Source: Sulfitobacter sp. EhC04 (GTDB taxonomy: Bacteria; Pseudomonadota; Alphaproteobacteria; Rhodobacterales; Rhodobacteraceae). From it: a stretch of 64,000 nucleotides of DNA. The stretch lies in assembly GCF_001650875.1 (NCBI RefSeq), contig NZ_LXYI01000016.1:1-64000 (forward strand), given 5' to 3'. This document shows positions 1 to 64,000 of this stretch, in pieces. Position numbers and translations under genes: made by a program. Each line of letters opens with the position of its first letter. Position 1 is the first letter of the stretch. A model generated the notes under the pieces. The model had not been told where the DNA came from. It saw only the letters and a program-made list of their open reading frames with translations, and ran no database searches.

Positions 1-136
1 TAAATGCTATCAAAGGAGCGGCATCAAACCGCGACACGTCCAAACAGCACTAAGCAATCTGTTCACTGTGGTACTGTCTTTAGTAAGTAAAGAAATCGGA
101 GGCGTAGTTCAATTGAGCAATCGCCACGCTCAATGA
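1..136 (+). other. Left-edge sequence upstream of tniQ; possible 3' end of a preceding gene
   Basis: Two plus-strand frames are open from the window edge. One ends at the TAA at 51-53. The other ends at the TGA at 134-136, directly followed by the ATG at 137 in the same frame. Either could be the tail of an upstream transposition gene such as a TniB-type ATPase, but the 16 or 44 residues visible match nothing I recognise. A GGAGG at 98-102 is about 34 bases before the ATG at 137, too far to serve it. The base composition is AT-richer than the housekeeping genes further right. Confidence 0.3.
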
Positions 137-2158
137 ATGACCGGATCGACGAGCCGCAGTGCTGAATTGTCGATCAAGACCGTATGTCGGCTTTGGGCCG
201 TTCGTGTCGGTGGAAATCAACTTCCGCTTGTTCCGCTTTCAAACTGGCCCCCTGATCTCCAACCAAGAATTTTGCTTGATAACTGCTTCCCGGTGGATAT
301 TTGGATAAGAACTCACAGCACCGAGAGGCACGCCATTACTACTATCCAAGCCAGAACAAGAGAGACCATCGCCTCGTTCGTATCCCGAACGGCAGCTTAC
401 TTTCACGTGAACGCTGCTGCATTCTCGATGGACAAAAACACGTCGTTTCAATCCCTGATTTCCGGGAAAGCGGAAGCGGTCGCCGCTCTTGAAGATTTCA
501 AGGTCAGGATCTCTAATAACGTTACGGCATGGTCTCCGACTTCTACCGCGGCGGCAAAAGGCAGGCGACTTTTTCGCGGGCACACATTCCCGGCCAAAGT
601 TCTGCAAGGGTCAACCATGCGCGGGTGCCCACACTGCCTGCGAGGTGACCTCAAGGGACAGGACAATCCTGCTGTCAGCATGGCGATGCGAGGCCATTGG
701 CTGGTTCCCCATGTGACCCTTTGCCTGAAGCATCAACATCCTATGGTCACACTTTGGAAAGAGAGCCACCTGATAGAGAGGTTTGATTCAGCAGCTCATC
801 TTGCCCTAATCGCGCCAAACATCATTGCTGGTCATTTTGATGAAGAAATTCGTGATGAAACCGACTTCGACATCTGGCTTGATAATCGCTTGGAGGGGCA
901 CGATGAGGGCAACTGGTTGGAACAATTTCCCCTGCACGCCGCCTGTAACTTCTGCCTGATGCTCGGGACGTCTCTATTGCGTCATGAGATGAGTGCGCCA
1001 TCGTCAGTTCAGCCTGAGGATTACTGGGGCGTCTATCAGATGGGCTTTGAAGTCGCAAAGAACGGAGAGAAGGCCATCCAAGACGCCCTCATGGGTCTTC
1101 AAACGCTGCCAGGCGGACCACACGACGGACCAAAGAAAATCTTTCCAAAGATGTACGAGCGCCTTGCCTACGATTATGTTGATGACCCAGATTACAGTAC
1201 GTTCAGAAACATCCTCAGGACCCACATGTGTGAAACGTGGCCGCTTGGAGTAGGTGACGAGCTGTTGGGTGAACCCGTAACAGAACGGAGACTACATTCC
1301 GTACGAACAGCAGCTCAAGCAACGGGTATTGATCAACGGCGTTTAAGAAAGATCCTTATTGCCAAGGGTGTCATCTCGGAAACAGGGCTTTCATACGCCT
1401 GGGAAATCTTCGATGCTCAAAAGGCGGAAGAGGCTTTGCGGTCCGCAACTACGCTTATCACAGCTAAAGCTTTCGCCGAGGGGATTGGCGCCACCCGTTC
1501 CCAGTTTGATCTACTTGTTTCAGGCGGGGTATTATCGCCCAAGCTCAGCTCCTTGGATGAGGTCGGTACAAAAGCCATCTGGGATCCAGCCGAGGGTGTG
1601 GACTTTCTTGAGAGCGTGTTTCTGGGAGCAGCTCCACTCAGGAGCGCACAGCATGGATGGGAACATATTGCGAAGTCTGCCATGCGCCTTAAAATCGGCC
1701 CTGAAGAAATCATTCGCGCCATTCAAAGCAAGCGGATTGTTCGGATTGGAAATCACGCGGACTACGATGGCTACTCCGCCCTTTATGTCTATCATGATGA
1801 AGTCTGCTCAATCTTGTCGCCAGAACCAACCATGGGCCAAAACATTGAGCTTTTCTCGAAAGCTGTCGGCATCGGTCAACCGCGCCGCATGCAACGCCTG
1901 ATCTCGAATGGACACACCCCCGCGACAGAACTGGAGAACCCGAAACTCAAAACCCGACAACGATATGTCACGCGCGAAGATGCTGATGCGTTCCACAAGA
2001 AATTCTACACGCCACGCACAATGGCGCAAGCTTATGGACGGAGCTGGCAAGCCATGATGGCAACCCTACGGGCGGATGGAATTTCTCCATTTTCACCGGA
2101 CGGCGAGGACTACGGGAGCCTCTTCGAACGAACGCTGATCGACGCAAAATTCAAATAA
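137..2158 (+). CDS. tniQ: TniQ-family transposition protein
   Basis: This is a TniQ/TnsD-type protein, the target-selection component of Tn7-like and Tn5053-like transposons. The family signature is visible: RETIASF at about residues 75-81, then a zinc-finger-like pair CPHC (C164, C167) and CLKH (C196, H199). The C-terminal half contains several helix-turn-helix-like stretches (about residues 385-415, 440-475 and 580-600), which fits DNA target binding. The 673-residue length suits a long TnsD-like member. The start is uncertain: the recognisable domain begins near residue 72 and no Shine-Dalgarno fits the ATG, so the first 70 residues may not be translated. GC is about 46% by hand count over 721-840, far below the neighbours, suggesting transfer. 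No TniA or TniB is visible; they would lie left of the window. Confidence 0.82.
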   Translation: MTGSTSRSAELSIKTVCRLWAVRVGGNQLPLVPLSNWPPDLQPRILLDNCFPVDIWIRTHSTERHAITTIQARTRETIASFVSRTAAYFHVNAAAFSMDKNTSFQSLISGKAEAVAALEDFKVRISNNVTAWSPTSTAAAKGRRLFRGHTFPAKVLQGSTMRGCPHCLRGDLKGQDNPAVSMAMRGHWLVPHVTLCLKHQHPMVTLWKESHLIERFDSAAHLALIAPNIIAGHFDEEIRDETDFDIWLDNRLEGHDEGNWLEQFPLHAACNFCLMLGTSLLRHEMSAPSSVQPEDYWGVYQMGFEVAKNGEKAIQDALMGLQTLPGGPHDGPKKIFPKMYERLAYDYVDDPDYSTFRNILRTHMCETWPLGVGDELLGEPVTERRLHSVRTAAQATGIDQRRLRKILIAKGVISETGLSYAWEIFDAQKAEEALRSATTLITAKAFAEGIGATRSQFDLLVSGGVLSPKLSSLDEVGTKAIWDPAEGVDFLESVFLGAAPLRSAQHGWEHIAKSAMRLKIGPEEIIRAIQSKRIVRIGNHADYDGYSALYVYHDEVCSILSPEPTMGQNIELFSKAVGIGQPRRMQRLISNGHTPATELENPKLKTRQRYVTREDADAFHKKFYTPRTMAQAYGRSWQAMMATLRADGISPFSPDGEDYGSLFERTLIDAKFK

Positions 2159-2186
2159 CTTCCTGATTTTTAAAACTAAAAAATGA

Positions 2187-2218
2187 GGGCGGCGCTGAAG
2201 CGCCGCCCTTCTTTTTTT
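2187..2218 (+). terminator. Rho-independent terminator after tniQ
   Basis: A perfect 9-bp GC stem (GGGCGGCGC at 2187-2195, GCGCCGCCC at 2200-2208) with a TGAA loop is followed by TTCTTTTTTT (2209-2218). It lies 28 bases after the tniQ stop and faces the convergent nrdJ gene. Confidence 0.93.
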
Positions 2219-2242
2219 CCAAATTGGCACATTCAACATCGC

Positions 2243-2273
2243 TTCCGGAAATCAGATAAGGTGATTTCCGGAA
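2243..2273. repeat. Perfect 12-bp inverted repeat between tniQ and nrdJ
   Basis: TTCCGGAAATCA (2243-2254) and its exact reverse complement TGATTTCCGGAA (2262-2273) flank a 7-base spacer. There is no T tract, and a separate terminator already lies 25 bases upstream. It may be a protein-binding site or part of a mobile-element end. The function is inferred only from position and symmetry. Confidence 0.7.
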
Positions 2274-2314
2274 ACAGGATGGTGTAATTCACATAAGATT
2301 AATGGGTCCAGAGC

Positions 2315-4582
2315 CTAGCCGCATTTGGAATGGCCGCAGGAGGCGCAGGTCATGCAGCCTTCGATCATGCGCATGTCGAACTGCCCGCAGGACGGGCAGG
2401 CCTTGCCACGGGGGGCGTCGAGGCCGACGACGCGGGCCTGGGGATCGGTTTTCAGGCCCAGCCCCTCGCCCGCGATGAACCCTGTCGCGATCATGTGCTG
2501 TTCGATCACGCCGCCGATGGCCGCCAGGATCGAAGGGATGTACTTGCCCTTCATCCAGGCCCCGCCGCGCGGGTCAAAGACGGCCTTGAGCTCTTCCACC
2601 ACAAAGGACACGTCGCCGCCGCGCCGGAACACCGCTGAAATCATCCGCGTCAGCGCCACGGTCCAGGCGAAATGTTCCATGTTCTTGGAGTTGATGAACA
2701 CCTCGAAGGGGCGGCGATGGCCGTTCAGCACGATGTCATTGATGGTGATATAAAGCGCGTGCTCAGAGTCGGGCCACTTGACCTTGTAGGTGTTGCCCTC
2801 CAGCTCGCTCGGCCGGTCGAGCGGTTCGGACATATAGACAACCTCGCCGCCCTCCACGACCGGCAGGGGGCTGTCTTCGGACTTGGTGTCGCTGACTGAC
2901 AGAACAGAGCCCGTCACATCATTGGGCCGGTATGTCGTGCACCCCTTGCAGCCCTGGTCCCAGGCGGCCATGTAGACATCCTTGAAGGCGTCAAAGCTGA
3001 TGTCCTCGGGGCAGTTGATGGTCTTGGAGATCGAGCTGTCCACCCATTTCTGCGCCGCCGCCTGCATCTTGACGTGATCCAGCGGGGCCAGTGTCTGGGC
3101 GTTGACGAAATAATCGGGCAGGTCCGCGTCGCCCTTCAACTCGCGCCACATCTGCACGGCGTAATCGACAACCTCTTCCTCGGTCCGGCTGCCGTCCTTT
3201 TGCAGCACCTTGCGGGTGTAGGCATAGGCAAAGACCGGTTCGATCCCTGAACTGACGTTCCCGGCATACAGGCTGATCGTCCCGGTGGGCGCGACGGAGG
3301 TCAGCAGCGCGTTGCGGATGCCGTGGGTACGGATCGCCTCGCGCACGTCCTCGTCCATCATCTGCATGGTGCCCGAGGCGAGGTAGGCCTCGGCGTCGAA
3401 CAGAGGAAACGGGCCTTTTTCCTTGGCCAGATCGACACTGGCGAGATAGGCGGCGCGGGCGATCTGCTTCATCCATTCTTCGGTCTGTGCCGCGGCCTCG
3501 TCAGAGCCATAGCGCAGGCCGGTCATCAGAAGGGCATCAGCCAGACCGGTGACGCCCAGGCCGATGCGCCGTTTGGCCTGCGCCTCGCGCGCCTGTGCCT
3601 CCAGCGGGAACTTGGAGGCATCGACAACGTTGTCCATCATCCGCACCGCTGTCGCCACCAGTTCACCCAGCGCATCCAGGTCCAGACCGGCGTCCGGCTC
3701 AAAAGGGTTGCTGACCAGCCGCGCCAGGTTGATCGACCCCAGCAGGCATGCGCCATAGGGCGGCAGGGGTTGTTCGCCGCAGGGATTCGTTGCCGCGATG
3801 GTCTCGCAATAGCTGAGGTTGTTGGCCTGGTTGATCCGGTCGATAAAGATCACCCCCGGCTCGGCGAAATCATAGGTCGCGCGCATGATGCGGTTCCACA
3901 GGTCGCGGGCCTGCAGGGTGCGATAGACCTTGTTGTCAAAGGTCAGCTCCCAGGGGCCGTCAGCCTTGACCGCATCCATGAAAGCATCGGTGATCAGCAC
4001 TGACATGTTGAACATGCGCAGGCGCGCGGGGTCGGATTTGGCGGCGATGAAATCCTCAACATCCGGGTGGTCGCAGCGCATGGTGGCCATCATCGCACCG
4101 CGGCGCGAACCCGCCGACATGATGGTGCGGCACATCGCGTCCCAGACATCCATGAAAGACAGCGGCCCGGAGGCATCCGCAGACACGCCTTTGACATCCG
4201 CGCCCCTGGGCCGGATGGTCGAGAAGTCATAGCCGATGCCGCCGCCCTGCTGCATGGTCAGCGCGGCCTCTTTCAGCATGTCGAAAATGCCGCCCATGCT
4301 GTCGGGCACCGTGCCCATGACAAAGCAGTTGAACAGCGTCACCCGGCGCGCGGTGCCCGCCCCAGCGGTGATGCGGCCTGCGGGCAGGTATTTGAAATCC
4401 TCCAGCGCGGCGTAGAACGGCTTTTCCCATTCTTCGGGATTTTTCTCTACCTGCGCGAGGTTGCGGGCGATGCGCAGCCAGGTGTCCTCCACCGTCACAT
4501 CGCGCGGCGTGCCATCGGCATCCTTGAAGCGGTACTTCATGTCCCAAATCTGTTCGGCGATGGGGGCGGCAAATCGGGACAT
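2315..4582 (-). CDS. nrdJ: Adenosylcobalamin-dependent (class II) ribonucleotide reductase
   Basis: Reduces ribonucleotides to deoxyribonucleotides using coenzyme B12, supplying DNA precursors with or without oxygen. From the ATG at 4582 the protein has 755 residues. NPCGE with the presumed catalytic Cys268 is at residues 266-270. The N-terminal region carries FNCFVMG and the glycine-rich QQGGGIGYDF. The tail ends in paired cysteines (CPSCG, CMTCASCG), typical of the reducing C-terminus in NrdJ. The frame is open to 4645 with other possible starts, including an ATG at 4627. I chose 4582 because family members usually begin MSRFAAPIAEQIW. The gene is convergent with tniQ and diverges from the DUF1489 gene. 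No cobalamin riboswitch is visible upstream. Confidence 0.93.
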   Translation of the reverse strand: MSRFAAPIAEQIWDMKYRFKDADGTPRDVTVEDTWLRIARNLAQVEKNPEEWEKPFYAALEDFKYLPAGRITAGAGTARRVTLFNCFVMGTVPDSMGGIFDMLKEAALTMQQGGGIGYDFSTIRPRGADVKGVSADASGPLSFMDVWDAMCRTIMSAGSRRGAMMATMRCDHPDVEDFIAAKSDPARLRMFNMSVLITDAFMDAVKADGPWELTFDNKVYRTLQARDLWNRIMRATYDFAEPGVIFIDRINQANNLSYCETIAATNPCGEQPLPPYGACLLGSINLARLVSNPFEPDAGLDLDALGELVATAVRMMDNVVDASKFPLEAQAREAQAKRRIGLGVTGLADALLMTGLRYGSDEAAAQTEEWMKQIARAAYLASVDLAKEKGPFPLFDAEAYLASGTMQMMDEDVREAIRTHGIRNALLTSVAPTGTISLYAGNVSSGIEPVFAYAYTRKVLQKDGSRTEEEVVDYAVQMWRELKGDADLPDYFVNAQTLAPLDHVKMQAAAQKWVDSSISKTINCPEDISFDAFKDVYMAAWDQGCKGCTTYRPNDVTGSVLSVSDTKSEDSPLPVVEGGEVVYMSEPLDRPSELEGNTYKVKWPDSEHALYITINDIVLNGHRRPFEVFINSKNMEHFAWTVALTRMISAVFRRGGDVSFVVEELKAVFDPRGGAWMKGKYIPSILAAIGGVIEQHMIATGFIAGEGLGLKTDPQARVVGLDAPRGKACPSCGQFDMRMIEGCMTCASCGHSKCG

Positions 4583-4712
4583 GTCGAATCTTTCGGCTGG
4601 ATCAGGAAGGTGATCAAGATAACCCATCCTGCGCCAAACCACCACACTTTGAATGCGCCGTCCGATGTACTACCTTATGTCGTGGCTCAGGGGTGAGTCT
4701 GGGGAAAAGCCT

Positions 4713-5144
4713 GTGGATAAATACGTGAACCTGATCAAGCTGAGTGTCGGGACCGAAAGCGTCGAGGGTCTGGAAGACTGGCAGCGCGAACGGTCCAGGC
4801 AGATCAAGGGCGGCAAATATTACCACATCACCCGGATGTGGCCCAAGCGCGAGGCCGAAATCCTGAACGGCGGGTCGATCTATTGGGTGATCAAGGGCGA
4901 AGTGCTGGCACGTCAGCGCATCCTGGGCTTCGATGAAAAGATCGGCAATGACGGCATTCGCCGCTGCGGCATCGTGCTGGACCCCGAAATCATCCGCGTC
5001 TCACCGGCGCTGCGCCGCCCGTTCCAGGGCTGGCGCTATCTGGACCCCGCCGATGCGCCGCCGGACCTGCGCAAGGGACAGGAAGGTGACACGGCCCTGC
5101 CCAGCGAGCTGAACCGCGCGCTGGCCGAAATCGGGGTGATCTGA
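4713..5144 (+). CDS. DUF1489 family protein
   Basis: A small conserved alphaproteobacterial protein of unknown function. The N-terminus LIKLSVGTESVEGLEDW and the block YYHITRMWPKRE match my memory of DUF1489. The open frame extends upstream to 4653, but similarity begins just after GTG codons at 4713 and 4725. GGGGAAAAG at 4701-4709 is a plausible ribosome site for the GTG at 4713, giving 143 residues. It is divergent from nrdJ and convergent with hisG. There is no signal peptide or membrane segment, so it is probably cytoplasmic. Confidence 0.8.
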   Translation: MDKYVNLIKLSVGTESVEGLEDWQRERSRQIKGGKYYHITRMWPKREAEILNGGSIYWVIKGEVLARQRILGFDEKIGNDGIRRCGIVLDPEIIRVSPALRRPFQGWRYLDPADAPPDLRKGQEGDTALPSELNRALAEIGVI

Positions 5145-5251
5145 AGGGCGTAACAGCCAGGTCCAGAGGCGTGATCCGGGTCGGGTGCCTTCGGTCGAGA
5201 ACGCGCGCGCCGCAGCAGGTTCGCAGAGCTGACGCAGTTCCCGCCGCTCCC

Positions 5252-5941
5252 TTACCCCAGTCGCGCTTCCAGTTCTTTCAGCGTCTTGCGGACCCGATCA
5301 TCCACCGGCGCGGTGCGGCTGCGCCAAAGCGTCGCCTGAGAGCGCAACACCATCGCATCGCCCAGGATCTTGAGGTGGTTGGCGCGCAGGGTTTCGCCGC
5401 TGGATGTGATATCGGCAATCGCCTCGGCGGTTTCATTGGCCACCGTGCCTTCGGTCGCGCCCTGGCTGTCGACCAGCGCATAATCGGCCACGCCGCTGTC
5501 GCGCAGGAAGTTGCGGACCAGCCGGTGATATTTCGTGGCGATCCGCAGCCGGAACCCATGCGCCGCGCGAAAGGCGGCGGCGGCGGCATCCAGATCGTCC
5601 AGCGTGTCCACGTCGATCCAGGCTTTCGGCACCGCGATGATCAGGTCGGCATGACCAAACCCCAATTCCTCCACCGGCTCGACCAATTGCTCCCAAAGCG
5701 CCAGCTTTTCCTGCACCAGATCGGTGCCGGTGACACCCATGTGGATGCGCCCGGCGGCCAGTTCGCGGGGGATTTCACCAGCAGACAGCAGGATCAGGCT
5801 GACCCCTTCGATCCCCGCGACCGCCCCGGCATATTCCCGGTCTGACCCGCTGCGTTGCAGGATGATCCCGCGCTGCGCGAACCAGTCAAAGGTCTTTTCC
5901 ATCAGCCGCCCCTTGGACGGCACCCCAAGCTTGAGCGTCAT
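5252..5941 (-). CDS. hisG: ATP phosphoribosyltransferase catalytic subunit, short form
   Basis: First step of histidine synthesis: joins ATP and PRPP to give phosphoribosyl-ATP. At 229 residues it is the short HisG form, which lacks the C-terminal regulatory domain and works in a complex with HisZ. The start LGVPSKGRLM, the middle VTGTDLVQE and the phosphate-binding DSQGATEGTVANE are visible. Its ATG overlaps the hisZ stop (ATGA at 5938-5941), so it is translationally coupled as the last gene of hisS-hisZ-hisG. Confidence 0.96.
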   Translation of the reverse strand: MTLKLGVPSKGRLMEKTFDWFAQRGIILQRSGSDREYAGAVAGIEGVSLILLSAGEIPRELAAGRIHMGVTGTDLVQEKLALWEQLVEPVEELGFGHADLIIAVPKAWIDVDTLDDLDAAAAAFRAAHGFRLRIATKYHRLVRNFLRDSGVADYALVDSQGATEGTVANETAEAIADITSSGETLRANHLKILGDAMVLRSQATLWRSRTAPVDDRVRKTLKELEARLG

Positions 5942-7017
5942 GGCGCGCCCTCCAGTTCCAGCATCAGGCCGGGACGCATCACACCGCCCACCGCCGGAAT
6001 TTCGCGCCCCTGCCCCAGCCGCCGGGTCAGCGCGTCATAGCGCCCGCCACTGGCAATCGTCGGCAGATCCGCGCGCGCCTCGGCCCGGAAGCCAAAGACG
6101 AAACCGTCGTAGTATTCCATCGACGACCGGCCATAGCTGGCCTCGAACATCAGGTTGTCGGTGTCCACGCCCCGCGCCCGCAGCGCCGCCTCGCGCGCGG
6201 TGACACGGGCCACTGCGGCGGCAATGTCGGGCATATCCACGGCCAGGTCGTGCAACTGGCTCAGCGCATGGGGCATGACCTCGCGCACGTCCAGCAGGGC
6301 CTCGATCTGCTCCACCTCGCGGCCCGACAAGGGCGGCGTTGCCGCATCCTCGTGCAGGGCGGCGATACGTTCTTCGATGTCCGCGCGGCTGCGCAAGCCG
6401 ATCAGCGGCGCGTCCGTCGCGGCCTGCCCTGCCAGCAGCGCAGCCCGGCTGGGCGGCACCGGCGCGCGCCCGGAAAACCGGTCCAGCAGCGCCCTGAACC
6501 GGCGGGGCCGCCAGATGTGCCGCATCAAAGCCTGCCTGCGCCGCGCGCTGGTCTGCAAGCCCTGCACTGCCGCCATCAACACGCCAATGTCGCCGGTCAC
6601 GGCGCGCAGGGGCAAGCCGCGCAATGCCTCGGCAATCAGCGCAAAGACCTCCGCGTCCGCCGCCGCCGGGTCGGCACGGTCAAACACCTCATAGCCGACC
6701 TGAATGTATTCATTGGCGCGGTCCGGGTCTTCTTCCTGGCGGCGAAACACCTCACCCGAATAGGTATAGCGCGCGGGTTCCGCCCCCTCGGCCATATGCA
6801 TCTGCACGACCGGTACGGTGAAATCCGGGCGCAACATCTGCTCGCCCCTGAGCGCATCGGAGGTCACATAGGCGCGCGCGCGCATGTCCTCGCCGTAAAG
6901 CTCCAGCAAGGTTGTCGCCGGCTGCAGGATCGGCGGTTCGACCAACAGGGCACCCTGCGCCTCGAACATCGCGCGCAAGCCCGCCGCGCGGACCAGGGTT
7001 TCGGACCGTGTGGGCAT
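5938..7017 (-). CDS. hisZ: ATP phosphoribosyltransferase regulatory subunit HisZ
   Basis: A histidyl-tRNA-synthetase paralogue that activates short HisG and mediates histidine feedback. The class II synthetase-like fold is visible in MLRPDFTVPV, YSGEVFRRQ and ASGGRYDAL, but it lacks a tRNA-binding domain. The start is the ATG at 7017, overlapping the hisS stop by one base (TGATG), giving 359 residues. An open extension to 7098 overlaps hisS and shows no family similarity. Lies between hisS and hisG in one operon. Confidence 0.93.
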   Translation of the reverse strand: MPTRSETLVRAAGLRAMFEAQGALLVEPPILQPATTLLELYGEDMRARAYVTSDALRGEQMLRPDFTVPVVQMHMAEGAEPARYTYSGEVFRRQEEDPDRANEYIQVGYEVFDRADPAAADAEVFALIAEALRGLPLRAVTGDIGVLMAAVQGLQTSARRRQALMRHIWRPRRFRALLDRFSGRAPVPPSRAALLAGQAATDAPLIGLRSRADIEERIAALHEDAATPPLSGREVEQIEALLDVREVMPHALSQLHDLAVDMPDIAAAVARVTAREAALRARGVDTDNLMFEASYGRSSMEYYDGFVFGFRAEARADLPTIASGGRYDALTRRLGQGREIPAVGGVMRPGLMLELEGAP

Positions 7018-8648
7018 CACTGGCCGTCCAGAATTTCGCGGACCTTCGCGACAAGCTGGTCGCGCGGCACCTCGTACTGGCTGGGCCGGTCCTTCCATTC
7101 CTCATGAGTGGCGCTTTCGGCGATCTTTGCGCCCAGGATCAGGTCTTTGATCTGCACCACGCCGCGCGCATGCTCATCCCCGCCTTCGATCACGGCGGCA
7201 GGGCTGCCCCGCTTGTCGGCATATTTGAGCTGATTACCGAAGTTCTTGGGGTTGCCCAGATAGACCTCGGCCCGGATGCCCGCCTGCCGCAACTCTGCCA
7301 CCATCGCCTGATAATCGGCCATACGGTCACGGTCCATCACGGTGACAACGACGGGGCCGGGATCATTCGCCGCGCCTTCGTTTTTCATCGCCAGTGCGGC
7401 CAGCAGCCGGTCAACGCCGATGGAAACGCCGGTGGCGGGCACTTCCTGCCCGGTAAAGCGTTTCACCAGATCGTCATAGCGCCCGCCGCCCGCGACAGAG
7501 CCGAAATTGCGGGTGCGGCCCTTTTCATCCTGGATGGGGAAGGTGAGTTCGGCCTCGAAGACAGGGCCGGTGTAATAGCCAAGGCCGCGCACGACGGAGG
7601 GGTCGATGACGATGCGGTCTGAGTGGTAGCCCTGTGATTTCAGAAGCTCCGAAATTTCTCGCAGTTCCTCGACACCTTCAGCCCCGACTTTAGAACCATC
7701 GACTAACTCGTACAGAACTTCGAGAACATAAAAGTTCCAAAGCTTTGCCCACGGTTCATAGCGACCCAGCACGGAGACTAAATCAGCATCATGCAGTGTC
7801 GATGCACCAAAGAACATTGATTTCAATTCTTCAGGAAGATCGCCATTCTCGCTCACGCGCAATAGTCTCTCCTGCGCCTTGTTATTAGCAGCAACGAATC
7901 CCATGATTTGGCGAACCTGCAAGTCACTCAACCCAGCACCACCCGTAAAGTCCCCGCTCTCGTCCTTGCGCCCTTCACCGAGCAAGGCGCGCACGCCCTC
8001 CGGCCCCAGCCGGTCCAGCTTATCAATCGCGCGCAGCACAATCCCACGCTCGGCTTCCTTGTCATCCCCGGACAGGCCAGCCACTTCCAACACACCATTC
8101 AACACCTTGCGGTTGTTCACCCGCACGACGTAATCCCCGCGCGCAATCCCGACCTCTTCCAGACAATCGGCCAGCATCGCGCAGATCTCCGCATCCGCCG
8201 CCACAGACGGCGCACCAACAGTATCCGCATCACATTGATAAAACTGGCGAAACCGTCCCGGCCCCGGCTTTTCATTGCGCCAGACCGGGCCCATCGCATA
8301 GCGCCGGTAGGGGGTCGGCAAATCATTGCGGTGCTGGGCATAGACCCGCGCCAGCGGCGCTGTCAAATCATAGCGCAGCGCCAGCCAGTCGCCAGGCTTG
8401 TCGCCCTCGGCATCCTCCTGCCAGGCGAACACCCCCTCGTTGGGGCGGTCCACATCGGGCAGGAACTTGCCCAGCGCCTCCACCGTCTCGACCCCGGAGC
8501 TTTCCAGCGCGTCAAAGCCATAACGGTGATAGACGGCAGCGATCTTGCGCAGCATCTCGGCCCGATGGGTGACCTCGGCGCCAAAGTAGTCGCGGAACCC
8601 TTTCGGGGTCTCGGCCTTGGGGCGGGGGGTCTTCTTGGGCTTGGCCAT
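7017..8648 (-). CDS. hisS: Histidyl-tRNA synthetase (long alphaproteobacterial type)
   Basis: Charges tRNA-His. Class II features are present: the N-terminal [24 protein letters not shown], the motif-2-like region [17 protein letters not shown]-type (seen as [12 protein letters not shown]), and [13 protein letters not shown] with GGGRYDDLV near the C-terminal catalytic part. At 543 residues it is longer than the roughly 425 of E. coli. The extra sequence lies about residues 230-335. The DNA for that part (about 7650-7960) is markedly AT-richer than the rest of the gene, about 48% GC by hand count over 7681-7920, suggesting intragenic exchange. First gene of the hisS-hisZ-hisG operon and divergent from slyX. 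Confidence 0.95.
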
Positions 8649-8811
8649 GATACCTGTTCCTGTCAGCGCTGCTTATGCGCCCTGCCTCTACCCCAGCCCC
8701 CTTGCAAGGGCAAGCGACGCGGCGGCATCACACCTGCTGCTCTTTTTGGCGAAAAAATATCCCTGCACGACATCCATTCCAAGCGGGCCATCCGCATGTT
8801 ACAGCGCTGCC

Positions 8812-9006
8812 ATGGAAAAACTCGAAGAACAGATCGCCCACCTGACCCGTATCGTCGATGACCTGTCCGAGGTCATCGCGCGGCAAGAGGCGGAAATCAC
8901 CACCCTGAACCGCCGGGTGCATATGCTGATGCAACGCGAGGGCGAACGGGAAGCCAGCCAGGGCGGTGGCGTGGTGCTGGGCGACGAACGCCCACCGCAC
9001 TACTGA
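8812..9006 (+). CDS. slyX: SlyX family protein
   Basis: A 64-residue protein with a leucine-zipper-like coiled coil (residues 1-40, MEKLEEQIAHLTRIVDDL onward) and the family's characteristic PPHY C-terminus. SlyX function is unknown. I took the ATG at 8812 because the open sequence upstream to 8617 has no family similarity and runs over the divergent hisS. It ends just before a double palindrome that probably terminates it. Confidence 0.88.
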   Translation: MEKLEEQIAHLTRIVDDLSEVIARQEAEITTLNRRVHMLMQREGEREASQGGGVVLGDERPPHY

Positions 9007-9028
9007 ACACAACGCCTGCCTCAAGCGC

Positions 9029-9073
9029 CAAAATTCTTTAAAGAATTTTGCCCGGAATTTTTGAAAATTCCGG
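9029..9073. repeat. Double perfect palindrome between convergent genes (copy 1)
   Basis: Two adjacent palindromes. The first is 22 bp at 9029-9050 (half-site CAAAATTCTTT). The second is at 9052-9073, with 10-bp arms CCGGAATTTT and AAAATTCCGG around a TG. Both can form hairpins on either strand, and short T or A runs inside them could let them terminate transcription both ways. slyX ends at 9006 from the left and the lipoprotein gene ends at 9078 from the right. A closely related pair occurs at 28382-28425. Confidence 0.85.
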
Positions 9074-9077
9074 TCCC

Positions 9078-10019
9078 TCAGCCGCTGGTCTTGACCGCAG
9101 CGGCAATTACCGCGCCGTCATGCACCAGCAGTTCGGTCCAGCGGCTGGAGTTTCCGAAACTGTCATAGGCGCTGACAAAGAAGGTATTGCGGTCCATCCG
9201 GTCGATCTTTGACCCGCAGGGCTTGCCCTTGCGCGCGCCGCAGACATCGCGTTTCACCCCTTCATAGGCCTGGTCCGTGGCACCCACCGGCAGGTTCTCG
9301 CCCCCCGGTCCATAGTGCAACTGCTCATAAAGCGATGCAGCCCCCAGCAGGACATTGGCCGCCGTCAGCTGACGTGGGCAGCCATCCGCAAAACCGGTGA
9401 TGTAGAAGGTCCGCGCAACCGCCGAACCGGATGCGGAATCATACAGCGCATAGCCCCGCGCCGGCGCGCTCTCGATCTTCTGGCCCATCGGTTTGCCCCT
9501 GGCCTCGCAGACCCGCGCAACGACGCCATAGGGCAGGACCGTGCCATAGGCCACATCGCGCGCATCGGGGCCGTCACGGGGCGTCTCGCGGTTTGACCCG
9601 CCGCCAAGCCCGAACAGCCCGCCGCGCCGCCCCCGAGTCTCTCGTTGCTGTGGCGCGGCCCCGGGGCTGAGTGCTGCGACCTGGACATCCGCATCCTGCC
9701 CCTCTTCTGCGGGCTCAGCGCCCTGCGCCGGCTGCGCCGACGCTCCGGCGCGCCGGAACAGGCCCAGGAACCCGCCGCGCGCAGCGGGTTCCTGCGCGGC
9801 CTGCGCCTCTTCTGCCGGGATCACAGCCGCATCACCACCCGAGGCGGCACTGCTGCCAAAGAACCCTTCGCGCGCGACTTCCGCCTCGCTCGGCAGGGCC
9901 TGTGCCGCCGGATCGTCATTCGCCAACTCCACGTCGGAGATGCGATCCACCCCGGCCAATGGGTCGCCGCAGGCCCCCAGCGCCAGCAAGACGCTGACAA
10001 GAATAGCTGATCGAAACAT
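9078..10019 (-). CDS. Putative lipoprotein of unknown function
   Basis: The N-terminus MFRSAILVSVLLALGACGD has a lipobox (LGAC, Cys17), so it is probably lipidated and exported. Residues about 40-160 are low-complexity, rich in Ala, Gly, Pro and Glu, with two similar Gly-Phe-Leu-Gly-Leu-Phe type repeats (GGFLGLFRR and GGLFGLGGG). The C-terminal half (from about 160) is better ordered, with several cysteines and aromatic motifs. I do not recognise a named domain. It lies downstream of dnaE on the same strand with a 92-base gap and has its own GGGGAGA ribosome site. Confidence 0.8.
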   Translation of the reverse strand: MFRSAILVSVLLALGACGDPLAGVDRISDVELANDDPAAQALPSEAEVAREGFFGSSAASGGDAAVIPAEEAQAAQEPAARGGFLGLFRRAGASAQPAQGAEPAEEGQDADVQVAALSPGAAPQQRETRGRRGGLFGLGGGSNRETPRDGPDARDVAYGTVLPYGVVARVCEARGKPMGQKIESAPARGYALYDSASGSAVARTFYITGFADGCPRQLTAANVLLGAASLYEQLHYGPGGENLPVGATDQAYEGVKRDVCGARKGKPCGSKIDRMDRNTFFVSAYDSFGNSSRWTELLVHDGAVIAAAVKTSG

Positions 10020-10111
10020 GACACATCTCCCCGATGTGGGGTCTTTTAGCCCAGCGGCGCAGCTTCGTCCACTCAGCCGGCGGGATGGCCGGGCGGCAGG
10101 CGTGAACCGGC

Positions 10112-13100
10112 TCAGATTTCCTGTACTTCCAACACGCCGCCCAGCGACCTGATCGCGCCCTTGATCTGGGGTGTCACCGGATATTCGAACCCCAGGTCCA
10201 CCTCGACCTCACCAGGCAGGGAAGGGTCCATCAGACAGAGCTGGATCGGCCCCTTGCCCGCAGCCCGCGCGGCTGACCGCGCGCCCTCCAGCACCTGCGC
10301 CACTGCCGCCACCGCCTCTGCCGCATCGACAAAGACCCGCAGGCCGATGCTGCCGGCATCCGCCACGGCCATGTCCACCGGGGCCACGGACCGGCCCAGC
10401 AATTTCAACTGGTCGCTTTCCATCGTCGCCTCGACCGTGACCACAACTTTTGAGCCTGTCTCAAGATGATCGCGCGCCGCCTCCAGCGTGTCAGAGAAAA
10501 GCGTGACTTCGTAGCCGCCGGAGGGGTCAGACATCTGGGCAAAGGCAAAGCGGTTGCCGCGCGCCGATTTGCGTTCCTGCCGCCCGGCCACCACACCCGC
10601 CAGCCGCGCGTTCATCGCGCCCCGCTCGGTCACCTTTTCGGTCAGCTCATCCAGCGTCAGGAACGGCACGCCCCGGTCATTGCCCCACTTGCGTTTGAGC
10701 GGTGTCATGTAGTCATCCAGCGGATGCCCCGACAGGTAGAAACCAACCGCCTTGAATTCCTCTGTCAGCCGTTCGGCGGGCAGCCAGTCGTCGCAGGGCA
10801 GCATGCGCGGCTCGGGCAGGTCATCGCCCGCCTCGCCGAACAGCGACACCTGGCTCGACGCCTTTTGTTCATGGATCGCCGCCGAATAGCTGACCAGCGC
10901 ATCCAGCGCCTGGAACACCCGCCGCCGGTTTGCATCCAACTGGTCGAAGGCCCCCGACCGCGCCAGCATTTCCAGGGGCCGCTTGCCCACACGTTTCAGA
11001 TCCACCCGCCGCGCCAGATCGAAGAGGGTCGCAAAGGGCCGCTCCTGCCCCTCGACCCGCCGTCCTTCGGTGATCAGCTTCATCGCCTCCACACCGACAT
11101 TCTTGAGCGCGCCCAGCGCATAGACCAGCGCGCCGTCCACCACCTTGAAGGTCGCATCCGAGCGGTTCACGCAGGGCGGCACCCAGGGCAGTTCCAGCCG
11201 CTTGCGCACTTCTTCGAAATAGACCGCCAGCTTGTCGGTCAGGTGGATATCGCAGTTCATGACACCGGCCATGAACTCGACCGGGTGGTTCGCCTTGAGC
11301 CATGCCGTCTGGTAGCTGACCACGGCATAGGCCGCCGCGTGGGATTTGTTGAAGCCGTAGTTGGCGAATTTCTCCAACAGGTCGAAAACCTCAGTGGCCT
11401 TTTTCTTGTCCACCCCGTTGTCCATCGCACCCTTTTCGAACTTGGGGCGTTCCTTGGCCATTTCTTCGGCGATCTTCTTGCCCATGGCCCGGCGCAGCAG
11501 GTCCGCACCGCCAAGCGAATACCCGGCCATGACCTGCGCGATCTGCATCACCTGTTCCTGATAGACGATGATCCCTTGGGTTTCCTCTAGGATGTAATCA
11601 ATCGAAGGGTGGACGGATTCGCGTTCCTTCAGCCCGTTCTTGACCTCGCAATAGGTAGGGATGTTCTCCATCGGGCCGGGACGATAGAGCGCCACCAGCG
11701 CCACAATGTCCTCGATGCAGGTGGGCTTCATCCGTTTCAGCGCATCCATCATGCCGCTGGATTCCACCTGGAACACCGCCACCGTCTTGGCGCTTGCGTA
11801 GAGTTTGTAAGACGCCTCGTCATCCAGCGGGATTGTCGAGATGTCGTCAAGCACCCCCTCCGGCGGGGTGAACAGCTCCGTCCCGTCGGCAGCCAGATGC
11901 AGGTGCCTGCCCGATGCCTTGATCTGGTCCACCGCGTTCTGGATCACGGTCAGGGTCTTGAGGCCCAGAAAGTCGAACTTCACCAGCCCGGCCTGTTCCA
12001 CCCATTTCATGTTGAACTGCGTCGCGGGCATGTCCGAACGCGGGTCCTGATACAGCGGCACCAGATGATCCAGCGGCCTGTCCCCGATCACCACACCGGC
12101 GGCATGGGTGGAGGCATTGCGCAGCAGCCCCTCGACCTGCTGGCCATAGTCCAGCAGCCGCGCGACGACTTCCTCGTTCTTGGCCTCCTCGCGCAGGCGC
12201 GGCTCATCCGCCAGCGCCTTTTCGATGCTGACGGGTTTGACCCCCTCGACCGGGATCATCTTGGACAGCCGGTCCACTTGCCCATAGGGCATCTGCAACA
12301 CCCGCCCTATGTCGCGCACCGCCGCCTTGGACAAAAGCGCGCCGAAGGTGATGATCTGGCCCACCTTGTCGCGCCCGTATTTGCCCTGCACGTATTGGAT
12401 CACCTCCTCGCGCCGGTCCATGCAAAAGTCGATGTCAAAGTCGGGCATGGACACCCGTTCGGGGTTCAGGAACCGCTCGAACAGCAGGGAATAGCGCAGC
12501 GGGTCCAGATCGGTAATCAGCAGAGCATATGCCACAAGCGAGCCCGCGCCAGAGCCGCGCCCCGGCCCCACCGGAATGTCGTGATCCTTGGCCCATTTGA
12601 TGAAATCCGCCACGATCAGGAAGTAGCCGGGAAAGCCCATCCCCTCGATGATCCCAAGCTCGAATTCGAGCCGTTTTTCGTAATCCTCCACCGGCGCGGC
12701 ATGGGGGATGATCGCCAGCCGTTCACGCAGCCCCTCCTGCGCCTGACGGCGCAGCTCGGCCACCTCGTCATCGGCGAACCTGGGCAGGATCGGATCGCGC
12801 CGATAGGCCATGAAGGCGCAACGACGGGCAATCTCAACCGTGTTCTGGGTCGCCTCCGGCAGGTCAGCGAACAAGGTCACCATCTCCGCTTCGGATTTGA
12901 AATAATGCTGAGCGGTCAGTCGCCGCCGGGCTTCCTGCTGATCCACGTAGGCCCCTTCGGCAATGCAGATCAGCGCGTCATGCGCCTCGTACATCTCCGT
13001 TTTGGGAAAATAGACGTCGTTGGTGGCGACCAGCGGCAGGTCCATGGCATAGGCCATTTCGATCAACCCGCGTTCTGTCAGCCGCTCGGCTTCGGGCTGG

Positions 13101-13648
13101 CCATCCTCGCCCGGATGGCGCTGCAACTCCACGTACAACCTGTCGCCAAAAGCCGCCGCAAGCCGCGCCATCAGCGCCTCTGCCGCCGGGCGCTGGCCGT
13201 TCTGCAGATGCATCCCCACCGGGCCACCCGGCCCGCCGGTCAGGCAGATGATGTCGCCGCTCAACGCCTCCAGCTCGTCCAGCGTCACCTCGGGCCGCGC
13301 ACCGCCCTTGTCGATGTAAAGGCAGGAGTTCAGCTTCATCAGGTTTTCATAGCCCGCCTCGCTCTGCGCCAGCAGGACCACCGGGGCGGGGTCGCGCGGG
13401 CGTTCCCCCGGCTGGACCTCGACATAGGCCAGATCGACCTGGCAGCCGATGATCGGCTGCACCCCGGCCCCGGCCATCCCGACAGAAAATTCAAGCGCGG
13501 CGAACATGTTGTTGGTGTCGGTCAGCGCCAGCGCGGGCATCCCCGCATCGCGGCACATCTGCGGCAGCTTCTTCAGCCGCAGCGCGCCTTCCAGCAGCGA
13601 ATATTCGGAATGGGTGCGCAGGTGGATGAATCGGGGGGCATGTTTCAT
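10112..13648 (-). CDS. dnaE: DNA polymerase III alpha subunit
   Basis: Replicative polymerase catalytic subunit. An N-terminal PHP domain begins FIHLRTHSEYSLLEGA. The palm holds PDFDIDFCMD with catalytic aspartates, and GPGRGSGAGSLVAYAL precedes it. The helix-hairpin-helix, OB and C-terminal parts follow. The ATG at 13648 gives 1178 residues, the usual DnaE1 length. The frame is open to 13702, but family similarity starts at MKHAPRFIHLRTH. Divergent from the ArsR-type gene. Confidence 0.96.
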   Translation of the reverse strand: MKHAPRFIHLRTHSEYSLLEGALRLKKLPQMCRDAGMPALALTDTNNMFAALEFSVGMAGAGVQPIIGCQVDLAYVEVQPGERPRDPAPVVLLAQSEAGYENLMKLNSCLYIDKGGARPEVTLDELEALSGDIICLTGGPGGPVGMHLQNGQRPAAEALMARLAAAFGDRLYVELQRHPGEDGQPEAERLTERGLIEMAYAMDLPLVATNDVYFPKTEMYEAHDALICIAEGAYVDQQEARRRLTAQHYFKSEAEMVTLFADLPEATQNTVEIARRCAFMAYRRDPILPRFADDEVAELRRQAQEGLRERLAIIPHAAPVEDYEKRLEFELGIIEGMGFPGYFLIVADFIKWAKDHDIPVGPGRGSGAGSLVAYALLITDLDPLRYSLLFERFLNPERVSMPDFDIDFCMDRREEVIQYVQGKYGRDKVGQIITFGALLSKAAVRDIGRVLQMPYGQVDRLSKMIPVEGVKPVSIEKALADEPRLREEAKNEEVVARLLDYGQQVEGLLRNASTHAAGVVIGDRPLDHLVPLYQDPRSDMPATQFNMKWVEQAGLVKFDFLGLKTLTVIQNAVDQIKASGRHLHLAADGTELFTPPEGVLDDISTIPLDDEASYKLYASAKTVAVFQVESSGMMDALKRMKPTCIEDIVALVALYRPGPMENIPTYCEVKNGLKERESVHPSIDYILEETQGIIVYQEQVMQIAQVMAGYSLGGADLLRRAMGKKIAEEMAKERPKFEKGAMDNGVDKKKATEVFDLLEKFANYGFNKSHAAAYAVVSYQTAWLKANHPVEFMAGVMNCDIHLTDKLAVYFEEVRKRLELPWVPPCVNRSDATFKVVDGALVYALGALKNVGVEAMKLITEGRRVEGQERPFATLFDLARRVDLKRVGKRPLEMLARSGAFDQLDANRRRVFQALDALVSYSAAIHEQKASSQVSLFGEAGDDLPEPRMLPCDDWLPAERLTEEFKAVGFYLSGHPLDDYMTPLKRKWGNDRGVPFLTLDELTEKVTERGAMNARLAGVVAGRQERKSARGNRFAFAQMSDPSGGYEVTLFSDTLEAARDHLETGSKVVVTVEATMESDQLKLLGRSVAPVDMAVADAGSIGLRVFVDAAEAVAAVAQVLEGARSAARAAGKGPIQLCLMDPSLPGEVEVDLGFEYPVTPQIKGAIRSLGGVLEVQEI

Positions 13649-13708
13649 GCACCAACCGTATCCAGCCCACCCGCCGGGGGCAATCGGCGGTGTGTCGCGC
13701 AAACCAAG

Positions 13709-13738
13709 TTAACACTTAGCATAATCACTAAGTATCTA
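13709..13738 (+). promoter_or_regulatory. Promoter and operator of the ArsR/SRPBCC pair
   Basis: TTAACA (13709-13714) and TATCTA (13733-13738), 18 bases apart, resemble -35 and -10 boxes. Between and over them lies an inverted repeat ACTTAG (13714-13719) and CTAAGT (13728-13733) with an 8-base spacer. That is the kind of short dyad bound by ArsR-type repressors, so autoregulation by the next gene is likely. The assignment is by inspection. Confidence 0.55.
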
Positions 13739-13773
13739 TTGACGCCCGCGCTGACATCCCGATATTTGGCGGC

Positions 13774-14106
13774 ATGGCCAATGAACGACTTGATCTTGTC
13801 TTCTCGACCCTCTCGGACGCCACCCGCCGCGCGGTGGTGGAGCGGCTGGTGGGCGGCCCGGCATCCGTCACCGAACTGGCAGCGCCGCATGACATGGCAC
13901 TGCCCACCTTCATGCGGCACCTCAAGGTACTGGAAACCGCAGGACTGGTGCGATCGGTCAAGAAAGGCCGTGTGCGCACCTGCCATATCGAGGCGGCCCC
14001 GCTGATGGAGGTGCAGGGCTGGCTCGCCTGGCAGCGCCAGGTCTGGGAACAACGGCTCGACAGGCTCGACGCATTGGCCCTCTCGTTGGAAAAGGACATG
14101 GAATGA
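13774..14106 (+). CDS. ArsR-family transcriptional regulator
   Basis: A 110-residue winged helix protein. ATRRAVVERLVGGPASVTEL and PTFMRHLKVLETAGLVRS match the ArsR-type HTH and recognition helix. No CVC metal motif is present, so it belongs with the non-metal members that pair with SRPBCC proteins. Its stop overlaps the ATG of the next gene (ATGA at 14103-14106), showing coupling. Confidence 0.88.
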   Translation: MANERLDLVFSTLSDATRRAVVERLVGGPASVTELAAPHDMALPTFMRHLKVLETAGLVRSVKKGRVRTCHIEAAPLMEVQGWLAWQRQVWEQRLDRLDALALSLEKDME

Positions 14107-14579
14107 CCGAATACGATCCGAAACGCGACCTTGAACTGATCCGAAGCATCGCGGCGTCCCCGATGGCGGTCTGGCGCTGCTGGACAGAGCCGGACCTGAT
14201 CAAGCAATGGTTCTGCCCGGCCCCCTACAGGGTTACCCATGCCGAGGTCGATCCAACCCCCGGCGGCATCTTCCTGACCGTCATGCAGGACCCCGAAGGC
14301 ACGGATTTCGACGCCGAACCGGGCTGCGTGCTGGCCGCTGATCCCGGCAAGCTGTTTTCCTTCACCGACGCGCTTGGGCCGGGGTATCGCCCCCGCGGCA
14401 GCGGGTTCATGACCGCCATTGTCTCGCTGGAAGCCATCGACACCGGCACGCGCTATACCGCCCGCGTGCTGCATGCCTCCCCCGAGGACCGGCAGAAACA
14501 CATCGACATGGGCTTTCACGAAGGCTGGGGCATCGCGGCGGATCAACTCGCAGCTGTCGCGGCGGGCCTCAAGGACTGA
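14103..14579 (+). CDS. SRPBCC (AHSA1-like) domain protein
   Basis: A 158-residue protein with the Activator-of-Hsp90 homologue 1-like START fold. The opening LIRSIAASPMAVWRCWTEP, then LIKQWFCPAP, and the ending HIDMGFHEGWGIAADQLA are typical. It is commonly encoded directly after an ArsR-type regulator, as here, and may bind a small hydrophobic ligand. The ligand and role are unknown. Confidence 0.85.
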   Translation: MTEYDPKRDLELIRSIAASPMAVWRCWTEPDLIKQWFCPAPYRVTHAEVDPTPGGIFLTVMQDPEGTDFDAEPGCVLAADPGKLFSFTDALGPGYRPRGSGFMTAIVSLEAIDTGTRYTARVLHASPEDRQKHIDMGFHEGWGIAADQLAAVAAGLKD

Positions 14580-14602
14580 TCCTTTGCCGCATTCCCGGGC
14601 AT

Positions 14603-14640
14603 CCGCCGCCGCCCGCGTGGATTTTTCACGCGGCGGCGGC
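14603..14640 (+). terminator. Stem-loop after the ArsR/SRPBCC operon
   Basis: A long GC stem with one bulge pairs 14603-14619 with 14627-14640 around a GATTTTT loop. The following sequence GTGCTTTTGC has only a short T run, so this may be a weak or Rho-assisted terminator. Confidence 0.5.
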
Positions 14641-14769
14641 GTGCTTTTGCTTGCCAGAGCCCTGGAAAACTCCCTAGTCTGTTCGGAGTAAACGGGCCGC
14701 TCCCCTTCTACGTCGCATCGAGGGGGCGCGCATCTGGCCCCCACACACGTAACGCGACGGGTTTCAGGC

Positions 14770-16161
14770 ATGGACATCACGTTTCTTCTGAACGGAGAAC
14801 CTGTGTCACTAACCGACGTATCCCCCACCACCACGCTGCTTGACTGGCTGCGCGAGGCGCGCGGCCTGACCGGCACCAAGGAGGGCTGCAACGAGGGCGA
14901 TTGCGGGGCATGTACCGTGATGATCACCGACGAGGCCGGATCACGCGCGCTGAACGGCTGCATCCTGTTCCTGCCGCAGGTACAGGGCTGCCATGTCACC
15001 ACCGTGGAAGGCCTCCGCGCGCCCGACGGCAGCCTGCACCCGGTGCAGCGCGCCATGATCGACCACCATGGCAGCCAATGCGGTTTCTGCACGCCGGGCT
15101 TCGTGGTCTCCATGGTCTGCGCGCATCTCAACGGGGCCAGGGACCACGACACCCAACTGGCGGGCAACCTCTGCCGCTGCACCGGCTATGCGCCGATCAT
15201 CCGCGCGGCAGAAGCGGCCAGCGCAGCACCGGTCCCCGTGCATCTTGAAAACCTGTCCTTTCATTGTTCCGAAAATACCACCGGGGGGTCCGGGGGGCTG
15301 GCCCCCCGGGTCCTGCATCCCACCCATTCCGATGATCTGGCGCGCTGGTACGCCGCCAACCCGCAGGCCACCCTGATTGCCGGGGCCACCGACGTGGGGC
15401 TGTGGGTCACCAAACAATTCCGCGATCTGGGTCAGGTCGCCTTTCTGAACCGCTGCGCCGACCTGCGCGGCATCACTGACGCAGGCGATCACTGGCGCGT
15501 CGGGGCGATGACCAGCCTGACCGCGCTTGAGGCCCATATCGCCCCGCACCATCCCAGCCTCGGCACCATGCTGCGACGCTATGGGTCGGTGCAGGTCCGC
15601 AATGCCGCCACCATCGGCGGCAACATCGCCAATGGTTCGCCCATCGGAGACGGCCCGCCCGCGCTGATTGCCCTTGGGGCCACCCTGCACCTGCGTCGCG
15701 GCGACACGCGCCGCAGCCTGCCGCTGGAGGATTTCTTTATCGCCTATGGCAAGCAGGACCGCACACCGGGCGAATTCGTCGAAGCCATCAGCATTCCCAA
15801 ACTGCCCGACACCCTGCGCTGCTACAAACTCTCGAAACGCTTCGATCAGGACATTTCGGCCGTCTGTGGCTGTCTCAGCATCACCCGCCAGGGCCAGACC
15901 ATCACCAGCGCCCGCATCGCCTTTGGTGGCATGGCAGGCACCCCGAAACGCGCAGATGCAGCCGAGGCCGCGCTGGAGGGCGCGCCTTTCACTGCTGACA
16001 GTTTCCATTCTGCAATGGCGGCTATGGCTGAAGATTTCGAACCGCTGTCCGACATGCGCGCATCAGCGGGCTACCGGATGCAGACGGCGCAGAACATGCT
16101 GTTGCGGTATTTCCATGACCTCTCCGGCCAGACCACGGATGTCAGCAAGGTGAGCGCATGA
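14770..16161 (+). CDS. xdhA: Xanthine dehydrogenase small subunit (FeS and FAD)
   Basis: Carries two [2Fe-2S] clusters and FAD of xanthine dehydrogenase, which oxidises hypoxanthine and xanthine to urate. The first cluster motif is CNEGDCGAC (C40, C45, C48, with C63). The second is CGFC (C104, C107) with CRC (C135, C137). The FAD domain begins near [11 protein letters not shown] (about residues 203-213), and [12 protein letters not shown] is also visible. The linker at about residues 163-181 is encoded by a copy of a repeat that is otherwise intergenic (15258-15312). First gene of xdhABC plus purine transporter. Confidence 0.95.
15258..15312 (+). repeat. Partial mosaic repeat inside xdhA (copy a)
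   Basis: Contains CTTTCATTGTTCCGAAAATA, also seen in intergenic copies at 24051 and, inverted, at 20843. It is followed by a perfect 9-bp stem CCGGGGGGC (15290-15298) and GCCCCCCGG (15301-15309). It stays in the xdhA reading frame and encodes a Gly/Ser-rich linker. Confidence 0.7.
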
Positions 16162-18548
16162 GCATCGCGCGCCCCCTGCCCCATGACGCCGCACATCTGC
16201 ATGTGACCGGCGCCGCGCGCTATGTCGATGACATCCCGGTGCCGGGCAATACCCTGCACCTGGCCTTTGGGCTGAGCCAGACCGCAGCAGGGCGCATCAC
16301 CACGATGGACCTTGACGCGGTCAGGCAGGCCCCCGGTGTGGTCGCGGTGCTGACCGCAGAGGATCTGCCCTTCGAGGCCGATTGCTCCCCCTCCAACCAT
16401 GATGAGCCTTTGCTGGCGGCTGGCACCGTGCATTACGTCGGCCAACCGCTGTTTCTGGTCGTGGCCACATCGCATCTGGCCGCACGCCGCGCGGCGCGTC
16501 TGGGCAAGGTCGACATCGCGGCAGAAAAACCGGTCCTGAGCATCGCGGAAGCCCTTGCCGCCAACACCCGTTTCGAAGACGGGCCGCGGATTTATCGAAA
16601 GGGCGAACCGGAAGCGGTCCTGCCCAGTGCGGCACACCGTCTGTCGGGCAGCATCGACATCGGCGGGCAGGAGCATTTCTATCTGGAGGGGCAAGCCGCC
16701 CTTGCCCTGCCGCAGGACGACGGCGACATGCTGATCCACAGTTCGACCCAGCACCCGACCGAGATCCAGCACAAGGTGGCCCATGCCATCGGCAAGCCGA
16801 TGCATGCCGTGCGCGTGGAAACCCGGCGCATGGGCGGCGGGTTCGGCGGCAAGGAAAGCCAGGGCAACGCACTGGCCATCGCCTGTGCGCTGGCAGCACG
16901 GCAGACTGGGCGGCCCTGCAAGATGCGCTATGACCGCGATGACGACATGATCGTGACCGGCAAGCGGCATGATTTCCGCATTGACTATGACGTGGGCTTT
17001 GACGACGCGGGCCGCATCGTGGCGCTGGACTTCACCCAATACGCGCGCTGCGGCTGGGCCATGGACCTGAGCCTGCCGGTGGCGGACCGCGCGATGCTGC
17101 ATGCCGACAACGCCTATCACCTGGACCACATCCGCATCACCTCGCACCGGTTACGGACCAACACGCAGTCGGCCACGGCCTTTCGCGGCTTTGGCGGGCC
17201 GCAGGGGATGGTCGGGATCGAAAAGGTGATGGACCACATCGCACATGCGCGCGGGCTGGACCCGCTGGCGGTGCGGCGGGTCAATTACTATGCCGATCAC
17301 GTTGCACCGCCCCCCGAGGTCGAGACAGGCAGCGCAGCCGTCACCGCCTCACCGGCAGAGGACAACACATCGCGCGGGGCGCAACCTGTGCCTGCCGCAA
17401 CGCTCCCGGCCCCGCCCGAGGGTGTGCAGACGACCCCCTATCACCAGCCTGTCACCGACTGCGTCATCAACGCGCTGACCGACCGGCTGGCGGCAAGCTG
17501 TGATTATGACGCCCGGCGCGCCGCGATTGCCGCGTGGAACGCAGATCAGCCGATCCTGAAACGCGGCATCGCGCTGACGCCGGTGAAATTCGGCATTTCC
17601 TTCACGCTCACACACCTCAATCAGGCGGGGGCGCTGGTGCATGTCTATCAGGACGGCTCGATCCACCTGAACCATGGCGGCACCGAGATGGGTCAGGGCC
17701 TGTTCCAGAAGGTCGCGCAGGTGGCCGCCAGCCGCTTTGGCGTGCCGCTGGAGGCGGTCAAGATCACCGCGACGGACACCGGCAAGGTGCCGAACACCTC
17801 GGCCACGGCGGCCTCCTCCGGGTCGGACCTGAACGGCATGGCGGTGCAGAACGCCTGCGACGAGATCCGCGAGCGGATCAGGGCGCATCTGGCGGAACGC
17901 TACCAGATCACCGAGATCAGCTTTGCCGGGGGCAAGGTGCGCGCGGGCGGGGAGCAGATCAGCTTTGCCGAGGCTGCCGCCTCTGCCTATCAGGCGCGGG
18001 TCAGCCTGTCGGCCACCGGGTTCTACAAGACACCCGATATCGAATGGGACCGGATCAGGGGCCGGGGGCGGCCGTTCTATTATTTCGCCTATGGCGCGGC
18101 CTGCACCGAGGTGGTGATCGACAGGCTGACGGGTGAAAACCGGATTCTGCGCACCGACATCCTGCATGACGCGGGTGCCTCGCTGAACCCCGCCATCGAC
18201 ATCGGACAGATCGAGGGCGGTTACGTGCAGGGCGCGGGCTGGCTGACGACGGAGGAACTGGTCTGGGACGATCACGGCGCGCTGAAGACGCATGCGCCAT
18301 CGACCTACAAGATACCCGCCTGCGGCGACCGTCCGGAGGTGTTCAACGTGGCCCTTTGGGATCAGCCCAATCCGGCGCGGACGGTCTACCGGTCCAAGGC
18401 GGTGGGCGAGCCGCCGCTGATGCTGGGCATATCCGCGCTGATGGCCCTGTCGGACGCGGTGGGGGCCTGCGGCCCGGCCTATGGCGATTTGCAGGCCCCG
18501 GCGACGGCGGAACAGGTGCTGGCAGCAGTGGAAAGGACGCGGGCATGA
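16158..18548 (+). CDS. xdhB: Xanthine dehydrogenase large subunit (molybdopterin)
   Basis: Binds the molybdenum cofactor and oxidises the purine. Visible motifs are [10 protein letters not shown] (about 226-235), [10 protein letters not shown] (342-351) and, near the C-terminus, [11 protein letters not shown] with the presumed active-site Glu. Its ATG overlaps the xdhA stop. An insertion of about 47 residues rich in Pro, Ala and Thr (about 381-427, bases 17298-17439) separates the two halves of the subunit. I do not recall it from ordinary XdhB, and it looks like a flexible linker. The total is 796 residues. Confidence 0.95.
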
Positions 18549-19312
18549 GCGGCGCGATCTATATCGAGATCACCGCCACGCGCGGTTCCGCCCCCCGCGA
18601 CGCGGGCACCGCAATGAAAGTGACTGCCGAGGCTACGACGGGCACCATCGGCGGCGGCGCGCTGGAACATCAGGCCATCCGCATTGCCCGCCAGATGTTG
18701 ACGAACGACGCGCCGGAGCTGACCCGCAGCTTCCCCCTTGGCCCCGGTCTGGGCCAATGCTGTGGTGGATCGGTGAAACTGCTCTTTACCCGTGACAAGC
18801 GCAGCACCGACATGGAACATTTCCACGTCCACCCGCTGAAAACACAGCCTGCGCACCCGGCTTTCCTCTGGCTCTGGGGCGCGGGCCATGTCGGGCGCGC
18901 GGTGATGCGCGCGGCCCACCCGCAGGCGTTCAAGATCACCTGGGTGGACGACGCCGCCGACCGGTTCCCATCCGGCCCCCTGGGCGCGGACGCCCGCGTG
19001 ATCGCCGCCGACATGCCGCGCCTTGCCATGCGCGCGCCGGTTAACGCGCACCACCTGATCTTTACCTATTCCCATGACATCGACCTTGCACTGTGTGCCG
19101 CCCTGCTGGAACGCGGCTTTGCCTCCTGCGGGCTGATCGGATCAGAGACCAAATGGACGCGGTTCGACAAGAGACTGCGCGCACTGGGGCTTGATCCCGC
19201 GCCGATCACCTGTCCCATTGGGGACAAATCGCTTGGCAAGGCCCCGGATGCCATTGCCAGGGGCTGTGTAAACCGGCTTCTTGCCCTGATGCCCGAAGGG
19301 GAAACCGCATGA
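18545..19312 (+). CDS. xdhC: Xanthine dehydrogenase accessory protein XdhC
   Basis: Chaperone that binds molybdenum cofactor and inserts its sulfurated form into XdhB. The N-terminal XdhC/CoxI region has RGSAPRDAGTAM and GTIGGGALEHQA. A Rossmann-like C-terminal half begins LWGAGHVGRAVMRAA. The ATG at 18545 overlaps the xdhB stop (ATGA), giving 255 residues, and the stop overlaps the start of the transporter ATPase gene, so the purine operon continues without a break. Confidence 0.93.
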   Translation: MSGAIYIEITATRGSAPRDAGTAMKVTAEATTGTIGGGALEHQAIRIARQMLTNDAPELTRSFPLGPGLGQCCGGSVKLLFTRDKRSTDMEHFHVHPLKTQPAHPAFLWLWGAGHVGRAVMRAAHPQAFKITWVDDAADRFPSGPLGADARVIAADMPRLAMRAPVNAHHLIFTYSHDIDLALCAALLERGFASCGLIGSETKWTRFDKRLRALGLDPAPITCPIGDKSLGKAPDAIARGCVNRLLALMPEGETA

Positions 19313-20829
19313 ACGAAAAACCCCTGCTGGAGCTGTCCGGCCTGACCAAGGCCTATCCCGGCGTCGTGGCCAATGACGATGTGTCGTTGCGCATTGCTCC
19401 GGGCGAGGTCCATGCGCTGCTGGGCGAAAACGGCGCTGGCAAATCCACCCTGGTCAAGATGATCTATGGCCTGGTGAAGCCTGACGCGGGCAGGATGCAA
19501 ATGCATGGCACGGGTTTTGCCCCGGCAGAGCCGCGCGCGGCGCGGGCGGCGGGCGTGGGCATGGTGTTCCAGCATTTTTCCCTGTTCGACGCGCTGACCG
19601 TGGCCGAGAATATCGCGCTGGGCATGGAGGACGCGCCGAAACTGCGCACGCTGAGCCAGCGCATCCGCGAGGTGTCGGATACCTACGGTCTGCCACTCTC
19701 GCCCGACCGCGTGGTGGGGGATCTGTCGGCAGGCGAACGCCAGCGGGTCGAAATCATCCGCTGTCTGTTGCAGGAGCCCAAGCTGCTGATCATGGATGAG
19801 CCTACTTCCGTGCTGACCCCGCAGGAGGTCGAGATCCTGTTCAAGACCCTGCGCAAGCTTTCTGCCGAGGGCACCGCGATCCTGTATATTTCGCACAAGC
19901 TGGAGGAGATCCGCGCGCTTTGTGACAGCGCCACGATCCTGCGGCTGGGCAAGGTGGTGGGCCATTGCACCCCCTCCGAGACATCGGCGCGGGACATGGC
20001 GGAAATGATGGTGGGCACGGTGCTGAAGACACCCACGCGCGCAGGCAAGACACCCGGCGACGTGGTGCTGTCGCTGACCGGATTGTCCGCGAAATCACCC
20101 AGCGCCTTTGGCATGCCCCTGCGCGAGATCAGCGTCGAGGTGCGTGCGGGCGAGGTGCTGGGCATCGGCGGGGTGGCGGGCAACGGGCAGGACGAACTGT
20201 TGGCAGCCCTGTCCGGCGAAACCCTGAGCGCGCCCGGCATGATCGCCTTTCGCGGCCGGGACGTGAGCGTGCTGGGCCCGACCCCGCGCCGCGCAATGGG
20301 CATTCTGACAGCGCCGGAGGAGCGGCTGGGCCATGCCGCCGCCCCCGACATGTCGCTGACGGAGAACGCCATGCTGACCGGGGCCGCGCGCGAGAATCTG
20401 GACCGGGGCGGCCTGCTGGACTGGAGCGCCGCGCGAAGCTTTGCCGAACGGATCATCAGCACATTCGACGTGCGCACACCGGGGCCGGGCAATGCGGCGC
20501 GGTCCCTGTCGGGGGGCAACCTTCAGAAATTCGTGATCGGGCGCGAGGTCCTGCAACGCCCCGACCTTCTTGTGGTGAACCAGCCGACCTGGGGTGTCGA
20601 TGCCTCTGCCGCCGCCGCAATCCGCCAGGCGCTGCTGGATCTGGCAGAGAACGGCGCGGCCATTATCGCAATCAGCCAGGATCTGGACGAGTTGATGGAA
20701 ATTTCGGACCGTTTCGCCGCATTGAACGAAGGCCGCCTGTCACCCCCCCGCCCCGCGCAGGGGCTGACGGTGGATGAGATCGGGATGATGATGGGCGGTG
20801 CCCATGGAATGGAGGTGGCGCATGTCTGA
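19309..20829 (+). CDS. ABC transporter ATPase, BMP-type nucleoside/purine uptake
   Basis: A 506-residue protein with two ABC domains, as in sugar/nucleoside (CUT2-like) ATPases. The first has Walker A GENGAGKST, signature LSAGERQRVEI and Walker B LLIMDEPTS. The second is degenerate, with GVAGNGQDEL for Walker A and LSGGNLQKFVIGRE as signature. Directly coupled to xdhC and followed by two permeases and a BMP binding protein, so purines or nucleosides feeding xanthine dehydrogenase are the likely cargo. Confidence 0.92.
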   Translation: MNEKPLLELSGLTKAYPGVVANDDVSLRIAPGEVHALLGENGAGKSTLVKMIYGLVKPDAGRMQMHGTGFAPAEPRAARAAGVGMVFQHFSLFDALTVAENIALGMEDAPKLRTLSQRIREVSDTYGLPLSPDRVVGDLSAGERQRVEIIRCLLQEPKLLIMDEPTSVLTPQEVEILFKTLRKLSAEGTAILYISHKLEEIRALCDSATILRLGKVVGHCTPSETSARDMAEMMVGTVLKTPTRAGKTPGDVVLSLTGLSAKSPSAFGMPLREISVEVRAGEVLGIGGVAGNGQDELLAALSGETLSAPGMIAFRGRDVSVLGPTPRRAMGILTAPEERLGHAAAPDMSLTENAMLTGAARENLDRGGLLDWSAARSFAERIISTFDVRTPGPGNAARSLSGGNLQKFVIGREVLQRPDLLVVNQPTWGVDASAAAAIRQALLDLAENGAAIIAISQDLDELMEISDRFAALNEGRLSPPRPAQGLTVDEIGMMMGGAHGMEVAHV

Positions 20830-20842
20830 ACCGGCTCATTTG

Positions 20843-20875
20843 TGTATTTTGGGAACAATGAAGCCAGGGGGCGGC
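20843..20875 (-). repeat. Partial mosaic repeat at the ATPase/permease junction (copy b)
   Basis: On the minus strand this reads CTTCATTGTTCCCAAAATAC, matching the start of the copies at 15258, 24051 and 31156. It fills the gap between two otherwise tightly coupled genes. Its GGGGGCGG at 20867-20874 now lies just before the permease ATG and may act as the ribosome site. Confidence 0.65.
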
Positions 20876-20877
20876 GC

Positions 20878-21960
20878 ATGATCCGGCTGGAGAAGCGACC
20901 GCAGCCAAGCCGGGCCTTTTCACTGGCCACGCCGCTGCTGGCGGTGCTGGCAACCATGGTGTTTGGCGGGTTGATGTTTGCCGTGCTGGGCAAGGACCCT
21001 GTCACCTCGATCATCACGATCTTCTGGCAGCCGCTGTTCGGCGAATTCGCCTTTTACTATCGTCCGCAACTGCTGATCAAAGGCGCGCCGCTGGTGTTGA
21101 TCGCCATCGGGCTGAGCCTGGGCTTCAAGGCGGGTATCTGGAACATCGGGGCGGAAGGGCAATACATCATGGGCGCGCTGTTTGGTGCGGGCGTGGGGCT
21201 GGCGTTCTATCCGATGGAGAGTTTCATCGTCTTTCCGATGATGGTGCTGGCCGGGGCCTTTGGCGGCTGGTTATGGGCAATGATCCCGGCATTGTTGAAG
21301 GTCAAGTTCGGCACCAATGAAATTCTCGTTTCGCTGATGCTGGTCTATGTGGCAGAACAGTTCCTTGCCTCCATGTCACTGGGGCTGATGAAAAACCCCG
21401 AAGGTTTCGGCTTTCCGGGCAGCCGCAACCTGCAGCAATACAACAGCGCCTTCAACGCTGACCTGATCGAGGGATCGGGCATGCATTGGGGTGTGGTGGC
21501 GGCATTGATCGCGGTGATCTTTGCCTATGTGCTGCTGACCAAACACCGCCTTGGCTTTGCCATCCGGGTCACGGGTGAGGCACCGCGCGCCGCGCGTTTC
21601 TCTGGTGTGAACCCGACGCGGCTGGTGTTGTTCTGCCTTGGCGCATCGGGGCTGCTGGCCGGTCTGGCCGGGCTGTTCGAAGTTGCGGGGCCTGCGGGCC
21701 AGGTGACGATTGATTTCAACGTGGGGTATGGCTTTACCGCGATCATCGTCGCCTTTCTGGGGCGGTTGCACCCGATCGGCATCCTGCTGGCGGGCGGGCT
21801 GATGGCGCTGACCTATATCGGCGGCGACATCGCGCAATCGCAGCTGGGTCTGCCTGCCGCTGCCATCCAGGTGTTCCAGGGAATGTTGCTGTTCTTCCTG
21901 CTCGCCTTTGACCTGCTGACAAATTACCGGCTGCGCCCTGGCCGGACGGAGGTGGCATGA
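20878..21960 (+). CDS. ABC transporter permease 1 (BMP-type purine/nucleoside)
   Basis: Integral membrane subunit of the transporter encoded with xdhABC. It has about eight to ten hydrophobic segments and the family blocks GLSLGFKAGIWNIGAEGQY and ALLKVKFGTNEILVSLM. I chose the ATG at 20878 (MIRLEKRPQPS, 360 residues). The frame is open back to 20842, but that stretch is the inverted repeat copy. The stop overlaps the next permease's start (ATGATG). Confidence 0.92.
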   Translation: MIRLEKRPQPSRAFSLATPLLAVLATMVFGGLMFAVLGKDPVTSIITIFWQPLFGEFAFYYRPQLLIKGAPLVLIAIGLSLGFKAGIWNIGAEGQYIMGALFGAGVGLAFYPMESFIVFPMMVLAGAFGGWLWAMIPALLKVKFGTNEILVSLMLVYVAEQFLASMSLGLMKNPEGFGFPGSRNLQQYNSAFNADLIEGSGMHWGVVAALIAVIFAYVLLTKHRLGFAIRVTGEAPRAARFSGVNPTRLVLFCLGASGLLAGLAGLFEVAGPAGQVTIDFNVGYGFTAIIVAFLGRLHPIGILLAGGLMALTYIGGDIAQSQLGLPAAAIQVFQGMLLFFLLAFDLLTNYRLRPGRTEVA

Positions 21961-22880
21961 TGGACCTTTCTGCAATCAACCCGATCCTCTTCGTCGCCGG
22001 TTTCCTGGTCGCGGCAACGCCCCTGATCTTTGCCGCCATCGGTGAGTTGGTGGTCGAGAAATCCGGCGTGCTGAACCTCGGGGTCGAGGGCATGATGATC
22101 ACCGGGGCGATCTGCGGCTTTGCTGTTGCAGTGGAAACCGGATCACCCCTGCTGGGCTTTGCCGCCGCCGCGGCGGGCGGGGCGCTGCTGTCGCTGCTCT
22201 TTGCCTTCCTCACCCAGATCGCGCTGGCCAATCAGGTCGCTTCCGGCCTGGCGCTTACGCTTTTCGGGCTCGGGCTCTCGGCGCTTCTGGGCCAAAGCTA
22301 TGTCGGGGTGAAACCGCCGCGCCTGGGCGATATCGACTTTGGCCCGCTGGCGGATATTCCGGTGATCGGCCCGATCCTGTTCACCCATGACATCATCCTC
22401 TACCTTGGCATCGCGCTTGTCGCGGCCACCTGGGCGGTGCTGAAGTTCACCCGCGCGGGGCTGGTGTTGCGCGCCGTGGGCGAAAGCCATGATGCCGCCC
22501 ATGCGCTGGGCTATCACGTCAAGCGCATCCGGACCCTTGCCATCATGTTCGGCGGGGCCTGCGCGGGCGTTGGCGGGGCCTACATCAGCCTGATCCGGGT
22601 GCCGCAATGGACCGAAGGCATGACCGCCGGCATCGGCTGGATTGCGTTGGCGCTGGTGGTCTTTGCCAGCTGGAAACCATGGCGACTGTTGCTGGGTGCT
22701 TATCTTTTCGGCGGCATCACACAATTGCAGTTGAATCTGCAGGGCGCGGGCGTTGCCATTCCGGTGGAGTATCTGGCAATGTCGCCCTATCTCATCACGA
22801 TCATCGTGCTGGTGATCCTGTCAGCGGACAAATCGGCGGCACCTGCCTCCCTTGGCCGCACTTTCCATGCCTCTCAATAG
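21957..22880 (+). CDS. ABC transporter permease 2 (BMP-type purine/nucleoside)
   Basis: Second membrane subunit, 307 residues, with the family block GELVVEKSGVLNLGVEGMM and many hydrophobic helices, including LLSLLFAFLTQIALANQVAS. It forms a heterodimer with the preceding permease. Translation is coupled by start/stop overlap, and the binding-protein gene follows after 42 bases. Confidence 0.92.
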   Translation: MMDLSAINPILFVAGFLVAATPLIFAAIGELVVEKSGVLNLGVEGMMITGAICGFAVAVETGSPLLGFAAAAAGGALLSLLFAFLTQIALANQVASGLALTLFGLGLSALLGQSYVGVKPPRLGDIDFGPLADIPVIGPILFTHDIILYLGIALVAATWAVLKFTRAGLVLRAVGESHDAAHALGYHVKRIRTLAIMFGGACAGVGGAYISLIRVPQWTEGMTAGIGWIALALVVFASWKPWRLLLGAYLFGGITQLQLNLQGAGVAIPVEYLAMSPYLITIIVLVILSADKSAAPASLGRTFHASQ

Positions 22881-22922
22881 GGGCCAATTCAGCCCGACAA
22901 GGGCATCAAACGGGGAACTCAC

Positions 22923-23996
22923 ATGAAACTCACGAAACTCCTGACAACTGCGGCACTGGCCGCCGGTTTGGCAACCGGCGCGCTTGCGCAGGACAAGACC
23001 AAGGTCGGCTTCGTCTTTGTCGGCCCTGTCGGCGACGGCGGCTGGACCTACGAACACAACGAGGGTCGCCTGGCCCTCGAAGAGGAATTCGGCGATGCGG
23101 TCGAAACCGTCTTTGTCGAAAACGTCGCCGAAGGCCCGGACTCCGAGCGCGTGATGACACAGATGGCGCTGGACGGTGCCGACCTGATCTTCACCACATC
23201 CTTCGGCTATATGGATCCCACGATCAACGTCGCCAAGAAATTCCCGGATGTGAAGTTCGAACACGCCACCGGGTACAAACGGGCCGACAACGTCTCGACC
23301 TATTCCGCACGCTTCTACGAAGGCCGCGCCATCCAGGGCCACATCGCGGGCTCCATGACCAAAAGCAACATCATCGGCTATATCGGTTCCTACCCGATCC
23401 CCGAAGTGATCCGGGGCATCAATTCTGCCTATATCCATGCCAAGAAAGTGAACCCGGACGTCCAGTTCAAGATCGTCTGGGCCTACACATGGTTTGACCC
23501 CGCCAAGGAAGCGGACGCCGCCAAGGTGCTGATCGAACAGGGCGCGGACGTGGTGCTGCAACACACCGATTCCACCGCGCCCCAGGCCGCGGCCCAGGAA
23601 GCCGGCAACGTAATCACCTTCGGTCAGGCCTCCGACATGGCACAATACGCGCCCAAACCGCGGGTCTCGTCGATCATCGACAACTGGGCGCCCTATTATA
23701 TCGCGCGCACCAAGGCGGTGATGGACGGCACCTGGGAATCGACCGACACCTGGGACGGTATCGGGCCCGGCATGGTCGGCATCGGCGAGATCACCGATGC
23801 GGTGCCCGCCGAAGTCAAGGAACAGGCGCTGGCACTGAAAGACAGCATCGCCTCGGGCGACTATCACCCCTTCACCGGGCCGATCAACAAACAGGACGGC
23901 AGCGCCTGGCTGGCCGAAGGCGATACAGCCGATGACGGCACGCTGGCCGGTATGAACTTCTATGTCGAAGGCATCGAAGGCGACATTCCGCAATAA
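22923..23996 (+). CDS. BMP-family substrate-binding protein of the purine/nucleoside transporter
   Basis: A periplasmic receptor of 357 residues. The N-terminal signal peptide (MKLTKLLTTAALAAGLATGA, cleaved near ALA-QD) has no lipobox cysteine, so it should be soluble. The mature start KVGFVFVGPVGDGGWTYEHN is typical of the Bmp/PnrA family that binds nucleosides or purines. Encoded last in the xdh-transporter operon and followed by a clear terminator. The location suggests xanthine, hypoxanthine or urate-like ligands, but the exact ligand is inferred. Confidence 0.9.
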   Translation: MKLTKLLTTAALAAGLATGALAQDKTKVGFVFVGPVGDGGWTYEHNEGRLALEEEFGDAVETVFVENVAEGPDSERVMTQMALDGADLIFTTSFGYMDPTINVAKKFPDVKFEHATGYKRADNVSTYSARFYEGRAIQGHIAGSMTKSNIIGYIGSYPIPEVIRGINSAYIHAKKVNPDVQFKIVWAYTWFDPAKEADAAKVLIEQGADVVLQHTDSTAPQAAAQEAGNVITFGQASDMAQYAPKPRVSSIIDNWAPYYIARTKAVMDGTWESTDTWDGIGPGMVGIGEITDAVPAEVKEQALALKDSIASGDYHPFTGPINKQDGSAWLAEGDTADDGTLAGMNFYVEGIEGDIPQ

Positions 23997-24015
23997 CGCG
24001 GCCAAATCCCGACGC

Positions 24016-24048
24016 AAGGAGGCAGGTCACCACACCTGCCTCCTTTTT
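24016..24048 (+). terminator. Rho-independent terminator of the purine operon
   Basis: A perfect 12-bp stem (AAGGAGGCAGGT at 24016-24027, ACCTGCCTCCTT at 24034-24045) with a CACCAC loop runs into a T tract ending at 24048. It lies 20 bases after the binding-protein stop. Confidence 0.93.
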
Positions 24049-24050
24049 CG

Positions 24051-24178
24051 TTTCATTGTTCCGGAAAATACACCTGCATGCCCACACGGCCGGATGTCCG
24101 GTCGATGCTTCGGGCTCAGCGCGCCGCACCCACTCGACATGACGTCGCGGCGTCAGCCGCGTCCGCCGGATCACAGCA
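24051..24178 (+). repeat. Mosaic intergenic repeat (copy c)
   Basis: Starts TTTCATTGTTCCGGAAAATA and ends with GCGGCGTCAGCCGCG followed by GGATCACAGC. The two ends, and their order, recur at 31156-31277 and 34501-34600, while the middle differs. It lies between the purine operon terminator and the GST gene. Confidence 0.75.
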
Positions 24179-24247
24179 CCGCTTCGCGCTTTTCCTTTTG
24201 CGACCACCCGTTACACTGGCCCCGGAACCGTCGCGAAAGGCCAGATC

Positions 24248-24856
24248 ATGATCCACGTCCACCACCTCAACCGCTCCCGCTCGCATCGCATTCTGTGGCT
24301 GCTTGAGGAAATCGGCCATCCCTATACCATCGCCCACTACAAGCGGGACGCCAAAACCAACCTGGCACCGCCGGAACTGCGCAGCATGCACCCCTTGGGC
24401 AAATCGCCGATGGTGGAACTCGACGGCAAGCTGATCACCGAAAGCGCCGCAATCACCGAAGTGCTCTGCGCCCGGTTCGCCCCCGAGATGATTCCCCCCC
24501 GGGACGATGACGCCTACCTGCGCCATCTCGAACTGATGCATTTCGCCGAAGGCTCTGCCATGACGCCGATTCTGCTGAACCTCTATGTCGGTCGCCTGGG
24601 CGAAGCGGGCGCGCCGCTGCATCCGCGCATCTCTGAGGAACTGACCAGCCATTTCGCCTATATGAACAGTCTCGTGCGCCCCTCGGGCCATTTCGTGCTG
24701 GACCGGCTGTCTGCCGCCGACATCATGCTCAGCTTCCCGGCAGAGATCGCCATGCGCATGGACCGCGGCGCGGAGTTCCCGGCGCTCAAGGGGTTCGTCG
24801 ATATGATCCATGGCCGTCCGGCCTATCAGCGTGCAACGGAAAAAGGCGGCGAATGA
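24248..24856 (+). CDS. Glutathione S-transferase
   Basis: A 202-residue cytosolic GST. The N-terminal thioredoxin-like domain runs from MIHVHHLNRSRSHRILWLLE to the conserved PLGKSPMVELDG and ITESAAITEVL. The C-terminal helical domain has LSAADIMLSFP, the usual N-capping motif. The substrate is unknown. The aldo/keto reductase gene follows 66 bases later on the same strand. Confidence 0.9.
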   Translation: MIHVHHLNRSRSHRILWLLEEIGHPYTIAHYKRDAKTNLAPPELRSMHPLGKSPMVELDGKLITESAAITEVLCARFAPEMIPPRDDDAYLRHLELMHFAEGSAMTPILLNLYVGRLGEAGAPLHPRISEELTSHFAYMNSLVRPSGHFVLDRLSAADIMLSFPAEIAMRMDRGAEFPALKGFVDMIHGRPAYQRATEKGGE

Positions 24857-24922
24857 GGGCGGGCTGAACGCCCTGCAAAGCGGCCATTGCGCCGGGCCTT
24901 TCTCCATGCCACCAAAGCAGTC

Positions 24923-25861
24923 ATGAAACAAACTTTGACCAGCCTGAATGGCACCCCCGCCAGCCGCCTTGCCTTTGGCACCATGCAATTCGGCGGGCGG
25001 GCGGATGACGCCGCCTCCGCCGCAATGTTCGAGGCCTGTATCGAGACGGGCATCACCCATTTCGACACGGCACATGTCTATACCGACGGCGCGTCGGAGA
25101 CCTTGCTCGGGCGGTTCCTGGGCAGCCGTCGCGACGACCTGATCATCGCGACAAAGGCAGCCTACTCCGGCGGTGCGAGCCGCGACAATATCCTGAATTC
25201 TGCCGAAACCTCGCGCAAGCGGATGGGGCTGGACACGCTCGACGTGCTCTATCTGCACCGTTTCGATCCAGACACCGACATGGCCGAAAGCTTCGAAACC
25301 TTCGCGCAACTCAGGGATAAGGGCCATATCCGCCACATCGGCCTTTCCAACTTTGCCGCCTGGCAAGTGGTGAAGGCAGCGGGTGTCGCTGCGGATTTTG
25401 ACCTGACAGTCGCGGTGATCCAGCCGATGTATAACCTGGTCAAACGGCAGGCCGAAGTCGAGATCCTGCCGATGGCGGATGATCTGGGCATTCTCGTGGC
25501 CCCCTATTCGCCATTGGGCGGCGGGCTGCTGACCGGGAAATACGGTGCTGGCGGCACCGGCAGGCTCAGCGAGGATGACCGCTATGCCGCGCGTTATGGA
25601 CAGGCGCAGATGCATGACGCTGCCCAGGGCCTGACCGAAATCGCGCAGGAGACGGGCGTGCATCCCGCCACGCTGGCAGTGGCCTGGGCCGCGCGGCATC
25701 CGACGGGACCAAGCCCGATCATCTCGGCCAGATCGGTCGAACAATTGCAGCCCTCGCTGGCGGCGATGCAGTTCGAAATGTCGGGTGAACTTTATGCCCG
25801 GCTGAGTGCCCTCAGCCCGACGCCGCCACCCGCCACGGATCGGCTGGAGGAACAGACATGA
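24923..25861 (+). CDS. Aldo/keto reductase
   Basis: NAD(P)H-dependent reductase with a TIM-barrel fold, 312 residues. The catalytic tetrad can be traced: Asp and Tyr in FDTAHVYTDG, Lys in IIATKAAY, His in LDVLYLHRFDP. The ATG at 24923 begins the family-like MKQTLTSLNGTPASRLAFGT; the open frame starts further up, at 24887. The stop overlaps the start of the next gene (ATGA), suggesting a shared function, though the substrate cannot be told. Confidence 0.9.
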   Translation: MKQTLTSLNGTPASRLAFGTMQFGGRADDAASAAMFEACIETGITHFDTAHVYTDGASETLLGRFLGSRRDDLIIATKAAYSGGASRDNILNSAETSRKRMGLDTLDVLYLHRFDPDTDMAESFETFAQLRDKGHIRHIGLSNFAAWQVVKAAGVAADFDLTVAVIQPMYNLVKRQAEVEILPMADDLGILVAPYSPLGGGLLTGKYGAGGTGRLSEDDRYAARYGQAQMHDAAQGLTEIAQETGVHPATLAVAWAARHPTGPSPIISARSVEQLQPSLAAMQFEMSGELYARLSALSPTPPPATDRLEEQT

Positions 25862-26937
25862 GGGATATCGTCATCATCGGGGGCGGCATCGCCGGCCTGT
25901 CCGCAGGCGCGCGTCTGTCTGCCGATGCACAGGTGACCGTGCTGGAGAGCGAATCGGCACTTGGGTTTCACGCATCGGGCCGCTCTGCCGCGCTGTTCGA
26001 GCAGAACTACGGCCTGCCCAGCACGGTCGCGCTGAACAAGGCCAGCGCCGACTATCACTGGCATGCGAACGGCGGCTATCTCAGCCCGCGCGGTTTCCTG
26101 CTGGCAGCCCGCGCCGATGAACACGCGGCATTTGAGAAAGACGCCGAAACGCTGGGCATCGCACCGATCAGTCTGGAACGGGCGCTGGAGCTGGTGCCGA
26201 TCCTAGACCCGGAACAGCTGGCGTACGCGGGTTATCACGAAGAAGCCTATGACATCGACACCGACCGGATGATGCAGGATTTCGCCCGCGAGATTCGCCG
26301 CAATGGCGGTGCCGTCATCACCGATGCGCCTGTCTCGGCGATCAGTCGGCAGGGTGAAATCTGGCAGGTCAGCACACCCAAGGGCAACCATAGTGCCACC
26401 CGGCTGGTCAACGCGGCCGGGGCCTGGGCCGATCAGATCGCCGGGATGGCCGGGATCGCCCCCATCGGCATCGTCCCACATCGTCGTTCCATGGCGCGGC
26501 TGCCAGCACCCGGCGGTCATGACGTCAGCCGCTGGCCCATGTTCTTTGGCGTGGGCGAGACCTGGTACGCCAAGCCCGACGCGGGCGCGCTGCTGGTTTC
26601 CCCGGCAGAGGAAGATCCGGTGGACCCGCATGACGCCTGGGCCGATGACATGGTACTGGCTGAAGGGCTGGCGCGCTACGAGGCCATTGTGACAGAGCCG
26701 GTCACCCGGCTGCTCACGTCCTGGGCCGGACTGCGCAGCTTTTCCCCGGACCGCGCGCTGGTGCTGGGCCCAGAACCGGGTGACCCGACCTTTGTGTGGT
26801 GCGCGGCGCAGGGCGGCTACGGGTTTCAGACGGCACCGGCCGCCTCGCAACTGCTCGCCGATCTGGTGATGGGCCGCGCGCCTGCGATGCCCGGCGACGT
26901 GGTGGCCAGCCTCACACCGGACAGGTTCCGGGGATGA
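25858..26937 (+). CDS. FAD-dependent oxidoreductase, DAO family
   Basis: A 359-residue D-amino-acid/glycine-oxidase-like flavoprotein. The dinucleotide-binding GGGIAGLSAGARL is at the N-terminus and the C-terminal FAD contact GQGGYG-like segment is seen as AAQGGYGFQTAP. The middle LVNAAGAWADQIA is typical of DAO proteins. Coupled by overlap to the aldo/keto reductase before it and the DUF938 methyltransferase after it. The amine or amino acid substrate is unknown. Confidence 0.88.
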   Translation: MRDIVIIGGGIAGLSAGARLSADAQVTVLESESALGFHASGRSAALFEQNYGLPSTVALNKASADYHWHANGGYLSPRGFLLAARADEHAAFEKDAETLGIAPISLERALELVPILDPEQLAYAGYHEEAYDIDTDRMMQDFAREIRRNGGAVITDAPVSAISRQGEIWQVSTPKGNHSATRLVNAAGAWADQIAGMAGIAPIGIVPHRRSMARLPAPGGHDVSRWPMFFGVGETWYAKPDAGALLVSPAEEDPVDPHDAWADDMVLAEGLARYEAIVTEPVTRLLTSWAGLRSFSPDRALVLGPEPGDPTFVWCAAQGGYGFQTAPAASQLLADLVMGRAPAMPGDVVASLTPDRFRG

Positions 26938-27587
26938 TCCGCAAATTGCCGCCCACTGCCAGCGTCGCTGATCCGCAGGAGAGTGGCAAGCTGCATGCCC
27001 CCGCCGCCGCGCGCAATGCCGATGCGATCTGCGCTGTCTTGCTACAACATGCGCCCGCCACAGGCCGCGCGCTGGAGATTGCCAGCGGCACGGGACAGCA
27101 TGTGGTGGTCTTTGCCCGCGCCCTACCGGGCCTGCATTGGCAACCAACCGAAATCGACCCGGCCCGCCGCATCAGCATCGACGCCCATGTGACAGAGGCG
27201 GGGCTGGCCAATGTCGCCCCTGTGCGGCACCTCGACGCCAGTGCGCCCGATTGGCACGCAGACAGCGGTCCATACGACCTGATCGTGTTGGTGAACCTGC
27301 TGCACCTGATTTCCGACGCCGAAGGCCGTCAGGTGCTGAACGGCGTGGCAGCAGCCCTTGCCCCCGGCGGGGTCTTTGTCCTTTACGGGCCGTTCAAGCG
27401 ATCGGGTGAATTGATCAGTGAGGGCGACCGCCGGTTCGACGCAGAATTGCGCGGCGCCGATCCGCTGATTGGCTACAAGGACGATCTTGAAGTTGCGGGC
27501 TGGCTGGGCAACTCTGGTCTGGAACCGGCCCACTGTGTCGGGATGCCCGCCAACAACCTTGCCCTTGTCGCGAGAAAGCCAGCCTGA
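26934..27587 (+). CDS. DUF938 class I SAM-dependent methyltransferase-like protein
   Basis: A 217-residue protein beginning PTASVADPQESGKLHAPAAA. The SAM-binding motif LEIASGTGQHVVVFAR (about residues 46-61) and ALAPGGVFVLYGPF are characteristic of DUF938. The ATG at 26934 overlaps the preceding stop. The target of methylation is unknown. One base of its stop is shared with the lysozyme gene start (TGATG). Confidence 0.87.
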   Translation: MIRKLPPTASVADPQESGKLHAPAAARNADAICAVLLQHAPATGRALEIASGTGQHVVVFARALPGLHWQPTEIDPARRISIDAHVTEAGLANVAPVRHLDASAPDWHADSGPYDLIVLVNLLHLISDAEGRQVLNGVAAALAPGGVFVLYGPFKRSGELISEGDRRFDAELRGADPLIGYKDDLEVAGWLGNSGLEPAHCVGMPANNLALVARKPA

Positions 27588-28381
27588 TGATCCTGCTCCG
27601 CCGCCTTTCCCTGCTTTGCCTTCTGGCCCTCGCCGCCTGCGGGGCGCACGACACAGGCGTGCCGCCCGCCCCACCCGGCGTTCTGTTTGCGCCGGATTTC
27701 GGCGACAGCGATCCTGCCTCTTTCAACACACCACGCCCTGCCGCCTTTGCCGTGCACGGGATCGACGCCGCACGCTTCCAGAAAAGCATTGAGTGGGGCA
27801 CCGCGCGGGCCAGCGGCGTAAACTTTGCCTTCATCAAGGCGACAGAGGGCGGCGACCTGCTGGATTCCGGGTTCGAGGAACACTGGCGTGCGGCGGGCAG
27901 TGCTGGCGTGGCGCGTGGTGCCTATCATTTCTACTACTTTTGCACCTCGCCAGAGGATCAGGCCCGCTGGTTCATCCGAAACGTCCCGCGCACCCCCGGC
28001 ATGATGCCCCCGGTGCTGGACATGGAATGGAACCCCTTCTCACCGACCTGCGCCACGGTGCGCCCGCCGGGGGCTGAAGTGCGAGACCAGATGCGCCGCT
28101 GGCTGCGGATCGTCGAAGCGCAATATGGCCAGCGTCCGATCATCTATACGACACCGAAATTCTACAGCGAAAACAACCTGGACCAGTTCCGGGGTTACGA
28201 GTTCTGGCTGCGGTCCACCGCCAAAACCCCGGCGGAGGTTTACCCCGGCCAGCCCTGGCGCTTCTGGCAATACACCGCCACAGGCGTCGTGCCGGGCATT
28301 GCCGGCGACGTGGACCTGAACGCCTTCAACGGCAGCCGGTCGGACTGGCAGGCCTGGATTGCGCGCCGCGCGGTGCGGTAG
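27587..28381 (+). CDS. Glycoside hydrolase family 25 lysozyme-like lipoprotein
   Basis: A 264-residue exported protein with lipobox LAAC (Cys18), so it is probably anchored to a membrane facing the periplasm. The GH25 muramidase domain runs from GIDAARFQKSIEW (about 64) to the end. The catalytic acidic pair is in PVLDMEWNPF, and TEGGDLLDSGFEEHW and GAYHFYYF are family blocks. It probably cleaves peptidoglycan. Last gene of a coupled run and followed at once by the double palindrome at 28382-28425. Confidence 0.88.
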   Translation: MILLRRLSLLCLLALAACGAHDTGVPPAPPGVLFAPDFGDSDPASFNTPRPAAFAVHGIDAARFQKSIEWGTARASGVNFAFIKATEGGDLLDSGFEEHWRAAGSAGVARGAYHFYYFCTSPEDQARWFIRNVPRTPGMMPPVLDMEWNPFSPTCATVRPPGAEVRDQMRRWLRIVEAQYGQRPIIYTTPKFYSENNLDQFRGYEFWLRSTAKTPAEVYPGQPWRFWQYTATGVVPGIAGDVDLNAFNGSRSDWQAWIARRAVR

Positions 28382-28425
28382 CCGTTTTCTTCGAAGAAAA
28401 CGGGCCGGAATTTTCGAAAATTCCG
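28382..28425. repeat. Double perfect palindrome between convergent genes (copy 2)
   Basis: A 22-bp perfect palindrome at 28382-28403 (half CCGTTTTCTTC) is followed two bases later by a 20-bp perfect palindrome at 28406-28425 (half CGGAATTTTC). The second is nearly identical to its counterpart at 9052-9073. The copy begins one base after the lysozyme stop and faces a convergent gene ending at 28475, so a bidirectional terminator is the simplest reading. Confidence 0.85.
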
Positions 28426-28474
28426 ACCCCCGGCATCAGATGCCGCCGCCGAGGTGGACAGCGGCGGAAACGCT

Positions 28475-30970
28475 TCACCCGTCGACCCGAATGGTCGCGT
28501 TCTTGGGATCATAGGGGCTGTCCTCGACCACCACTGCATCCCAAAGCTGATCGAACATCTTGATCTTCAGCTTCGTGCCCACCTCGGCGTGTTCCGGCTT
28601 TACATAGCCCATGCCGATGCTCTTGCCGAAGGCCACCGAATAGCCACCCGAGGTCAGACGCCCGGTGCGCGTGTCACCGGCATAAAGCACTTCGCGGCCC
28701 CAGGGGTCTGCATCGTCCGGCCCGTCGATCAGCACCGTCACGCATTTCGCGCGGATGCCGTGATCGGCCATCGCCTGCTTGCCGTGAAATTCCTTGTTCA
28801 GATCGACAAAGCGCGGCAGATCGGCCTCCAGCGGGGTCGCGTCACGGCCCAACTCATTGCCAAAGGCGCGGTAGCTCTTTTCCTGCCGCAGCCAGTTCTG
28901 TGCCCGCGCGCCGACCAGCTTCATCCCATGCTTCTCGCCCGCTTTCTCAAGTTGGTCGAAGAGGTAGTTCTGCATCTCGATCGGGTGGTGCAGCTCCCAG
29001 CCCAGCTCGCCGGTATAGGCCACGCGGATCGCACGGACCGGGCACATGCCCAGCTCAATGTTGCGCATGGTCAGCCAGGGGAAGCGCTTGTTCGACAACA
29101 CCGTGTCGGGGTCCGCATCCTTGACGATCTCTTTCAGGACATCACGCGACTTTGGCCCGGCAATGGCAAATACGCCCCATTGCGTGGTGACATCATGGCA
29201 TTCGATATATCCGAACTCCGGCGCCTTGTCCTCGATCGCCTTGCGCAGGTAATCGCTGTCATAGGCTGTCCAGGCCCCGGCGCTCACAAGATAATATTCA
29301 TCTTCGGCCAGCCGCACGATCGTGTATTCCGTGCGCGTGGTGCCCGCCCCGGTCAGCGCATAGGTCAGGTTGATACGGCCAACGCTGGGCAGCTTGTTGC
29401 AGGTGAACCAATCGAGAAACTGCGTCGCCCCCGGCCCTTTGACCAGATGCTTGGTAAAGGCTGTGGCGTCGATCAGGCCCACACCCTCGCGGATCGCCTT
29501 CGCCTCTTCCACGGCATATTGCCACCAGCCACCCCGGCGGAAACTGCGCGCGTCATGGTCGTTGAACCCTGAGGGCGCGAAATAATTCGGGCGTTCCCAG
29601 CCGTTGACCCAGCCGAACTGCGCGCCGCGCGCGGCCTGCCGGTCATAAGCAGGCGAGGTGCGCAGCGGACGGCAAGCGGGGCGTTCTTCGTCGGGGTGGT
29701 GCAGGATATAGACGTGTTCGTAGGCTTCCTCGTTCTTGCGCGCGGCGAACTCGGTGGTCATCCAGTCGCCATAGCGTTTGGGGTCGAGCGACGCCATGTC
29801 GATCTCGGCCTCGCCTTCGACCATCAGCTGCGCAAGGTAATAACCGGTGCCGCCCGCCGCCGTGATCCCGAAAGAGAAACCTTCAGCCAGCCACATGTTG
29901 CGCAGGCCCGGTGCAGGACCAACCAGCGGGTTGCCGTCAGGGGTGTAGCAGATCGGGCCGTTGAAATCGTCCTTCAGCCCGCAGTTTTCGGCGGACGGGA
30001 TGCGGTGGTTCATCGCCATGTACTGATCCTCGATCCGGTCCAGATCCAACTGGAACAGATCGGCGCGGAAACTGTCGGGCACGCCGTATTCGAACCGCGC
30101 AGGTGCATTCGGCTCGTAGACGCCCAGAATCCAGCCGCCCCGCTCCTCGCGGACATAGCTTTGCGCATCGGCGTCACGGATAACCGGGTGCTCGACATTG
30201 CCCGGCTGCTTGCGGAACTCGACCAATTCGGGGTCCTGGTCCATGACGATGAATTGATGCTCGACCGAGATCGCAGGCATCTTTAGCCCCAACATCTTGG
30301 CCGTACGCTGCGCGTGGTTGCCGCTGGCGGTCACCACATGCTCCGCCGTGATGACGATCTGTTCGTCGGACGGCACAAGGTTGCCGCCCTTTTCGACCAT
30401 CTTCGTCGCGGTGACTTCCCAGGCCTCGCCGTTCCAGTGGAAGGCATCCGCCTGCCACTTGCGTTCGATCATCACGCCGCGCTGACGCGCGCCCTTGGCC
30501 ATCGCCATGGTCACATCGGCAGGGTTAATATAACCGTCGGTCTGGTGATAGATCGCACCCTTCAGGTCCTCGGTCCGGATCAGCGGCCACTTCGCCTTGA
30601 TCTGATCCGGCGTCAGCCACTCGTAGGGCACGCCGCAGGTCTCCGCGGTCGAGGCATAGAGCATGTATTCATCCATCCGCGCATCGGTCTGCGCCATCCG
30701 CAGATTGCCCACCACGGCGAAACCGGCATTCAGGCCGGTCTCCTCTTCCAGTGTCTTGTAGAACTTGATCGAATAGTCATGGATATGCGTGGTCGCGAAG
30801 GACATGTTGAAATAGGGCAAAAGCCCAGCCGCGTGCCAGGTGGAGCCTGACGTCAACTCGTCGCGCTCCAGCAGCATCACATCTTCCCAGCCCGCGCGCG
30901 CCAGATGATAGGCGATGGATGTCCCCACGGCACCGCCGCCGACGACCAGTGCTTTGACGTTTGTTTTCAT
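28475..30970 (-). CDS. Dimethylglycine/sarcosine dehydrogenase-like protein (FAD plus GcvT domains)
   Basis: An 831-residue fusion of an N-terminal FAD oxidoreductase and a C-terminal aminomethyltransferase (GcvT) domain, as in dimethylglycine and sarcosine dehydrogenases. These oxidise N-methyl groups and pass formaldehyde to tetrahydrofolate. Visible are GGGAVGTSIAYHLARAG near the start, GSTWHAAGLL with the His that carries covalent FAD in the family, and the GcvT part from about residue 430 (YFAPSGF, later YTGELGWELHHP). A GGGGAG ribosome site precedes the ATG. The substrate is not fixed by sequence. Sarcosine from the creatinase at 46001-47221 is one attractive candidate. Confidence 0.88.
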   Translation of the reverse strand: MKTNVKALVVGGGAVGTSIAYHLARAGWEDVMLLERDELTSGSTWHAAGLLPYFNMSFATTHIHDYSIKFYKTLEEETGLNAGFAVVGNLRMAQTDARMDEYMLYASTAETCGVPYEWLTPDQIKAKWPLIRTEDLKGAIYHQTDGYINPADVTMAMAKGARQRGVMIERKWQADAFHWNGEAWEVTATKMVEKGGNLVPSDEQIVITAEHVVTASGNHAQRTAKMLGLKMPAISVEHQFIVMDQDPELVEFRKQPGNVEHPVIRDADAQSYVREERGGWILGVYEPNAPARFEYGVPDSFRADLFQLDLDRIEDQYMAMNHRIPSAENCGLKDDFNGPICYTPDGNPLVGPAPGLRNMWLAEGFSFGITAAGGTGYYLAQLMVEGEAEIDMASLDPKRYGDWMTTEFAARKNEEAYEHVYILHHPDEERPACRPLRTSPAYDRQAARGAQFGWVNGWERPNYFAPSGFNDHDARSFRRGGWWQYAVEEAKAIREGVGLIDATAFTKHLVKGPGATQFLDWFTCNKLPSVGRINLTYALTGAGTTRTEYTIVRLAEDEYYLVSAGAWTAYDSDYLRKAIEDKAPEFGYIECHDVTTQWGVFAIAGPKSRDVLKEIVKDADPDTVLSNKRFPWLTMRNIELGMCPVRAIRVAYTGELGWELHHPIEMQNYLFDQLEKAGEKHGMKLVGARAQNWLRQEKSYRAFGNELGRDATPLEADLPRFVDLNKEFHGKQAMADHGIRAKCVTVLIDGPDDADPWGREVLYAGDTRTGRLTSGGYSVAFGKSIGMGYVKPEHAEVGTKLKIKMFDQLWDAVVVEDSPYDPKNATIRVDG

Positions 30971-31155
30971 GTCCGGGGCTCCCCTGCTGGATCTGCCCCC
31001 CTTTTAGTCAGGGCACTGGAATTCCACCATTCCGCGCCGACGCAAGACAGCGCAAAACCGACCTGCGCCGCGCGAATTTTCGACTGCGCTTTCCGTCACC
31101 GCTCAAAAGCGGCGAATCCACCAAACCAATACGCCGGTTCAGGCCCACCCCTGCC

Positions 31156-31277
31156 TTTCATTGTTCTTCAAATATACACTTCCCCTCGTGCCACTGGCGC
31201 AAACGCCCAAGGGAAGGGCTCAGCCCGCCACAGACACCCATAATGTCATGCGGCGCAGCCGCGCCTTTGGATCACGC
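31156..31277 (+). repeat. Mosaic intergenic repeat (copy d)
   Basis: Starts TTTCATTGTTCTTCAAATAT (31156) and ends with GCGGCGCAGCCGCG then GGATCACGC (31269-31277). Its right end supplies the stop codon (TCA at 31272-31274 on plus) of the flavoprotein gene. It fills most of the 301-base gap after the dehydrogenase start. I see no gene in the remaining 30971-31155. Confidence 0.75.
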
Positions 31278-32678
31278 GGGCAGGATCTTGCCGGGGTTCA
31301 TGATGTTGTCCGGGTCCAGCGCTACCTTGATCGCCCCCATGACGCTGAGCGCCTCCGGCCCCATTTCCTTGATCAGATAGGGTCGCTTGCCCTGCCCCAC
31401 ACCATGTTCCCCGGTGCAGGTGCCATCCATGGCAATCGCCATGTCATTCAGCCAACTGATAAAGCTTTCCGCCCGCGCCACCTCTTCGGCATCATCCATG
31501 TCGAGCAGCAGCGAGGCGTGGAAGTTCCCGTCGCCCGCATGGCCCACCACCGGTGCGATCAGCCCTAGTTCCCTCGCCTTGGCATCTGACGCCGCCACCG
31601 CCTCGGCCAGACGCGAGATCGGCACGCAGACATCCGTGGCCACAGCCTTGCAGCCGGGCCGCAGTGCCATCACCGCCCAATAGGCGTCATGCCGCGCCTG
31701 CCAAAGCTTGTTGCGCTCCTCCAGCGATGCAGTGGCCTGATAGCCCGTACCACCCTCTTCCTCCGCCAGGATGCCAAAGGTCTCCGCCTGTTCGGCAACA
31801 CCCGCCTCCGAGCCGTGGAACTCCAGCAGCAACATCGGCGTTTCCGGCAGATCCAGCTTGGAATAGGCATTCACCGCCTTGACCACCAAGGCATCCAGCA
31901 GCTCGATCCGCGCCACCGGCAACCCGTATTGGATCGTCGCCATCACCGCGCGCGACGCCGCTTCCAGCGTTGGAAAGGAACAACGCGCGGCCGACATCGC
32001 CTCGGGAATGCCCTGCAACTTCAGGGTGATCTCGGTGATCAGCCCCAGTGTCCCCTCCGACCCCACCATCAGACGGGTCAGGTCATAGCCGGCAGAGGAT
32101 TTCCGCGCCCGGCTGGCGGTGCGCATGATGCGCCCATCCGCCAGCACCACCTCCAGGCTCAGCACATTGTCCTTCATGGTGCCATAGCGCACCGCGTTGG
32201 TGCCCGAGGCCCGCGTCGCCGTCATCCCCCCCAGCGAGGCATTGGCCCCCGGATCAATCGGAAAGAACAGCCCCTGGTCGCGCAGGTAGGTGTTCAGCGC
32301 CTCGCGCGTCACCCCCGGCTGCACCCGGCAATCCAGATCGCCCGCGTTGACCTCAAGCACCTTGTCCATCTGCGACAGGTCGATGGAAATCCCGCCAGCG
32401 GGGGCGTTGATATGCCCTTCCAGTGACGTCCCGGTGCCATAGGCGATGACCGGCACCTTATGTTCCGCGCAGATCTTCACGATCTCGGACACTTCCTGCG
32501 TCGATTGGGCAAAGACCACGCCATCGGGCATCTGATTCTCGATCCAGGTGGTCGTATGGCCGTGCTGTTCACGGATCGACAGTCCGGTCTGGAACCGCTC
32601 GCCGAAGCGCTGCTTGAGCACGCCCAGAACCGATCCAATCCCGTCTTCATTGCGTGCCAATGTGGTTATCTGTGCCAT
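31272..32678 (-). CDS. FAD-binding oxidoreductase, D-lactate dehydrogenase (cytochrome) type
   Basis: A 468-residue GlcD/Dld-type flavoprotein oxidising a 2-hydroxy acid to a 2-keto acid. The PCMH FAD domain carries VIAYGTGTSLEGHINAP and FFPIDPGANASLGGMTAT. The C-terminal FAD-oxidase domain carries VVGHAGDGNFHASLLLD and GTCTGEHGVGQGK. Lactate or glycolate-like acids are expected. The (S)-sulfolactate dehydrogenase needed between hpsN and comDE may also be a flavoprotein of this general type, so that role is possible but unproven. The ggt gene lies 30 bases upstream on the same strand. Confidence 0.87.
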   Translation of the reverse strand: MAQITTLARNEDGIGSVLGVLKQRFGERFQTGLSIREQHGHTTTWIENQMPDGVVFAQSTQEVSEIVKICAEHKVPVIAYGTGTSLEGHINAPAGGISIDLSQMDKVLEVNAGDLDCRVQPGVTREALNTYLRDQGLFFPIDPGANASLGGMTATRASGTNAVRYGTMKDNVLSLEVVLADGRIMRTASRARKSSAGYDLTRLMVGSEGTLGLITEITLKLQGIPEAMSAARCSFPTLEAASRAVMATIQYGLPVARIELLDALVVKAVNAYSKLDLPETPMLLLEFHGSEAGVAEQAETFGILAEEEGGTGYQATASLEERNKLWQARHDAYWAVMALRPGCKAVATDVCVPISRLAEAVAASDAKARELGLIAPVVGHAGDGNFHASLLLDMDDAEEVARAESFISWLNDMAIAMDGTCTGEHGVGQGKRPYLIKEMGPEALSVMGAIKVALDPDNIMNPGKILPA

Positions 32679-32708
32679 ATCGTCCCCTTTTCCGCCAAGC
32701 GCGGTCCT

Positions 32709-34484
32709 TTATTGTCCATATGCGATGCCCTCGCGCCGCGGGTCCGCGCCACCTTGCAGGTCATCACCAATCGCAATCAGATGCAGACCCGAGGTCAGTT
32801 CCCGGCTGCCCACCTCGTAGCCCATCTCGCCCAGCGCTCCGGTCAGGTCGACCGCCGCTGTGCCCTCTTCAAGATCATAGGCCCCGAACCGGTTGACGGC
32901 ATGGGGGATACTGGCGGCCTGCTGCACGTCCAGTCCCCAGTCGATCACCCCCACAATGGCCTCGGCCACATAGCCGATGATCCGGCTGCCGCCGGGGCTG
33001 CCCACGGCCAGCACCGGCTTGCCGTCCTTCAGAACAATCGTCGGTGCCATGGAGGAGCGTGGCCGCTTGCCCGGCTCGACCCGGTTGGCAATCGGCACGC
33101 CCTCGCTGTGGGAGCTAAAGGAGAAATCCGTCAGTTCATTGTTCAGCAGATAGCCGTTCACCATGATCCGGCTGCCAAAACCGTTCTCGATGGTGGTGGT
33201 CATGCTGGCCACATTGCCCGCCCCATCGACAATGGAGATATGCGACGTCGACGGCAGTTCGAGCGAGATGTCATCCGCCCAGTGCAGCGCATGGTCGAAT
33301 TCCGGTTCGCCCGGAATCACCTCGCTCAGCGCCACATCCCCCGACAACAGCGCGGCACGCTGCGCCAGATAGGCCTCATCCAACAGTCCTTTCACCGGGA
33401 CCGGCACATAGTCGCTGTCCGCCAAATACCGTCCGCGATCCGCAAAGGCCAGCCGCGCGGCGTCACCCATCAGACGGCGCACCTGCGCATCCTGCGGTCC
33501 CGCGCTCAGGTCATACCCTTCCAGCAGGCCCAGAATCTGCCCCACAGCCACCGCCCCCGAGGACGGCGGCCCCATCCCGCAGACCTCATGACCACGATAG
33601 GGCGCACAGACCGCCGCGCGCTCCTTGACCTGATAAATGCTCAGGTCAACGGGAGAGAGCATCCCCGCCCCTTCCATCGCACCGTTGACCGCCTCAACAA
33701 TCGCCTGCGCATTGTCACCGGTATAGAACGCCGCCGCGCCGCCGTTCAGCATCCGCAGCGTTTCGGCATAGGCCGGGTTCTTCAACAGGTCGCCTGCCGC
33801 CAGCGGTTCACCACCCGGCATGAAATAGGCTGCGGTATCGGCAAATCGCCCCAGCCGCTCCCGATCTCCCTCGATCAGCCCCGCCAGACGTGGGGAAACT
33901 GGAAACCCTTCCTCGGCCATGGCAATTGCTGGCGCGGTCAGATCAGCGAAAGGCAGCTTGCCCCAGCGCCCATGCACCGCCTCCATCAAGGCAGGTGTGC
34001 CCGGCACCCCGACAGAGCGGCCGCCGACCACCGCATCAAAGAACTTCAGCGGCGCGCCATCCGCATCCTGAAACCGGCGCGGGGTCGCGGCCAATGGCGC
34101 GGTCTCGCGCCCGTCCAGCGTCGTCACCTCGCCCGTCGCAGCATCATACCAGACCAGAAAGGCCCCGCCGCCCAGGCCAGAGCTTTGCGGCTCCACCAAA
34201 CCCAGCATCACCTGTATCGCCACCAGCGCATCCGCAGCGGTCCCACCGGCAGCCAGCGCATCGGCCCCGGCCTTGACCGCATGGGGGTTTGCCGCTGCAA
34301 CCATCCAGTTCCGCGCCACAACCGGCTTGCCCTGTACCTTTGCGGCCATCGCGCCTGCATATTCGGGGCCCATATCCTCGAAAACACCCGCACCCGCCGC
34401 CTCCGGTGCCACCGTATCCGCAACCTGCTGGGCCGCCACCGGCCCGGCAGCAAGAACGGTCAGAACTGAGATCACTTTCCACAT
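32709..34484 (-). CDS. ggt: Gamma-glutamyltransferase
   Basis: Periplasmic enzyme that hydrolyses or transfers the gamma-glutamyl group of glutathione. The signal peptide is MWKVISVLTVLAAGPVAAQQ. The proenzyme self-cleaves before a conserved Thr, here in LPSTSHISIVDGAGNVASMT, and GSPGGSRII in the small subunit is also seen. The ATG at 34484 gives 591 residues, the usual length. The open frame continues to 34592 only through the repeat at 34501-34600, which should not be coding. Confidence 0.93.
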   Translation of the reverse strand: MWKVISVLTVLAAGPVAAQQVADTVAPEAAGAGVFEDMGPEYAGAMAAKVQGKPVVARNWMVAAANPHAVKAGADALAAGGTAADALVAIQVMLGLVEPQSSGLGGGAFLVWYDAATGEVTTLDGRETAPLAATPRRFQDADGAPLKFFDAVVGGRSVGVPGTPALMEAVHGRWGKLPFADLTAPAIAMAEEGFPVSPRLAGLIEGDRERLGRFADTAAYFMPGGEPLAAGDLLKNPAYAETLRMLNGGAAAFYTGDNAQAIVEAVNGAMEGAGMLSPVDLSIYQVKERAAVCAPYRGHEVCGMGPPSSGAVAVGQILGLLEGYDLSAGPQDAQVRRLMGDAARLAFADRGRYLADSDYVPVPVKGLLDEAYLAQRAALLSGDVALSEVIPGEPEFDHALHWADDISLELPSTSHISIVDGAGNVASMTTTIENGFGSRIMVNGYLLNNELTDFSFSSHSEGVPIANRVEPGKRPRSSMAPTIVLKDGKPVLAVGSPGGSRIIGYVAEAIVGVIDWGLDVQQAASIPHAVNRFGAYDLEEGTAAVDLTGALGEMGYEVGSRELTSGLHLIAIGDDLQGGADPRREGIAYGQ

Positions 34485-34500
34485 GGCGCAACACCTCTCT

Positions 34501-34600
34501 CTTTTTGGTTCCAAATATCCCAGGGAGTTTGAGGAACAGCGTCCCTCATCCCCAAATAGATCGCGTGCGGCGCAGCCGCGCCTGCGGATCACGCCCGCCT
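34501..34600 (+). repeat. Mosaic intergenic repeat (copy e)
   Basis: The left end TTTTTGGTTCCAAATAT and the right end GTGCGGCGCAGCCGCGCC then GGATCACGC match copies c and d. The middle differs (CCCAGGGAG then GAGGAACAGCGTCCCTC). It fills the gap between ggt and the end of the hydroxyacid dehydrogenase gene, whose stop is at 34605-34607. Confidence 0.75.
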
Positions 34601-34604
34601 CGGG

Positions 34605-35591
34605 TCACAACATCGAGGGCACCACCTGATCGGGCGGCCGGTGGCCGTCGTCGAAGGTCTTGATGTTGATGATGACCTTCTCGCCCATCTCTATCCGGCC
34701 CTCCAACGTGGCCGATCCCATATGCGGCAGCAGCACCACGTTATCCAACTCCCGCAGTCGCGGGTTGATGTCGGTCCCGTGTTCATAGACATCCAGCCCA
34801 GCGCCCTTGATCTCACCCGCGCGCAACATCCGCGTCAGCGCATTCTCGTCGATCACTTCCCCCCGTGAGGTGTTCACGATCACCGCATCGGGTTTCATCA
34901 GCTTCAGCCGCCGCGCGTTCATCAGGTGGAAGGTCGAGGGCGTATGCGGGCAATTGATCGAAATCACGTCCATCCGGGCCACCATCTGATCCAGGCTTTC
35001 CCAATAGGTCGCGTCAAAATTGCTCTCGGTCTGGGCATGCAGCCTGCGCCGGTTGTGATAATGGATCTGCATCCCGAAGGCGCGGGCCCGCGTGGCCACC
35101 GCCTGCCCGATGCGGCCCATGCCAAGAATGCCCAGCCGCCGCCCGCTGATCCGGCCACCCAGCAGCGCGGTGGGGGCCCAGCCGGCCCAGTCGCCCTTTT
35201 GCATCAGGGCCATGCCCTCGGGCATCCGGCGCGTCACCGACAGGATCAGCGCCATGGTCATGTCGGCGGTATCTTCGGTCAGCGCGCCGGGTGTGTTGGA
35301 CACCAGAATGCCGCGTTGGCGGGCCGTTGCCACGTCGATATTGTCGACCCCCGCCCCATAGTTCGCAATCAGCTTGAGCTGCTCGCCCGCCTGACTGATC
35401 AAGGCCGCGTCGATGGTGTCGGTGATCGTCGGCACCAGCACATCCGCGCTTTTGACCGCTTCGGCCAGTTCGGACCGGGTCATCGGCGCATCGTCAGTGC
35501 GCAGCGTCACGTCAAACAACTCGGACAGCCTCGTCTCCACTGCATCGGGCAACCGTCGCGTGACTACAACACTCAACCGTTTCTTTGACAT
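34605..35591 (-). CDS. D-2-hydroxyacid dehydrogenase (glyoxylate/hydroxypyruvate reductase-like)
   Basis: A 328-residue NAD(P)-dependent reductase. The Rossmann motif is GRRLGILGMGRIGQAVATRA. The catalytic Arg, Glu and His lie in VNTSRGEVIDE, GAGLDVYEHG and LPHMGSATLEG. The ATG at 35591 follows a good GAGGA ribosome site; the open frame to 35717 adds unrelated residues. Glyoxylate reductase is the best guess, given the resemblance to GRHPR-type proteins of Rhodobacterales. Confidence 0.9.
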   Translation of the reverse strand: MSKKRLSVVVTRRLPDAVETRLSELFDVTLRTDDAPMTRSELAEAVKSADVLVPTITDTIDAALISQAGEQLKLIANYGAGVDNIDVATARQRGILVSNTPGALTEDTADMTMALILSVTRRMPEGMALMQKGDWAGWAPTALLGGRISGRRLGILGMGRIGQAVATRARAFGMQIHYHNRRRLHAQTESNFDATYWESLDQMVARMDVISINCPHTPSTFHLMNARRLKLMKPDAVIVNTSRGEVIDENALTRMLRAGEIKGAGLDVYEHGTDINPRLRELDNVVLLPHMGSATLEGRIEMGEKVIINIKTFDDGHRPPDQVVPSML

Positions 35592-35719
35592 TTCGTCCTC
35601 CCCAGACTTGGCGACCTTCATATTCCCGCGCATGGTGTCCCAAGCAGCGACGAGGCACAAGAACCTCGCGGTGTAAAAGAGCAAACAAAACCAATCAGAA
35701 GACAGTGCAGGCAGCACCC

Positions 35720-36238
35720 ATGATCCTTCGACTCAAAAGCGCCGCAATGGCGTTTGTGATACTGACGATTCTGACGGCGCCCGTGCTCTGCCCTCCGGCC
35801 CTGGCCGACGGGGTCGGGCCCGTCACCAACCTTCCCCTGCCCAGATTCGTCTCGATGAAGGCCACCGAAGGCAACGTGCGCCGGGGGCCTTCGTTGTCAC
35901 ATCGCATCGACTGGGTGTTCAAACGCCGCGACATGCCACTCAGGATCACCGCAGAGCACGGCCATTGGCGCCGGGTGGAGGACCGCGACGGCATGGGCGG
36001 CTGGGTCCATTATTCTCTGCTGTCGGGCACCCGCACGGTGCTGGTGGAACAGGATATGCTGGCGCTGCATGTGCGGCCCGACCCGAATGCGCCGGTCTCT
36101 GCCGCGCTTGAACTTGGCGTGGTGGCAAAGCTGGGCGAATGCATTCCCGAATGGTGCGAATTGCGCACGGGCGGTTTTTCGGGCTGGGCGCCCAAGGCCC
36201 GGATCTGGGGCGTTTCGCCCACCGAAATCCACGACTGA
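35720..36238 (+). CDS. Exported SH3-domain protein
   Basis: A 172-residue protein with a signal peptide (cleavage near ALA-DG at about residue 30) and two bacterial SH3-like repeats. One runs RFVSMKATEGNVRRGPSLSH to GGWVHYSLLSG. The other begins LALHVRPDPNAP and ends SGWAPKARIWG. Such proteins usually bind or sense cell-wall components. The ATG at 35720 starts the signal peptide; the open frame upstream is antisense to the neighbouring gene. Confidence 0.83.
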   Translation: MILRLKSAAMAFVILTILTAPVLCPPALADGVGPVTNLPLPRFVSMKATEGNVRRGPSLSHRIDWVFKRRDMPLRITAEHGHWRRVEDRDGMGGWVHYSLLSGTRTVLVEQDMLALHVRPDPNAPVSAALELGVVAKLGECIPEWCELRTGGFSGWAPKARIWGVSPTEIHD

Positions 36239-36330
36239 TCACGACAGGCCCAAGCGTTTTCCCGCCCGCTGATTGCCCGTGTCCCGGTTTTGCATCACAC
36301 TCCCTTTACCGCCCCAAAAGAGGACCAGAC

Positions 36331-37323
36331 ATGCAGGCCATCACCTACGACAGATTCGGCGCGGCACGTGATGTTCTGCGCCAGCGGGACATCGACAGCC
36401 CATCCCCCGGCCCCGGCGAGGTCCGGGTGAAGCTGGCCTTTTCCGGCGTGAACCCCTCTGACGTGAAGTCGCGCGCAGGATTGCGGCCCGATGTCACCAA
36501 ACCCGATTATCCCCTGATCGTGCCACACAGTGACGGTGCCGGAGAAATCGAGGCCACAGGCCCCGGCGTGGACAAGGCCCGCATCGGCCAGCCTGTCTGG
36601 ATCTGGAATGGTCAATGGCAGCGCAGCCACGGCACGGCGGCCAGCCACATCACCCTGCCCGCCCATCAGGCTGTGCCGCTGCCCAAAGGCATCGGCTTTG
36701 ATGTGGGCGCGAACCTCGGCATTCCCGGACTGACCGCCTGCCATGCGGTATTCGGCGGCGGTGGCGTGGCCGGAGAAACGGTGCTGGTGCAAGGCGGCGC
36801 GGGAACGGTCGGCCTGCTGGCGGTGCAGCTTGCCAAATGGGGTGGGGCAAGGGTGATTGCCAGTTGCAGCGATGCTGACCGTGACGCCGTCGCCGCAGCC
36901 GGCGCTGACGTGGTGCTGGACTACCGCGCCGAAGATCTTGCCGGGCAGGTGCTGGCGGCCAACGGCGGCAACCCTGTAGAAACGATTGTGGAGGTCGAAT
37001 TCGGGCTCAACATCGCGGCGGACTCCGCGTTGATCGCCCCCAACGGGCGGATCGCGGCCTATGGATCGTTCAAGCAGATGCAGCCGGTGCTGCCCTTCGG
37101 ACCGCTGCTGTTCAAGGCGGTGACAATCGACATCATCCTGATCTACCTCTTGCCCGCCGCCGAGCGGGACGCCGCCATCAGCCGTCTGCATCACGCGCTG
37201 GAAGATGGCGCGCTGAGCTGCCCGACCGAGCGGATTTATCCGCTGGCCGACACTGCCGCCGCCCATGAAGCTGTCGAGAAGGGCGCACGCAATGGGGCCA
37301 TTCTGATCGACTGCCAGAGCTGA
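36331..37323 (+). CDS. NADPH:quinone reductase-like zinc-independent dehydrogenase
   Basis: A 330-residue medium-chain reductase. The N-terminal GroES-like domain has FSGVNPSDVKSRAG, and the nucleotide-binding domain has VLVQGGAGTVGLLAVQLAKW. The cysteine ligands of alcohol dehydrogenase are absent, as in quinone oxidoreductases. GAGGA upstream of the ATG at 36331 (bases 36320-36324) serves as the ribosome site. It stands alone between the SH3 gene and the channel gene. Confidence 0.88.
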   Translation: MQAITYDRFGAARDVLRQRDIDSPSPGPGEVRVKLAFSGVNPSDVKSRAGLRPDVTKPDYPLIVPHSDGAGEIEATGPGVDKARIGQPVWIWNGQWQRSHGTAASHITLPAHQAVPLPKGIGFDVGANLGIPGLTACHAVFGGGGVAGETVLVQGGAGTVGLLAVQLAKWGGARVIASCSDADRDAVAAAGADVVLDYRAEDLAGQVLAANGGNPVETIVEVEFGLNIAADSALIAPNGRIAAYGSFKQMQPVLPFGPLLFKAVTIDIILIYLLPAAERDAAISRLHHALEDGALSCPTERIYPLADTAAAHEAVEKGARNGAILIDCQS

Positions 37324-37456
37324 ACAGCCGGAATTATCCTGATCATCCAACGCAGTGTTTTGCATAATTCTGCGTCGCCTCCCCCTTTGCGCATGATTGC
37401 CAGGGCAGCGGCACCGGCATAGGGTGGTGCAATTGCACTTCCACGGATTTTAGATC

Positions 37457-38776
37457 ATGCGCTTTTTTGCCCTTCTGTTCTGCCTTTTCCTGCCCTTTGC
37501 CACCCTCGCCCAGACCAGCGATCAACCGACCGGGACCATCGCGATCCAGGATGATGCCGCATCCGATGCAGCCATTGCCAACCGCATCCGCGACATCCTG
37601 CGCGAGTTGGACGGCTACGAGGACATTTCCGTGACCGTCTCCTCGGGGATCGTGACCCTGCGCGGCACGACGCTGGACATGACGTCTGCCACGCGGCTGT
37701 CAGAACTGGTCGGCCGGGTTGAAGGCGTGGTGGCCATCGAGAACGAGGTTTTCGAGACGACCGATGTGGCACGGCGGCTAAACCCTGCGGTGGAACGGTT
37801 CAAATCTCGCGGCTATCAGTTTGTCGCCTTCTTGCCGCTGGCGATGATTGCCCTGGCGGTGTTCTTTGCCGTCGTTCTGTTCGGCTTTTTCATCGCCCGG
37901 CGCAAACAGCCCTGGGACCGGATGTCGCCCAATGCGTTTATTGCCGACATCTACCGGCAGATCGTGCGGCTTTTCTTTATCATCAGCGGTCTGGTCATCG
38001 CGCTGGACATCGTCGGGGCGACAGCACTGCTCTCGGGCATTCTGGGGGCGGCGGGCATTGTCGGCCTCGCCATCGGTTTTGCCGTGCGTGACACGGTGGA
38101 AAATTTCATTGCGTCCATCATGTTGTCGATCCGCCAGCCGTTCCGGCCCAATGACACGGTGGAAATCGAAGGCGACACCGGCAAGGTCATCCGCCTGACC
38201 AGCCGCGCCACCATCCTGCTGAGCTTTGACGGCAACCACATCCGCATCCCCAATGCCACAGTGTTCAAGAGCCGGATCGTGAACTTCTCGCGCAATGCCG
38301 AGCGGCGGTTCACCTTTGCGCTGTCCGTCGCCTCGGACGCGGACCTGGATCAGGCACGCCACATGGCCGAGGACACGCTGAACGCCCTGCCCTTCGTGTT
38401 GGACAGCCCCGAGGTTTCGGTCTGGATTGAATCGGTGGATGATTTCTGGATTACCCTGAACATGGCCGCCTGGATCAACCAGAATGACACCTCCATTGTG
38501 CTGGCCCGGTCGGAGGCGATCCGCCTGACGCTGGCGGCATTTGACGCGGCGGGCATCTCTGCCCCCCTGCCCAGCTACCGGATCGAGAACCTGCCGGGCA
38601 CCGCCACGCCGGCGCAGGACAGGCGGGCAGACGCCCCGCAGCAAGAGACAGCCGCCCCCGCCCCGGTACAGGATGTCGAGGCAACAGCGGAAAAGGAACT
38701 GGAAAAGATCGTGGATCAGGAACGCGCGGAACTGTCGCGGCGCGATCTGTTGAATGTGAACGCAACAGAGGAATAG
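37457..38776 (+). CDS. Mechanosensitive channel (MscS) with N-terminal BON domain
   Basis: A 439-residue membrane protein. After a signal peptide (cleaved near LAQ-TS) a BON domain occupies about residues 35-95, with VTVSSGIVTLRGTTLD. Then come hydrophobic helices (about 120-145 and 170-215) and the MscS pore and beta domain, with GLAIGFAVRDTVENFIAS and QPFRPNDTVEIEG. The acidic C-terminal tail (about 390-439) looks disordered. It should act as an osmotic safety valve in the inner membrane. Confidence 0.9.
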   Translation: MRFFALLFCLFLPFATLAQTSDQPTGTIAIQDDAASDAAIANRIRDILRELDGYEDISVTVSSGIVTLRGTTLDMTSATRLSELVGRVEGVVAIENEVFETTDVARRLNPAVERFKSRGYQFVAFLPLAMIALAVFFAVVLFGFFIARRKQPWDRMSPNAFIADIYRQIVRLFFIISGLVIALDIVGATALLSGILGAAGIVGLAIGFAVRDTVENFIASIMLSIRQPFRPNDTVEIEGDTGKVIRLTSRATILLSFDGNHIRIPNATVFKSRIVNFSRNAERRFTFALSVASDADLDQARHMAEDTLNALPFVLDSPEVSVWIESVDDFWITLNMAAWINQNDTSIVLARSEAIRLTLAAFDAAGISAPLPSYRIENLPGTATPAQDRRADAPQQETAAPAPVQDVEATAEKELEKIVDQERAELSRRDLLNVNATEE

Positions 38777-38801
38777 GATTTTTGCCAAAACGGGTCTTGC
38801 G

Positions 38802-38829
38802 TTGACCGTCCAAGGCCCTTAATTAGCGG
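38802..38829 (+). promoter_or_regulatory. Possible promoter of tRNA-Gln
   Basis: TTGACC (38802-38807) resembles a -35 box, and TAGCGG (38824-38829), 16 bases on, could be a divergent -10. The tRNA starts 8 bases later. The -10 is poor, so this is tentative. Confidence 0.35.
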
Positions 38830-38836
38830 CTCACGT

Positions 38837-38911
38837 TGGGATGTAGCCAAGTGGTAAGGCAACTGTTTTTGGTACAGTGTACCGTAGGTTCGAATCCTAC
38901 CATCCCAGCCA
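38837..38911 (+). tRNA. tRNA-Gln (anticodon TTG)
   Basis: A full cloverleaf is visible. Acceptor TGGGATG (38837-38843) pairs with CATCCCA (38901-38907). The anticodon stem is ACTGT and ACAGT around loop TTTTGGT with anticodon TTG. The T arm is GTAGG-TTCGAAT-CCTAC. Discriminator G is at 38908 and an encoded CCA is at 38909-38911. It reads CAA and, with modification, CAG codons. Confidence 0.96.
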
Positions 38912-39183
38912 CTTCTCCGAATTTGTCGAAGTAGATCAGACAGCCCGCCCTATGGGCCGCGTCGGCCTTTGGAATCGGACCAGCGCTGCACGACAAAGCC
39001 GCCGTTCGTACAGTTCCCAGTGAATGACAGCTTCGAATCTGGTGTGACGTAAGGAGCAAGCCAGGCGGGGGCGCGTGACGCGGACCCTTGATCGGATTTG
39101 GAAAATCCGTTGCACCGGGCCAAACCTGCGCAACGTTCGACAGTTGCCGCTGCGCACCCGGAGTGACGTCCTGTGGCCGCGGA
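38912..39183. other. Non-coding stretch after tRNA-Gln
   Basis: No gene with family similarity is visible on either strand. Open frames on the minus strand read through the tRNA and are spurious. I saw no copy of the tRNA 3' end that would mark an integration site. A degenerate remnant cannot be excluded. Confidence 0.5.
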
Positions 39184-40362
39184 TCAGCTTGGGGACATGC
39201 CCCGCAACCGCTCAGACCGGCGGCGCAGCAATTCCAGCGTCGTCAGCAAGAGGACAGAGATCACAACCAGCAGGGTGGCGACCGCCAGAATGGTCGGGCT
39301 GATTTGTTCGCGCAACCCAATGAACATCTGCCAGGGCAAGGTCTTCTGCCCCGCTGAGCCCACAAAGAGCACCACCACCACCTCGTCGAAGGACGTGATG
39401 AAGGCAAACAGCCCGCCCGAGATTACCCCCGGCAGGATCAGCGGCATTTGCACCTTGAAGAAGGTCCGGATCGGCGAGGCCCCCATATTGGCCGCCGCCC
39501 GCGTCAGCGAGCGGTCAAAGCCCACCAGCGTCGCCGTCACGGTGATGATCACGAAGGGAATGCCAAGCGCCGCATGCGCGAGCACCACGCCGATATAGGT
39601 GCCCTGCAACCCGATGCGGCTGTAGAAAAAGTACATGCCCGCCGCCGAGATGATCAGCGGCACGATCATCGGAGAGATCAGGATTGCCATGATCGCCCGC
39701 CGGAAGGGGACATGCGGCTGGCTCAGCCCGATGGCCGCCAGCGTACCGAAGCCCACCGACAACAGCGTCGCGACCGGTGCGATCATGACCGAGTTGCGCA
39801 GCGCGTTCTGCCAGTCTGAACTGTTGAAGAAGTCGCGGTAGTGCTTCAGCGAATAGCCCGCCGGATCGAATCGCAGCATTTCCGGCGTGAAGGTAAAGAA
39901 GTTCTCGGCGTTGAAGCTCAATGGCATGACGACAAGAATCGGCGTGATCAGGAACACCAGGATCGCCCCGCAGATCACCCGGAAGGCAAAGTGCCACAGC
40001 ACCTGCCCCGGTGTCAGATAGGGCGGCAATTTGCGCCTGTAGCGGCCTTCGTAGAGCCAGAAACTGAACCAGGAAAAGAACCAGCCGAACAGCGCGCCGA
40101 TCACCAGCGCCGGGATACCACCCAGCAGGAAACCGATGATCGCCAGCAGCACGACAGAGCCCCACATGCCAGCCTTTTCGGCCTTGATGACCTGCGTCAG
40201 CACAAATGCCAGCGCGCCCATCGCGATGGCCCCGACGATGATGCCCAGCAACCCGCTGCCCTGTGCGGTCCCGACAAAGAGGCCCGCAAGTGCCCCTGCG
40301 GCGGCCACGACAGAAACATAGAACGACACCGGCGTGCGGCTGATCGGCGTGAGTGCAGTCAT
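39184..40362 (-). CDS. ABC transporter permease, PotC-like, with extended N-terminus
   Basis: Membrane subunit of a spermidine/putrescine-type importer. The C-terminal two thirds is a normal PotC-like permease, with the EAA-type loop ALTRAAANMGASPIRTFFKVQ and several helices. About 120 extra residues at the N-terminus add three hydrophobic stretches (about 15-35, 40-60 and 68-100) not found in ordinary PotC, bringing it to 392 residues. Last gene of the creatinase-aminotransferase-transporter run on the minus strand. Confidence 0.87.
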   Translation of the reverse strand: MTALTPISRTPVSFYVSVVAAAGALAGLFVGTAQGSGLLGIIVGAIAMGALAFVLTQVIKAEKAGMWGSVVLLAIIGFLLGGIPALVIGALFGWFFSWFSFWLYEGRYRRKLPPYLTPGQVLWHFAFRVICGAILVFLITPILVVMPLSFNAENFFTFTPEMLRFDPAGYSLKHYRDFFNSSDWQNALRNSVMIAPVATLLSVGFGTLAAIGLSQPHVPFRRAIMAILISPMIVPLIISAAGMYFFYSRIGLQGTYIGVVLAHAALGIPFVIITVTATLVGFDRSLTRAAANMGASPIRTFFKVQMPLILPGVISGGLFAFITSFDEVVVVLFVGSAGQKTLPWQMFIGLREQISPTILAVATLLVVISVLLLTTLELLRRRSERLRGMSPS

Positions 40363-40366
40363 GGTC

Positions 40367-42061
40367 CTAGCCCCCCAGTTTCACGTTATCAATGCCGACG
40401 ATCTTGTCGTAGGCCCAGTAGAGCGCCAGAACGACCGCCAGCAGAATCGCCCCAAGCGCGGCCGCAAGGCCCCAGTTGAGCGAGCTGGAAATATGATAGG
40501 CGATCCGGTTCGAGATGAACGTGCCTGTTGTACCGCCCACGATCTCGGGCGTGATGTAGTAACCGATGGACAGGATGAAGACGAGGATCGACCCCGCACC
40601 GATGCCCGGCACCGACTGCGGGAAGTAGACCCGCCAGAAGGCCGTCCAGTTCGTTGCGCCCAGACTTTTGGCCGCGCGCAGAAAGGCTGGCGGAATCGTC
40701 GCCATCACCGAATAGAGTGGCAGGATCATGAAGGGCAGCAGGATGTGCGTCATCGCGATGATCGTGCCGGTCTGGTTGTTGATCAGCGCCAGACGGTTCA
40801 CGTCAGAGACAATGCCGAGCCAGACCAGCGTGTCGTTGATGACACCCTGCTGTTGCAACATCACCTTCCAGGCCGAGGTCCGAACCAGCAGCGAGGTCCA
40901 GAAGGGCAACAGCACCAGGATCATCAGCAGGTTCGCGGTGCGCGCGGGCAGGTTCGCCAGCAGCCAGGCCACCGGATAGCCCAGCAGGATGCAACTGCCG
41001 GTGATCATCAGCGACATGAACAGCGTCCGCAGGAACAGCGTGCCATAGATCCGCTGGTTCTCCGGGCGCAACTCGGCCCCGTCGGGACTTTTCTGCATAT
41101 CGACCGCATTCAGGAAATAACCGTTGGTGAAAGGGCCCGAATAGGTCTGGATCGTCTCCCAGATCGGGATCTCTCCCCAGTCGTTGTCGACCTCGTTGAA
41201 AGCAGCGGCGTAATCCACGGTTTCGAAGCCTGCGGCGGCAGTGGCGGCGGCCTTGATCTGTGCGGCGGCGGGGCCGCTATATGCCGTGATCTGCTGCGCG
41301 GTCGGGCCGGTCAGGTCGTCGTAGAACGAGGAATAGATCAGCGCCCAGGGGTCTTCCGTATAGAGGTTGTCCTCGTCCTCGTACTGGACGAAGTCGGCAA
41401 AGATCTCGTATTTGGCGGCGGTCTGCGGGAACAGATCTTCGATGCCCTCGCGCATTTCAAAGGCAGGTTGATTATCGCCCGAGGCCTTGTCCCATGCCAG
41501 TATCTCGGCCAGCCATTCGTCGGAGCCAAGGAAGGCGTTCCAGTTCTCGCCCTGCTTCCAGAAATCATCGAAGTCCTCGAACTGGTCCTGATAGACCTCG
41601 CCCATGTCGCCAACACCGCGCCCGGATTTGCGGAACAATGAGGATGCGCCGGTCAATTCGTAGTTGAGCCGGGAACCAAGGCGGGTATGCAGCTTGCGCT
41701 CCTGCGCGATGAATATGTCTTCGTAAAGTGCCTTGTAGACCGGCGCGCCGGGGGTCTGCCCGGACCCGGCTTCCCAGTCTGCCAGCGCTTCGGTGGTGCG
41801 CGGCAGGGTCTGGGCCACGATCTGGTTTTCGACCGAGCGGAACAGCATGTCCGCAATCGGGGCGATGAAGGTGACAAGAACAAAGATGAGAAGCGGGGCG
41901 ATCAGGATCAGCGCGCGCAGCTTCTGACGCCGCAGGGCGCGATTCAGGCTGCGTTTCAACGAAGTACCGTCGGCGGCGCGGATCTTTCCGTCGGATTTAC
42001 CCGCCCCCTGATCGGGAGAATCCTGGGGGATCGGCGCGGTCTTTTCGGTCACATCGCTCAT
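40367..42061 (-). CDS. ABC transporter permease, PotB-like, with a large extracytoplasmic insert
   Basis: A 564-residue permease, about twice the usual length of PotB. The first helix is near residues 48-74 (LILIAPLLIFVLVTFIAP). The remaining helices and the EAA-type loop FLRAAKSLGATNWTAFWRV come after about residue 345. The roughly 265 residues between are hydrophilic and acidic, with several aromatic and Asp/Glu-rich stretches, and would face the periplasm. No named domain is recognised there. The stop lies four bases before the PotC-like gene begins. Confidence 0.87.
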   Translation of the reverse strand: MSDVTEKTAPIPQDSPDQGAGKSDGKIRAADGTSLKRSLNRALRRQKLRALILIAPLLIFVLVTFIAPIADMLFRSVENQIVAQTLPRTTEALADWEAGSGQTPGAPVYKALYEDIFIAQERKLHTRLGSRLNYELTGASSLFRKSGRGVGDMGEVYQDQFEDFDDFWKQGENWNAFLGSDEWLAEILAWDKASGDNQPAFEMREGIEDLFPQTAAKYEIFADFVQYEDEDNLYTEDPWALIYSSFYDDLTGPTAQQITAYSGPAAAQIKAAATAAAGFETVDYAAAFNEVDNDWGEIPIWETIQTYSGPFTNGYFLNAVDMQKSPDGAELRPENQRIYGTLFLRTLFMSLMITGSCILLGYPVAWLLANLPARTANLLMILVLLPFWTSLLVRTSAWKVMLQQQGVINDTLVWLGIVSDVNRLALINNQTGTIIAMTHILLPFMILPLYSVMATIPPAFLRAAKSLGATNWTAFWRVYFPQSVPGIGAGSILVFILSIGYYITPEIVGGTTGTFISNRIAYHISSSLNWGLAAALGAILLAVVLALYWAYDKIVGIDNVKLGG

Positions 42062-42150
42062 CGGGGTGTCCTTCGCGGGGAATTTGGGCAGGCCGGACCA
42101 AGGGTCCAGCCTGCGAAGGGCGGGCCGAGAATGGCCCGCCCTGGTTCAGC

Positions 42151-43245
42151 TTATTGCGCGAGCCATGCCTGGAACTTCGCGTCGATGTCGTCGCGATAGT
42201 CGGCCCAGAACTCGTAGTTGTAGAGGAACGTGTTGCCAGCGTTTGCCGGATCGGTCGGCATGTGCTGCTTCATGTCCTCGGGCACCAGCGGCGCGGACGA
42301 CTGGCGTGCCGGACCGTAGGAAATGTATTTGGCCTGATCGGCCAGACGCTGGGTGTCGGTCGCGAACTTGATGAAGTCCTTCACACGGTTCAGGCGCGCC
42401 TCGTCCAGACCTTCGGGAATGATCCAGCCGTCAAGGTCAAAGACCTGCGCGTCCCACATCATGCCGACGGGCTGATCCTGCTCTTCGATGACCGAGAACA
42501 GGCGACCGTTGTAGGTCGACCCCATGAAGACTTCGCCATCCGCCAGAAGCTGGGGCGTATCCGCACCGGCCGACCACCAGATCACGTCATCCTTGATGGT
42601 GCCGAGCTTGGCCAGCGCCTGCTCCTGACCTTCTGGCGTCGCCAGCACGTCATAGACTTCGTCCTTTGCAACGCCGTCACAGAGCAGCGCCCATTCCATG
42701 TTGTTGATCGGACGCTTTTCCAGCGCGCGCTTGCCCGGATATGTCTCCAGATCGAACACGGAGCAGATTTCGGTGGGTGCCTCAGCGCCTTCCGGCACCA
42801 TATCCGTGCGGTAGCCGAATGTGGTCGAATAGACGATCTGCGGGATATAGCAGTCCGACACGATCAGGTCACCGAAATCATCTTCTGCCGATGTGCCGTC
42901 GTCGCCTTCGGCAAGCAGCTCGTTGGGCTCATATTCCATCGCCAGGCCTTCGTCGCACAGGCGAATGGCGTCAGACGCCACAACGTCAACGAGATCCCAG
43001 GTGATGTTGCCCGCTTCGTTCATCGCGCGCAGCTTGGCCACGGCTTCGTTGGAGCTTTCATCCCAGACGACGTTCACTTCGGGGTGCATTTCCTGATAGG
43101 GTTCGACATAGGCTTTCAACTGGCTGTTCTGGTAGGCACCGCCCCAGGATACGATGGTCATGTCGTTGGACATTTCCTGTGCCAGGGCAACGCTTCCGAC
43201 AGCACTGAGCGCGGTCGAAGCAAGTAGCATTTTGGTGAATTTCAT
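42151..43245 (-). CDS. Periplasmic substrate-binding protein, PotD-like
   Basis: A 364-residue type II periplasmic binding protein. The signal peptide is MKFTKMLLASTALSAVGSVA, cleaved near ALA-QE. The mature part begins MTIVSWGGAYQNSQLKAYVE, typical of the polyamine-type family. The ATG at 43245 has a GGGAGA ribosome site. Encoded between the ATPase and permeases of the transporter. The ligand is unproven; the neighbouring creatinase suggests creatine or a related guanidino compound. Confidence 0.88.
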   Translation of the reverse strand: MKFTKMLLASTALSAVGSVALAQEMSNDMTIVSWGGAYQNSQLKAYVEPYQEMHPEVNVVWDESSNEAVAKLRAMNEAGNITWDLVDVVASDAIRLCDEGLAMEYEPNELLAEGDDGTSAEDDFGDLIVSDCYIPQIVYSTTFGYRTDMVPEGAEAPTEICSVFDLETYPGKRALEKRPINNMEWALLCDGVAKDEVYDVLATPEGQEQALAKLGTIKDDVIWWSAGADTPQLLADGEVFMGSTYNGRLFSVIEEQDQPVGMMWDAQVFDLDGWIIPEGLDEARLNRVKDFIKFATDTQRLADQAKYISYGPARQSSAPLVPEDMKQHMPTDPANAGNTFLYNYEFWADYRDDIDAKFQAWLAQ

Positions 43246-43357
43246 TTGGTATTCTCCCAAGTTTTTTCCCGTTCATTCAAATGAGGCCAATAACAACGGG
43301 TTTAGTTACGGGCCTCGTGTTCATCGCGGGCTTGCGCCTGCGACATGACACGCGCGC

Positions 43358-44458
43358 CTATGCGTCCAGCGCGCGGCAATCTTCTGCCTGCCAGCCAATC
43401 TCGACGGTCTGTCCCGGCTCCAGGCGGACCTGGTCAGGCGCGTTGCGTGTCTTGACGATGAAGCTGTCGTTCCCCGCGACCCGAAGCCGCGTGCGGAAGA
43501 TGTCCCCCATGTAGATGAATTCGAGCACCTCGGCCTGCAACGTATGTGCGCCAGGGTTGAGACGCTCCATGTTGAACTCAACCCGTTCCGGGCGGATCGA
43601 CAATTGCGTGCGCTCGCCTGCCTTGTCCACGTTGACCGGCATCGCGTCGATCAGGCTGCCATCGTCCAGCTTGACGACGGCCAGCCCGTTCGTGATTTCC
43701 TTGACCTCGCCCTGCAGCGTGTTGTTCTCGCCGATGAACTGCGCCACGAAACTGTTGCAGGGTTTCTCATAGAGCTCGTCCGGCGGAGCAAGCTGTTGGA
43801 TGCGGCCATCCTCAAAGACCGCAACGCGGTCCGACATCGTCAGCGCTTCGGTCTGGTCGTGGGTCACATAGACCACGGTGATCCCGAGGTCGTCTGCGAT
43901 GTGCTTGATTTCGAACTGCATGTGTTCGCGCAACTGCTTGTCGAGCGCGCCCAGCGGTTCGTCCATCAACACCAGATCGGGTTCGAACACCAGCGCACGG
44001 GCCAGCGCCACGCGCTGTTGCTGACCACCGGAAAGCTGTGCGGGGCGACGGCCACCAAAGGAGCCCATCTGCACCATGTCGAGCGCCCGCTTGACCTTGG
44101 CCTCGCGGTCTGACTTGCCCATCTTGCGCACTTCCAGCGGAAAGCTGAGGTTTTCCGCAATCGTCATATGCGGGAACAGGGCGTAGTTCTGGAACACCAT
44201 CCCGATGCCGCGCTTGTGGGGCGAGATGTTGTTGATCGGACTGCCGTCCAGCAGGATATCGCCGTGGGTCGCCGTCTCGAATCCCGCCAGCATCATCAGG
44301 CAGGTGGTCTTGCCGGACCCCGATGGCCCGAGCATTGTCAGGAATTCGCCCTTGCCTATCGAAAGGTTCAGGTCTTTGACCACAAGCGTTTCGCCATCGT
44401 AACTTTTCTGTACGTGATCGAACACGACGAAATCGCCGCCAGTGGCTTTCTCAGACAA
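43358..44458 (-). CDS. ABC transporter ATPase, PotA-like
   Basis: A 366-residue ATPase with Walker A GPSGSGKTT, signature [15 protein letters not shown], Walker B LVLMDEPLGALD and a C-terminal TOBE domain, as in polyamine importers. It starts with TTG at 44458, preceded by a strong GGGGAGG ribosome site (44465-44471 on the minus strand). It energises the two neighbouring permeases and is preceded by the aminotransferase gene. Confidence 0.9.
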   Translation of the reverse strand: MSEKATGGDFVVFDHVQKSYDGETLVVKDLNLSIGKGEFLTMLGPSGSGKTTCLMMLAGFETATHGDILLDGSPINNISPHKRGIGMVFQNYALFPHMTIAENLSFPLEVRKMGKSDREAKVKRALDMVQMGSFGGRRPAQLSGGQQQRVALARALVFEPDLVLMDEPLGALDKQLREHMQFEIKHIADDLGITVVYVTHDQTEALTMSDRVAVFEDGRIQQLAPPDELYEKPCNSFVAQFIGENNTLQGEVKEITNGLAVVKLDDGSLIDAMPVNVDKAGERTQLSIRPERVEFNMERLNPGAHTLQAEVLEFIYMGDIFRTRLRVAGNDSFIVKTRNAPDQVRLEPGQTVEIGWQAEDCRALDA

Positions 44459-44609
44459 ATCGCACCTCCCCAGGTGTTATGTTTGTTCCGCAATTTAAGC
44501 GGTGGTGTCTGCCATTTTGACAGGTTGGCTTATAAACAACCACATGCCCCACAGCTTTGCAACCGGGCAGGTGCAACAAGGCCCTGCTTCGAAAGCTACT
44601 GATGATTCT

Positions 44610-45986
44610 TTATGCGGGACCAAGAACCTCCACGACGGTTTCGGTCGTTTTTGCGACAATCTCGTCTGCCTCCGCTTCGGTCAGGCAGAAGGGTGGCGCA
44701 AAGCCGATGATATCACTTTGAGGCATCGCGCGCCCGATGACACCCTTTGAAAGCAGTGCGGCGGCCACCTGGGGGCCTATTTTCTTCGCGGGATCATAGA
44801 ATGCCCGGTCGCCCCGATTCTCGACCAGTTCAACCGCACAGAGCATCCCTGCCCCGCGAATGTCGCCCACATGGCGATGGTCGCCAAGCGCCGCCTGCAT
44901 CTTGCCGTGCAGATAGGCACCCACGGTTCCGGCATTCTCGACCAGCTTCTGGTCCTCGATCACCTGCAGGTTCGCGACCCCCGCCGCCGCCCCGATGGGA
45001 TGTGCGGAATAGGTCCAGCCGTGGCCGAGCGGGCCGTTTTCATCCGTCCCCTGCTCAAGCACCTTCCAGACCTTGTCGGACACGATGGAACCCGACAACG
45101 GCGCATAGGCCGAGGTCAGGCCCTTTGCGATGGTGATGAAATCCGGCTTCAGCCCGTAGTGATCGGACCCGAACATGCTGCCCAGACGCCCGAAGCCTGT
45201 CACGACCTCGTCTGCGATCAGCGCGATGTCATGCTTTTGCAGCACCGCCTGAATCGCATCCCAGTAGCCTGCGGGCGGCGGCACGATGCCCCCGGTGCCC
45301 AGAACCGGCTCCCCGATGAAGCCCGCGACGGTGTCGGCCCCTTCCCGGTCGATGATCGCTTCGAGGTCTGCCACGCAATGCGCCACAAACTCCGCCTCGG
45401 TCTGGTCAAGATTCTCGCGGCGGAAATAATCCGGCGCGACCGTATGCAGCACCCCCGCCATCGGCAGGTCGAACTTGGCATGGAACAGCCCCAGCCCGGT
45501 CAGCGAGCCGGTCATCAGCCCCGAGCCGTGATAGCCGCGCCAGCGGCTGATGATCTTCTTTTTCTGCGGTCGGCCCAGGATGTTGTTATAGTACCAGAGC
45601 AGCTTGATGATGGTCTCGTTCGCATCCGATCCGCCAAGCCCGAAATAGACCTTCGACATATGCGCGGGCGCGCGCTCCATCACCATCCGGGCCAGCGTGA
45701 TCGCAGCTTCGGTGCCGTGCCCGGCATAGGAATGGTAGTAGCTCAACTCATGCGCCTGCTTGGCAATGGCATCGGTGATCGCGCGCTGGCCGTAGCCCGC
45801 GTTCACGCAATAGAGCCCGGCAAAACCATCCAGGAGGCGGTTGCCGTCACGGTCGATGATGTGACTGCCCTCGGCCCCCTTGATGATCCGCGCCGGGCTT
45901 TCGCCGCGCGCATGCTGCGCCAGATGTGTGGACGGGTGAAAGAAATTCTCGCGGTCCCATTTGTCCAATACGTCGTTCGTCAGCAT
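44610..45986 (-). CDS. Class III pyridoxal-phosphate aminotransferase
   Basis: A 458-residue omega-amino-acid/amine aminotransferase. The N-terminal block is DGFAGLYCVNAGYGQRAI. The cofactor-binding features are LGGSDANETIIKLLWYY, LIADEVVTGFGRLG and the lysine in FITIAKGLTSAYAPLSG. Related Rhodobacterales enzymes transfer amino groups from diamines, beta-amino acids or taurine-like compounds to pyruvate. It starts 14 bases after the creatinase stop in the same operon, so it probably acts in the same catabolic route. Confidence 0.88.
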   Translation of the reverse strand: MLTNDVLDKWDRENFFHPSTHLAQHARGESPARIIKGAEGSHIIDRDGNRLLDGFAGLYCVNAGYGQRAITDAIAKQAHELSYYHSYAGHGTEAAITLARMVMERAPAHMSKVYFGLGGSDANETIIKLLWYYNNILGRPQKKKIISRWRGYHGSGLMTGSLTGLGLFHAKFDLPMAGVLHTVAPDYFRRENLDQTEAEFVAHCVADLEAIIDREGADTVAGFIGEPVLGTGGIVPPPAGYWDAIQAVLQKHDIALIADEVVTGFGRLGSMFGSDHYGLKPDFITIAKGLTSAYAPLSGSIVSDKVWKVLEQGTDENGPLGHGWTYSAHPIGAAAGVANLQVIEDQKLVENAGTVGAYLHGKMQAALGDHRHVGDIRGAGMLCAVELVENRGDRAFYDPAKKIGPQVAAALLSKGVIGRAMPQSDIIGFAPPFCLTEAEADEIVAKTTETVVEVLGPA

Positions 45987-46000
45987 GTTGCGCGTCCTTC

Positions 46001-47221
46001 TTATGCGTCGATGATGTTCGCTTCCGGGCCGTAGGCGAATTTGGTGATGTTTTCGGTGCGGTTACCGCCGACCACGAGGATGTCATGTTCGCGGTAGCCC
46101 CCTGCCCCGGCTGTGCCCTGCGGCACCCAGATCATCGGCTCCATTGACACCACCATGCCCGGCTCCAGAACGGTATCAACATCCTCACGCAGTTCCAACC
46201 CCGCCTCCCGGCCATAGTAATGCGACAGGATGCCGAAGGAATGGCCGTACCCAAAGGAACGATATTGCAACAGACCCTGATCCGCGAAGAAGCGGTTGAT
46301 CTCGTCGCAGATGCCCGAACAGGTGGCGCCGGGCCGGATCAGCGACAGGCCCAGCTCGTGCGCTGCCACGTTGGCCTCCCACATCCTCCGGCTGGTCTTG
46401 TCCGGCTCGCCCAGAAACAACGTGCGCTCCAGCGCGGTGTAATAGCCCGAGATCATCGGAAAGGTATTGAGGCTGAGGATATCGCCCTTTTGCAGCCTGC
46501 GTGTCGTGACCGGGTTATGTGCCCCATCGGTATTCAACCCCGACTGGAACCAGACCCAACTGTCACGCAATTCGCTATCCGGACGCGCGCGGGCAATCTC
46601 CAGCTCCATCGCGTCGCGGCCCGCCATGGCCACGTCGATCTCCCGCGTGCCCGCCTTGATCGCAGCGCGGATCGCTTCGCCGCCGTGGTCGGCAATGCGC
46701 GCACCCTCGCGGATCAGGGCGATTTCCTCGTCCGATTTCACCATCCGCGCGGCCATCGTATCCCCGGCAATATCCACCAGTTCCGGCGCGCCCAGCATGT
46801 CGGCAAGCGTGTCCCGCGCGGTCAGTGTCAGGTGATCTGCCTCGATCCCCAGCCGCCCTGCGCCGCCCGTCAGCCCCGCTACCGCGCGCCAGAAGTTGTT
46901 CCGCGCCCAGTCGGTATAGATCACATTATCCCCGTGCGACCGCCGCCAGGGCTGGCCTGCGTCGATATTGGCGCTGACGGTCGTGCAGGCGTCTTGTGTC
47001 ACGACGCAGCCATAGGGCCGCCCGAAACTGCAATAGAGAAAGCCCGAATAATAGGCGATGTTGTGCATCGAGGTCAGCAGCACGGCGGGAATGTCCCGCA
47101 CCGCCATGATGTCGCGCAGCCCGGCCAGCCGCCGGTCGTATTCGGCAGCCGAAAAGGGCAGCGGTGCCTTGTCGCCGTTGTGGCTGGTGAAGCTCTGCGG
47201 GCGGTTGGAAAGATCGGTCAT
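46001..47221 (-). CDS. Creatinase (creatine amidinohydrolase)
   Basis: Hydrolyses creatine to sarcosine and urea. The 406-residue protein matches remembered Pseudomonas creatinase over long blocks: YYSGFLYCSFGRPYGCVVT, SANIDAGQPWRR, FQSGLNTDGAHNPVTTRR with the catalytic His, FGYGHSFGILSHYYGREAG and PGMVVSMEPMIWVPQG. The aspartate metal ligands of M24 peptidases are replaced (ILSLNTFPM, TALERT), as in true metal-free creatinases. The ATG at 47221 is chosen because the open frame upstream to 47515 is unrelated. First gene of the minus-strand operon. Confidence 0.92.
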   Translation of the reverse strand: MTDLSNRPQSFTSHNGDKAPLPFSAAEYDRRLAGLRDIMAVRDIPAVLLTSMHNIAYYSGFLYCSFGRPYGCVVTQDACTTVSANIDAGQPWRRSHGDNVIYTDWARNNFWRAVAGLTGGAGRLGIEADHLTLTARDTLADMLGAPELVDIAGDTMAARMVKSDEEIALIREGARIADHGGEAIRAAIKAGTREIDVAMAGRDAMELEIARARPDSELRDSWVWFQSGLNTDGAHNPVTTRRLQKGDILSLNTFPMISGYYTALERTLFLGEPDKTSRRMWEANVAAHELGLSLIRPGATCSGICDEINRFFADQGLLQYRSFGYGHSFGILSHYYGREAGLELREDVDTVLEPGMVVSMEPMIWVPQGTAGAGGYREHDILVVGGNRTENITKFAYGPEANIIDA

Positions 47222-47408
47222 CGAAACATCCTCAATGGGACCCGGCGCGCTGTCCGCGTGCAGGTCAAAGAAAATATCCGGGCGTACAGGATGGGAAAAT
47301 GGCCGGGAATTGCGACGCCATCGCGGGCCATATGCAAAACTGGCTAATCTATTGTATGCGGTCCTGTCAACGCGTAGCCTCCGCTGACAACTGCAGGAGG
47401 CACCCCCC

Positions 47409-48596
47409 TTGACCCTCACCGATCCAACGCCGTTTTCGCCACAGGAATACGAGCGCCGCCTGTCCCTGACCCGTGCCGCCATGGGTCGCGTCGGCATTGA
47501 CGTGCTGATTGCCACGGACCCGTCGAACCAGGCCTGGTTGACGGGTTATGACGGCTGGTCGTTCTATGTCCATCAGGCCGTAATCGTACCGCTCGACGGA
47601 ACCCCCTTCTGGTGGGGCCGCATGCAGGACAGCAACGGTGCGCTGCGCACTGTGAACCGCGCCGTGACAGACGTGGAGTTCTACACCGATGGATTCGTGC
47701 AATCGACAGAGCGCCACCCGATGCAGGACCTCTCTGCCAAGCTTGCCGCGCGCGGATTGGCGCGGGGGCGGATCGGCGTCGAGATGGACAATTACTACTT
47801 CTCCGCCAAGGCCTATACGACGCTCCTCGACTCGCTCCCCGACGCAACGGTTGTGGACGCCACGGCCCTCGTCAACTGGCAACGCGCCATCAAGTCGGAG
47901 GAAGAACTGACCTTCATGCGCAAGGCCGCAACGATTACCGAGAAGATCACCCAGCTTGCCATCGACCGCGCGGCACCCGGCGTGCGCAAGAACGAACTGG
48001 CGGCAGAGATCACTGCGGCGGGGCTTACCGGCGTAGGCGAGACCTGGGGCGACTACCCCGCCATCGTACCGCTCATGCCCTCCGGCACCGACGCGGCCGC
48101 CCCGCATCTTACCTGGAACGGCGACAAGATGAAGACCGGCGAGGTGACGTTCTTTGAGCTTGCCGGTTGTTACCGCCGTTATCACGTGCCGCTGTCCCGC
48201 TCTGTCATGCTGGGCACCCCGCCCGACCACATCAAACGCGGCGAAGAGGCGCTGATCGAAGGGTTGGAGGCGGGTTTGGACAAGGCCCGCGCAGGCAACA
48301 GGACCCAGGACATCGCCAACGCGCTTGGGGCCGCGATGGACAAGGCAGGCATCGAACGCGGCGCGCGCTGCGGCTATTCCATCGGCCTCAGCTACCCGCC
48401 CGACTGGGGCGAACGCACCATGTCGCTGCGCCCAGAGGACGAAACCGTGCTGCACCCCGGCATGACCTTCCACTTCATGCCCGGCCTCTGGATGGAGGAC
48501 TGGGGACTGGAGATCACCGAAAGCATCCTGATCACCGAAGAAGGCCCGGCACAGCCATTCTGCACCATCGAACGCAAGCTCTTTGTCAAGGATTGA
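47409..48596 (+). CDS. M24-family hydrolase, ectoine hydrolase (DoeA/EutD)-like
   Basis: A 395-residue creatinase/prolidase-fold protein. LTGYDGWSFYVHQAVIVP, near the N-terminus, and GLSYPPDWGERTMSLRP are, from memory, like ectoine hydrolase DoeA/EutD, which opens the ectoine ring. Both aspartate metal ligands of M24 peptidases appear lost (FFELAGCYRRYHVPLSRS), so it is not a normal aminopeptidase. It starts with TTG at 47409 after AGGAGG (47395-47400). Divergent from creatinase and coupled to a deacetylase gene 2 bases later. Ectoine or another cyclic amidine is a plausible substrate. Confidence 0.8.
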   Translation: MTLTDPTPFSPQEYERRLSLTRAAMGRVGIDVLIATDPSNQAWLTGYDGWSFYVHQAVIVPLDGTPFWWGRMQDSNGALRTVNRAVTDVEFYTDGFVQSTERHPMQDLSAKLAARGLARGRIGVEMDNYYFSAKAYTTLLDSLPDATVVDATALVNWQRAIKSEEELTFMRKAATITEKITQLAIDRAAPGVRKNELAAEITAAGLTGVGETWGDYPAIVPLMPSGTDAAAPHLTWNGDKMKTGEVTFFELAGCYRRYHVPLSRSVMLGTPPDHIKRGEEALIEGLEAGLDKARAGNRTQDIANALGAAMDKAGIERGARCGYSIGLSYPPDWGERTMSLRPEDETVLHPGMTFHFMPGLWMEDWGLEITESILITEEGPAQPFCTIERKLFVKD

Positions 48597-48598
48597 CC

Positions 48599-49756
48599 AT
48601 GAGCCATCTCGACACAGCGACCGCAATCCTGTCCGACCTCATCGGCTATCCCACCGTGTCGTCGGACAGCAACCTTGCGATAATTGATGACCTCGCCGGT
48701 CGGCTGTCGGACGCAGGCGCGCGGGTGGATGTGTTTCACGACGACAGCGGGACCAAGGCCAACCTTTATGCCACAATGGGTCCCGACGCGCCGGGGGGCA
48801 TCCTGCTGGCCGGGCATACGGATGTGGTGCCGATCACCGATCAGATCTGGGCCAGCAACCCCTTTGCAATGACCGAACGGGACGGACGCCTTTATGGGCG
48901 CGGGACCTGTGACATGAAGGGCTTTATCGCTACCGCAGTCGCGCTGGCCCCCCTGTTCGCGTCGAAAGCCACCCGCCGCCCCATCCACTTTGCTTTCACC
49001 TATGACGAGGAGACCGGCTGCCTGGGCGCCAAGGCGCTGGCCGAGCAACTGGCAGCGCGCAGCGACCGTCCTGCCCTGGCCATCATCGGTGAACCCACCG
49101 AAATGCGGGTGATCGAGGGACACAAGGGTTGCTGCGAATACTCCACCCATTTCACCGGGCGCGAGGGCCACGGTTCTCTGCCGTACCTCGGGGTGAACGC
49201 GGTCGAATACGCCGTGCGCTATATCACGCGCCTGATGGAACTGAACGATGAACTGAAGGCCCGCGCCCCCGGCGGCAGCGCCTTCGACCCGCCGCACAGC
49301 ACCATAAACGTCGGCTCACTTCACGGCGGTGTGGCGCATAACGTGATACCGGGGTTTGCGACAGTGGAGTGGGACATGCGCCCTGTCCAATCCGCCGATT
49401 TCCACCACATCAATGCAACGATGCAGGACTACGCCGCCAATATCCTGCTGCCCCGGATGCGCGCTGTCTGGCCTGACGCAGATATCGTCACGGAGGTCAT
49501 CGGCGAAACCATCGGGCTGGAGGTCATGGCCGAAAACGCCGCCCGCGACCTTGTGCTGGAACTGACCGGCACGAACGGGACCGATGTGGTGTCCTTCGGA
49601 ACGGAGGCGGGTATTTTTCAGCAACTCGGCATGGCCGCCATTGTCTGCGGACCTGGGTCCATCGAACAGGCACATAAACCTGACGAATACGTCGAGACAA
49701 GCCAGCTTGCGGCCTGTATCACCATGCTGGAAGAGCTGGCAGACCGCCTGGGCTAG
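48599..49756 (+). CDS. M20-family deacetylase, acetylornithine deacetylase-like
   Basis: A 385-residue zinc-dependent amidohydrolase. The metal and catalytic motifs are ILLAGHTDVVP (His, Asp), GRGTCDMKGF, TYDEETGCLGA with the catalytic Glu pair, and GEPTEM. It begins at the ATG at 48599, two bases after the previous stop. Next to an ectoine-hydrolase-like gene it may remove the acetyl group from the ring-opened product, but the usual ectoine deacetylase DoeB is a different family. Confidence 0.87.
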   Translation: MSHLDTATAILSDLIGYPTVSSDSNLAIIDDLAGRLSDAGARVDVFHDDSGTKANLYATMGPDAPGGILLAGHTDVVPITDQIWASNPFAMTERDGRLYGRGTCDMKGFIATAVALAPLFASKATRRPIHFAFTYDEETGCLGAKALAEQLAARSDRPALAIIGEPTEMRVIEGHKGCCEYSTHFTGREGHGSLPYLGVNAVEYAVRYITRLMELNDELKARAPGGSAFDPPHSTINVGSLHGGVAHNVIPGFATVEWDMRPVQSADFHHINATMQDYAANILLPRMRAVWPDADIVTEVIGETIGLEVMAENAARDLVLELTGTNGTDVVSFGTEAGIFQQLGMAAIVCGPGSIEQAHKPDEYVETSQLAACITMLEELADRLG

Positions 49757-50031
49757 GGCCTGCTTTCCACCGGTTTGGGGATCACCCGGCATCCGGCCCG
49801 GTGACATGTTCAGCCGGGCCAGCTGGCACGCGCATAGCACCCTTGCGCTTGTATTCCCGCCCCGGCAGGTTGTAAGTGGCCCGCAACTGCCTATTTCCCT
49901 GAGGGCCGCCAAAACGCTGCCCCAGCCGCCACGGCACAAAACAAACCCTATCATGTGTCAGGTGTTGCCTTGATCCATCTTCATATTTACAACTCGTCCC
50001 GCCCGCACGCGGAACACGCAGGAACAAGCCG
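49757..50031. other. 275-base gap between the deacetylase and epimerase genes
   Basis: No gene is visible. A stem (GGCCCGG at 49795-49801, CCGGGCC at 49814-49820, 12-base loop) lies soon after the deacetylase stop but has no T tract. The right part is less GC-rich near 49960-49990 and should hold the promoter of the epimerase operon, which I cannot pinpoint. Confidence 0.4.
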
Positions 50032-51045
50032 GTGACACGGGTTCTTGTCACCGGCACCGCCGGTTTCATCGGCTTTCACCTGGCCCGCCGCCTGCTGGCC
50101 GAAGGCTTCGAAGTGCAAGGCTATGACGGGCTGACCGACTACTATGACGTCACGCTGAAGCAAAAGCGCCACGAGATGCTGCTGGAGAACCCCGCGTTCT
50201 CGGCCACCGTGGGCAAGCTGGAAGACGAGGACCTGCTGTGGTCCGTGGCAGAGGCGTTCCAACCCGAGATCATCGTGCATCTCGCCGGACAGGCAGGCGT
50301 GCGCTATTCGCTGGAAAACCCGCGCGCCTATCTCGACAGCAACGTGATCGGCACGTTCAACGTCATGGAAGCCGCGCGGAAACTGAAGGTCAAACATCTG
50401 CTGATGGCCTCGACCTCTTCGGTTTACGGCGCGAACGAAGAAATGCCTTTCGCTGAAAAGGACCGCACCGAAACCCAGCTGACCATCTACGCCGCCACCA
50501 AGAAGGCGAATGAGAACATGGGCCATGCCTATGCCCATCTGCATGATCTGCCGACGACGATGTTCCGGTTTTTCACGGTTTACGGCACCTGGGGGCGGCC
50601 GGACCTTGCCCTGTTCAAGTTCGTGGATGCCATTCTGGATGGGCGGCCCATCGACATCTATAACCATGGCGACATGTTCCGTGACTTCACCTTTGTCGAC
50701 GATCTGGTGCGCGGCATCATGCTGCTGATGCAGGCGGTGCCGCAGCGCCCGGCCAGCAAGGCGGAGATCCCGGAATGGGACAGCCTGTCGCCGGTGGCCC
50801 CCTTCCGGGTGGTGAACATCGGCAATTCGCAGAAGGTGCGGCTGCTGGATTTCATCGACGCGATCGAGGCCGAACTGGGCATCACGGCAAAGCGCAACTA
50901 TATGCCGATGCAGACGGGCGACGTGCCCGCGACCTGGGCCAATGCGGACCTGCTGCGCAACCTGACCGGATACCAGCCCCGCACGGATGTCCGCGATGGC
51001 ATCGCACAGTTCGTGGCCTGGTTCCGCGACTACTACAACAGGTAA
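50032..51045 (+). CDS. NAD-dependent nucleotide-sugar epimerase (UDP-glucuronate epimerase-like)
   Basis: A 337-residue short-chain dehydrogenase/reductase. The NAD motif is [13 protein letters not shown]. The catalytic Ser and Tyr-Lys pair are in STSSVYG and YAATKKANE. It resembles UDP-glucuronate 4-epimerases. It starts with GTG at 50032 after AGGAA. The next gene encodes a nucleotide-sugar dehydrogenase making a uronic acid, so the pair probably supplies a UDP-uronate sugar for LPS or capsule. Confidence 0.88.
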
Positions 51046-51055
51046 GGTGGCTGCG

Positions 51056-52330
51056 ATGGAAGCCGGGGCAGAAAAGATCGCGATCATCGGGCTGGGCTAT
51101 GTCGGCTTGCCGCTGGCGGTCGCCTTTGGCCGGCAGCGGCCGGTGGTCGGTTTTGACATCAGCGCGGGCCGCATCGACGACCTGCGGGCGGGCCATGACC
51201 GCACCCGCGAGACCACGGCGCAGGAACTGCAACAAGCGCGGCACCTCAGTTTCGCCACCGACCCGGCAGAGATCGCCGATTGCCGCATCTACATCGTCAC
51301 CGTGCCAACGCCCATCGACGCGCACAAGCGGCCCGACCTTGGCCCCCTGCGCGGTGCCGCAGAAACGGTCAGCCGGGTGCTGAAACCCGGCGACCTCGTG
51401 ATCTTTGAAAGCACGGTATATCCCGGTGCGACCGAAGAAGACTGCGTGCCGATCCTCGAACGCGGCTCCGGCCTTCGGTTCAATACGGATTTCTTTTGCG
51501 GCTACAGCCCCGAACGGATCAACCCCGGTGACAAGCTGCACCGCCTGCCGGACATCCGCAAGGTCACCGCCGGATCAACGCCCGCGGCGGCGGACCGTGT
51601 CGACGCGCTCTATGCCCAGATCATCACCGCAGGCACCTACAAGGCCGAAAGCATCCGCGTGGCGGAGGCGGCCAAGGTGATCGAGAACACCCAGCGGGAC
51701 CTGAACATCGCGCTGATGAACGAGCTGGCGATCATCTTTGGCCGGATGGGCATCGACACCGATGCGGTGTTGCGCGCCGCCGGGACCAAGTGGAATTTCC
51801 TGCCGTTCAAGCCCGGCCTGGTGGGCGGCCATTGCATCGGGGTCGACCCCTATTACCTGACCCACAAGGCCGAACAACTGGGCTATGATCCGCAGATCAT
51901 CCTGGCAGGGCGGCGACTGAACGACGGGATGGGCGCCTATATGGCGGGCCAGTTGGTCAAGGCGATGATCAAGCGTGACATCGCCATCGGCGGCGCGCGG
52001 GTGCTGGTGCTGGGCCTGACTTTCAAGGAAAACTGCCCCGACCTGCGCAATACCCGCGTGATCGACCTGATCCGCGAATTGCGCGACTATGGCGCGGAGG
52101 TCGATGTGCATGACCCCTGGGTCGATCCCGCAGAAGCCAGGCGCGAGTTCGGCATCGACATGGTGCAAACCCCTGCCGAAGGGACCTATGACGCGGTTGT
52201 GCTGGCGGTCGCCCATGCGGAGTTCAGCGAGGCCGGTGCCGCCGCCCTGCGCGCCCATGGCAAACCCGCACAGGTTTTCTACGACATCAAAAGCGTTTTC
52301 CGCCCCGAGGACAGCGACCTGCGGGTCTGA
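51056..52330 (+). CDS. UDP-sugar 6-dehydrogenase (UDP-HexNAc dehydrogenase type)
   Basis: A 424-residue UDP-glucose/GDP-mannose dehydrogenase family protein. The NAD motif is [16 protein letters not shown]. The catalytic Cys is in [28 protein letters not shown] and [15 protein letters not shown] are typical of the UDP-N-acetyl-hexosamine branch (TviB/WbpO-like). It follows the epimerase stop by 10 bases, suggesting UDP-GlcNAc uronate synthesis followed by 4-epimerisation, as in Vi antigen. That pathway assignment is inference. Confidence 0.88.
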
Positions 52331-52582
52331 GCCACCCGCGCCCGGCGGGACGCCCCGATATTTCAGGTTTGGCAATTGACAGATTTCAATTTTCTTAATC
52401 GGAAAACTGGACTCATAAGATTATCCGCAAAAACGCCACGGCTGCATTGACGCGACGCCCCCTTCAGTTGCACAGATAAACAGAGACTTCCGGCAGGCAT
52501 CGCCGGGGCGCACTCTGGCAGGTCGCCGGATCACAGCCGCTCCGGATATGCTGTTTTCTGAAAACTGCGAGCAGGAATCCCC

Positions 52583-53890
52583 ATGGCCCGTGAATACCTG
52601 AAGAAAGCCACATTGACCGCAAAATCGGATGCCAGCGAGGTGCATGAGACGGTCAAGACGATCCTTGCCGATATCGAGACGGGTGGTGATGCCAAGGCGA
52701 TGGAATACGCGGCCAGGTACGATCGCTATGAGGGCAATGTCTTGATGACCGCCGAAGAGATCGAGGCGGCCTGCGCGCTGGTGCCGGAGAAGCTGAAGGC
52801 CGACATAAGGTTTGCCCATGACAACGTGAAACGCTTTGCCGAAAAGCAGAAAAGCACGGTGTCGGACATGGAGATCGAGATCGTGCCCGGCCTGATGGCG
52901 GGCCAAAAGGCCATTCCGGTGGATACCGCCGGCTGTTACGTGCCGGGCGGGCGTTACAGCCATATTGCCAGTGCGATCATGACCGTGACCACCGCCAGGG
53001 TCGCGGGTTGCCGCCATATCACCGCCTGTTCGCCGCCGCGTCCCGGTGTCGGCGTGGCCCCCGCCATCGTCTATGCCGCCCGCATCAGCGGCGCGGACAG
53101 GATTCTGGCAATGGGCGGGGTGCAGGGCGTGGCCGCGATGACCTTTGGTCTGTTCGGCCTGCCGCGCGCCAATATCCTTGTCGGTCCCGGCAACCAGTTC
53201 GTGGCAGAGGCCAAGCGCATCCTGTATGGTCGCGTCGGCATCGACATGATTGCGGGGCCCACCGACAGCCTGATCCTGGCCGATGCGCAGGCCGATCCAA
53301 TGGTTGTGGCGACCGATCTGGTCAGCCAGGCAGAGCATGGCCATAACTCGCCGGTCTGGCTGGTCACGGACGACCGCGCGCTGGCGGAAAAGGTAATAGA
53401 CCTGGTGCCGGGGCTGATCGACAATCTGCCTGATGTGAACCGCGAAAACGCCTTTGCGGCATGGCGCGACTATGCAGAGGTGATCCTGTGCGCGGACCGT
53501 GCGGAAATGGCCGCCTGTTCCGATGATTACGCACCTGAACACCTGACCGTGCAGGCCGGTGATCTGGATTGGTGGCTGGATCGGCTGACCTGCTATGGCT
53601 CGCTGTTTCTGGGCGAAGAAACCACCGTGTCCTATGGCGACAAGGCAACGGGGACAAACCACGTCCTGCCTACCTCCGGGGCGGCCAGCTATACCGGCGG
53701 CCTGTCGGTCCACAAGTACATGAAGATCGTGACATGGCAGCGCGCCACCCGTGAAGGCTCCAGACCCGTGGCCATTGCCACCGCACGCATTTCGCGGATG
53801 GAGGGGATGGAGGGGCACGCCCGCGCGGCGGATGTGCGACTGGCGAAGTATTTTCCCGCAGAGACCTTTGATCTGGCTGCCGATGGCTGA
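52583..53890 (+). CDS. hpsN: Sulfopropanediol 3-dehydrogenase (HpsN), HisD-like
   Basis: Oxidises (R)-2,3-dihydroxypropane-1-sulfonate (DHPS) to sulfolactate with NAD. The 435-residue protein belongs to the histidinol dehydrogenase superfamily (PVDTAGCYVPGGRYSHIAS, GPGNQFVAEAKRILYG, DYAPEHLTV). It differs from true HisD in blocks such as SGAASYTGGLSVHKYMKI. The biosynthetic his genes lie elsewhere in the window, and sulfopyruvate decarboxylase genes follow directly, which supports HpsN. AGGAA precedes the ATG. No hps transporter or regulator is visible nearby. Confidence 0.86.
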   Translation: MAREYLKKATLTAKSDASEVHETVKTILADIETGGDAKAMEYAARYDRYEGNVLMTAEEIEAACALVPEKLKADIRFAHDNVKRFAEKQKSTVSDMEIEIVPGLMAGQKAIPVDTAGCYVPGGRYSHIASAIMTVTTARVAGCRHITACSPPRPGVGVAPAIVYAARISGADRILAMGGVQGVAAMTFGLFGLPRANILVGPGNQFVAEAKRILYGRVGIDMIAGPTDSLILADAQADPMVVATDLVSQAEHGHNSPVWLVTDDRALAEKVIDLVPGLIDNLPDVNRENAFAAWRDYAEVILCADRAEMAACSDDYAPEHLTVQAGDLDWWLDRLTCYGSLFLGEETTVSYGDKATGTNHVLPTSGAASYTGGLSVHKYMKIVTWQRATREGSRPVAIATARISRMEGMEGHARAADVRLAKYFPAETFDLAADG

Positions 53891-53980
53891 CCCCCGCACC
53901 CGCCGCATGTTACATTGCGTGCCAAACCTCTCATCCCAAATCGCGCGCCGCGGCGCGCCCCTCGAAAGGCAAGACAACCG

Positions 53981-54487
53981 ATGAACATCGACAAGAAGAT
54001 TGCAGATGATCTTGTCGCCAACGACATTTCCTTTGTCACCACCGTGCCCTGCAAGCAACTGGCCGGCGTGATCGAGGAGATCGAGGCCCGCGACGACATT
54101 TTCCACATCCCCGCCAACAAGGAAGACGAGGGCATGGGGCTGTGCGCCGGGGCCTTCATGGGGGGCAAGCGGCCTGCCATCATCATGCAGAACACCGCCA
54201 TCGGGGTGACGATCAACACGCTGGCGACGCTGATCCAATACTACCGGATGCCCCTGCCGATGATCATCTCCTACCGGGGCGAACTGCGCGAACCCGTGGC
54301 CTGCCAGGTGGAAATGGCGGTACATACCAAGGCGCTGCTGGCGCAGCTCAACATCCCCACCTACCACTTCCATTGGCAAAAGGATGTCGCGGAGTTGGAT
54401 AACATCCTGAAATACACTTTCATGTGCAACAAACCCGTGGCGATCCTGACCGACGCCAACTTCTGGGGAGGCTATGGCGACCAATGA
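53981..54487 (+). CDS. comD: Sulfopyruvate decarboxylase alpha subunit
   Basis: The N-terminal half of a thiamine-diphosphate-dependent decarboxylase that turns sulfopyruvate into sulfoacetaldehyde. The 168-residue ComD-like protein has FVTTVPCKQLAGVIEEI at the start and PANKEDEGMGLCAGA with the glutamate that activates the cofactor. The family also includes phosphonopyruvate decarboxylase, so context decides; hpsN is 91 bases upstream. Its stop overlaps the start of the beta subunit. Confidence 0.83.
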   Translation: MNIDKKIADDLVANDISFVTTVPCKQLAGVIEEIEARDDIFHIPANKEDEGMGLCAGAFMGGKRPAIIMQNTAIGVTINTLATLIQYYRMPLPMIISYRGELREPVACQVEMAVHTKALLAQLNIPTYHFHWQKDVAELDNILKYTFMCNKPVAILTDANFWGGYGDQ

Positions 54488-55038
54488 TCCGTTCCGAAAT
54501 CCTGAAAGACATCGCGCCGATCCTGCGGGATCAGCTTGTGGTCTGCAACATCGGCATCCCCAGCCAGGAACTGCACGCCATCGACGATCAGCCCACCAAT
54601 TTCTACATGCTGGGCACGATGGGGCTGGCATCCTCCATCGGTCTGGGGCTGGCGCTGTCGCAGCCCAAGCCGGTGATCGCCATCGACGGGGACGGATCGG
54701 TGCTGACCAATCTCGGCACCCTGCCCACCATCGCCAACAACGTCGCCGACAACTTCATCCTGCTGATCATCGACAACGGGTCGTATGGTTCCACCGGGGA
54801 TCAGCCGACCTATGCGGGCAAGAAGACCAGGCTTGAGAAAGTGGCCGAAGCCTGCGGCTGCGAGAACGTCGTGACCTGCCAGGGCGAGGATACAGGCAAA
54901 GTGCTGCAAGCGGCGCTGGCGTCACGGAAGATGACCGTGATTGTCGTGAAATGCGACAGCGGCAATGCCAGACATCCGGTGATCACGATGGACCCGGTGG
55001 TGATCCGTGACCGTTTCATGAAGGCCGTGCAGGCATAG
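54484..55038 (+). CDS. comE: Sulfopyruvate decarboxylase beta subunit
   Basis: The pyrophosphate-binding half of the decarboxylase, 184 residues. The thiamine-diphosphate motif begins at AIDGDGSVLTNLGTLPTI and ends at IIDNGSYGSTG. Start and stop overlap (ATGA at 54484-54487) couples it to the alpha subunit. Product sulfoacetaldehyde would normally be split by Xsc, which is not in the window. Confidence 0.85.
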   Translation: MIRSEILKDIAPILRDQLVVCNIGIPSQELHAIDDQPTNFYMLGTMGLASSIGLGLALSQPKPVIAIDGDGSVLTNLGTLPTIANNVADNFILLIIDNGSYGSTGDQPTYAGKKTRLEKVAEACGCENVVTCQGEDTGKVLQAALASRKMTVIVVKCDSGNARHPVITMDPVVIRDRFMKAVQA

Positions 55039-55059
55039 GTCGCGGCCCGGAGGGACGTG

Positions 55060-55482
55060 TCAGGCGCATACCACCTTGGCCGCAAGCGCCACGAACGTGG
55101 CGCGCTCCTCGGGGGTAAGCGGGGCAAGGATGTCGTCTTGCAAGCCGCGCACGATGGGGCGCATTTCAGCCAGCCGTGAGCGGCCCGCCTCGGTCAGTTG
55201 CACCAACCTCGCGCGCCTGTCGTGCGGGCTGGGATGGCGGGTCACCAGCCGTTTGACTTCCAGCCGGTCGATGACACCCCCGATGGTTGCCTTGTCGTAA
55301 CCGATCTGCGCCGCGATGCTGGCCTGATCGGTTTCGGGGTGCGCCGCGATTGCATCGAGCGCAGCGAACTGCACCGGCGTCAGGTCGTGGCCCGCGTCTT
55401 GCATTTGCCGTGCGAAGGTTTGCGTGGAAATCTGGTGCAGCCGCCTGATCAAATGGCCCGCCATGTTCTTTACGTCTGTCAT
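55060..55482 (-). CDS. MarR-family transcriptional regulator
   Basis: A 140-residue winged-helix repressor. LTPVQFAALDAIAAHPETDQ and DKATIGGVIDRLEVKRLV match the MarR recognition region, and DRRARLVQLTEAG is the wing. It diverges from the monooxygenase gene across a 97-base region holding two copies of GTATNNATAC, its probable operators. An aromatic ligand is likely by context. Confidence 0.9.
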   Translation of the reverse strand: MTDVKNMAGHLIRRLHQISTQTFARQMQDAGHDLTPVQFAALDAIAAHPETDQASIAAQIGYDKATIGGVIDRLEVKRLVTRHPSPHDRRARLVQLTEAGRSRLAEMRPIVRGLQDDILAPLTPEERATFVALAAKVVCA

Positions 55483-55508
55483 GAAGCCTTTCCTTTGCGC
55501 CTTCAGTA

Positions 55509-55555
55509 GTATGCATACAAACTAATATTGACAACACATGGTAAGTATAGATACC
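55509..55555. promoter_or_regulatory. Divergent promoter with two MarR operator palindromes
   Basis: GTATGCATAC (55509-55518) is a perfect palindrome. GTATAGATAC (55545-55554) shares the GTAT and ATAC arms 36 bases on. TTGACA (55528-55533) is a consensus -35 between them, and the second palindrome covers the expected -10. Repression of the monooxygenase by the divergent MarR protein is the likely function. Confidence 0.7.
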
Positions 55556-55579
55556 ACCTTTGCAATAAGGAGGACTTCG

Positions 55580-57445
55580 ATGCAATTCCATCTCAACGGT
55601 TTTCGCCCCGGTGATCCGGCCATCTCTGACCGCACAGGCAGGCCAGCGCAAACCGATACCGTGGACGTGCTGATCGTGGGCTGCGGCCCTGCGGGGCTGA
55701 CGCTGGCCGCACAACTGGCCGCCTTCCCCGAGATCACCACCCGCATCCTTGAGCGCAAACCCGGCCCGCTGGAGGTTGGACAGGCCGATGGCATCGCCTG
55801 CCGTTCAATGGAAATGTTCGAGGCTTTCGGATTTGCAGAGAAGGTCGCGAAGGAGGCCTATTGGGTCAACGAGGTCGCCTTTTGGCGGCCCGGTGCCGAG
55901 GGACGCAAAATCACCCGCGCCGACCGTATTCTGGACACGGAAGAGGGGCTGTCCGAGTTTCCCCATACCATCCTTAATCAGGCACGGGTGCATAACTTTT
56001 ACCTTGAGAAAATGCGCAACAGCCCCACCCGGCTGACGCCGGATTACAACCGTGCGCTGGTGTCACTGGCCCGGACGGATGACCCCGATTACCCGGTTCG
56101 GGCCGTGTTCGATTGCCTTGATGCCCCCGGCACGCAGGAAACCCTGCGCGCCCGCTACGTCGTGGGCTGCGACGGGGCGCGCAGCGCGGTGCGGTCCGAG
56201 ATGGGCCTGGACCTGAAAGGCGAGGCCACCCGCCAGTTGTGGGGGGTGATGGACATACTGGCGGTCACGGATTTCCCCGACATCCGATTGAAATGCGCCA
56301 TTCAATCTGCGGATCAGGGCAGCATCCTGATCATCCCGCGCGAGGGTGGCCATATGGTGCGGCTGTACATCGAGATGGACGCGCTGCATGGCAATGAGCG
56401 CGCCGCCGACAAGAACCTGACGGCCGAGGCCCTGATCGCCAAGGCGCAGGCCATCATGGCCCCCTATGCGCTTGACGTGAAAGAAGTCGCCTGGTGGTCG
56501 GCATATGAGATCGGACAACGCCTATGCGACCGTTTCGATGACGCGTCTCAGGGCGGGCATGGGGGCAAATCCGCGCGCATCTTCATCGCGGGGGATGCCT
56601 GCCACACCCATAGCCCCAAGGCGGGACAGGGCATGAATGTTTCCATGGCCGACGCCTTCAACCTGGGATGGAAACTGGCCGCCGTGTTGCGCGGGCAGGC
56701 TACCCCCGCCCTGCTGGACACCTATTCGGAGGAACGCCGCGCCAAGGCGAAGGAGTTGATCGACTTTGACCGCGACATGGCCCGGTTGTTCAGCGCCAAA
56801 CCGGCCTCCACTGAGGAGGCCGCTCAGTTTCAGCGCTATTTCCGTCAGCATGGCCGGTATACCGCAGGTGTCGAGACGCGTTATGATCCGTCGGTCCTGA
56901 CTGCGGACGGGACCCGTCAGGCGCTGGCAACTGGTCTGCCGATCGGGATGCGGTTCCATTCCGCCCCGGTGATCCGGGTGGCCGATGCAAAGCCCATGCA
57001 GCTTGGCCATACGATCAAGGCCGATGGGCGCTGGCGGCTCATCGCCTTTGCGGGCCGGGACGACACCGGTGCACCCGGCGGGCCGATGGCACAGCTAGGC
57101 GAGGGGCTGGCGCAGCGGGTGCCAGACGGTGACCCGGATGCGGTTCTGGATGTCAGGGCCGTTTTCCAGCAGCCCCACCGCAACCTGCACATCGACCGGA
57201 TGCCCGCCCTGCTGCTGCCCCGCAAGGGGCGGTATGGGCTGATCGACTATGAAAAGATCTTTGCCGCCGATCCGGCTGAAGGTCGGGATATTTTCGATCT
57301 GCGCAGCATCGACCGAAACGGGGGGGCGATGGTGCTGGTGCGGCCCGACCAATATGTCGCCGCGATCCTCCCGCTGGGCGATCTGGCGGGCTTTGATGCT
57401 TTCCTTGCAAAGTCGCCCCTGCGGTGGGGCGGGCAGACGGGCTGA
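55580..57445 (+). CDS. FAD-dependent aromatic hydroxylase, 3-hydroxybenzoate 4-monooxygenase-like
   Basis: A 621-residue flavoprotein monooxygenase of the phenol hydroxylase type. The motifs are GCGPAGLTLAAQL (about 37-49), CDGARSAVR, and GDACHTHSPKAGQGMN for FAD binding, then a C-terminal thioredoxin-like domain. The opening MQFHLNGFRPGDP recalls 3-hydroxybenzoate 4-monooxygenase. The ATG at 55580 follows an AAGGAGGA ribosome site. The substrate is a phenolic acid by similarity only. It is convergent with the fructokinase gene, 2 bases apart. Confidence 0.87.
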   Translation: MQFHLNGFRPGDPAISDRTGRPAQTDTVDVLIVGCGPAGLTLAAQLAAFPEITTRILERKPGPLEVGQADGIACRSMEMFEAFGFAEKVAKEAYWVNEVAFWRPGAEGRKITRADRILDTEEGLSEFPHTILNQARVHNFYLEKMRNSPTRLTPDYNRALVSLARTDDPDYPVRAVFDCLDAPGTQETLRARYVVGCDGARSAVRSEMGLDLKGEATRQLWGVMDILAVTDFPDIRLKCAIQSADQGSILIIPREGGHMVRLYIEMDALHGNERAADKNLTAEALIAKAQAIMAPYALDVKEVAWWSAYEIGQRLCDRFDDASQGGHGGKSARIFIAGDACHTHSPKAGQGMNVSMADAFNLGWKLAAVLRGQATPALLDTYSEERRAKAKELIDFDRDMARLFSAKPASTEEAAQFQRYFRQHGRYTAGVETRYDPSVLTADGTRQALATGLPIGMRFHSAPVIRVADAKPMQLGHTIKADGRWRLIAFAGRDDTGAPGGPMAQLGEGLAQRVPDGDPDAVLDVRAVFQQPHRNLHIDRMPALLLPRKGRYGLIDYEKIFAADPAEGRDIFDLRSIDRNGGAMVLVRPDQYVAAILPLGDLAGFDAFLAKSPLRWGGQTG

Positions 57446-57447
57446 CC

Positions 57448-58374
57448 CTATAATTCGCGCGCCCAAGGCGGGTTCGCACCCGCGCGTGAGACGGTCACCG
57501 CAGCCACGCGCGCGCCAAATGTCAGCGCGTCGGTCACGGCCTGCGCCGACAGCCCGCGCACCGCGTCTTTCGTCAGTAGCCCCTGTTCGGACAGGCTGGC
57601 CAGGACGCCCGCGTTGAAGGTATCGCCAGCGCCAACGGTATCCACCACCTTGGCGCGCAGCGCGGGCACGGTCACGTCGGTGCCATCGGCCAGATAGGCT
57701 GTCGCGCCCTCCCCGCCGCGCGTCACGATGACCAGCGCGGGACCGTGATCCAGCAGCGCCCTGACCTTGTCCGGCACCGGCATTGGACCGGGATGGAGCC
57801 AGGTCAGATCCTCGTCAGAGACCTTGACGATATCGGCCTGCCTCAACATGGCCCCCAGCCGGGTGCGAAAGCGGTCTGCGTCACGGACAAAGCCGGGGCG
57901 GATGTTCGGGTCGATCATCACCGCACGCCCTGCCCCCGCCTGCGCCAACAGGTCCGCATAGGTGTCCGCGCAGGGCTCGCAGGCCAGGCTGATCCCACCA
58001 AGGTAGAGCGCCGTCACATCATCACCCACGCGGGGCAGCTCCTCCGGTGACAGCATCCGCCCGGCCGAGTTTTCGTCATAGAACATATAGCTGGCCTGCC
58101 CGCCGTTCAGCTCGACAAAGGCCAGAGTCGTCGGACGGTCCGCAAGGACCACATGGGATGTGTCCACCCCGTTTGCCGTCAGCGCCGCCGACAGCAGGTT
58201 GCCAAAGGAATCTGTCGAGATGCCCGTCAGCATCCCCGCGGGCACGCCCAGCCGCCCCAGCGCGATGGCGGTGTTGAAAATCGCGCCGCCCACATGCGGC
58301 GCGAAGCCAGCGGCACCTGATGGGCTTGAGATCGGCAGCATGTCGATCAGGGCCTCGCCCGCACATAGGATCAT
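57448..58374 (-). CDS. PfkB-family carbohydrate kinase (fructokinase-like)
   Basis: A 308-residue ribokinase-fold sugar kinase. The N-terminal MILCAGEALIDMLP, the substrate region GGAIFNTAIALGRLG and the catalytic VDTVGAGDTFNAGVL with the Asp base are clear. Fructokinase is the likely activity, next to pgm. The ATG at 58374 follows a GGGGGGAA site; the open frame to 58458 adds unrelated residues. Confidence 0.87.
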   Translation of the reverse strand: MILCAGEALIDMLPISSPSGAAGFAPHVGGAIFNTAIALGRLGVPAGMLTGISTDSFGNLLSAALTANGVDTSHVVLADRPTTLAFVELNGGQASYMFYDENSAGRMLSPEELPRVGDDVTALYLGGISLACEPCADTYADLLAQAGAGRAVMIDPNIRPGFVRDADRFRTRLGAMLRQADIVKVSDEDLTWLHPGPMPVPDKVRALLDHGPALVIVTRGGEGATAYLADGTDVTVPALRAKVVDTVGAGDTFNAGVLASLSEQGLLTKDAVRGLSAQAVTDALTFGARVAAVTVSRAGANPPWAREL

Positions 58375-58733
58375 CAATATTCCCCCCTCGGGAAGCTGCC
58401 GCGTACAGGCGCGGCTTTTGTCCCCATATTGGATGAAAGCCACGCCGCCGGATGTCAAGAATAATAAATCACTCTAGTTTATTAATTATGCAGATTACGC
58501 CCCGGCTGGCCGTTTATCGTTGAAGGCCATGACGCCCGGCGCTATCCGGATCAGGCTCCACGCTACGTGCGGCGGCATGGCTGCAACCTTATGTGCTGCC
58601 AGGCGTCACACCACCGGCGTGGTTACGCTGGCCTGTTCAACCGCCCCTTGCACGGGCCGCCAACTTGCTGTCCGATGTGGCCAAGCCAATTCCAGCTCCA
58701 AGATCAGATACATAAAGACAAAAAGGTTATTCC
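58375..58733. promoter_or_regulatory. Intergenic region between fructokinase and pgm with an AT-rich inverted repeat
   Basis: A 359-base divergent region. An AT-rich stretch holds TAATAAA (58462-58468) and TTTATTA (58478-58484), a perfect 7-bp inverted repeat with a 9-base spacer. It is a candidate operator or promoter about 90 bases upstream of the kinase start. Nothing else recognised between 58500 and 58733. Confidence 0.5.
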
Positions 58734-60365
58734 ATGACGACAATTACCCAGGACTGCGCCCCATTTGAGGGGCAGAAACCCGGCACCTCGGGCCTGCGCA
58801 AGAAAACCCGAGTCTTCATGGAGCCGGGCTATGTGGAGTCTTTTGTCCAATCCACCTTCAACGCCATCGAAGGGGTCGAAGGCAAGACCCTGGTAATCGG
58901 AGGCGACGGGCGGTTCTTCAACGCCGAAGCGATCCAGACAATCCTGCGGATGGCCGCAGGCAACGGCGCGAAACGCGCCATCGTCGGCAAGGACGGGCTG
59001 CTGTCCACCCCGGCAGCGTCAAACCTGATCCGCAAGCGCGGCGCATTTGGCGGGCTGATCCTGTCGGCCAGCCACAACCCCGGCGGGATCGACGCGGATT
59101 TTGGCCTGAAATACAATGTCTCCAACGGTGGCCCGGCCCCCGAAAGCGTGACCGCCGCGATCTTTGAGGAAACCAGGACCATCAGCAGCTACAAGACGCT
59201 GGACACCGACGACATTGACCTGGGCGATCTGGGCGAGACGAAACTGGGCGACATGACGGTCGAGATTGTCGATCCGGTCGCCGCCTACGCCACCCTGATG
59301 GAAAAACTGTTCGATTTCGACGCAATCAAGGGGCTTTTCCAGGCCGGGTTTACCATGCGGTTCGACGCCATGCACGCCGTCACCGGCCCCTATGCCAAGG
59401 CGATCCTTGAGGACAAGCTGGGCGCGCCGGAAGGCACCGTATTGAACGGCGTGCCGTCGGTCGATTTCGGCAAGGGCCATCCGGACCCGAACCCGATCTG
59501 GGCCAAGCCGCTGGTCGACATGGTGATGGCCGAAGACGGCCCCGATTTCGCCGCCGCCTCGGATGGGGACGGGGACCGCAACATGATCCTGGGGCGCGGC
59601 GTTTACGTGACGCCCTCCGACAGCCTTGCCGTACTGGCGGCGAATGCCCACCTGGCACCGGGCTACAAGGACGGGATTGCCGGCGTTGCGCGCTCAATGC
59701 CCACCAGCCGCGCCAGTGACCGCGTCGCCGACGCGATGGGGATCGCCTGTTTCGAAACCCCCACGGGGTGGAAATTCTTCGGCAACCTGCTGGACGCGGG
59801 CAAGGTGACGCTCTGCGGCGAGGAAAGCGCCGGCACCGGCAGCAGCCATGTGCGCGAAAAGGATGGGCTCTGGGCCGTGCTGCTCTGGCTCAACATCATC
59901 GCGGTGCGGGGCCAGTCGGTGCATCACATCCTCAAGGATCACTGGAAGGAATATGGCCGCAACTATTACTCGCGGCATGACTACGAGGCCGTCGATGCCA
60001 GTGCCGCAGCCGAGTTGATGGCCGCGCTGGAAGCAGCATTGCCGAAGCTGCCCGGACAGGCCCCCGCCGGGCTGATGATCACGGAGGCGGACCAGTTTTC
60101 CTACCACGATCCGGTGGACGGTTCGGTGAGCGAGAACCAGGGTCTGCGGATCAACTTTGACGGCGACGCGCGCGGCGTGCTGCGCCTGTCCGGGACAGGT
60201 ACGGAAGGGGCAACGCTGCGGGTCTATCTGGAACGCTACGAAGCACCTGACGGTGATCTGGAGATCGAGACGCAGGCAGCCCTGGCCCAGGTCGCGGCGG
60301 CGGTGGCCCAGTTCAGTGATCTGGAAAAGCGCACCGGCAGGACGAAACCCGACGTCATGACCTGA
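58734..60365 (+). CDS. pgm: Phosphoglucomutase, alpha-D-glucose-specific
   Basis: Interconverts glucose 1-phosphate and glucose 6-phosphate. The 543-residue protein has the phosphoserine loop LILSASHNPGG, the magnesium loop ASDGDGDRN, the sugar-binding loop CGEESAGTGSS and the phosphate-binding loop LRLSGTGTEGATLR. It opens PFEGQKPGTSGLRKKTRVF, as in the family. Glucose 1-phosphate made here can feed the nucleotide-sugar genes at 50032-52330. Confidence 0.95.
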   Translation: MTTITQDCAPFEGQKPGTSGLRKKTRVFMEPGYVESFVQSTFNAIEGVEGKTLVIGGDGRFFNAEAIQTILRMAAGNGAKRAIVGKDGLLSTPAASNLIRKRGAFGGLILSASHNPGGIDADFGLKYNVSNGGPAPESVTAAIFEETRTISSYKTLDTDDIDLGDLGETKLGDMTVEIVDPVAAYATLMEKLFDFDAIKGLFQAGFTMRFDAMHAVTGPYAKAILEDKLGAPEGTVLNGVPSVDFGKGHPDPNPIWAKPLVDMVMAEDGPDFAAASDGDGDRNMILGRGVYVTPSDSLAVLAANAHLAPGYKDGIAGVARSMPTSRASDRVADAMGIACFETPTGWKFFGNLLDAGKVTLCGEESAGTGSSHVREKDGLWAVLLWLNIIAVRGQSVHHILKDHWKEYGRNYYSRHDYEAVDASAAAELMAALEAALPKLPGQAPAGLMITEADQFSYHDPVDGSVSENQGLRINFDGDARGVLRLSGTGTEGATLRVYLERYEAPDGDLEIETQAALAQVAAAVAQFSDLEKRTGRTKPDVMT

Positions 60366-60426
60366 GGGTGAGGCTCAGGCCGGGCGGGCGCGTCAGGGTA
60401 TCGGCTATAGCCTTCACCCCGCCTCT

Positions 60427-61227
60427 TCAGAACAGATCTTTCAGCGCCGCGAACAACTCCGCCTGCGAAGAGATGTCGAGCTTGCGATAGATGTTGCGCC
60501 GATGCACCTTGACCGTCTCGCGCGCGATGCCAAGGTCAAGCGCCGCCGACAGGTTGGAATGCCCCTGCAGGATCAACGCGGCCAGCTGCGCCTCCCGCCG
60601 GGTCAGGGAGGTGCCGGAGAGCGCGGTGACGTGATCGCGGATCATCGTGTCCAGCGGGCTTTGGACCGGCGGCCGGGCCCTCTCGCCCAACTGATCCTGA
60701 CGATGCTCGCAATACTGGCGCAGCATTTCCAGCATGACAGGGCTGAAATGGCGCAGACATTGCAGTTCCTTGCGTTTGAAGCGTCCCTGTCCGGCTTGCC
60801 TGCTCATTGACAGGTGGCCCGTGGCACCGCCCTTGAGGTCAACCAGCAGGCCAACCTCGTCGCAGATTTCGGTCTTGCTATAGTACTGAAGGTAATATTC
60901 GCCGGAAAAGAAGCGGTCCGGCGCGATCTCGGACAGCCGGTACATCGCGCCGGGGGAGGCCCGTTTGCGCATCTGGAAAAACGGATCAAGCCGATAGGAC
61001 CCGTCCAGGTAGTGACGCGGATAGGAGGTCTTGAGCGACCAATCCGCCAGCCAACTGTCCAACGCCTGTGGCGTGCCACTGTCGCTGAACCGCAGAATCA
61101 GAAAGGTATCGAACCGCAACCGCGCGCGCAGCAGGCGGCGAAAATGTTCAAAGAACGATTCGTCCCTGCAATGGGCAAAGGCCCTCTGGAGGCGGCGCAC
61201 ATCACCCTCTCTGAGCATCTCAGTCAT
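60427..61227 (-). CDS. LuxR-family transcriptional regulator
   Basis: A 266-residue protein. The C-terminal HTH (about 205-262) contains LTRREAQLAALILQGHSNL and IARETVKVHRRNIYRKLDI, a classic LuxR/GerE signature. The N-terminal 190 residues form an unassigned sensor. It is divergent from a polyamine-type ABC operon with a tandem repeat and short dyad between, so it probably controls that uptake system. Confidence 0.88.
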   Translation of the reverse strand: MTEMLREGDVRRLQRAFAHCRDESFFEHFRRLLRARLRFDTFLILRFSDSGTPQALDSWLADWSLKTSYPRHYLDGSYRLDPFFQMRKRASPGAMYRLSEIAPDRFFSGEYYLQYYSKTEICDEVGLLVDLKGGATGHLSMSRQAGQGRFKRKELQCLRHFSPVMLEMLRQYCEHRQDQLGERARPPVQSPLDTMIRDHVTALSGTSLTRREAQLAALILQGHSNLSAALDLGIARETVKVHRRNIYRKLDISSQAELFAALKDLF

Positions 61228-61261
61228 TTATAACCCCCAAAAAGCCAATCTTTAGTCATTT

Positions 61262-61286
61262 AATACCCCTGCGGGGGTATTTTTTT
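61262..61286 (+). terminator. Stem-loop with T tract upstream of the ABC operon
   Basis: A perfect 8-bp stem (AATACCCC at 61262-61269, GGGGTATT at 61274-61281) with a TGCG loop runs into a T tract ending at 61286. It points toward the ABC operon but lies well upstream of it. It could insulate the operon from readthrough or, if a promoter lies further left, act as an attenuator. On the minus strand it falls in the regulator's leader. Confidence 0.7.
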
Positions 61287-61333
61287 GCCAGACTATTGCA
61301 GCAATCATTCGTTTGCATGGTGTTTGCCCCAAT

Positions 61334-61353
61334 CTAGGGCGACCTAGGGCGAC
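61334..61353. promoter_or_regulatory. Tandem repeat and dyad upstream of the ABC operon
   Basis: CTAGGGCGAC occurs twice in tandem (61334-61343 and 61344-61353). Across the junction it makes an inverted repeat CTAGG-GCGA-CCTAG (61334-61347). The site lies 34 bases before the operon's first start codon and suits a dimeric regulator such as the divergent LuxR-type protein. Confidence 0.55.
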
Positions 61354-61386
61354 GTTGAAAAGACCATAACAGGGGGAACGCTTAAA

Positions 61387-62466
61387 GTGGCGACAGCCAT
61401 CAGTGTACGCAATCTGCGCAAGGTCTATCCGGGACAACCGCCCGTCGTCGCGCTGGCGGATGCCAGCATCGACATCAAGGACAACGAATTTTTCACCCTG
61501 CTGGGCCCGTCGGGCTGCGGCAAGACAACCCTGCTGCGGATGATCGCCGGGTTCGAGCATCCGACGGCAGGAAGCCTGACCATGCACGGTGAAAACCTGC
61601 TGGACCTGCCGCCCTACAAACGGCCGGTGAACACGGTCTTCCAAAGCTATGCGCTGTTCCCGCATCTGACCGTGGCCCAGAACATCGGTTTCGGTCTTGA
61701 GATGCTGGGCAAGCCCAAAGCGGAGATCAGGCAGACCGTCGATGAGATGATGGCGCTTGTGAAGATGACGGAGATGGCGGACCGCCAGACCGGCCAGATC
61801 TCCGGCGGCCAGCAGCAGCGGGTGGCACTGGCCCGTGCCTTGGCCCCCAAGCCGCGTGTGCTGTTGCTGGACGAACCGCTCAGCGCGCTGGATTTCAAAC
61901 TGCGCAAGGACATGCAGCTGGAACTCAAACGCCTGCAAAAGGAGACCGGGATCACCTTTGTCTTCGTGACCCACGATCAGGAAGAGGCGCTGACCATGTC
62001 GGACCGGATCGCGGTGATGAGCGCGGGCGAAATCCGCCAGATCGGCAACCCCCGCCAGATCTACGACCAGCCCGCTGAACGCTTTGTCGCGGATTTCATC
62101 GGGGATACCAATTTCCTGCCCGCCGAGGTGATCGACACTAAAGGGCAAACTGTCACGATACGCCTGTCATCGGGCAAAGAGATTGCGGCCCGCGCGGCAG
62201 AGGGCGGATCGCACAAGGGCAAGGTCACCCTCGCCGTGCGCCCCGAACACGCCAACATTGGCCCCGAGGCCGACGGTCTGCTCGGCGGCACGCTGGGCGA
62301 AGTCGTCTATTTCGGGACCGACACGCATTACCATGTGGCACTGGAGGACGGGACCGGCTTCGTCGTGCGGCAACAGAACCGCCCGGATGCGGCGGCCCAA
62401 TTTTCCACCGGCGACCGTGTCGGCGTGCATTTCGCACCCGGCATCGGCCAGGTCCTGAAGGATTGA
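61387..62466 (+). CDS. ABC transporter ATPase, polyamine-type (PotA-like)
   Basis: A 359-residue ATPase. Walker A is GPSGCGKTT, signature [14 protein letters not shown], Walker [13 protein letters not shown], followed by a C-terminal TOBE domain. It starts with GTG at 61387 after GGGGGA. It opens a second polyamine-type importer operon, distinct from that at 39184-44458, with the permease gene 4 bases on. Confidence 0.92.
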
Positions 62467-62470
62467 CCTG

Positions 62471-63382
62471 ATGGCCGATCTGTCCTCTGCCGCCGAGACA
62501 CAGGCCAGCCGCCGCCGCTGGCTGTTGCTGGCACCCGCCCTGTTCATCCTGGTCTTCGCCGCCGCCGGGCCGCTGCTGATCACGCTGGTCTATTCGTTCC
62601 TGACCCCCGGCGATTACGGCGGCGTCGAATGGCAGGCGTCCTGGCAGGCCTGGTTCAACGTCTTCATGGAGCGCGATATCTTTGACGACACGCTGGGCTG
62701 GTCGGACGCGCATCTGAGCATCTTCTGGCGGTCCGTAAAGCTGTCGCTGATGACCACGGTACTCTGCCTCTTCTTTGGCTTTCCCACCGCCTATTTCATC
62801 GCGACCCGCCCCAAGAAACAGCGCGACCTGTGGATGCTGCTGATCATCATACCGTTCTGGACCAACCTGCTGATCCGCACCTTTGCGGTGGTCGAACTGA
62901 TCCGGGCGGAAGGTACGGTCAACACGCTGCTGATCTGGCTTGGGATCATCGACTCGCCGATCCACATGCTGTTCACCGAATTCTCGATCCTGCTCGGCAT
63001 GGTCTATGTCTATCTGCCGCTGATGGTGCTGCCGCTCTATGCCTCGATGGAACGGCTGGATTTCAGCCTCGTCGAGGCAGGCTATGACCTTTACGCCACG
63101 CGCTTGAAGGTGTTGCGCCGGGTGATCCTGCCGCTGGTCAAACCGGGCGTGATCGCAGGCTCGATCCTTGTCTTCGTGCCGTCGTTGGGCGCTTACGTGA
63201 CGCCCCGCGTGATGGGCGGCGGCAACCAGTTGATGATCGGCAACCTGATCGAGCTGCAATTCGGCCAGGGGCGCAACTGGCCGCTGGGGGCCGCGCTGTC
63301 GATCACGCTGCTGGCAATCGTGATGGTGGCCCTGATGGCCTATGTCCGCGCCGCCGGAAATCAGGAGCCGCACCGTGTCTAA
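62471..63382 (+). CDS. ABC transporter permease, PotB-like
   Basis: A 303-residue membrane subunit of normal length for PotB. It has a first helix at about residues 18-42 (LLLAPALFILVFAAAGPLLI), five further hydrophobic stretches and the EAA-type loop SLVEAGYDLYATRLKVLRRV. Unlike the PotB-like protein at 40367-42061 it has no large insert. Its end overlaps the GTG start of the next permease. Confidence 0.92.
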   Translation: MADLSSAAETQASRRRWLLLAPALFILVFAAAGPLLITLVYSFLTPGDYGGVEWQASWQAWFNVFMERDIFDDTLGWSDAHLSIFWRSVKLSLMTTVLCLFFGFPTAYFIATRPKKQRDLWMLLIIIPFWTNLLIRTFAVVELIRAEGTVNTLLIWLGIIDSPIHMLFTEFSILLGMVYVYLPLMVLPLYASMERLDFSLVEAGYDLYATRLKVLRRVILPLVKPGVIAGSILVFVPSLGAYVTPRVMGGGNQLMIGNLIELQFGQGRNWPLGAALSITLLAIVMVALMAYVRAAGNQEPHRV

Positions 63383-64000
63383 GGCATTCAACATCAGCCG
63401 GCAAAACGGCTTTACCACCATTGCGATTACCTGTTTCGTGCTGCTTTACCTGCCGATCGTCCTGCTTGTCGTCTATTCCTTCAATTCCGGCCCCTCGGTC
63501 GCGATCTGGGAAGGGTTCTCCTGGCGCTGGTATCAATCGGCATGGGAAAACGATCAGGTACAGGAGGCCACCGTGCGCAGCCTGGTCATCGCGCTCTGGG
63601 CCTCCGCCATCTCGACCACCTGCGCGGTGCTGGCCGCATTGGCCACAACCCGCACCCGCAAGTTCAAGGGACAGGGCGCGGTCTTTGCCATGATCAACCA
63701 GCCGCTGATGGTGCCCGAGATCGTGACCGCCGTGGCGCTGCTGATCTTTTTCGCGATGATAAAGGTTTCGACCGGCTATACCGGGCTCGCTTACCTGATC
63801 GTCGCGCATTCGGCCTTTTGCATCCCCTTTGCCTACCTGCCGATTCGGGCGCGGCTGCAAGGGATGGACCTGAGCCTGGAACAAGCCGCCGCCGATCTCT
63901 ATGCCACCCCCTTCAAGGTGTTTCGCCGGGTCACCCTGCCCCAGCTCTGGCCGGGGATATTGGCCGGGGCGATGCTGGCCTTCGTGATTTCGCTGGACGA
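63375..64000 (+). CDS. ABC transporter permease, PotC-like (cut by the window edge)
   Basis: A GTG at 63375, overlapping the end of the preceding permease by 8 bases, opens a frame that runs off the right edge after about 208 residues. The protein begins SKAFNISRQNGFTTIAITCF and has a helix VLLYLPIVLLVVYSFNSGPS. Near the cut end it has the EAA-type loop LEQAAADLYATPFKVFRRVT. It completes the ATPase-PotB-PotC order. The binding-protein gene is not visible and may lie further right. Confidence 0.88.
   Translation, partial: MSKAFNISRQNGFTTIAITCFVLLYLPIVLLVVYSFNSGPSVAIWEGFSWRWYQSAWENDQVQEATVRSLVIALWASAISTTCAVLAALATTRTRKFKGQGAVFAMINQPLMVPEIVTAVALLIFFAMIKVSTGYTGLAYLIVAHSAFCIPFAYLPIRARLQGMDLSLEQAAADLYATPFKVFRRVTLPQLWPGILAGAMLAFVISLD

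Follow-up and report, generated by a model that had tools for sequence, protein, structure and literature searches.

EutE is presumed to aid EutD in product release, as worded in the excerpted text of PMC8739950, and the data set of ectoine degraders set out in that text required eutE beside eutD. An eutE mutant of Ruegeria pomeroyi, LHR7, is available (PMC8739950). A survey of ectoine genes concentrated, in its excerpted text, on genomes with EutD, EutE and EutB, and it describes Bacillota clusters of the eutD-eutC-atf type that carry abgB and no eutE (PMC13188858). Since eutE or EutE was demanded or focused on, these surveys, as excerpted, would by design miss ectoine loci with an M20 deacetylase, the type described below; and as EutE is presumed in that text to aid EutD in product release, its replacement by an unrelated enzyme makes the coupling directly testable. 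AbgB belongs to the M20 family. Among regulatory RNAs, the guanidine-II (mini-ykkC) riboswitch, which is linked to guanidino metabolism, consists of two small hairpins with pairable loops.

Here we describe a locus in which degradation genes for ectoine and creatine, both common cell-protecting compounds, are kept side by side in a marine bacterium, Sulfitobacter sp. EhC04. We consider it likely that two zwitterionic-osmolyte catabolic arms have a common locus and a common importer here, and that the creatinase mRNA carries a conserved structured leader.

Layout of the locus and its two proposed arms

All eight open reading frames at positions 39184-49756 of the window (the whole 64,000-nucleotide stretch of DNA that was analysed) were confirmed at the coordinates of the initial annotation. 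Family searches agree with its account of a creatinase, a class III aminotransferase and a polyamine-type importer in one minus-strand block, and of an ectoine-hydrolase-like M24 protein with a deacetylase running divergently on the plus strand (47409-49756). The features are as follows.

39184-40362, minus: ABC importer permease 2 (PotC-like), PF00528
40367-42061, minus: ABC importer permease 1, PotB-like (profile match to residues 337-554 of 564)
42151-43245, minus: periplasmic binding protein, GABA/polyamine/opine group
43358-44458, minus: ABC importer ATPase, PotA subfamily (TIGR01187, 378.5 bits, cut-off 355.6)
44610-45986, minus: class III aminotransferase, Atf/DoeD (ectoine) type (PRK07482, 790.5 bits, cut-off 687)
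46001-47221, minus: creatinase (match to 1chm and active-site residues)
47262-47338, minus (creatinase sense strand): creatinase leader element, candidate cis-regulatory RNA (49.3 bits against a covariance model to which its own sequence belongs)
47276-47292, minus: hairpin 2, with CGCC able to pair with GGCG of loop 1
47299-47304, minus: possible outer stem round hairpin 1, 3' strand GGCCAU
47312-47324, minus: hairpin 1 core, loop UGGCG
47326-47331, minus: possible outer stem round hairpin 1, 5' strand AUGGCC
47409-48596, plus, divergent from creatinase: EutD2, ectoine-hydrolase-like M24 enzyme of the M20-linked clade
48593-49756, plus: M20 deacetylase, proposed replacement of EutE/DoeB

Permease 1 has a long N-terminal extension ahead of its PotB-like part, and the aminotransferase gene lies 14 bp behind the creatinase gene on the same strand. 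The entire block is found again in relatives G027 and G013, and the block minus the aminotransferase in G009 and, as far as the contig end, in G004; this recurrence is more than chance.

The creatinase matches 1chm over its full length (8.1e-156, residues 8-404 of 406). F62, R64, H232, Y258, E262, R335, E358 and H376, which we take to be the catalytic and substrate residues of 1chm, are invariant in 19 family proteins, the window's included, and in two solved enzymes. Judged from its sequence, 46001-47221 is a creatinase with every checked active-site residue present, and it is predicted to convert creatine to sarcosine and urea. These products would pass to a sarcosine oxidase and a urease encoded elsewhere in the genome, which holds urease and, outside the locus, two full-length sarcosine oxidase alpha (soxA) genes over the curated cut-off. 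The proposal that sarcosine goes to the dehydrogenase at 28475-30970 looks weak by comparison, with 173 bits against a family cut-off of 1164.

The aminotransferase is 75% identical to its counterpart in the canonical eut cluster of the same genome and 70-78% identical to enzymes that share a stretch with EutD in relatives without a creatinase there (one of those compared, L083, is fragmented). Because these close relatives sit with EutD and no creatinase, we rejected the aminotransferase as an enzyme of creatine breakdown. Those of L070, L071, L073 and L075 (36-37%) form another type of aminotransferase, linked to polyamines, and we did not include them in the Atf counts.

A dedicated creatine importer was likewise rejected, since the binding protein is matched in most genomes and is found beside either arm. 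Within the order, 312 of 390 genomes contain a match at E <=1e-90, a weaker group included, and 90 of 140 contain one at 1e-130; in those 90, a match lies within 15 kb of a creatinase in 21 and within 15 kb of an EutD gene in 21. The importer called dedicated in the initial annotation is instead a widespread GABA/polyamine-type system, the binding protein of which shares 36% identity with SAR11 PotD (8jv1) over the structural alignment. A Shinella plasmid carries a creatinase together with a creatininase and a polyamine-type binding protein, and because these share one plasmid the importer, although not dedicated, may still carry creatine. We envisage a polyspecific system that would take up both ectoine and creatine.

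The initial annotation had proposed that guanidino or cyclic amidine compounds are degraded by a single route not previously described, with creatinase, EutD2, deacetylase, aminotransferase and importer acting in sequence. The genes are indeed adjacent here and, whole or in part, in the four relatives, and creatinase and EutD2 lie no more than 15 kb apart in 8 of 140 genomes. However, either arm is found beside the same importer without the other: importer, EutD2 and M20 occur without creatinase in L070-L073 and L075, and importer and creatinase without EutD2 in L092/L093. In addition, the aminotransferase is of the ectoine type and tracks EutD rather than creatinase, and the leader tracks creatinase, with its hairpin-1 block present at two or fewer mismatches in 23 of 23 creatinase upstream regions versus 1 of 89 EutD2 upstream regions without creatinase. 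A single route is therefore very improbable, and the locus looks like two known reactions, of ectoine and of creatine, placed side by side.

EutD2 and the M20 deacetylase

EutD2 matches the DoeA structure 6twk at 4.8e-147, and scores 582.9 bits against the curated ectoine hydrolase family TIGR02993 (DoeA/EutD), below the cut-off of 613; the canonical EutD copy of the same genome scores 783.4 bits. It retains 111 positions conserved across both EutD groups, among them the presumably catalytic E255. On the EutD tree, a branch with 98% SH-aLRT separates 14 EutE-linked rows from 93 rows without EutE. Genes were called EutD2-type at an identity of at least 62%, a line chosen after viewing the EutD match list.

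The deacetylase passes the cut-off of the acetylornithine deacetylase family ArgE (TIGR01892, 385.7 bits versus 297.7) and that of PRK07522; its Pfam assignment is M20, and the EutE/DoeB family TIGR02994 is absent from the best 25 of its 49 matching families. We profiled both deacetylases and EutD in 140 genomes of the order (Rhodobacterales). EutD was present in 101, of which 38 had EutE only, 53 M20 only, nine neither (two EutD2 genomes, G182 and G156, among them) and one, the window's own, both. Seven distant EutE relatives (37-41% identity) were left out of these figures; counting them would raise the number of genomes with both from one to six. The mutual exclusion of M20 and EutE has a Fisher p of 5e-18, with genomes treated without correction for relatedness. 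In this sample the M20 type is commoner than the EutE type (54 versus 39 genomes). Among genomes lacking EutD, M20 was found in one (G155) and EutE in none. The same pattern holds at the level of loci: M20 is adjacent to 35 of 45 EutD2-type genes and EutE to none of the 45, and in 80 loci from titled database records M20 was present in 66 and EutE in none within the flanks examined.

The near-exclusive split between M20 and EutE among the 101 EutD genomes, with M20 found without EutD only once, makes replacement of EutE by the M20 enzyme the best reading of these profiles; the M20 enzyme may have an EutE-like function without itself being an EutE. Counting against replacement, the EutE group on the EutD gene tree amounts to one single change. 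An ordinary biosynthetic acetylornithine deacetylase that came to lie next to EutD2 by accident would fit the passed TIGR01892 and PRK07522 cut-offs, but is hard to reconcile with the presence of M20 in 54 of the 101 EutD genomes versus 1 of the 39 that lack EutD, which is not the EutD-independent presence expected for arginine synthesis, or with its coexistence with EutE in a single genome, non-adjacent M20 copies being counted as well; we regard it as highly unlikely. Somewhat less remote, but still improbable, is that EutD2 and M20 act on another cyclic amidine rather than ectoine, as the sub-threshold score and separate clade of EutD2 and the retention of the canonical eut cluster in this genome might suggest. 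Against this, the larger set shows only two clear group-specific positions that set EutD2 apart from other EutD, D243G and K322R (the smaller set shows four), and EutD2 takes the place of EutD within otherwise typical eut clusters. These include complete atf-ssd-asnC-eutC-eutB neighbourhoods containing EutD2 and M20 (e.g. L136 and L208), and ssd with asnC, or eutB with eutC, lie beside EutD2 in 18 of the 80 loci.

For the ectoine arm, homology and genome profiles suggest that EutD2 would open ectoine, and probably hydroxyectoine too, to N-alpha-acetyl-diaminobutyrate, from which the M20 enzyme, instead of the usual EutE, would remove the acetyl group. The Atf-type aminotransferase would then lead to aspartate semialdehyde, and the Ssd-type enzyme of the second, canonical ectoine cluster would complete the route; ssd, eutB and eutC of this genome are in that cluster, on another contig.

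A probable structured leader upstream of creatinase genes

A two-hairpin element precedes 100 of 103 creatinase genes (104 upstream regions, one gene occurring twice as L069 and L156), and was not found upstream of three divergent creatinases among these (L320-L322). The 103 genes include 86 of 106 creatinase rows, several divergent copies (57-61%) being left out. In a 14-pair structure, which omits two outer hairpin-2 pairs (unpaired in 81 and 83 of 96) and two outer hairpin-1 pairs, 96.4% of positions are paired and 8 of the 14 pairs have changed on both sides in a compensatory manner; covariation is 0.237 versus 0.106 in shuffles, with none of 500 shuffles as high. The leader is thus a conserved structured element with covariation. 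Its loops, UGGCG in hairpin 1 and ACGCC in hairpin 2, are invariant and complementary, and the four loop-loop pairs never vary. In all 23 creatinase upstream regions compared, the two blocks come in one order and on one strand, and in three of the 23 the window's hairpin-2 block was matched only at six mismatches. The spacing between the blocks varies from 17 to 60 bases. L282 was left out of the outer-stem counts, the pattern search having misplaced its hairpin 1, which the covariance model places well and with a compensating change in an otherwise invariant pair.

The covariance model gave 24 matches at E <4e-7 in 2.75 Mb, all upstream of creatinase, and recovered both L246 and L296, which had been omitted from alignment A4 as near-copies by eye. 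Of five plasmid records examined, from 419 with a creatinase-like match, three gave held-out matches (Loktanella, Maritalea and Paroceanicella), and no leader was found before the creatinases of the other two, Shinella and Arthrobacter. Searches of Rfam 15 returned one match at E <=10 for the window region, outside the element, and three at E <=5 for 20 leader regions, none near a family cut-off and one (in L279) overlapping the element on the opposite strand.

The fold of the window leader is no more stable than its shuffles (z 0.99), and four other leaders gave z of -3.66, -2.99, -1.90 and -1.23; the leaders of L245 and L303 fold better than the window's. An outer stem round hairpin 1 is hardly above controls when its position is unrestricted; with position restricted, a choice made after the unrestricted result, it is present in 40 of 98 leaders versus 18.6-20% in controls. 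Masking of the Shine-Dalgarno sequence by hairpin 2, strong by eye in several leaders, is weak overall (47 of 93 versus 33% of 465 controls).

We infer that the creatinase mRNA starts with the leader, the UGGCG and ACGCC loops of which are able to pair with each other, and that the transcribed leader would sense creatine and control expression. A DNA operator for a creatine regulator, rather than an RNA, would account for the dyad symmetry of both blocks and their variable spacing, and we hold it to be possible but on balance unlikely. It sits poorly with the constant order and strand (23 of 23), with the complementarity of the invariant loops, with the enrichment of the restricted outer stem, and with wobble pairs that favour the creatinase strand (33 G-U versus 5 A-C; 24 versus 4 when dereplicated), a bias that falls to 37 versus 13 when a tenth, poorly paired pair is counted. 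The element is best described as a leader RNA candidate, perhaps a creatine riboswitch, without a match in Rfam 15; we make no claim of its absence from print. A riboswitch of a new class, in which two kissing hairpins sense creatine or a close product and control creatine use across the Rhodobacterales as well as on at least one plasmid of the Hyphomicrobiales, is a tentative reading that we rate above the operator yet short of probable. Such a riboswitch would give a major metabolite of animals and plankton a new RNA sensor, and would offer a ready-made part for a creatine biosensor.

Comparison with known systems

With canonical eut clusters the locus has in common an EutD-type hydrolase, a deacetylase and an Atf-type aminotransferase, and in some relatives ssd, asnC, eutB and eutC lie beside EutD2; it differs in that the deacetylase is M20 (ArgE-like) rather than EutE and the importer is a GABA/polyamine-type ABC system. 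The Bacillota eutD-eutC-atf-abgB clusters, as excerpted (PMC13188858), likewise lack EutE, and have an M20-family gene nearby, but belong to another lineage with other synteny. The binding protein (42151-43245) has the same fold and sequence group as SAR11 PotD (8jv1) and the Atu4243 GABA receptor. As for the creatine arm, the window creatinase matches the solved enzymes 1chm, 1kp0 and 7yto over its whole length, with catalytic residues as in 1chm and 7yto; no enzyme feature checked differs from them, and the leader element is an addition. The leader resembles guanidine-II (mini-ykkC) in having two hairpins with pairable loops, whereas the loops and stems themselves are different.

Gene layout and the creatinase arm

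Re-reading of the window sequence returned exactly the coordinates that the initial annotation had assigned to eight genes of the island, which are arranged as follows:

46001-47221, (-): creatinase, heading a run that continues with genes for a class III aminotransferase and for an ABC importer (ATPase, then binding protein, then both permeases)
47409-48596, (+): M24 enzyme resembling ectoine hydrolase (EutD2), divergent from the creatinase
48593-49756, (+): M20 deacetylase, divergent from the creatinase

The EutD2 and M20 reading frames share 4 bases. The window also encodes a second polyamine-type ABC importer (ATPase and first permease, 61387-63382, (+)) and a histidinol-dehydrogenase family protein (52583-53890; TIGR00069, 434.2 bits versus a cut-off of 243.8). 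Many relatives carry a 96 aa protein between the binding protein and the first permease (L069:13900-14190, L092:13682-13972) that is absent from the window. The same importer is adjoined in relatives by a third M24 protein paired with an EutA-like protein (L067:5705-7601, L069:5541-7343, L148, L152 and L155), the latter scoring 156.8 bits versus an EutA cut-off of 318; this pair was not found among the genes of the window island and may serve another amidine or hydroxyectoine function.

In a comparison with solved structures, solved creatinases match the window creatinase along its length. The active-site residues of 1chm are conserved without exception in 19 proteins of the family, that of the window included, and in two solved enzymes. 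The genome contains a urease and two full-length genes for sarcosine oxidase alpha that score above the cut-off. The gene at 28475-30970 encodes a FAD- and GcvT-domain dehydrogenase of the dimethylglycine/sarcosine type with several paralogs in the genome. The proposal that it receives sarcosine from the island is possible but not favoured, since the genome has several partial matches to the sarcosine oxidase alpha family, this gene among them, and other genes separate it from the island.

A candidate leader RNA upstream of creatinase

Comparison of four genomes revealed two conserved blocks in the divergent intergenic region, corresponding to a two-hairpin element at 47262-47338 (-). Across 23 distinct creatinase upstream regions, the hairpin-1 block was found in all 23 with at most two mismatches and the hairpin-2 block in 20 with at most four, the remaining three having six at the same place; order and strand were constant. 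Among 89 EutD2 upstream regions without creatinase, the corresponding counts were 1/89 for hairpin 1 and 0/89 for hairpin 2. When 80 more creatinase upstream regions were added and the search was set to the order hairpin 1-then-hairpin 2, the pair was present in 101/104 regions (100/103 genes), the three creatinases without it being divergent copies (57–62% identity). In the consensus on the creatinase strand, GA and UC close the UGGCG loop of hairpin 1, and 17–60 bases of linker separate it from hairpin 2, which reads UCC-UGnACGCCG-GGA. A compensating change is seen in one leader (L282:158-235), where A-U stands in for the G-C pair that otherwise always closes hairpin 1.

Covariation was assessed on an alignment built from sequence only. 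The 14-pair structure is 96.4% paired, with changes on both sides at eight pairs, and its covariation score of 0.237 compares with 0.106 for shuffled alignments, none of 500 reaching it, while slid versions do not exceed 0.074. At nine pairs, G-U outnumbers A-C on the creatinase strand by 33 to 5 (24 to 4 in 66 dereplicated rows); including a tenth, poorly formed pair gives 37 versus 13 (26 versus 9 dereplicated). Such an excess should not be expected of a DNA palindrome, and mutation bias could contribute to it. The GGCG of loop 1 is complementary to CGCC of hairpin 2 in 96/96 aligned leaders; since these four loop-loop pairs are invariant, they speak neither for nor against pairing. An outer stem around hairpin 1 (AUGGCC/GGCCAU in the window) is enriched (40/98 versus 18.6–20%), not universal. 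Folding is uneven: by itself, the window leader gains nothing over shuffled sequences (z 0.99), and other leaders give z of −3.66 (L245), −2.99 (L303), −1.90 (L255) and −1.23 (L277). The window result and the weak support for masking of the ribosome site count against the RNA reading.

A covariance model gave 24 matches with E < 4e-7 in 2.75 Mb, most of them sequences already in the model and all immediately before a creatinase gene (one of these genes is counted twice), with no further match below E 0.1. Applied to five held-out plasmid records, the model gave matches at the corresponding position in Loktanella, in Maritalea (Hyphomicrobiales) and, more weakly (5.7e-5), in Paroceanicella, and none at the Shinella and Arthrobacter creatinases. 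The Shinella plasmid (L326), which lacks the element, has a creatininase and a polyamine-type binding protein in addition to its creatinase. A search of Rfam 15 returned no match over any family cut-off. As a new cis-regulatory RNA that would control the use of creatine, the leader is a strong candidate, its transcription, ligand and mechanism being presumed.

A proposed role for an M20 deacetylase in the ectoine arm

EutD2 matches H. elongata DoeA, yet scores below the curated DoeA cut-off (582.9 versus 613 bits). Another contig of the same genome carries a canonical ectoine cluster comprising an aminotransferase, a succinate-semialdehyde-type dehydrogenase, EutE (595 bits, cut-off 402.7), EutD (783.4 bits), EutC, EutB and a TRAP transporter; a small protein at the AsnC position had no family match at the threshold used. 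The window aminotransferase is of the Atf/DoeD type, because it shares 75% identity with its counterpart in this cluster and 70–75% with the full-length aminotransferases on EutD-bearing stretches L079-L091 (L083 is fragmented). Since PMC5924519 and PMC3187862 describe an Atf/DoeD role on diaminobutyrate, we assign it to that substrate.

In a genus sample of 36 genomes, our own included, EutD2 occurs in 14, canonical-type EutD in 18 and neither in five, both being found together in our own genome only. M20 adjoins EutD2 in 14/14, and EutE is present at 13/13 canonical loci examined with wide flanks. In titled records, the best matches listed for an EutD2 alignment provided 80 loci, and the flanks covered contain M20 in 66 cases and EutE in none; 18 of these 80 have ssd and asnC or eutB and eutC nearby, 12 of them with M20. 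Locus L136 unites importer, atf, ssd, asnC, eutC and eutB on a single stretch with divergent EutD2 and M20, and nearly the same set recurs in Rhizobium and Chelativorans (L194, L220). In a tree of 107 EutD proteins, a branch with 98% SH-aLRT support parts 14 EutE-linked rows from 93 others, of which 79 have an adjacent M20 and 14 neither deacetylase. The two groups share 111 conserved positions and differ clearly at two, D243G and K322R (four in a smaller set).

EutD (105 genes, 101 genomes), EutE and the M20 ortholog were each sought in one set of 140 genomes from the order, with cut-offs placed in gaps (no M20 rows between 1e-133 and 1e-110; a drop in EutE identity from 48% to 41%). Among the 101 EutD genomes, 38 have EutE only, 53 M20 only, nine neither and one, the window genome, both; counting the seven omitted EutE rows of 37–41% identity raises the last figure to six. 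M20 occurs in 1/39 genomes lacking EutD and EutE in 0/39. The exclusion has p = 5e-18, a value that ignores relatedness; both states are found inside five genera (g1, g27, g45, g58 and g78). M20 tracks EutD even when unlinked: it lies elsewhere in the genome for 8/10 EutD2 genes without an adjacent M20 and 11/20 other EutD genes without an adjoining deacetylase. The NCBI model assignment of the M20 protein as acetylornithine deacetylase is contradicted by this distribution. Distribution, neighbourhoods, tree and conserved positions together point to EutD2 as a predicted ectoine (and hydroxyectoine) hydrolase and to M20 as its putative deacetylase.

Relation to known ectoine routes

We read the enzymes of the island as catalysing reactions already known, within an ectoine route that is new in one respect, M20 standing in for EutE. 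The data set of PMC8739950 took only eutD and eutE as direct neighbours and PMC13188858 focused on genomes with EutD, EutE and EutB, selection rules under which the M20 route could be missed. PMC13188858 also mentions Bacillota with abgB and without eutE, and PMC7192451 gives only 22% identity between methanotroph and H. elongata DoeB; these cases are therefore possible precedents for a non-EutE deacetylase.
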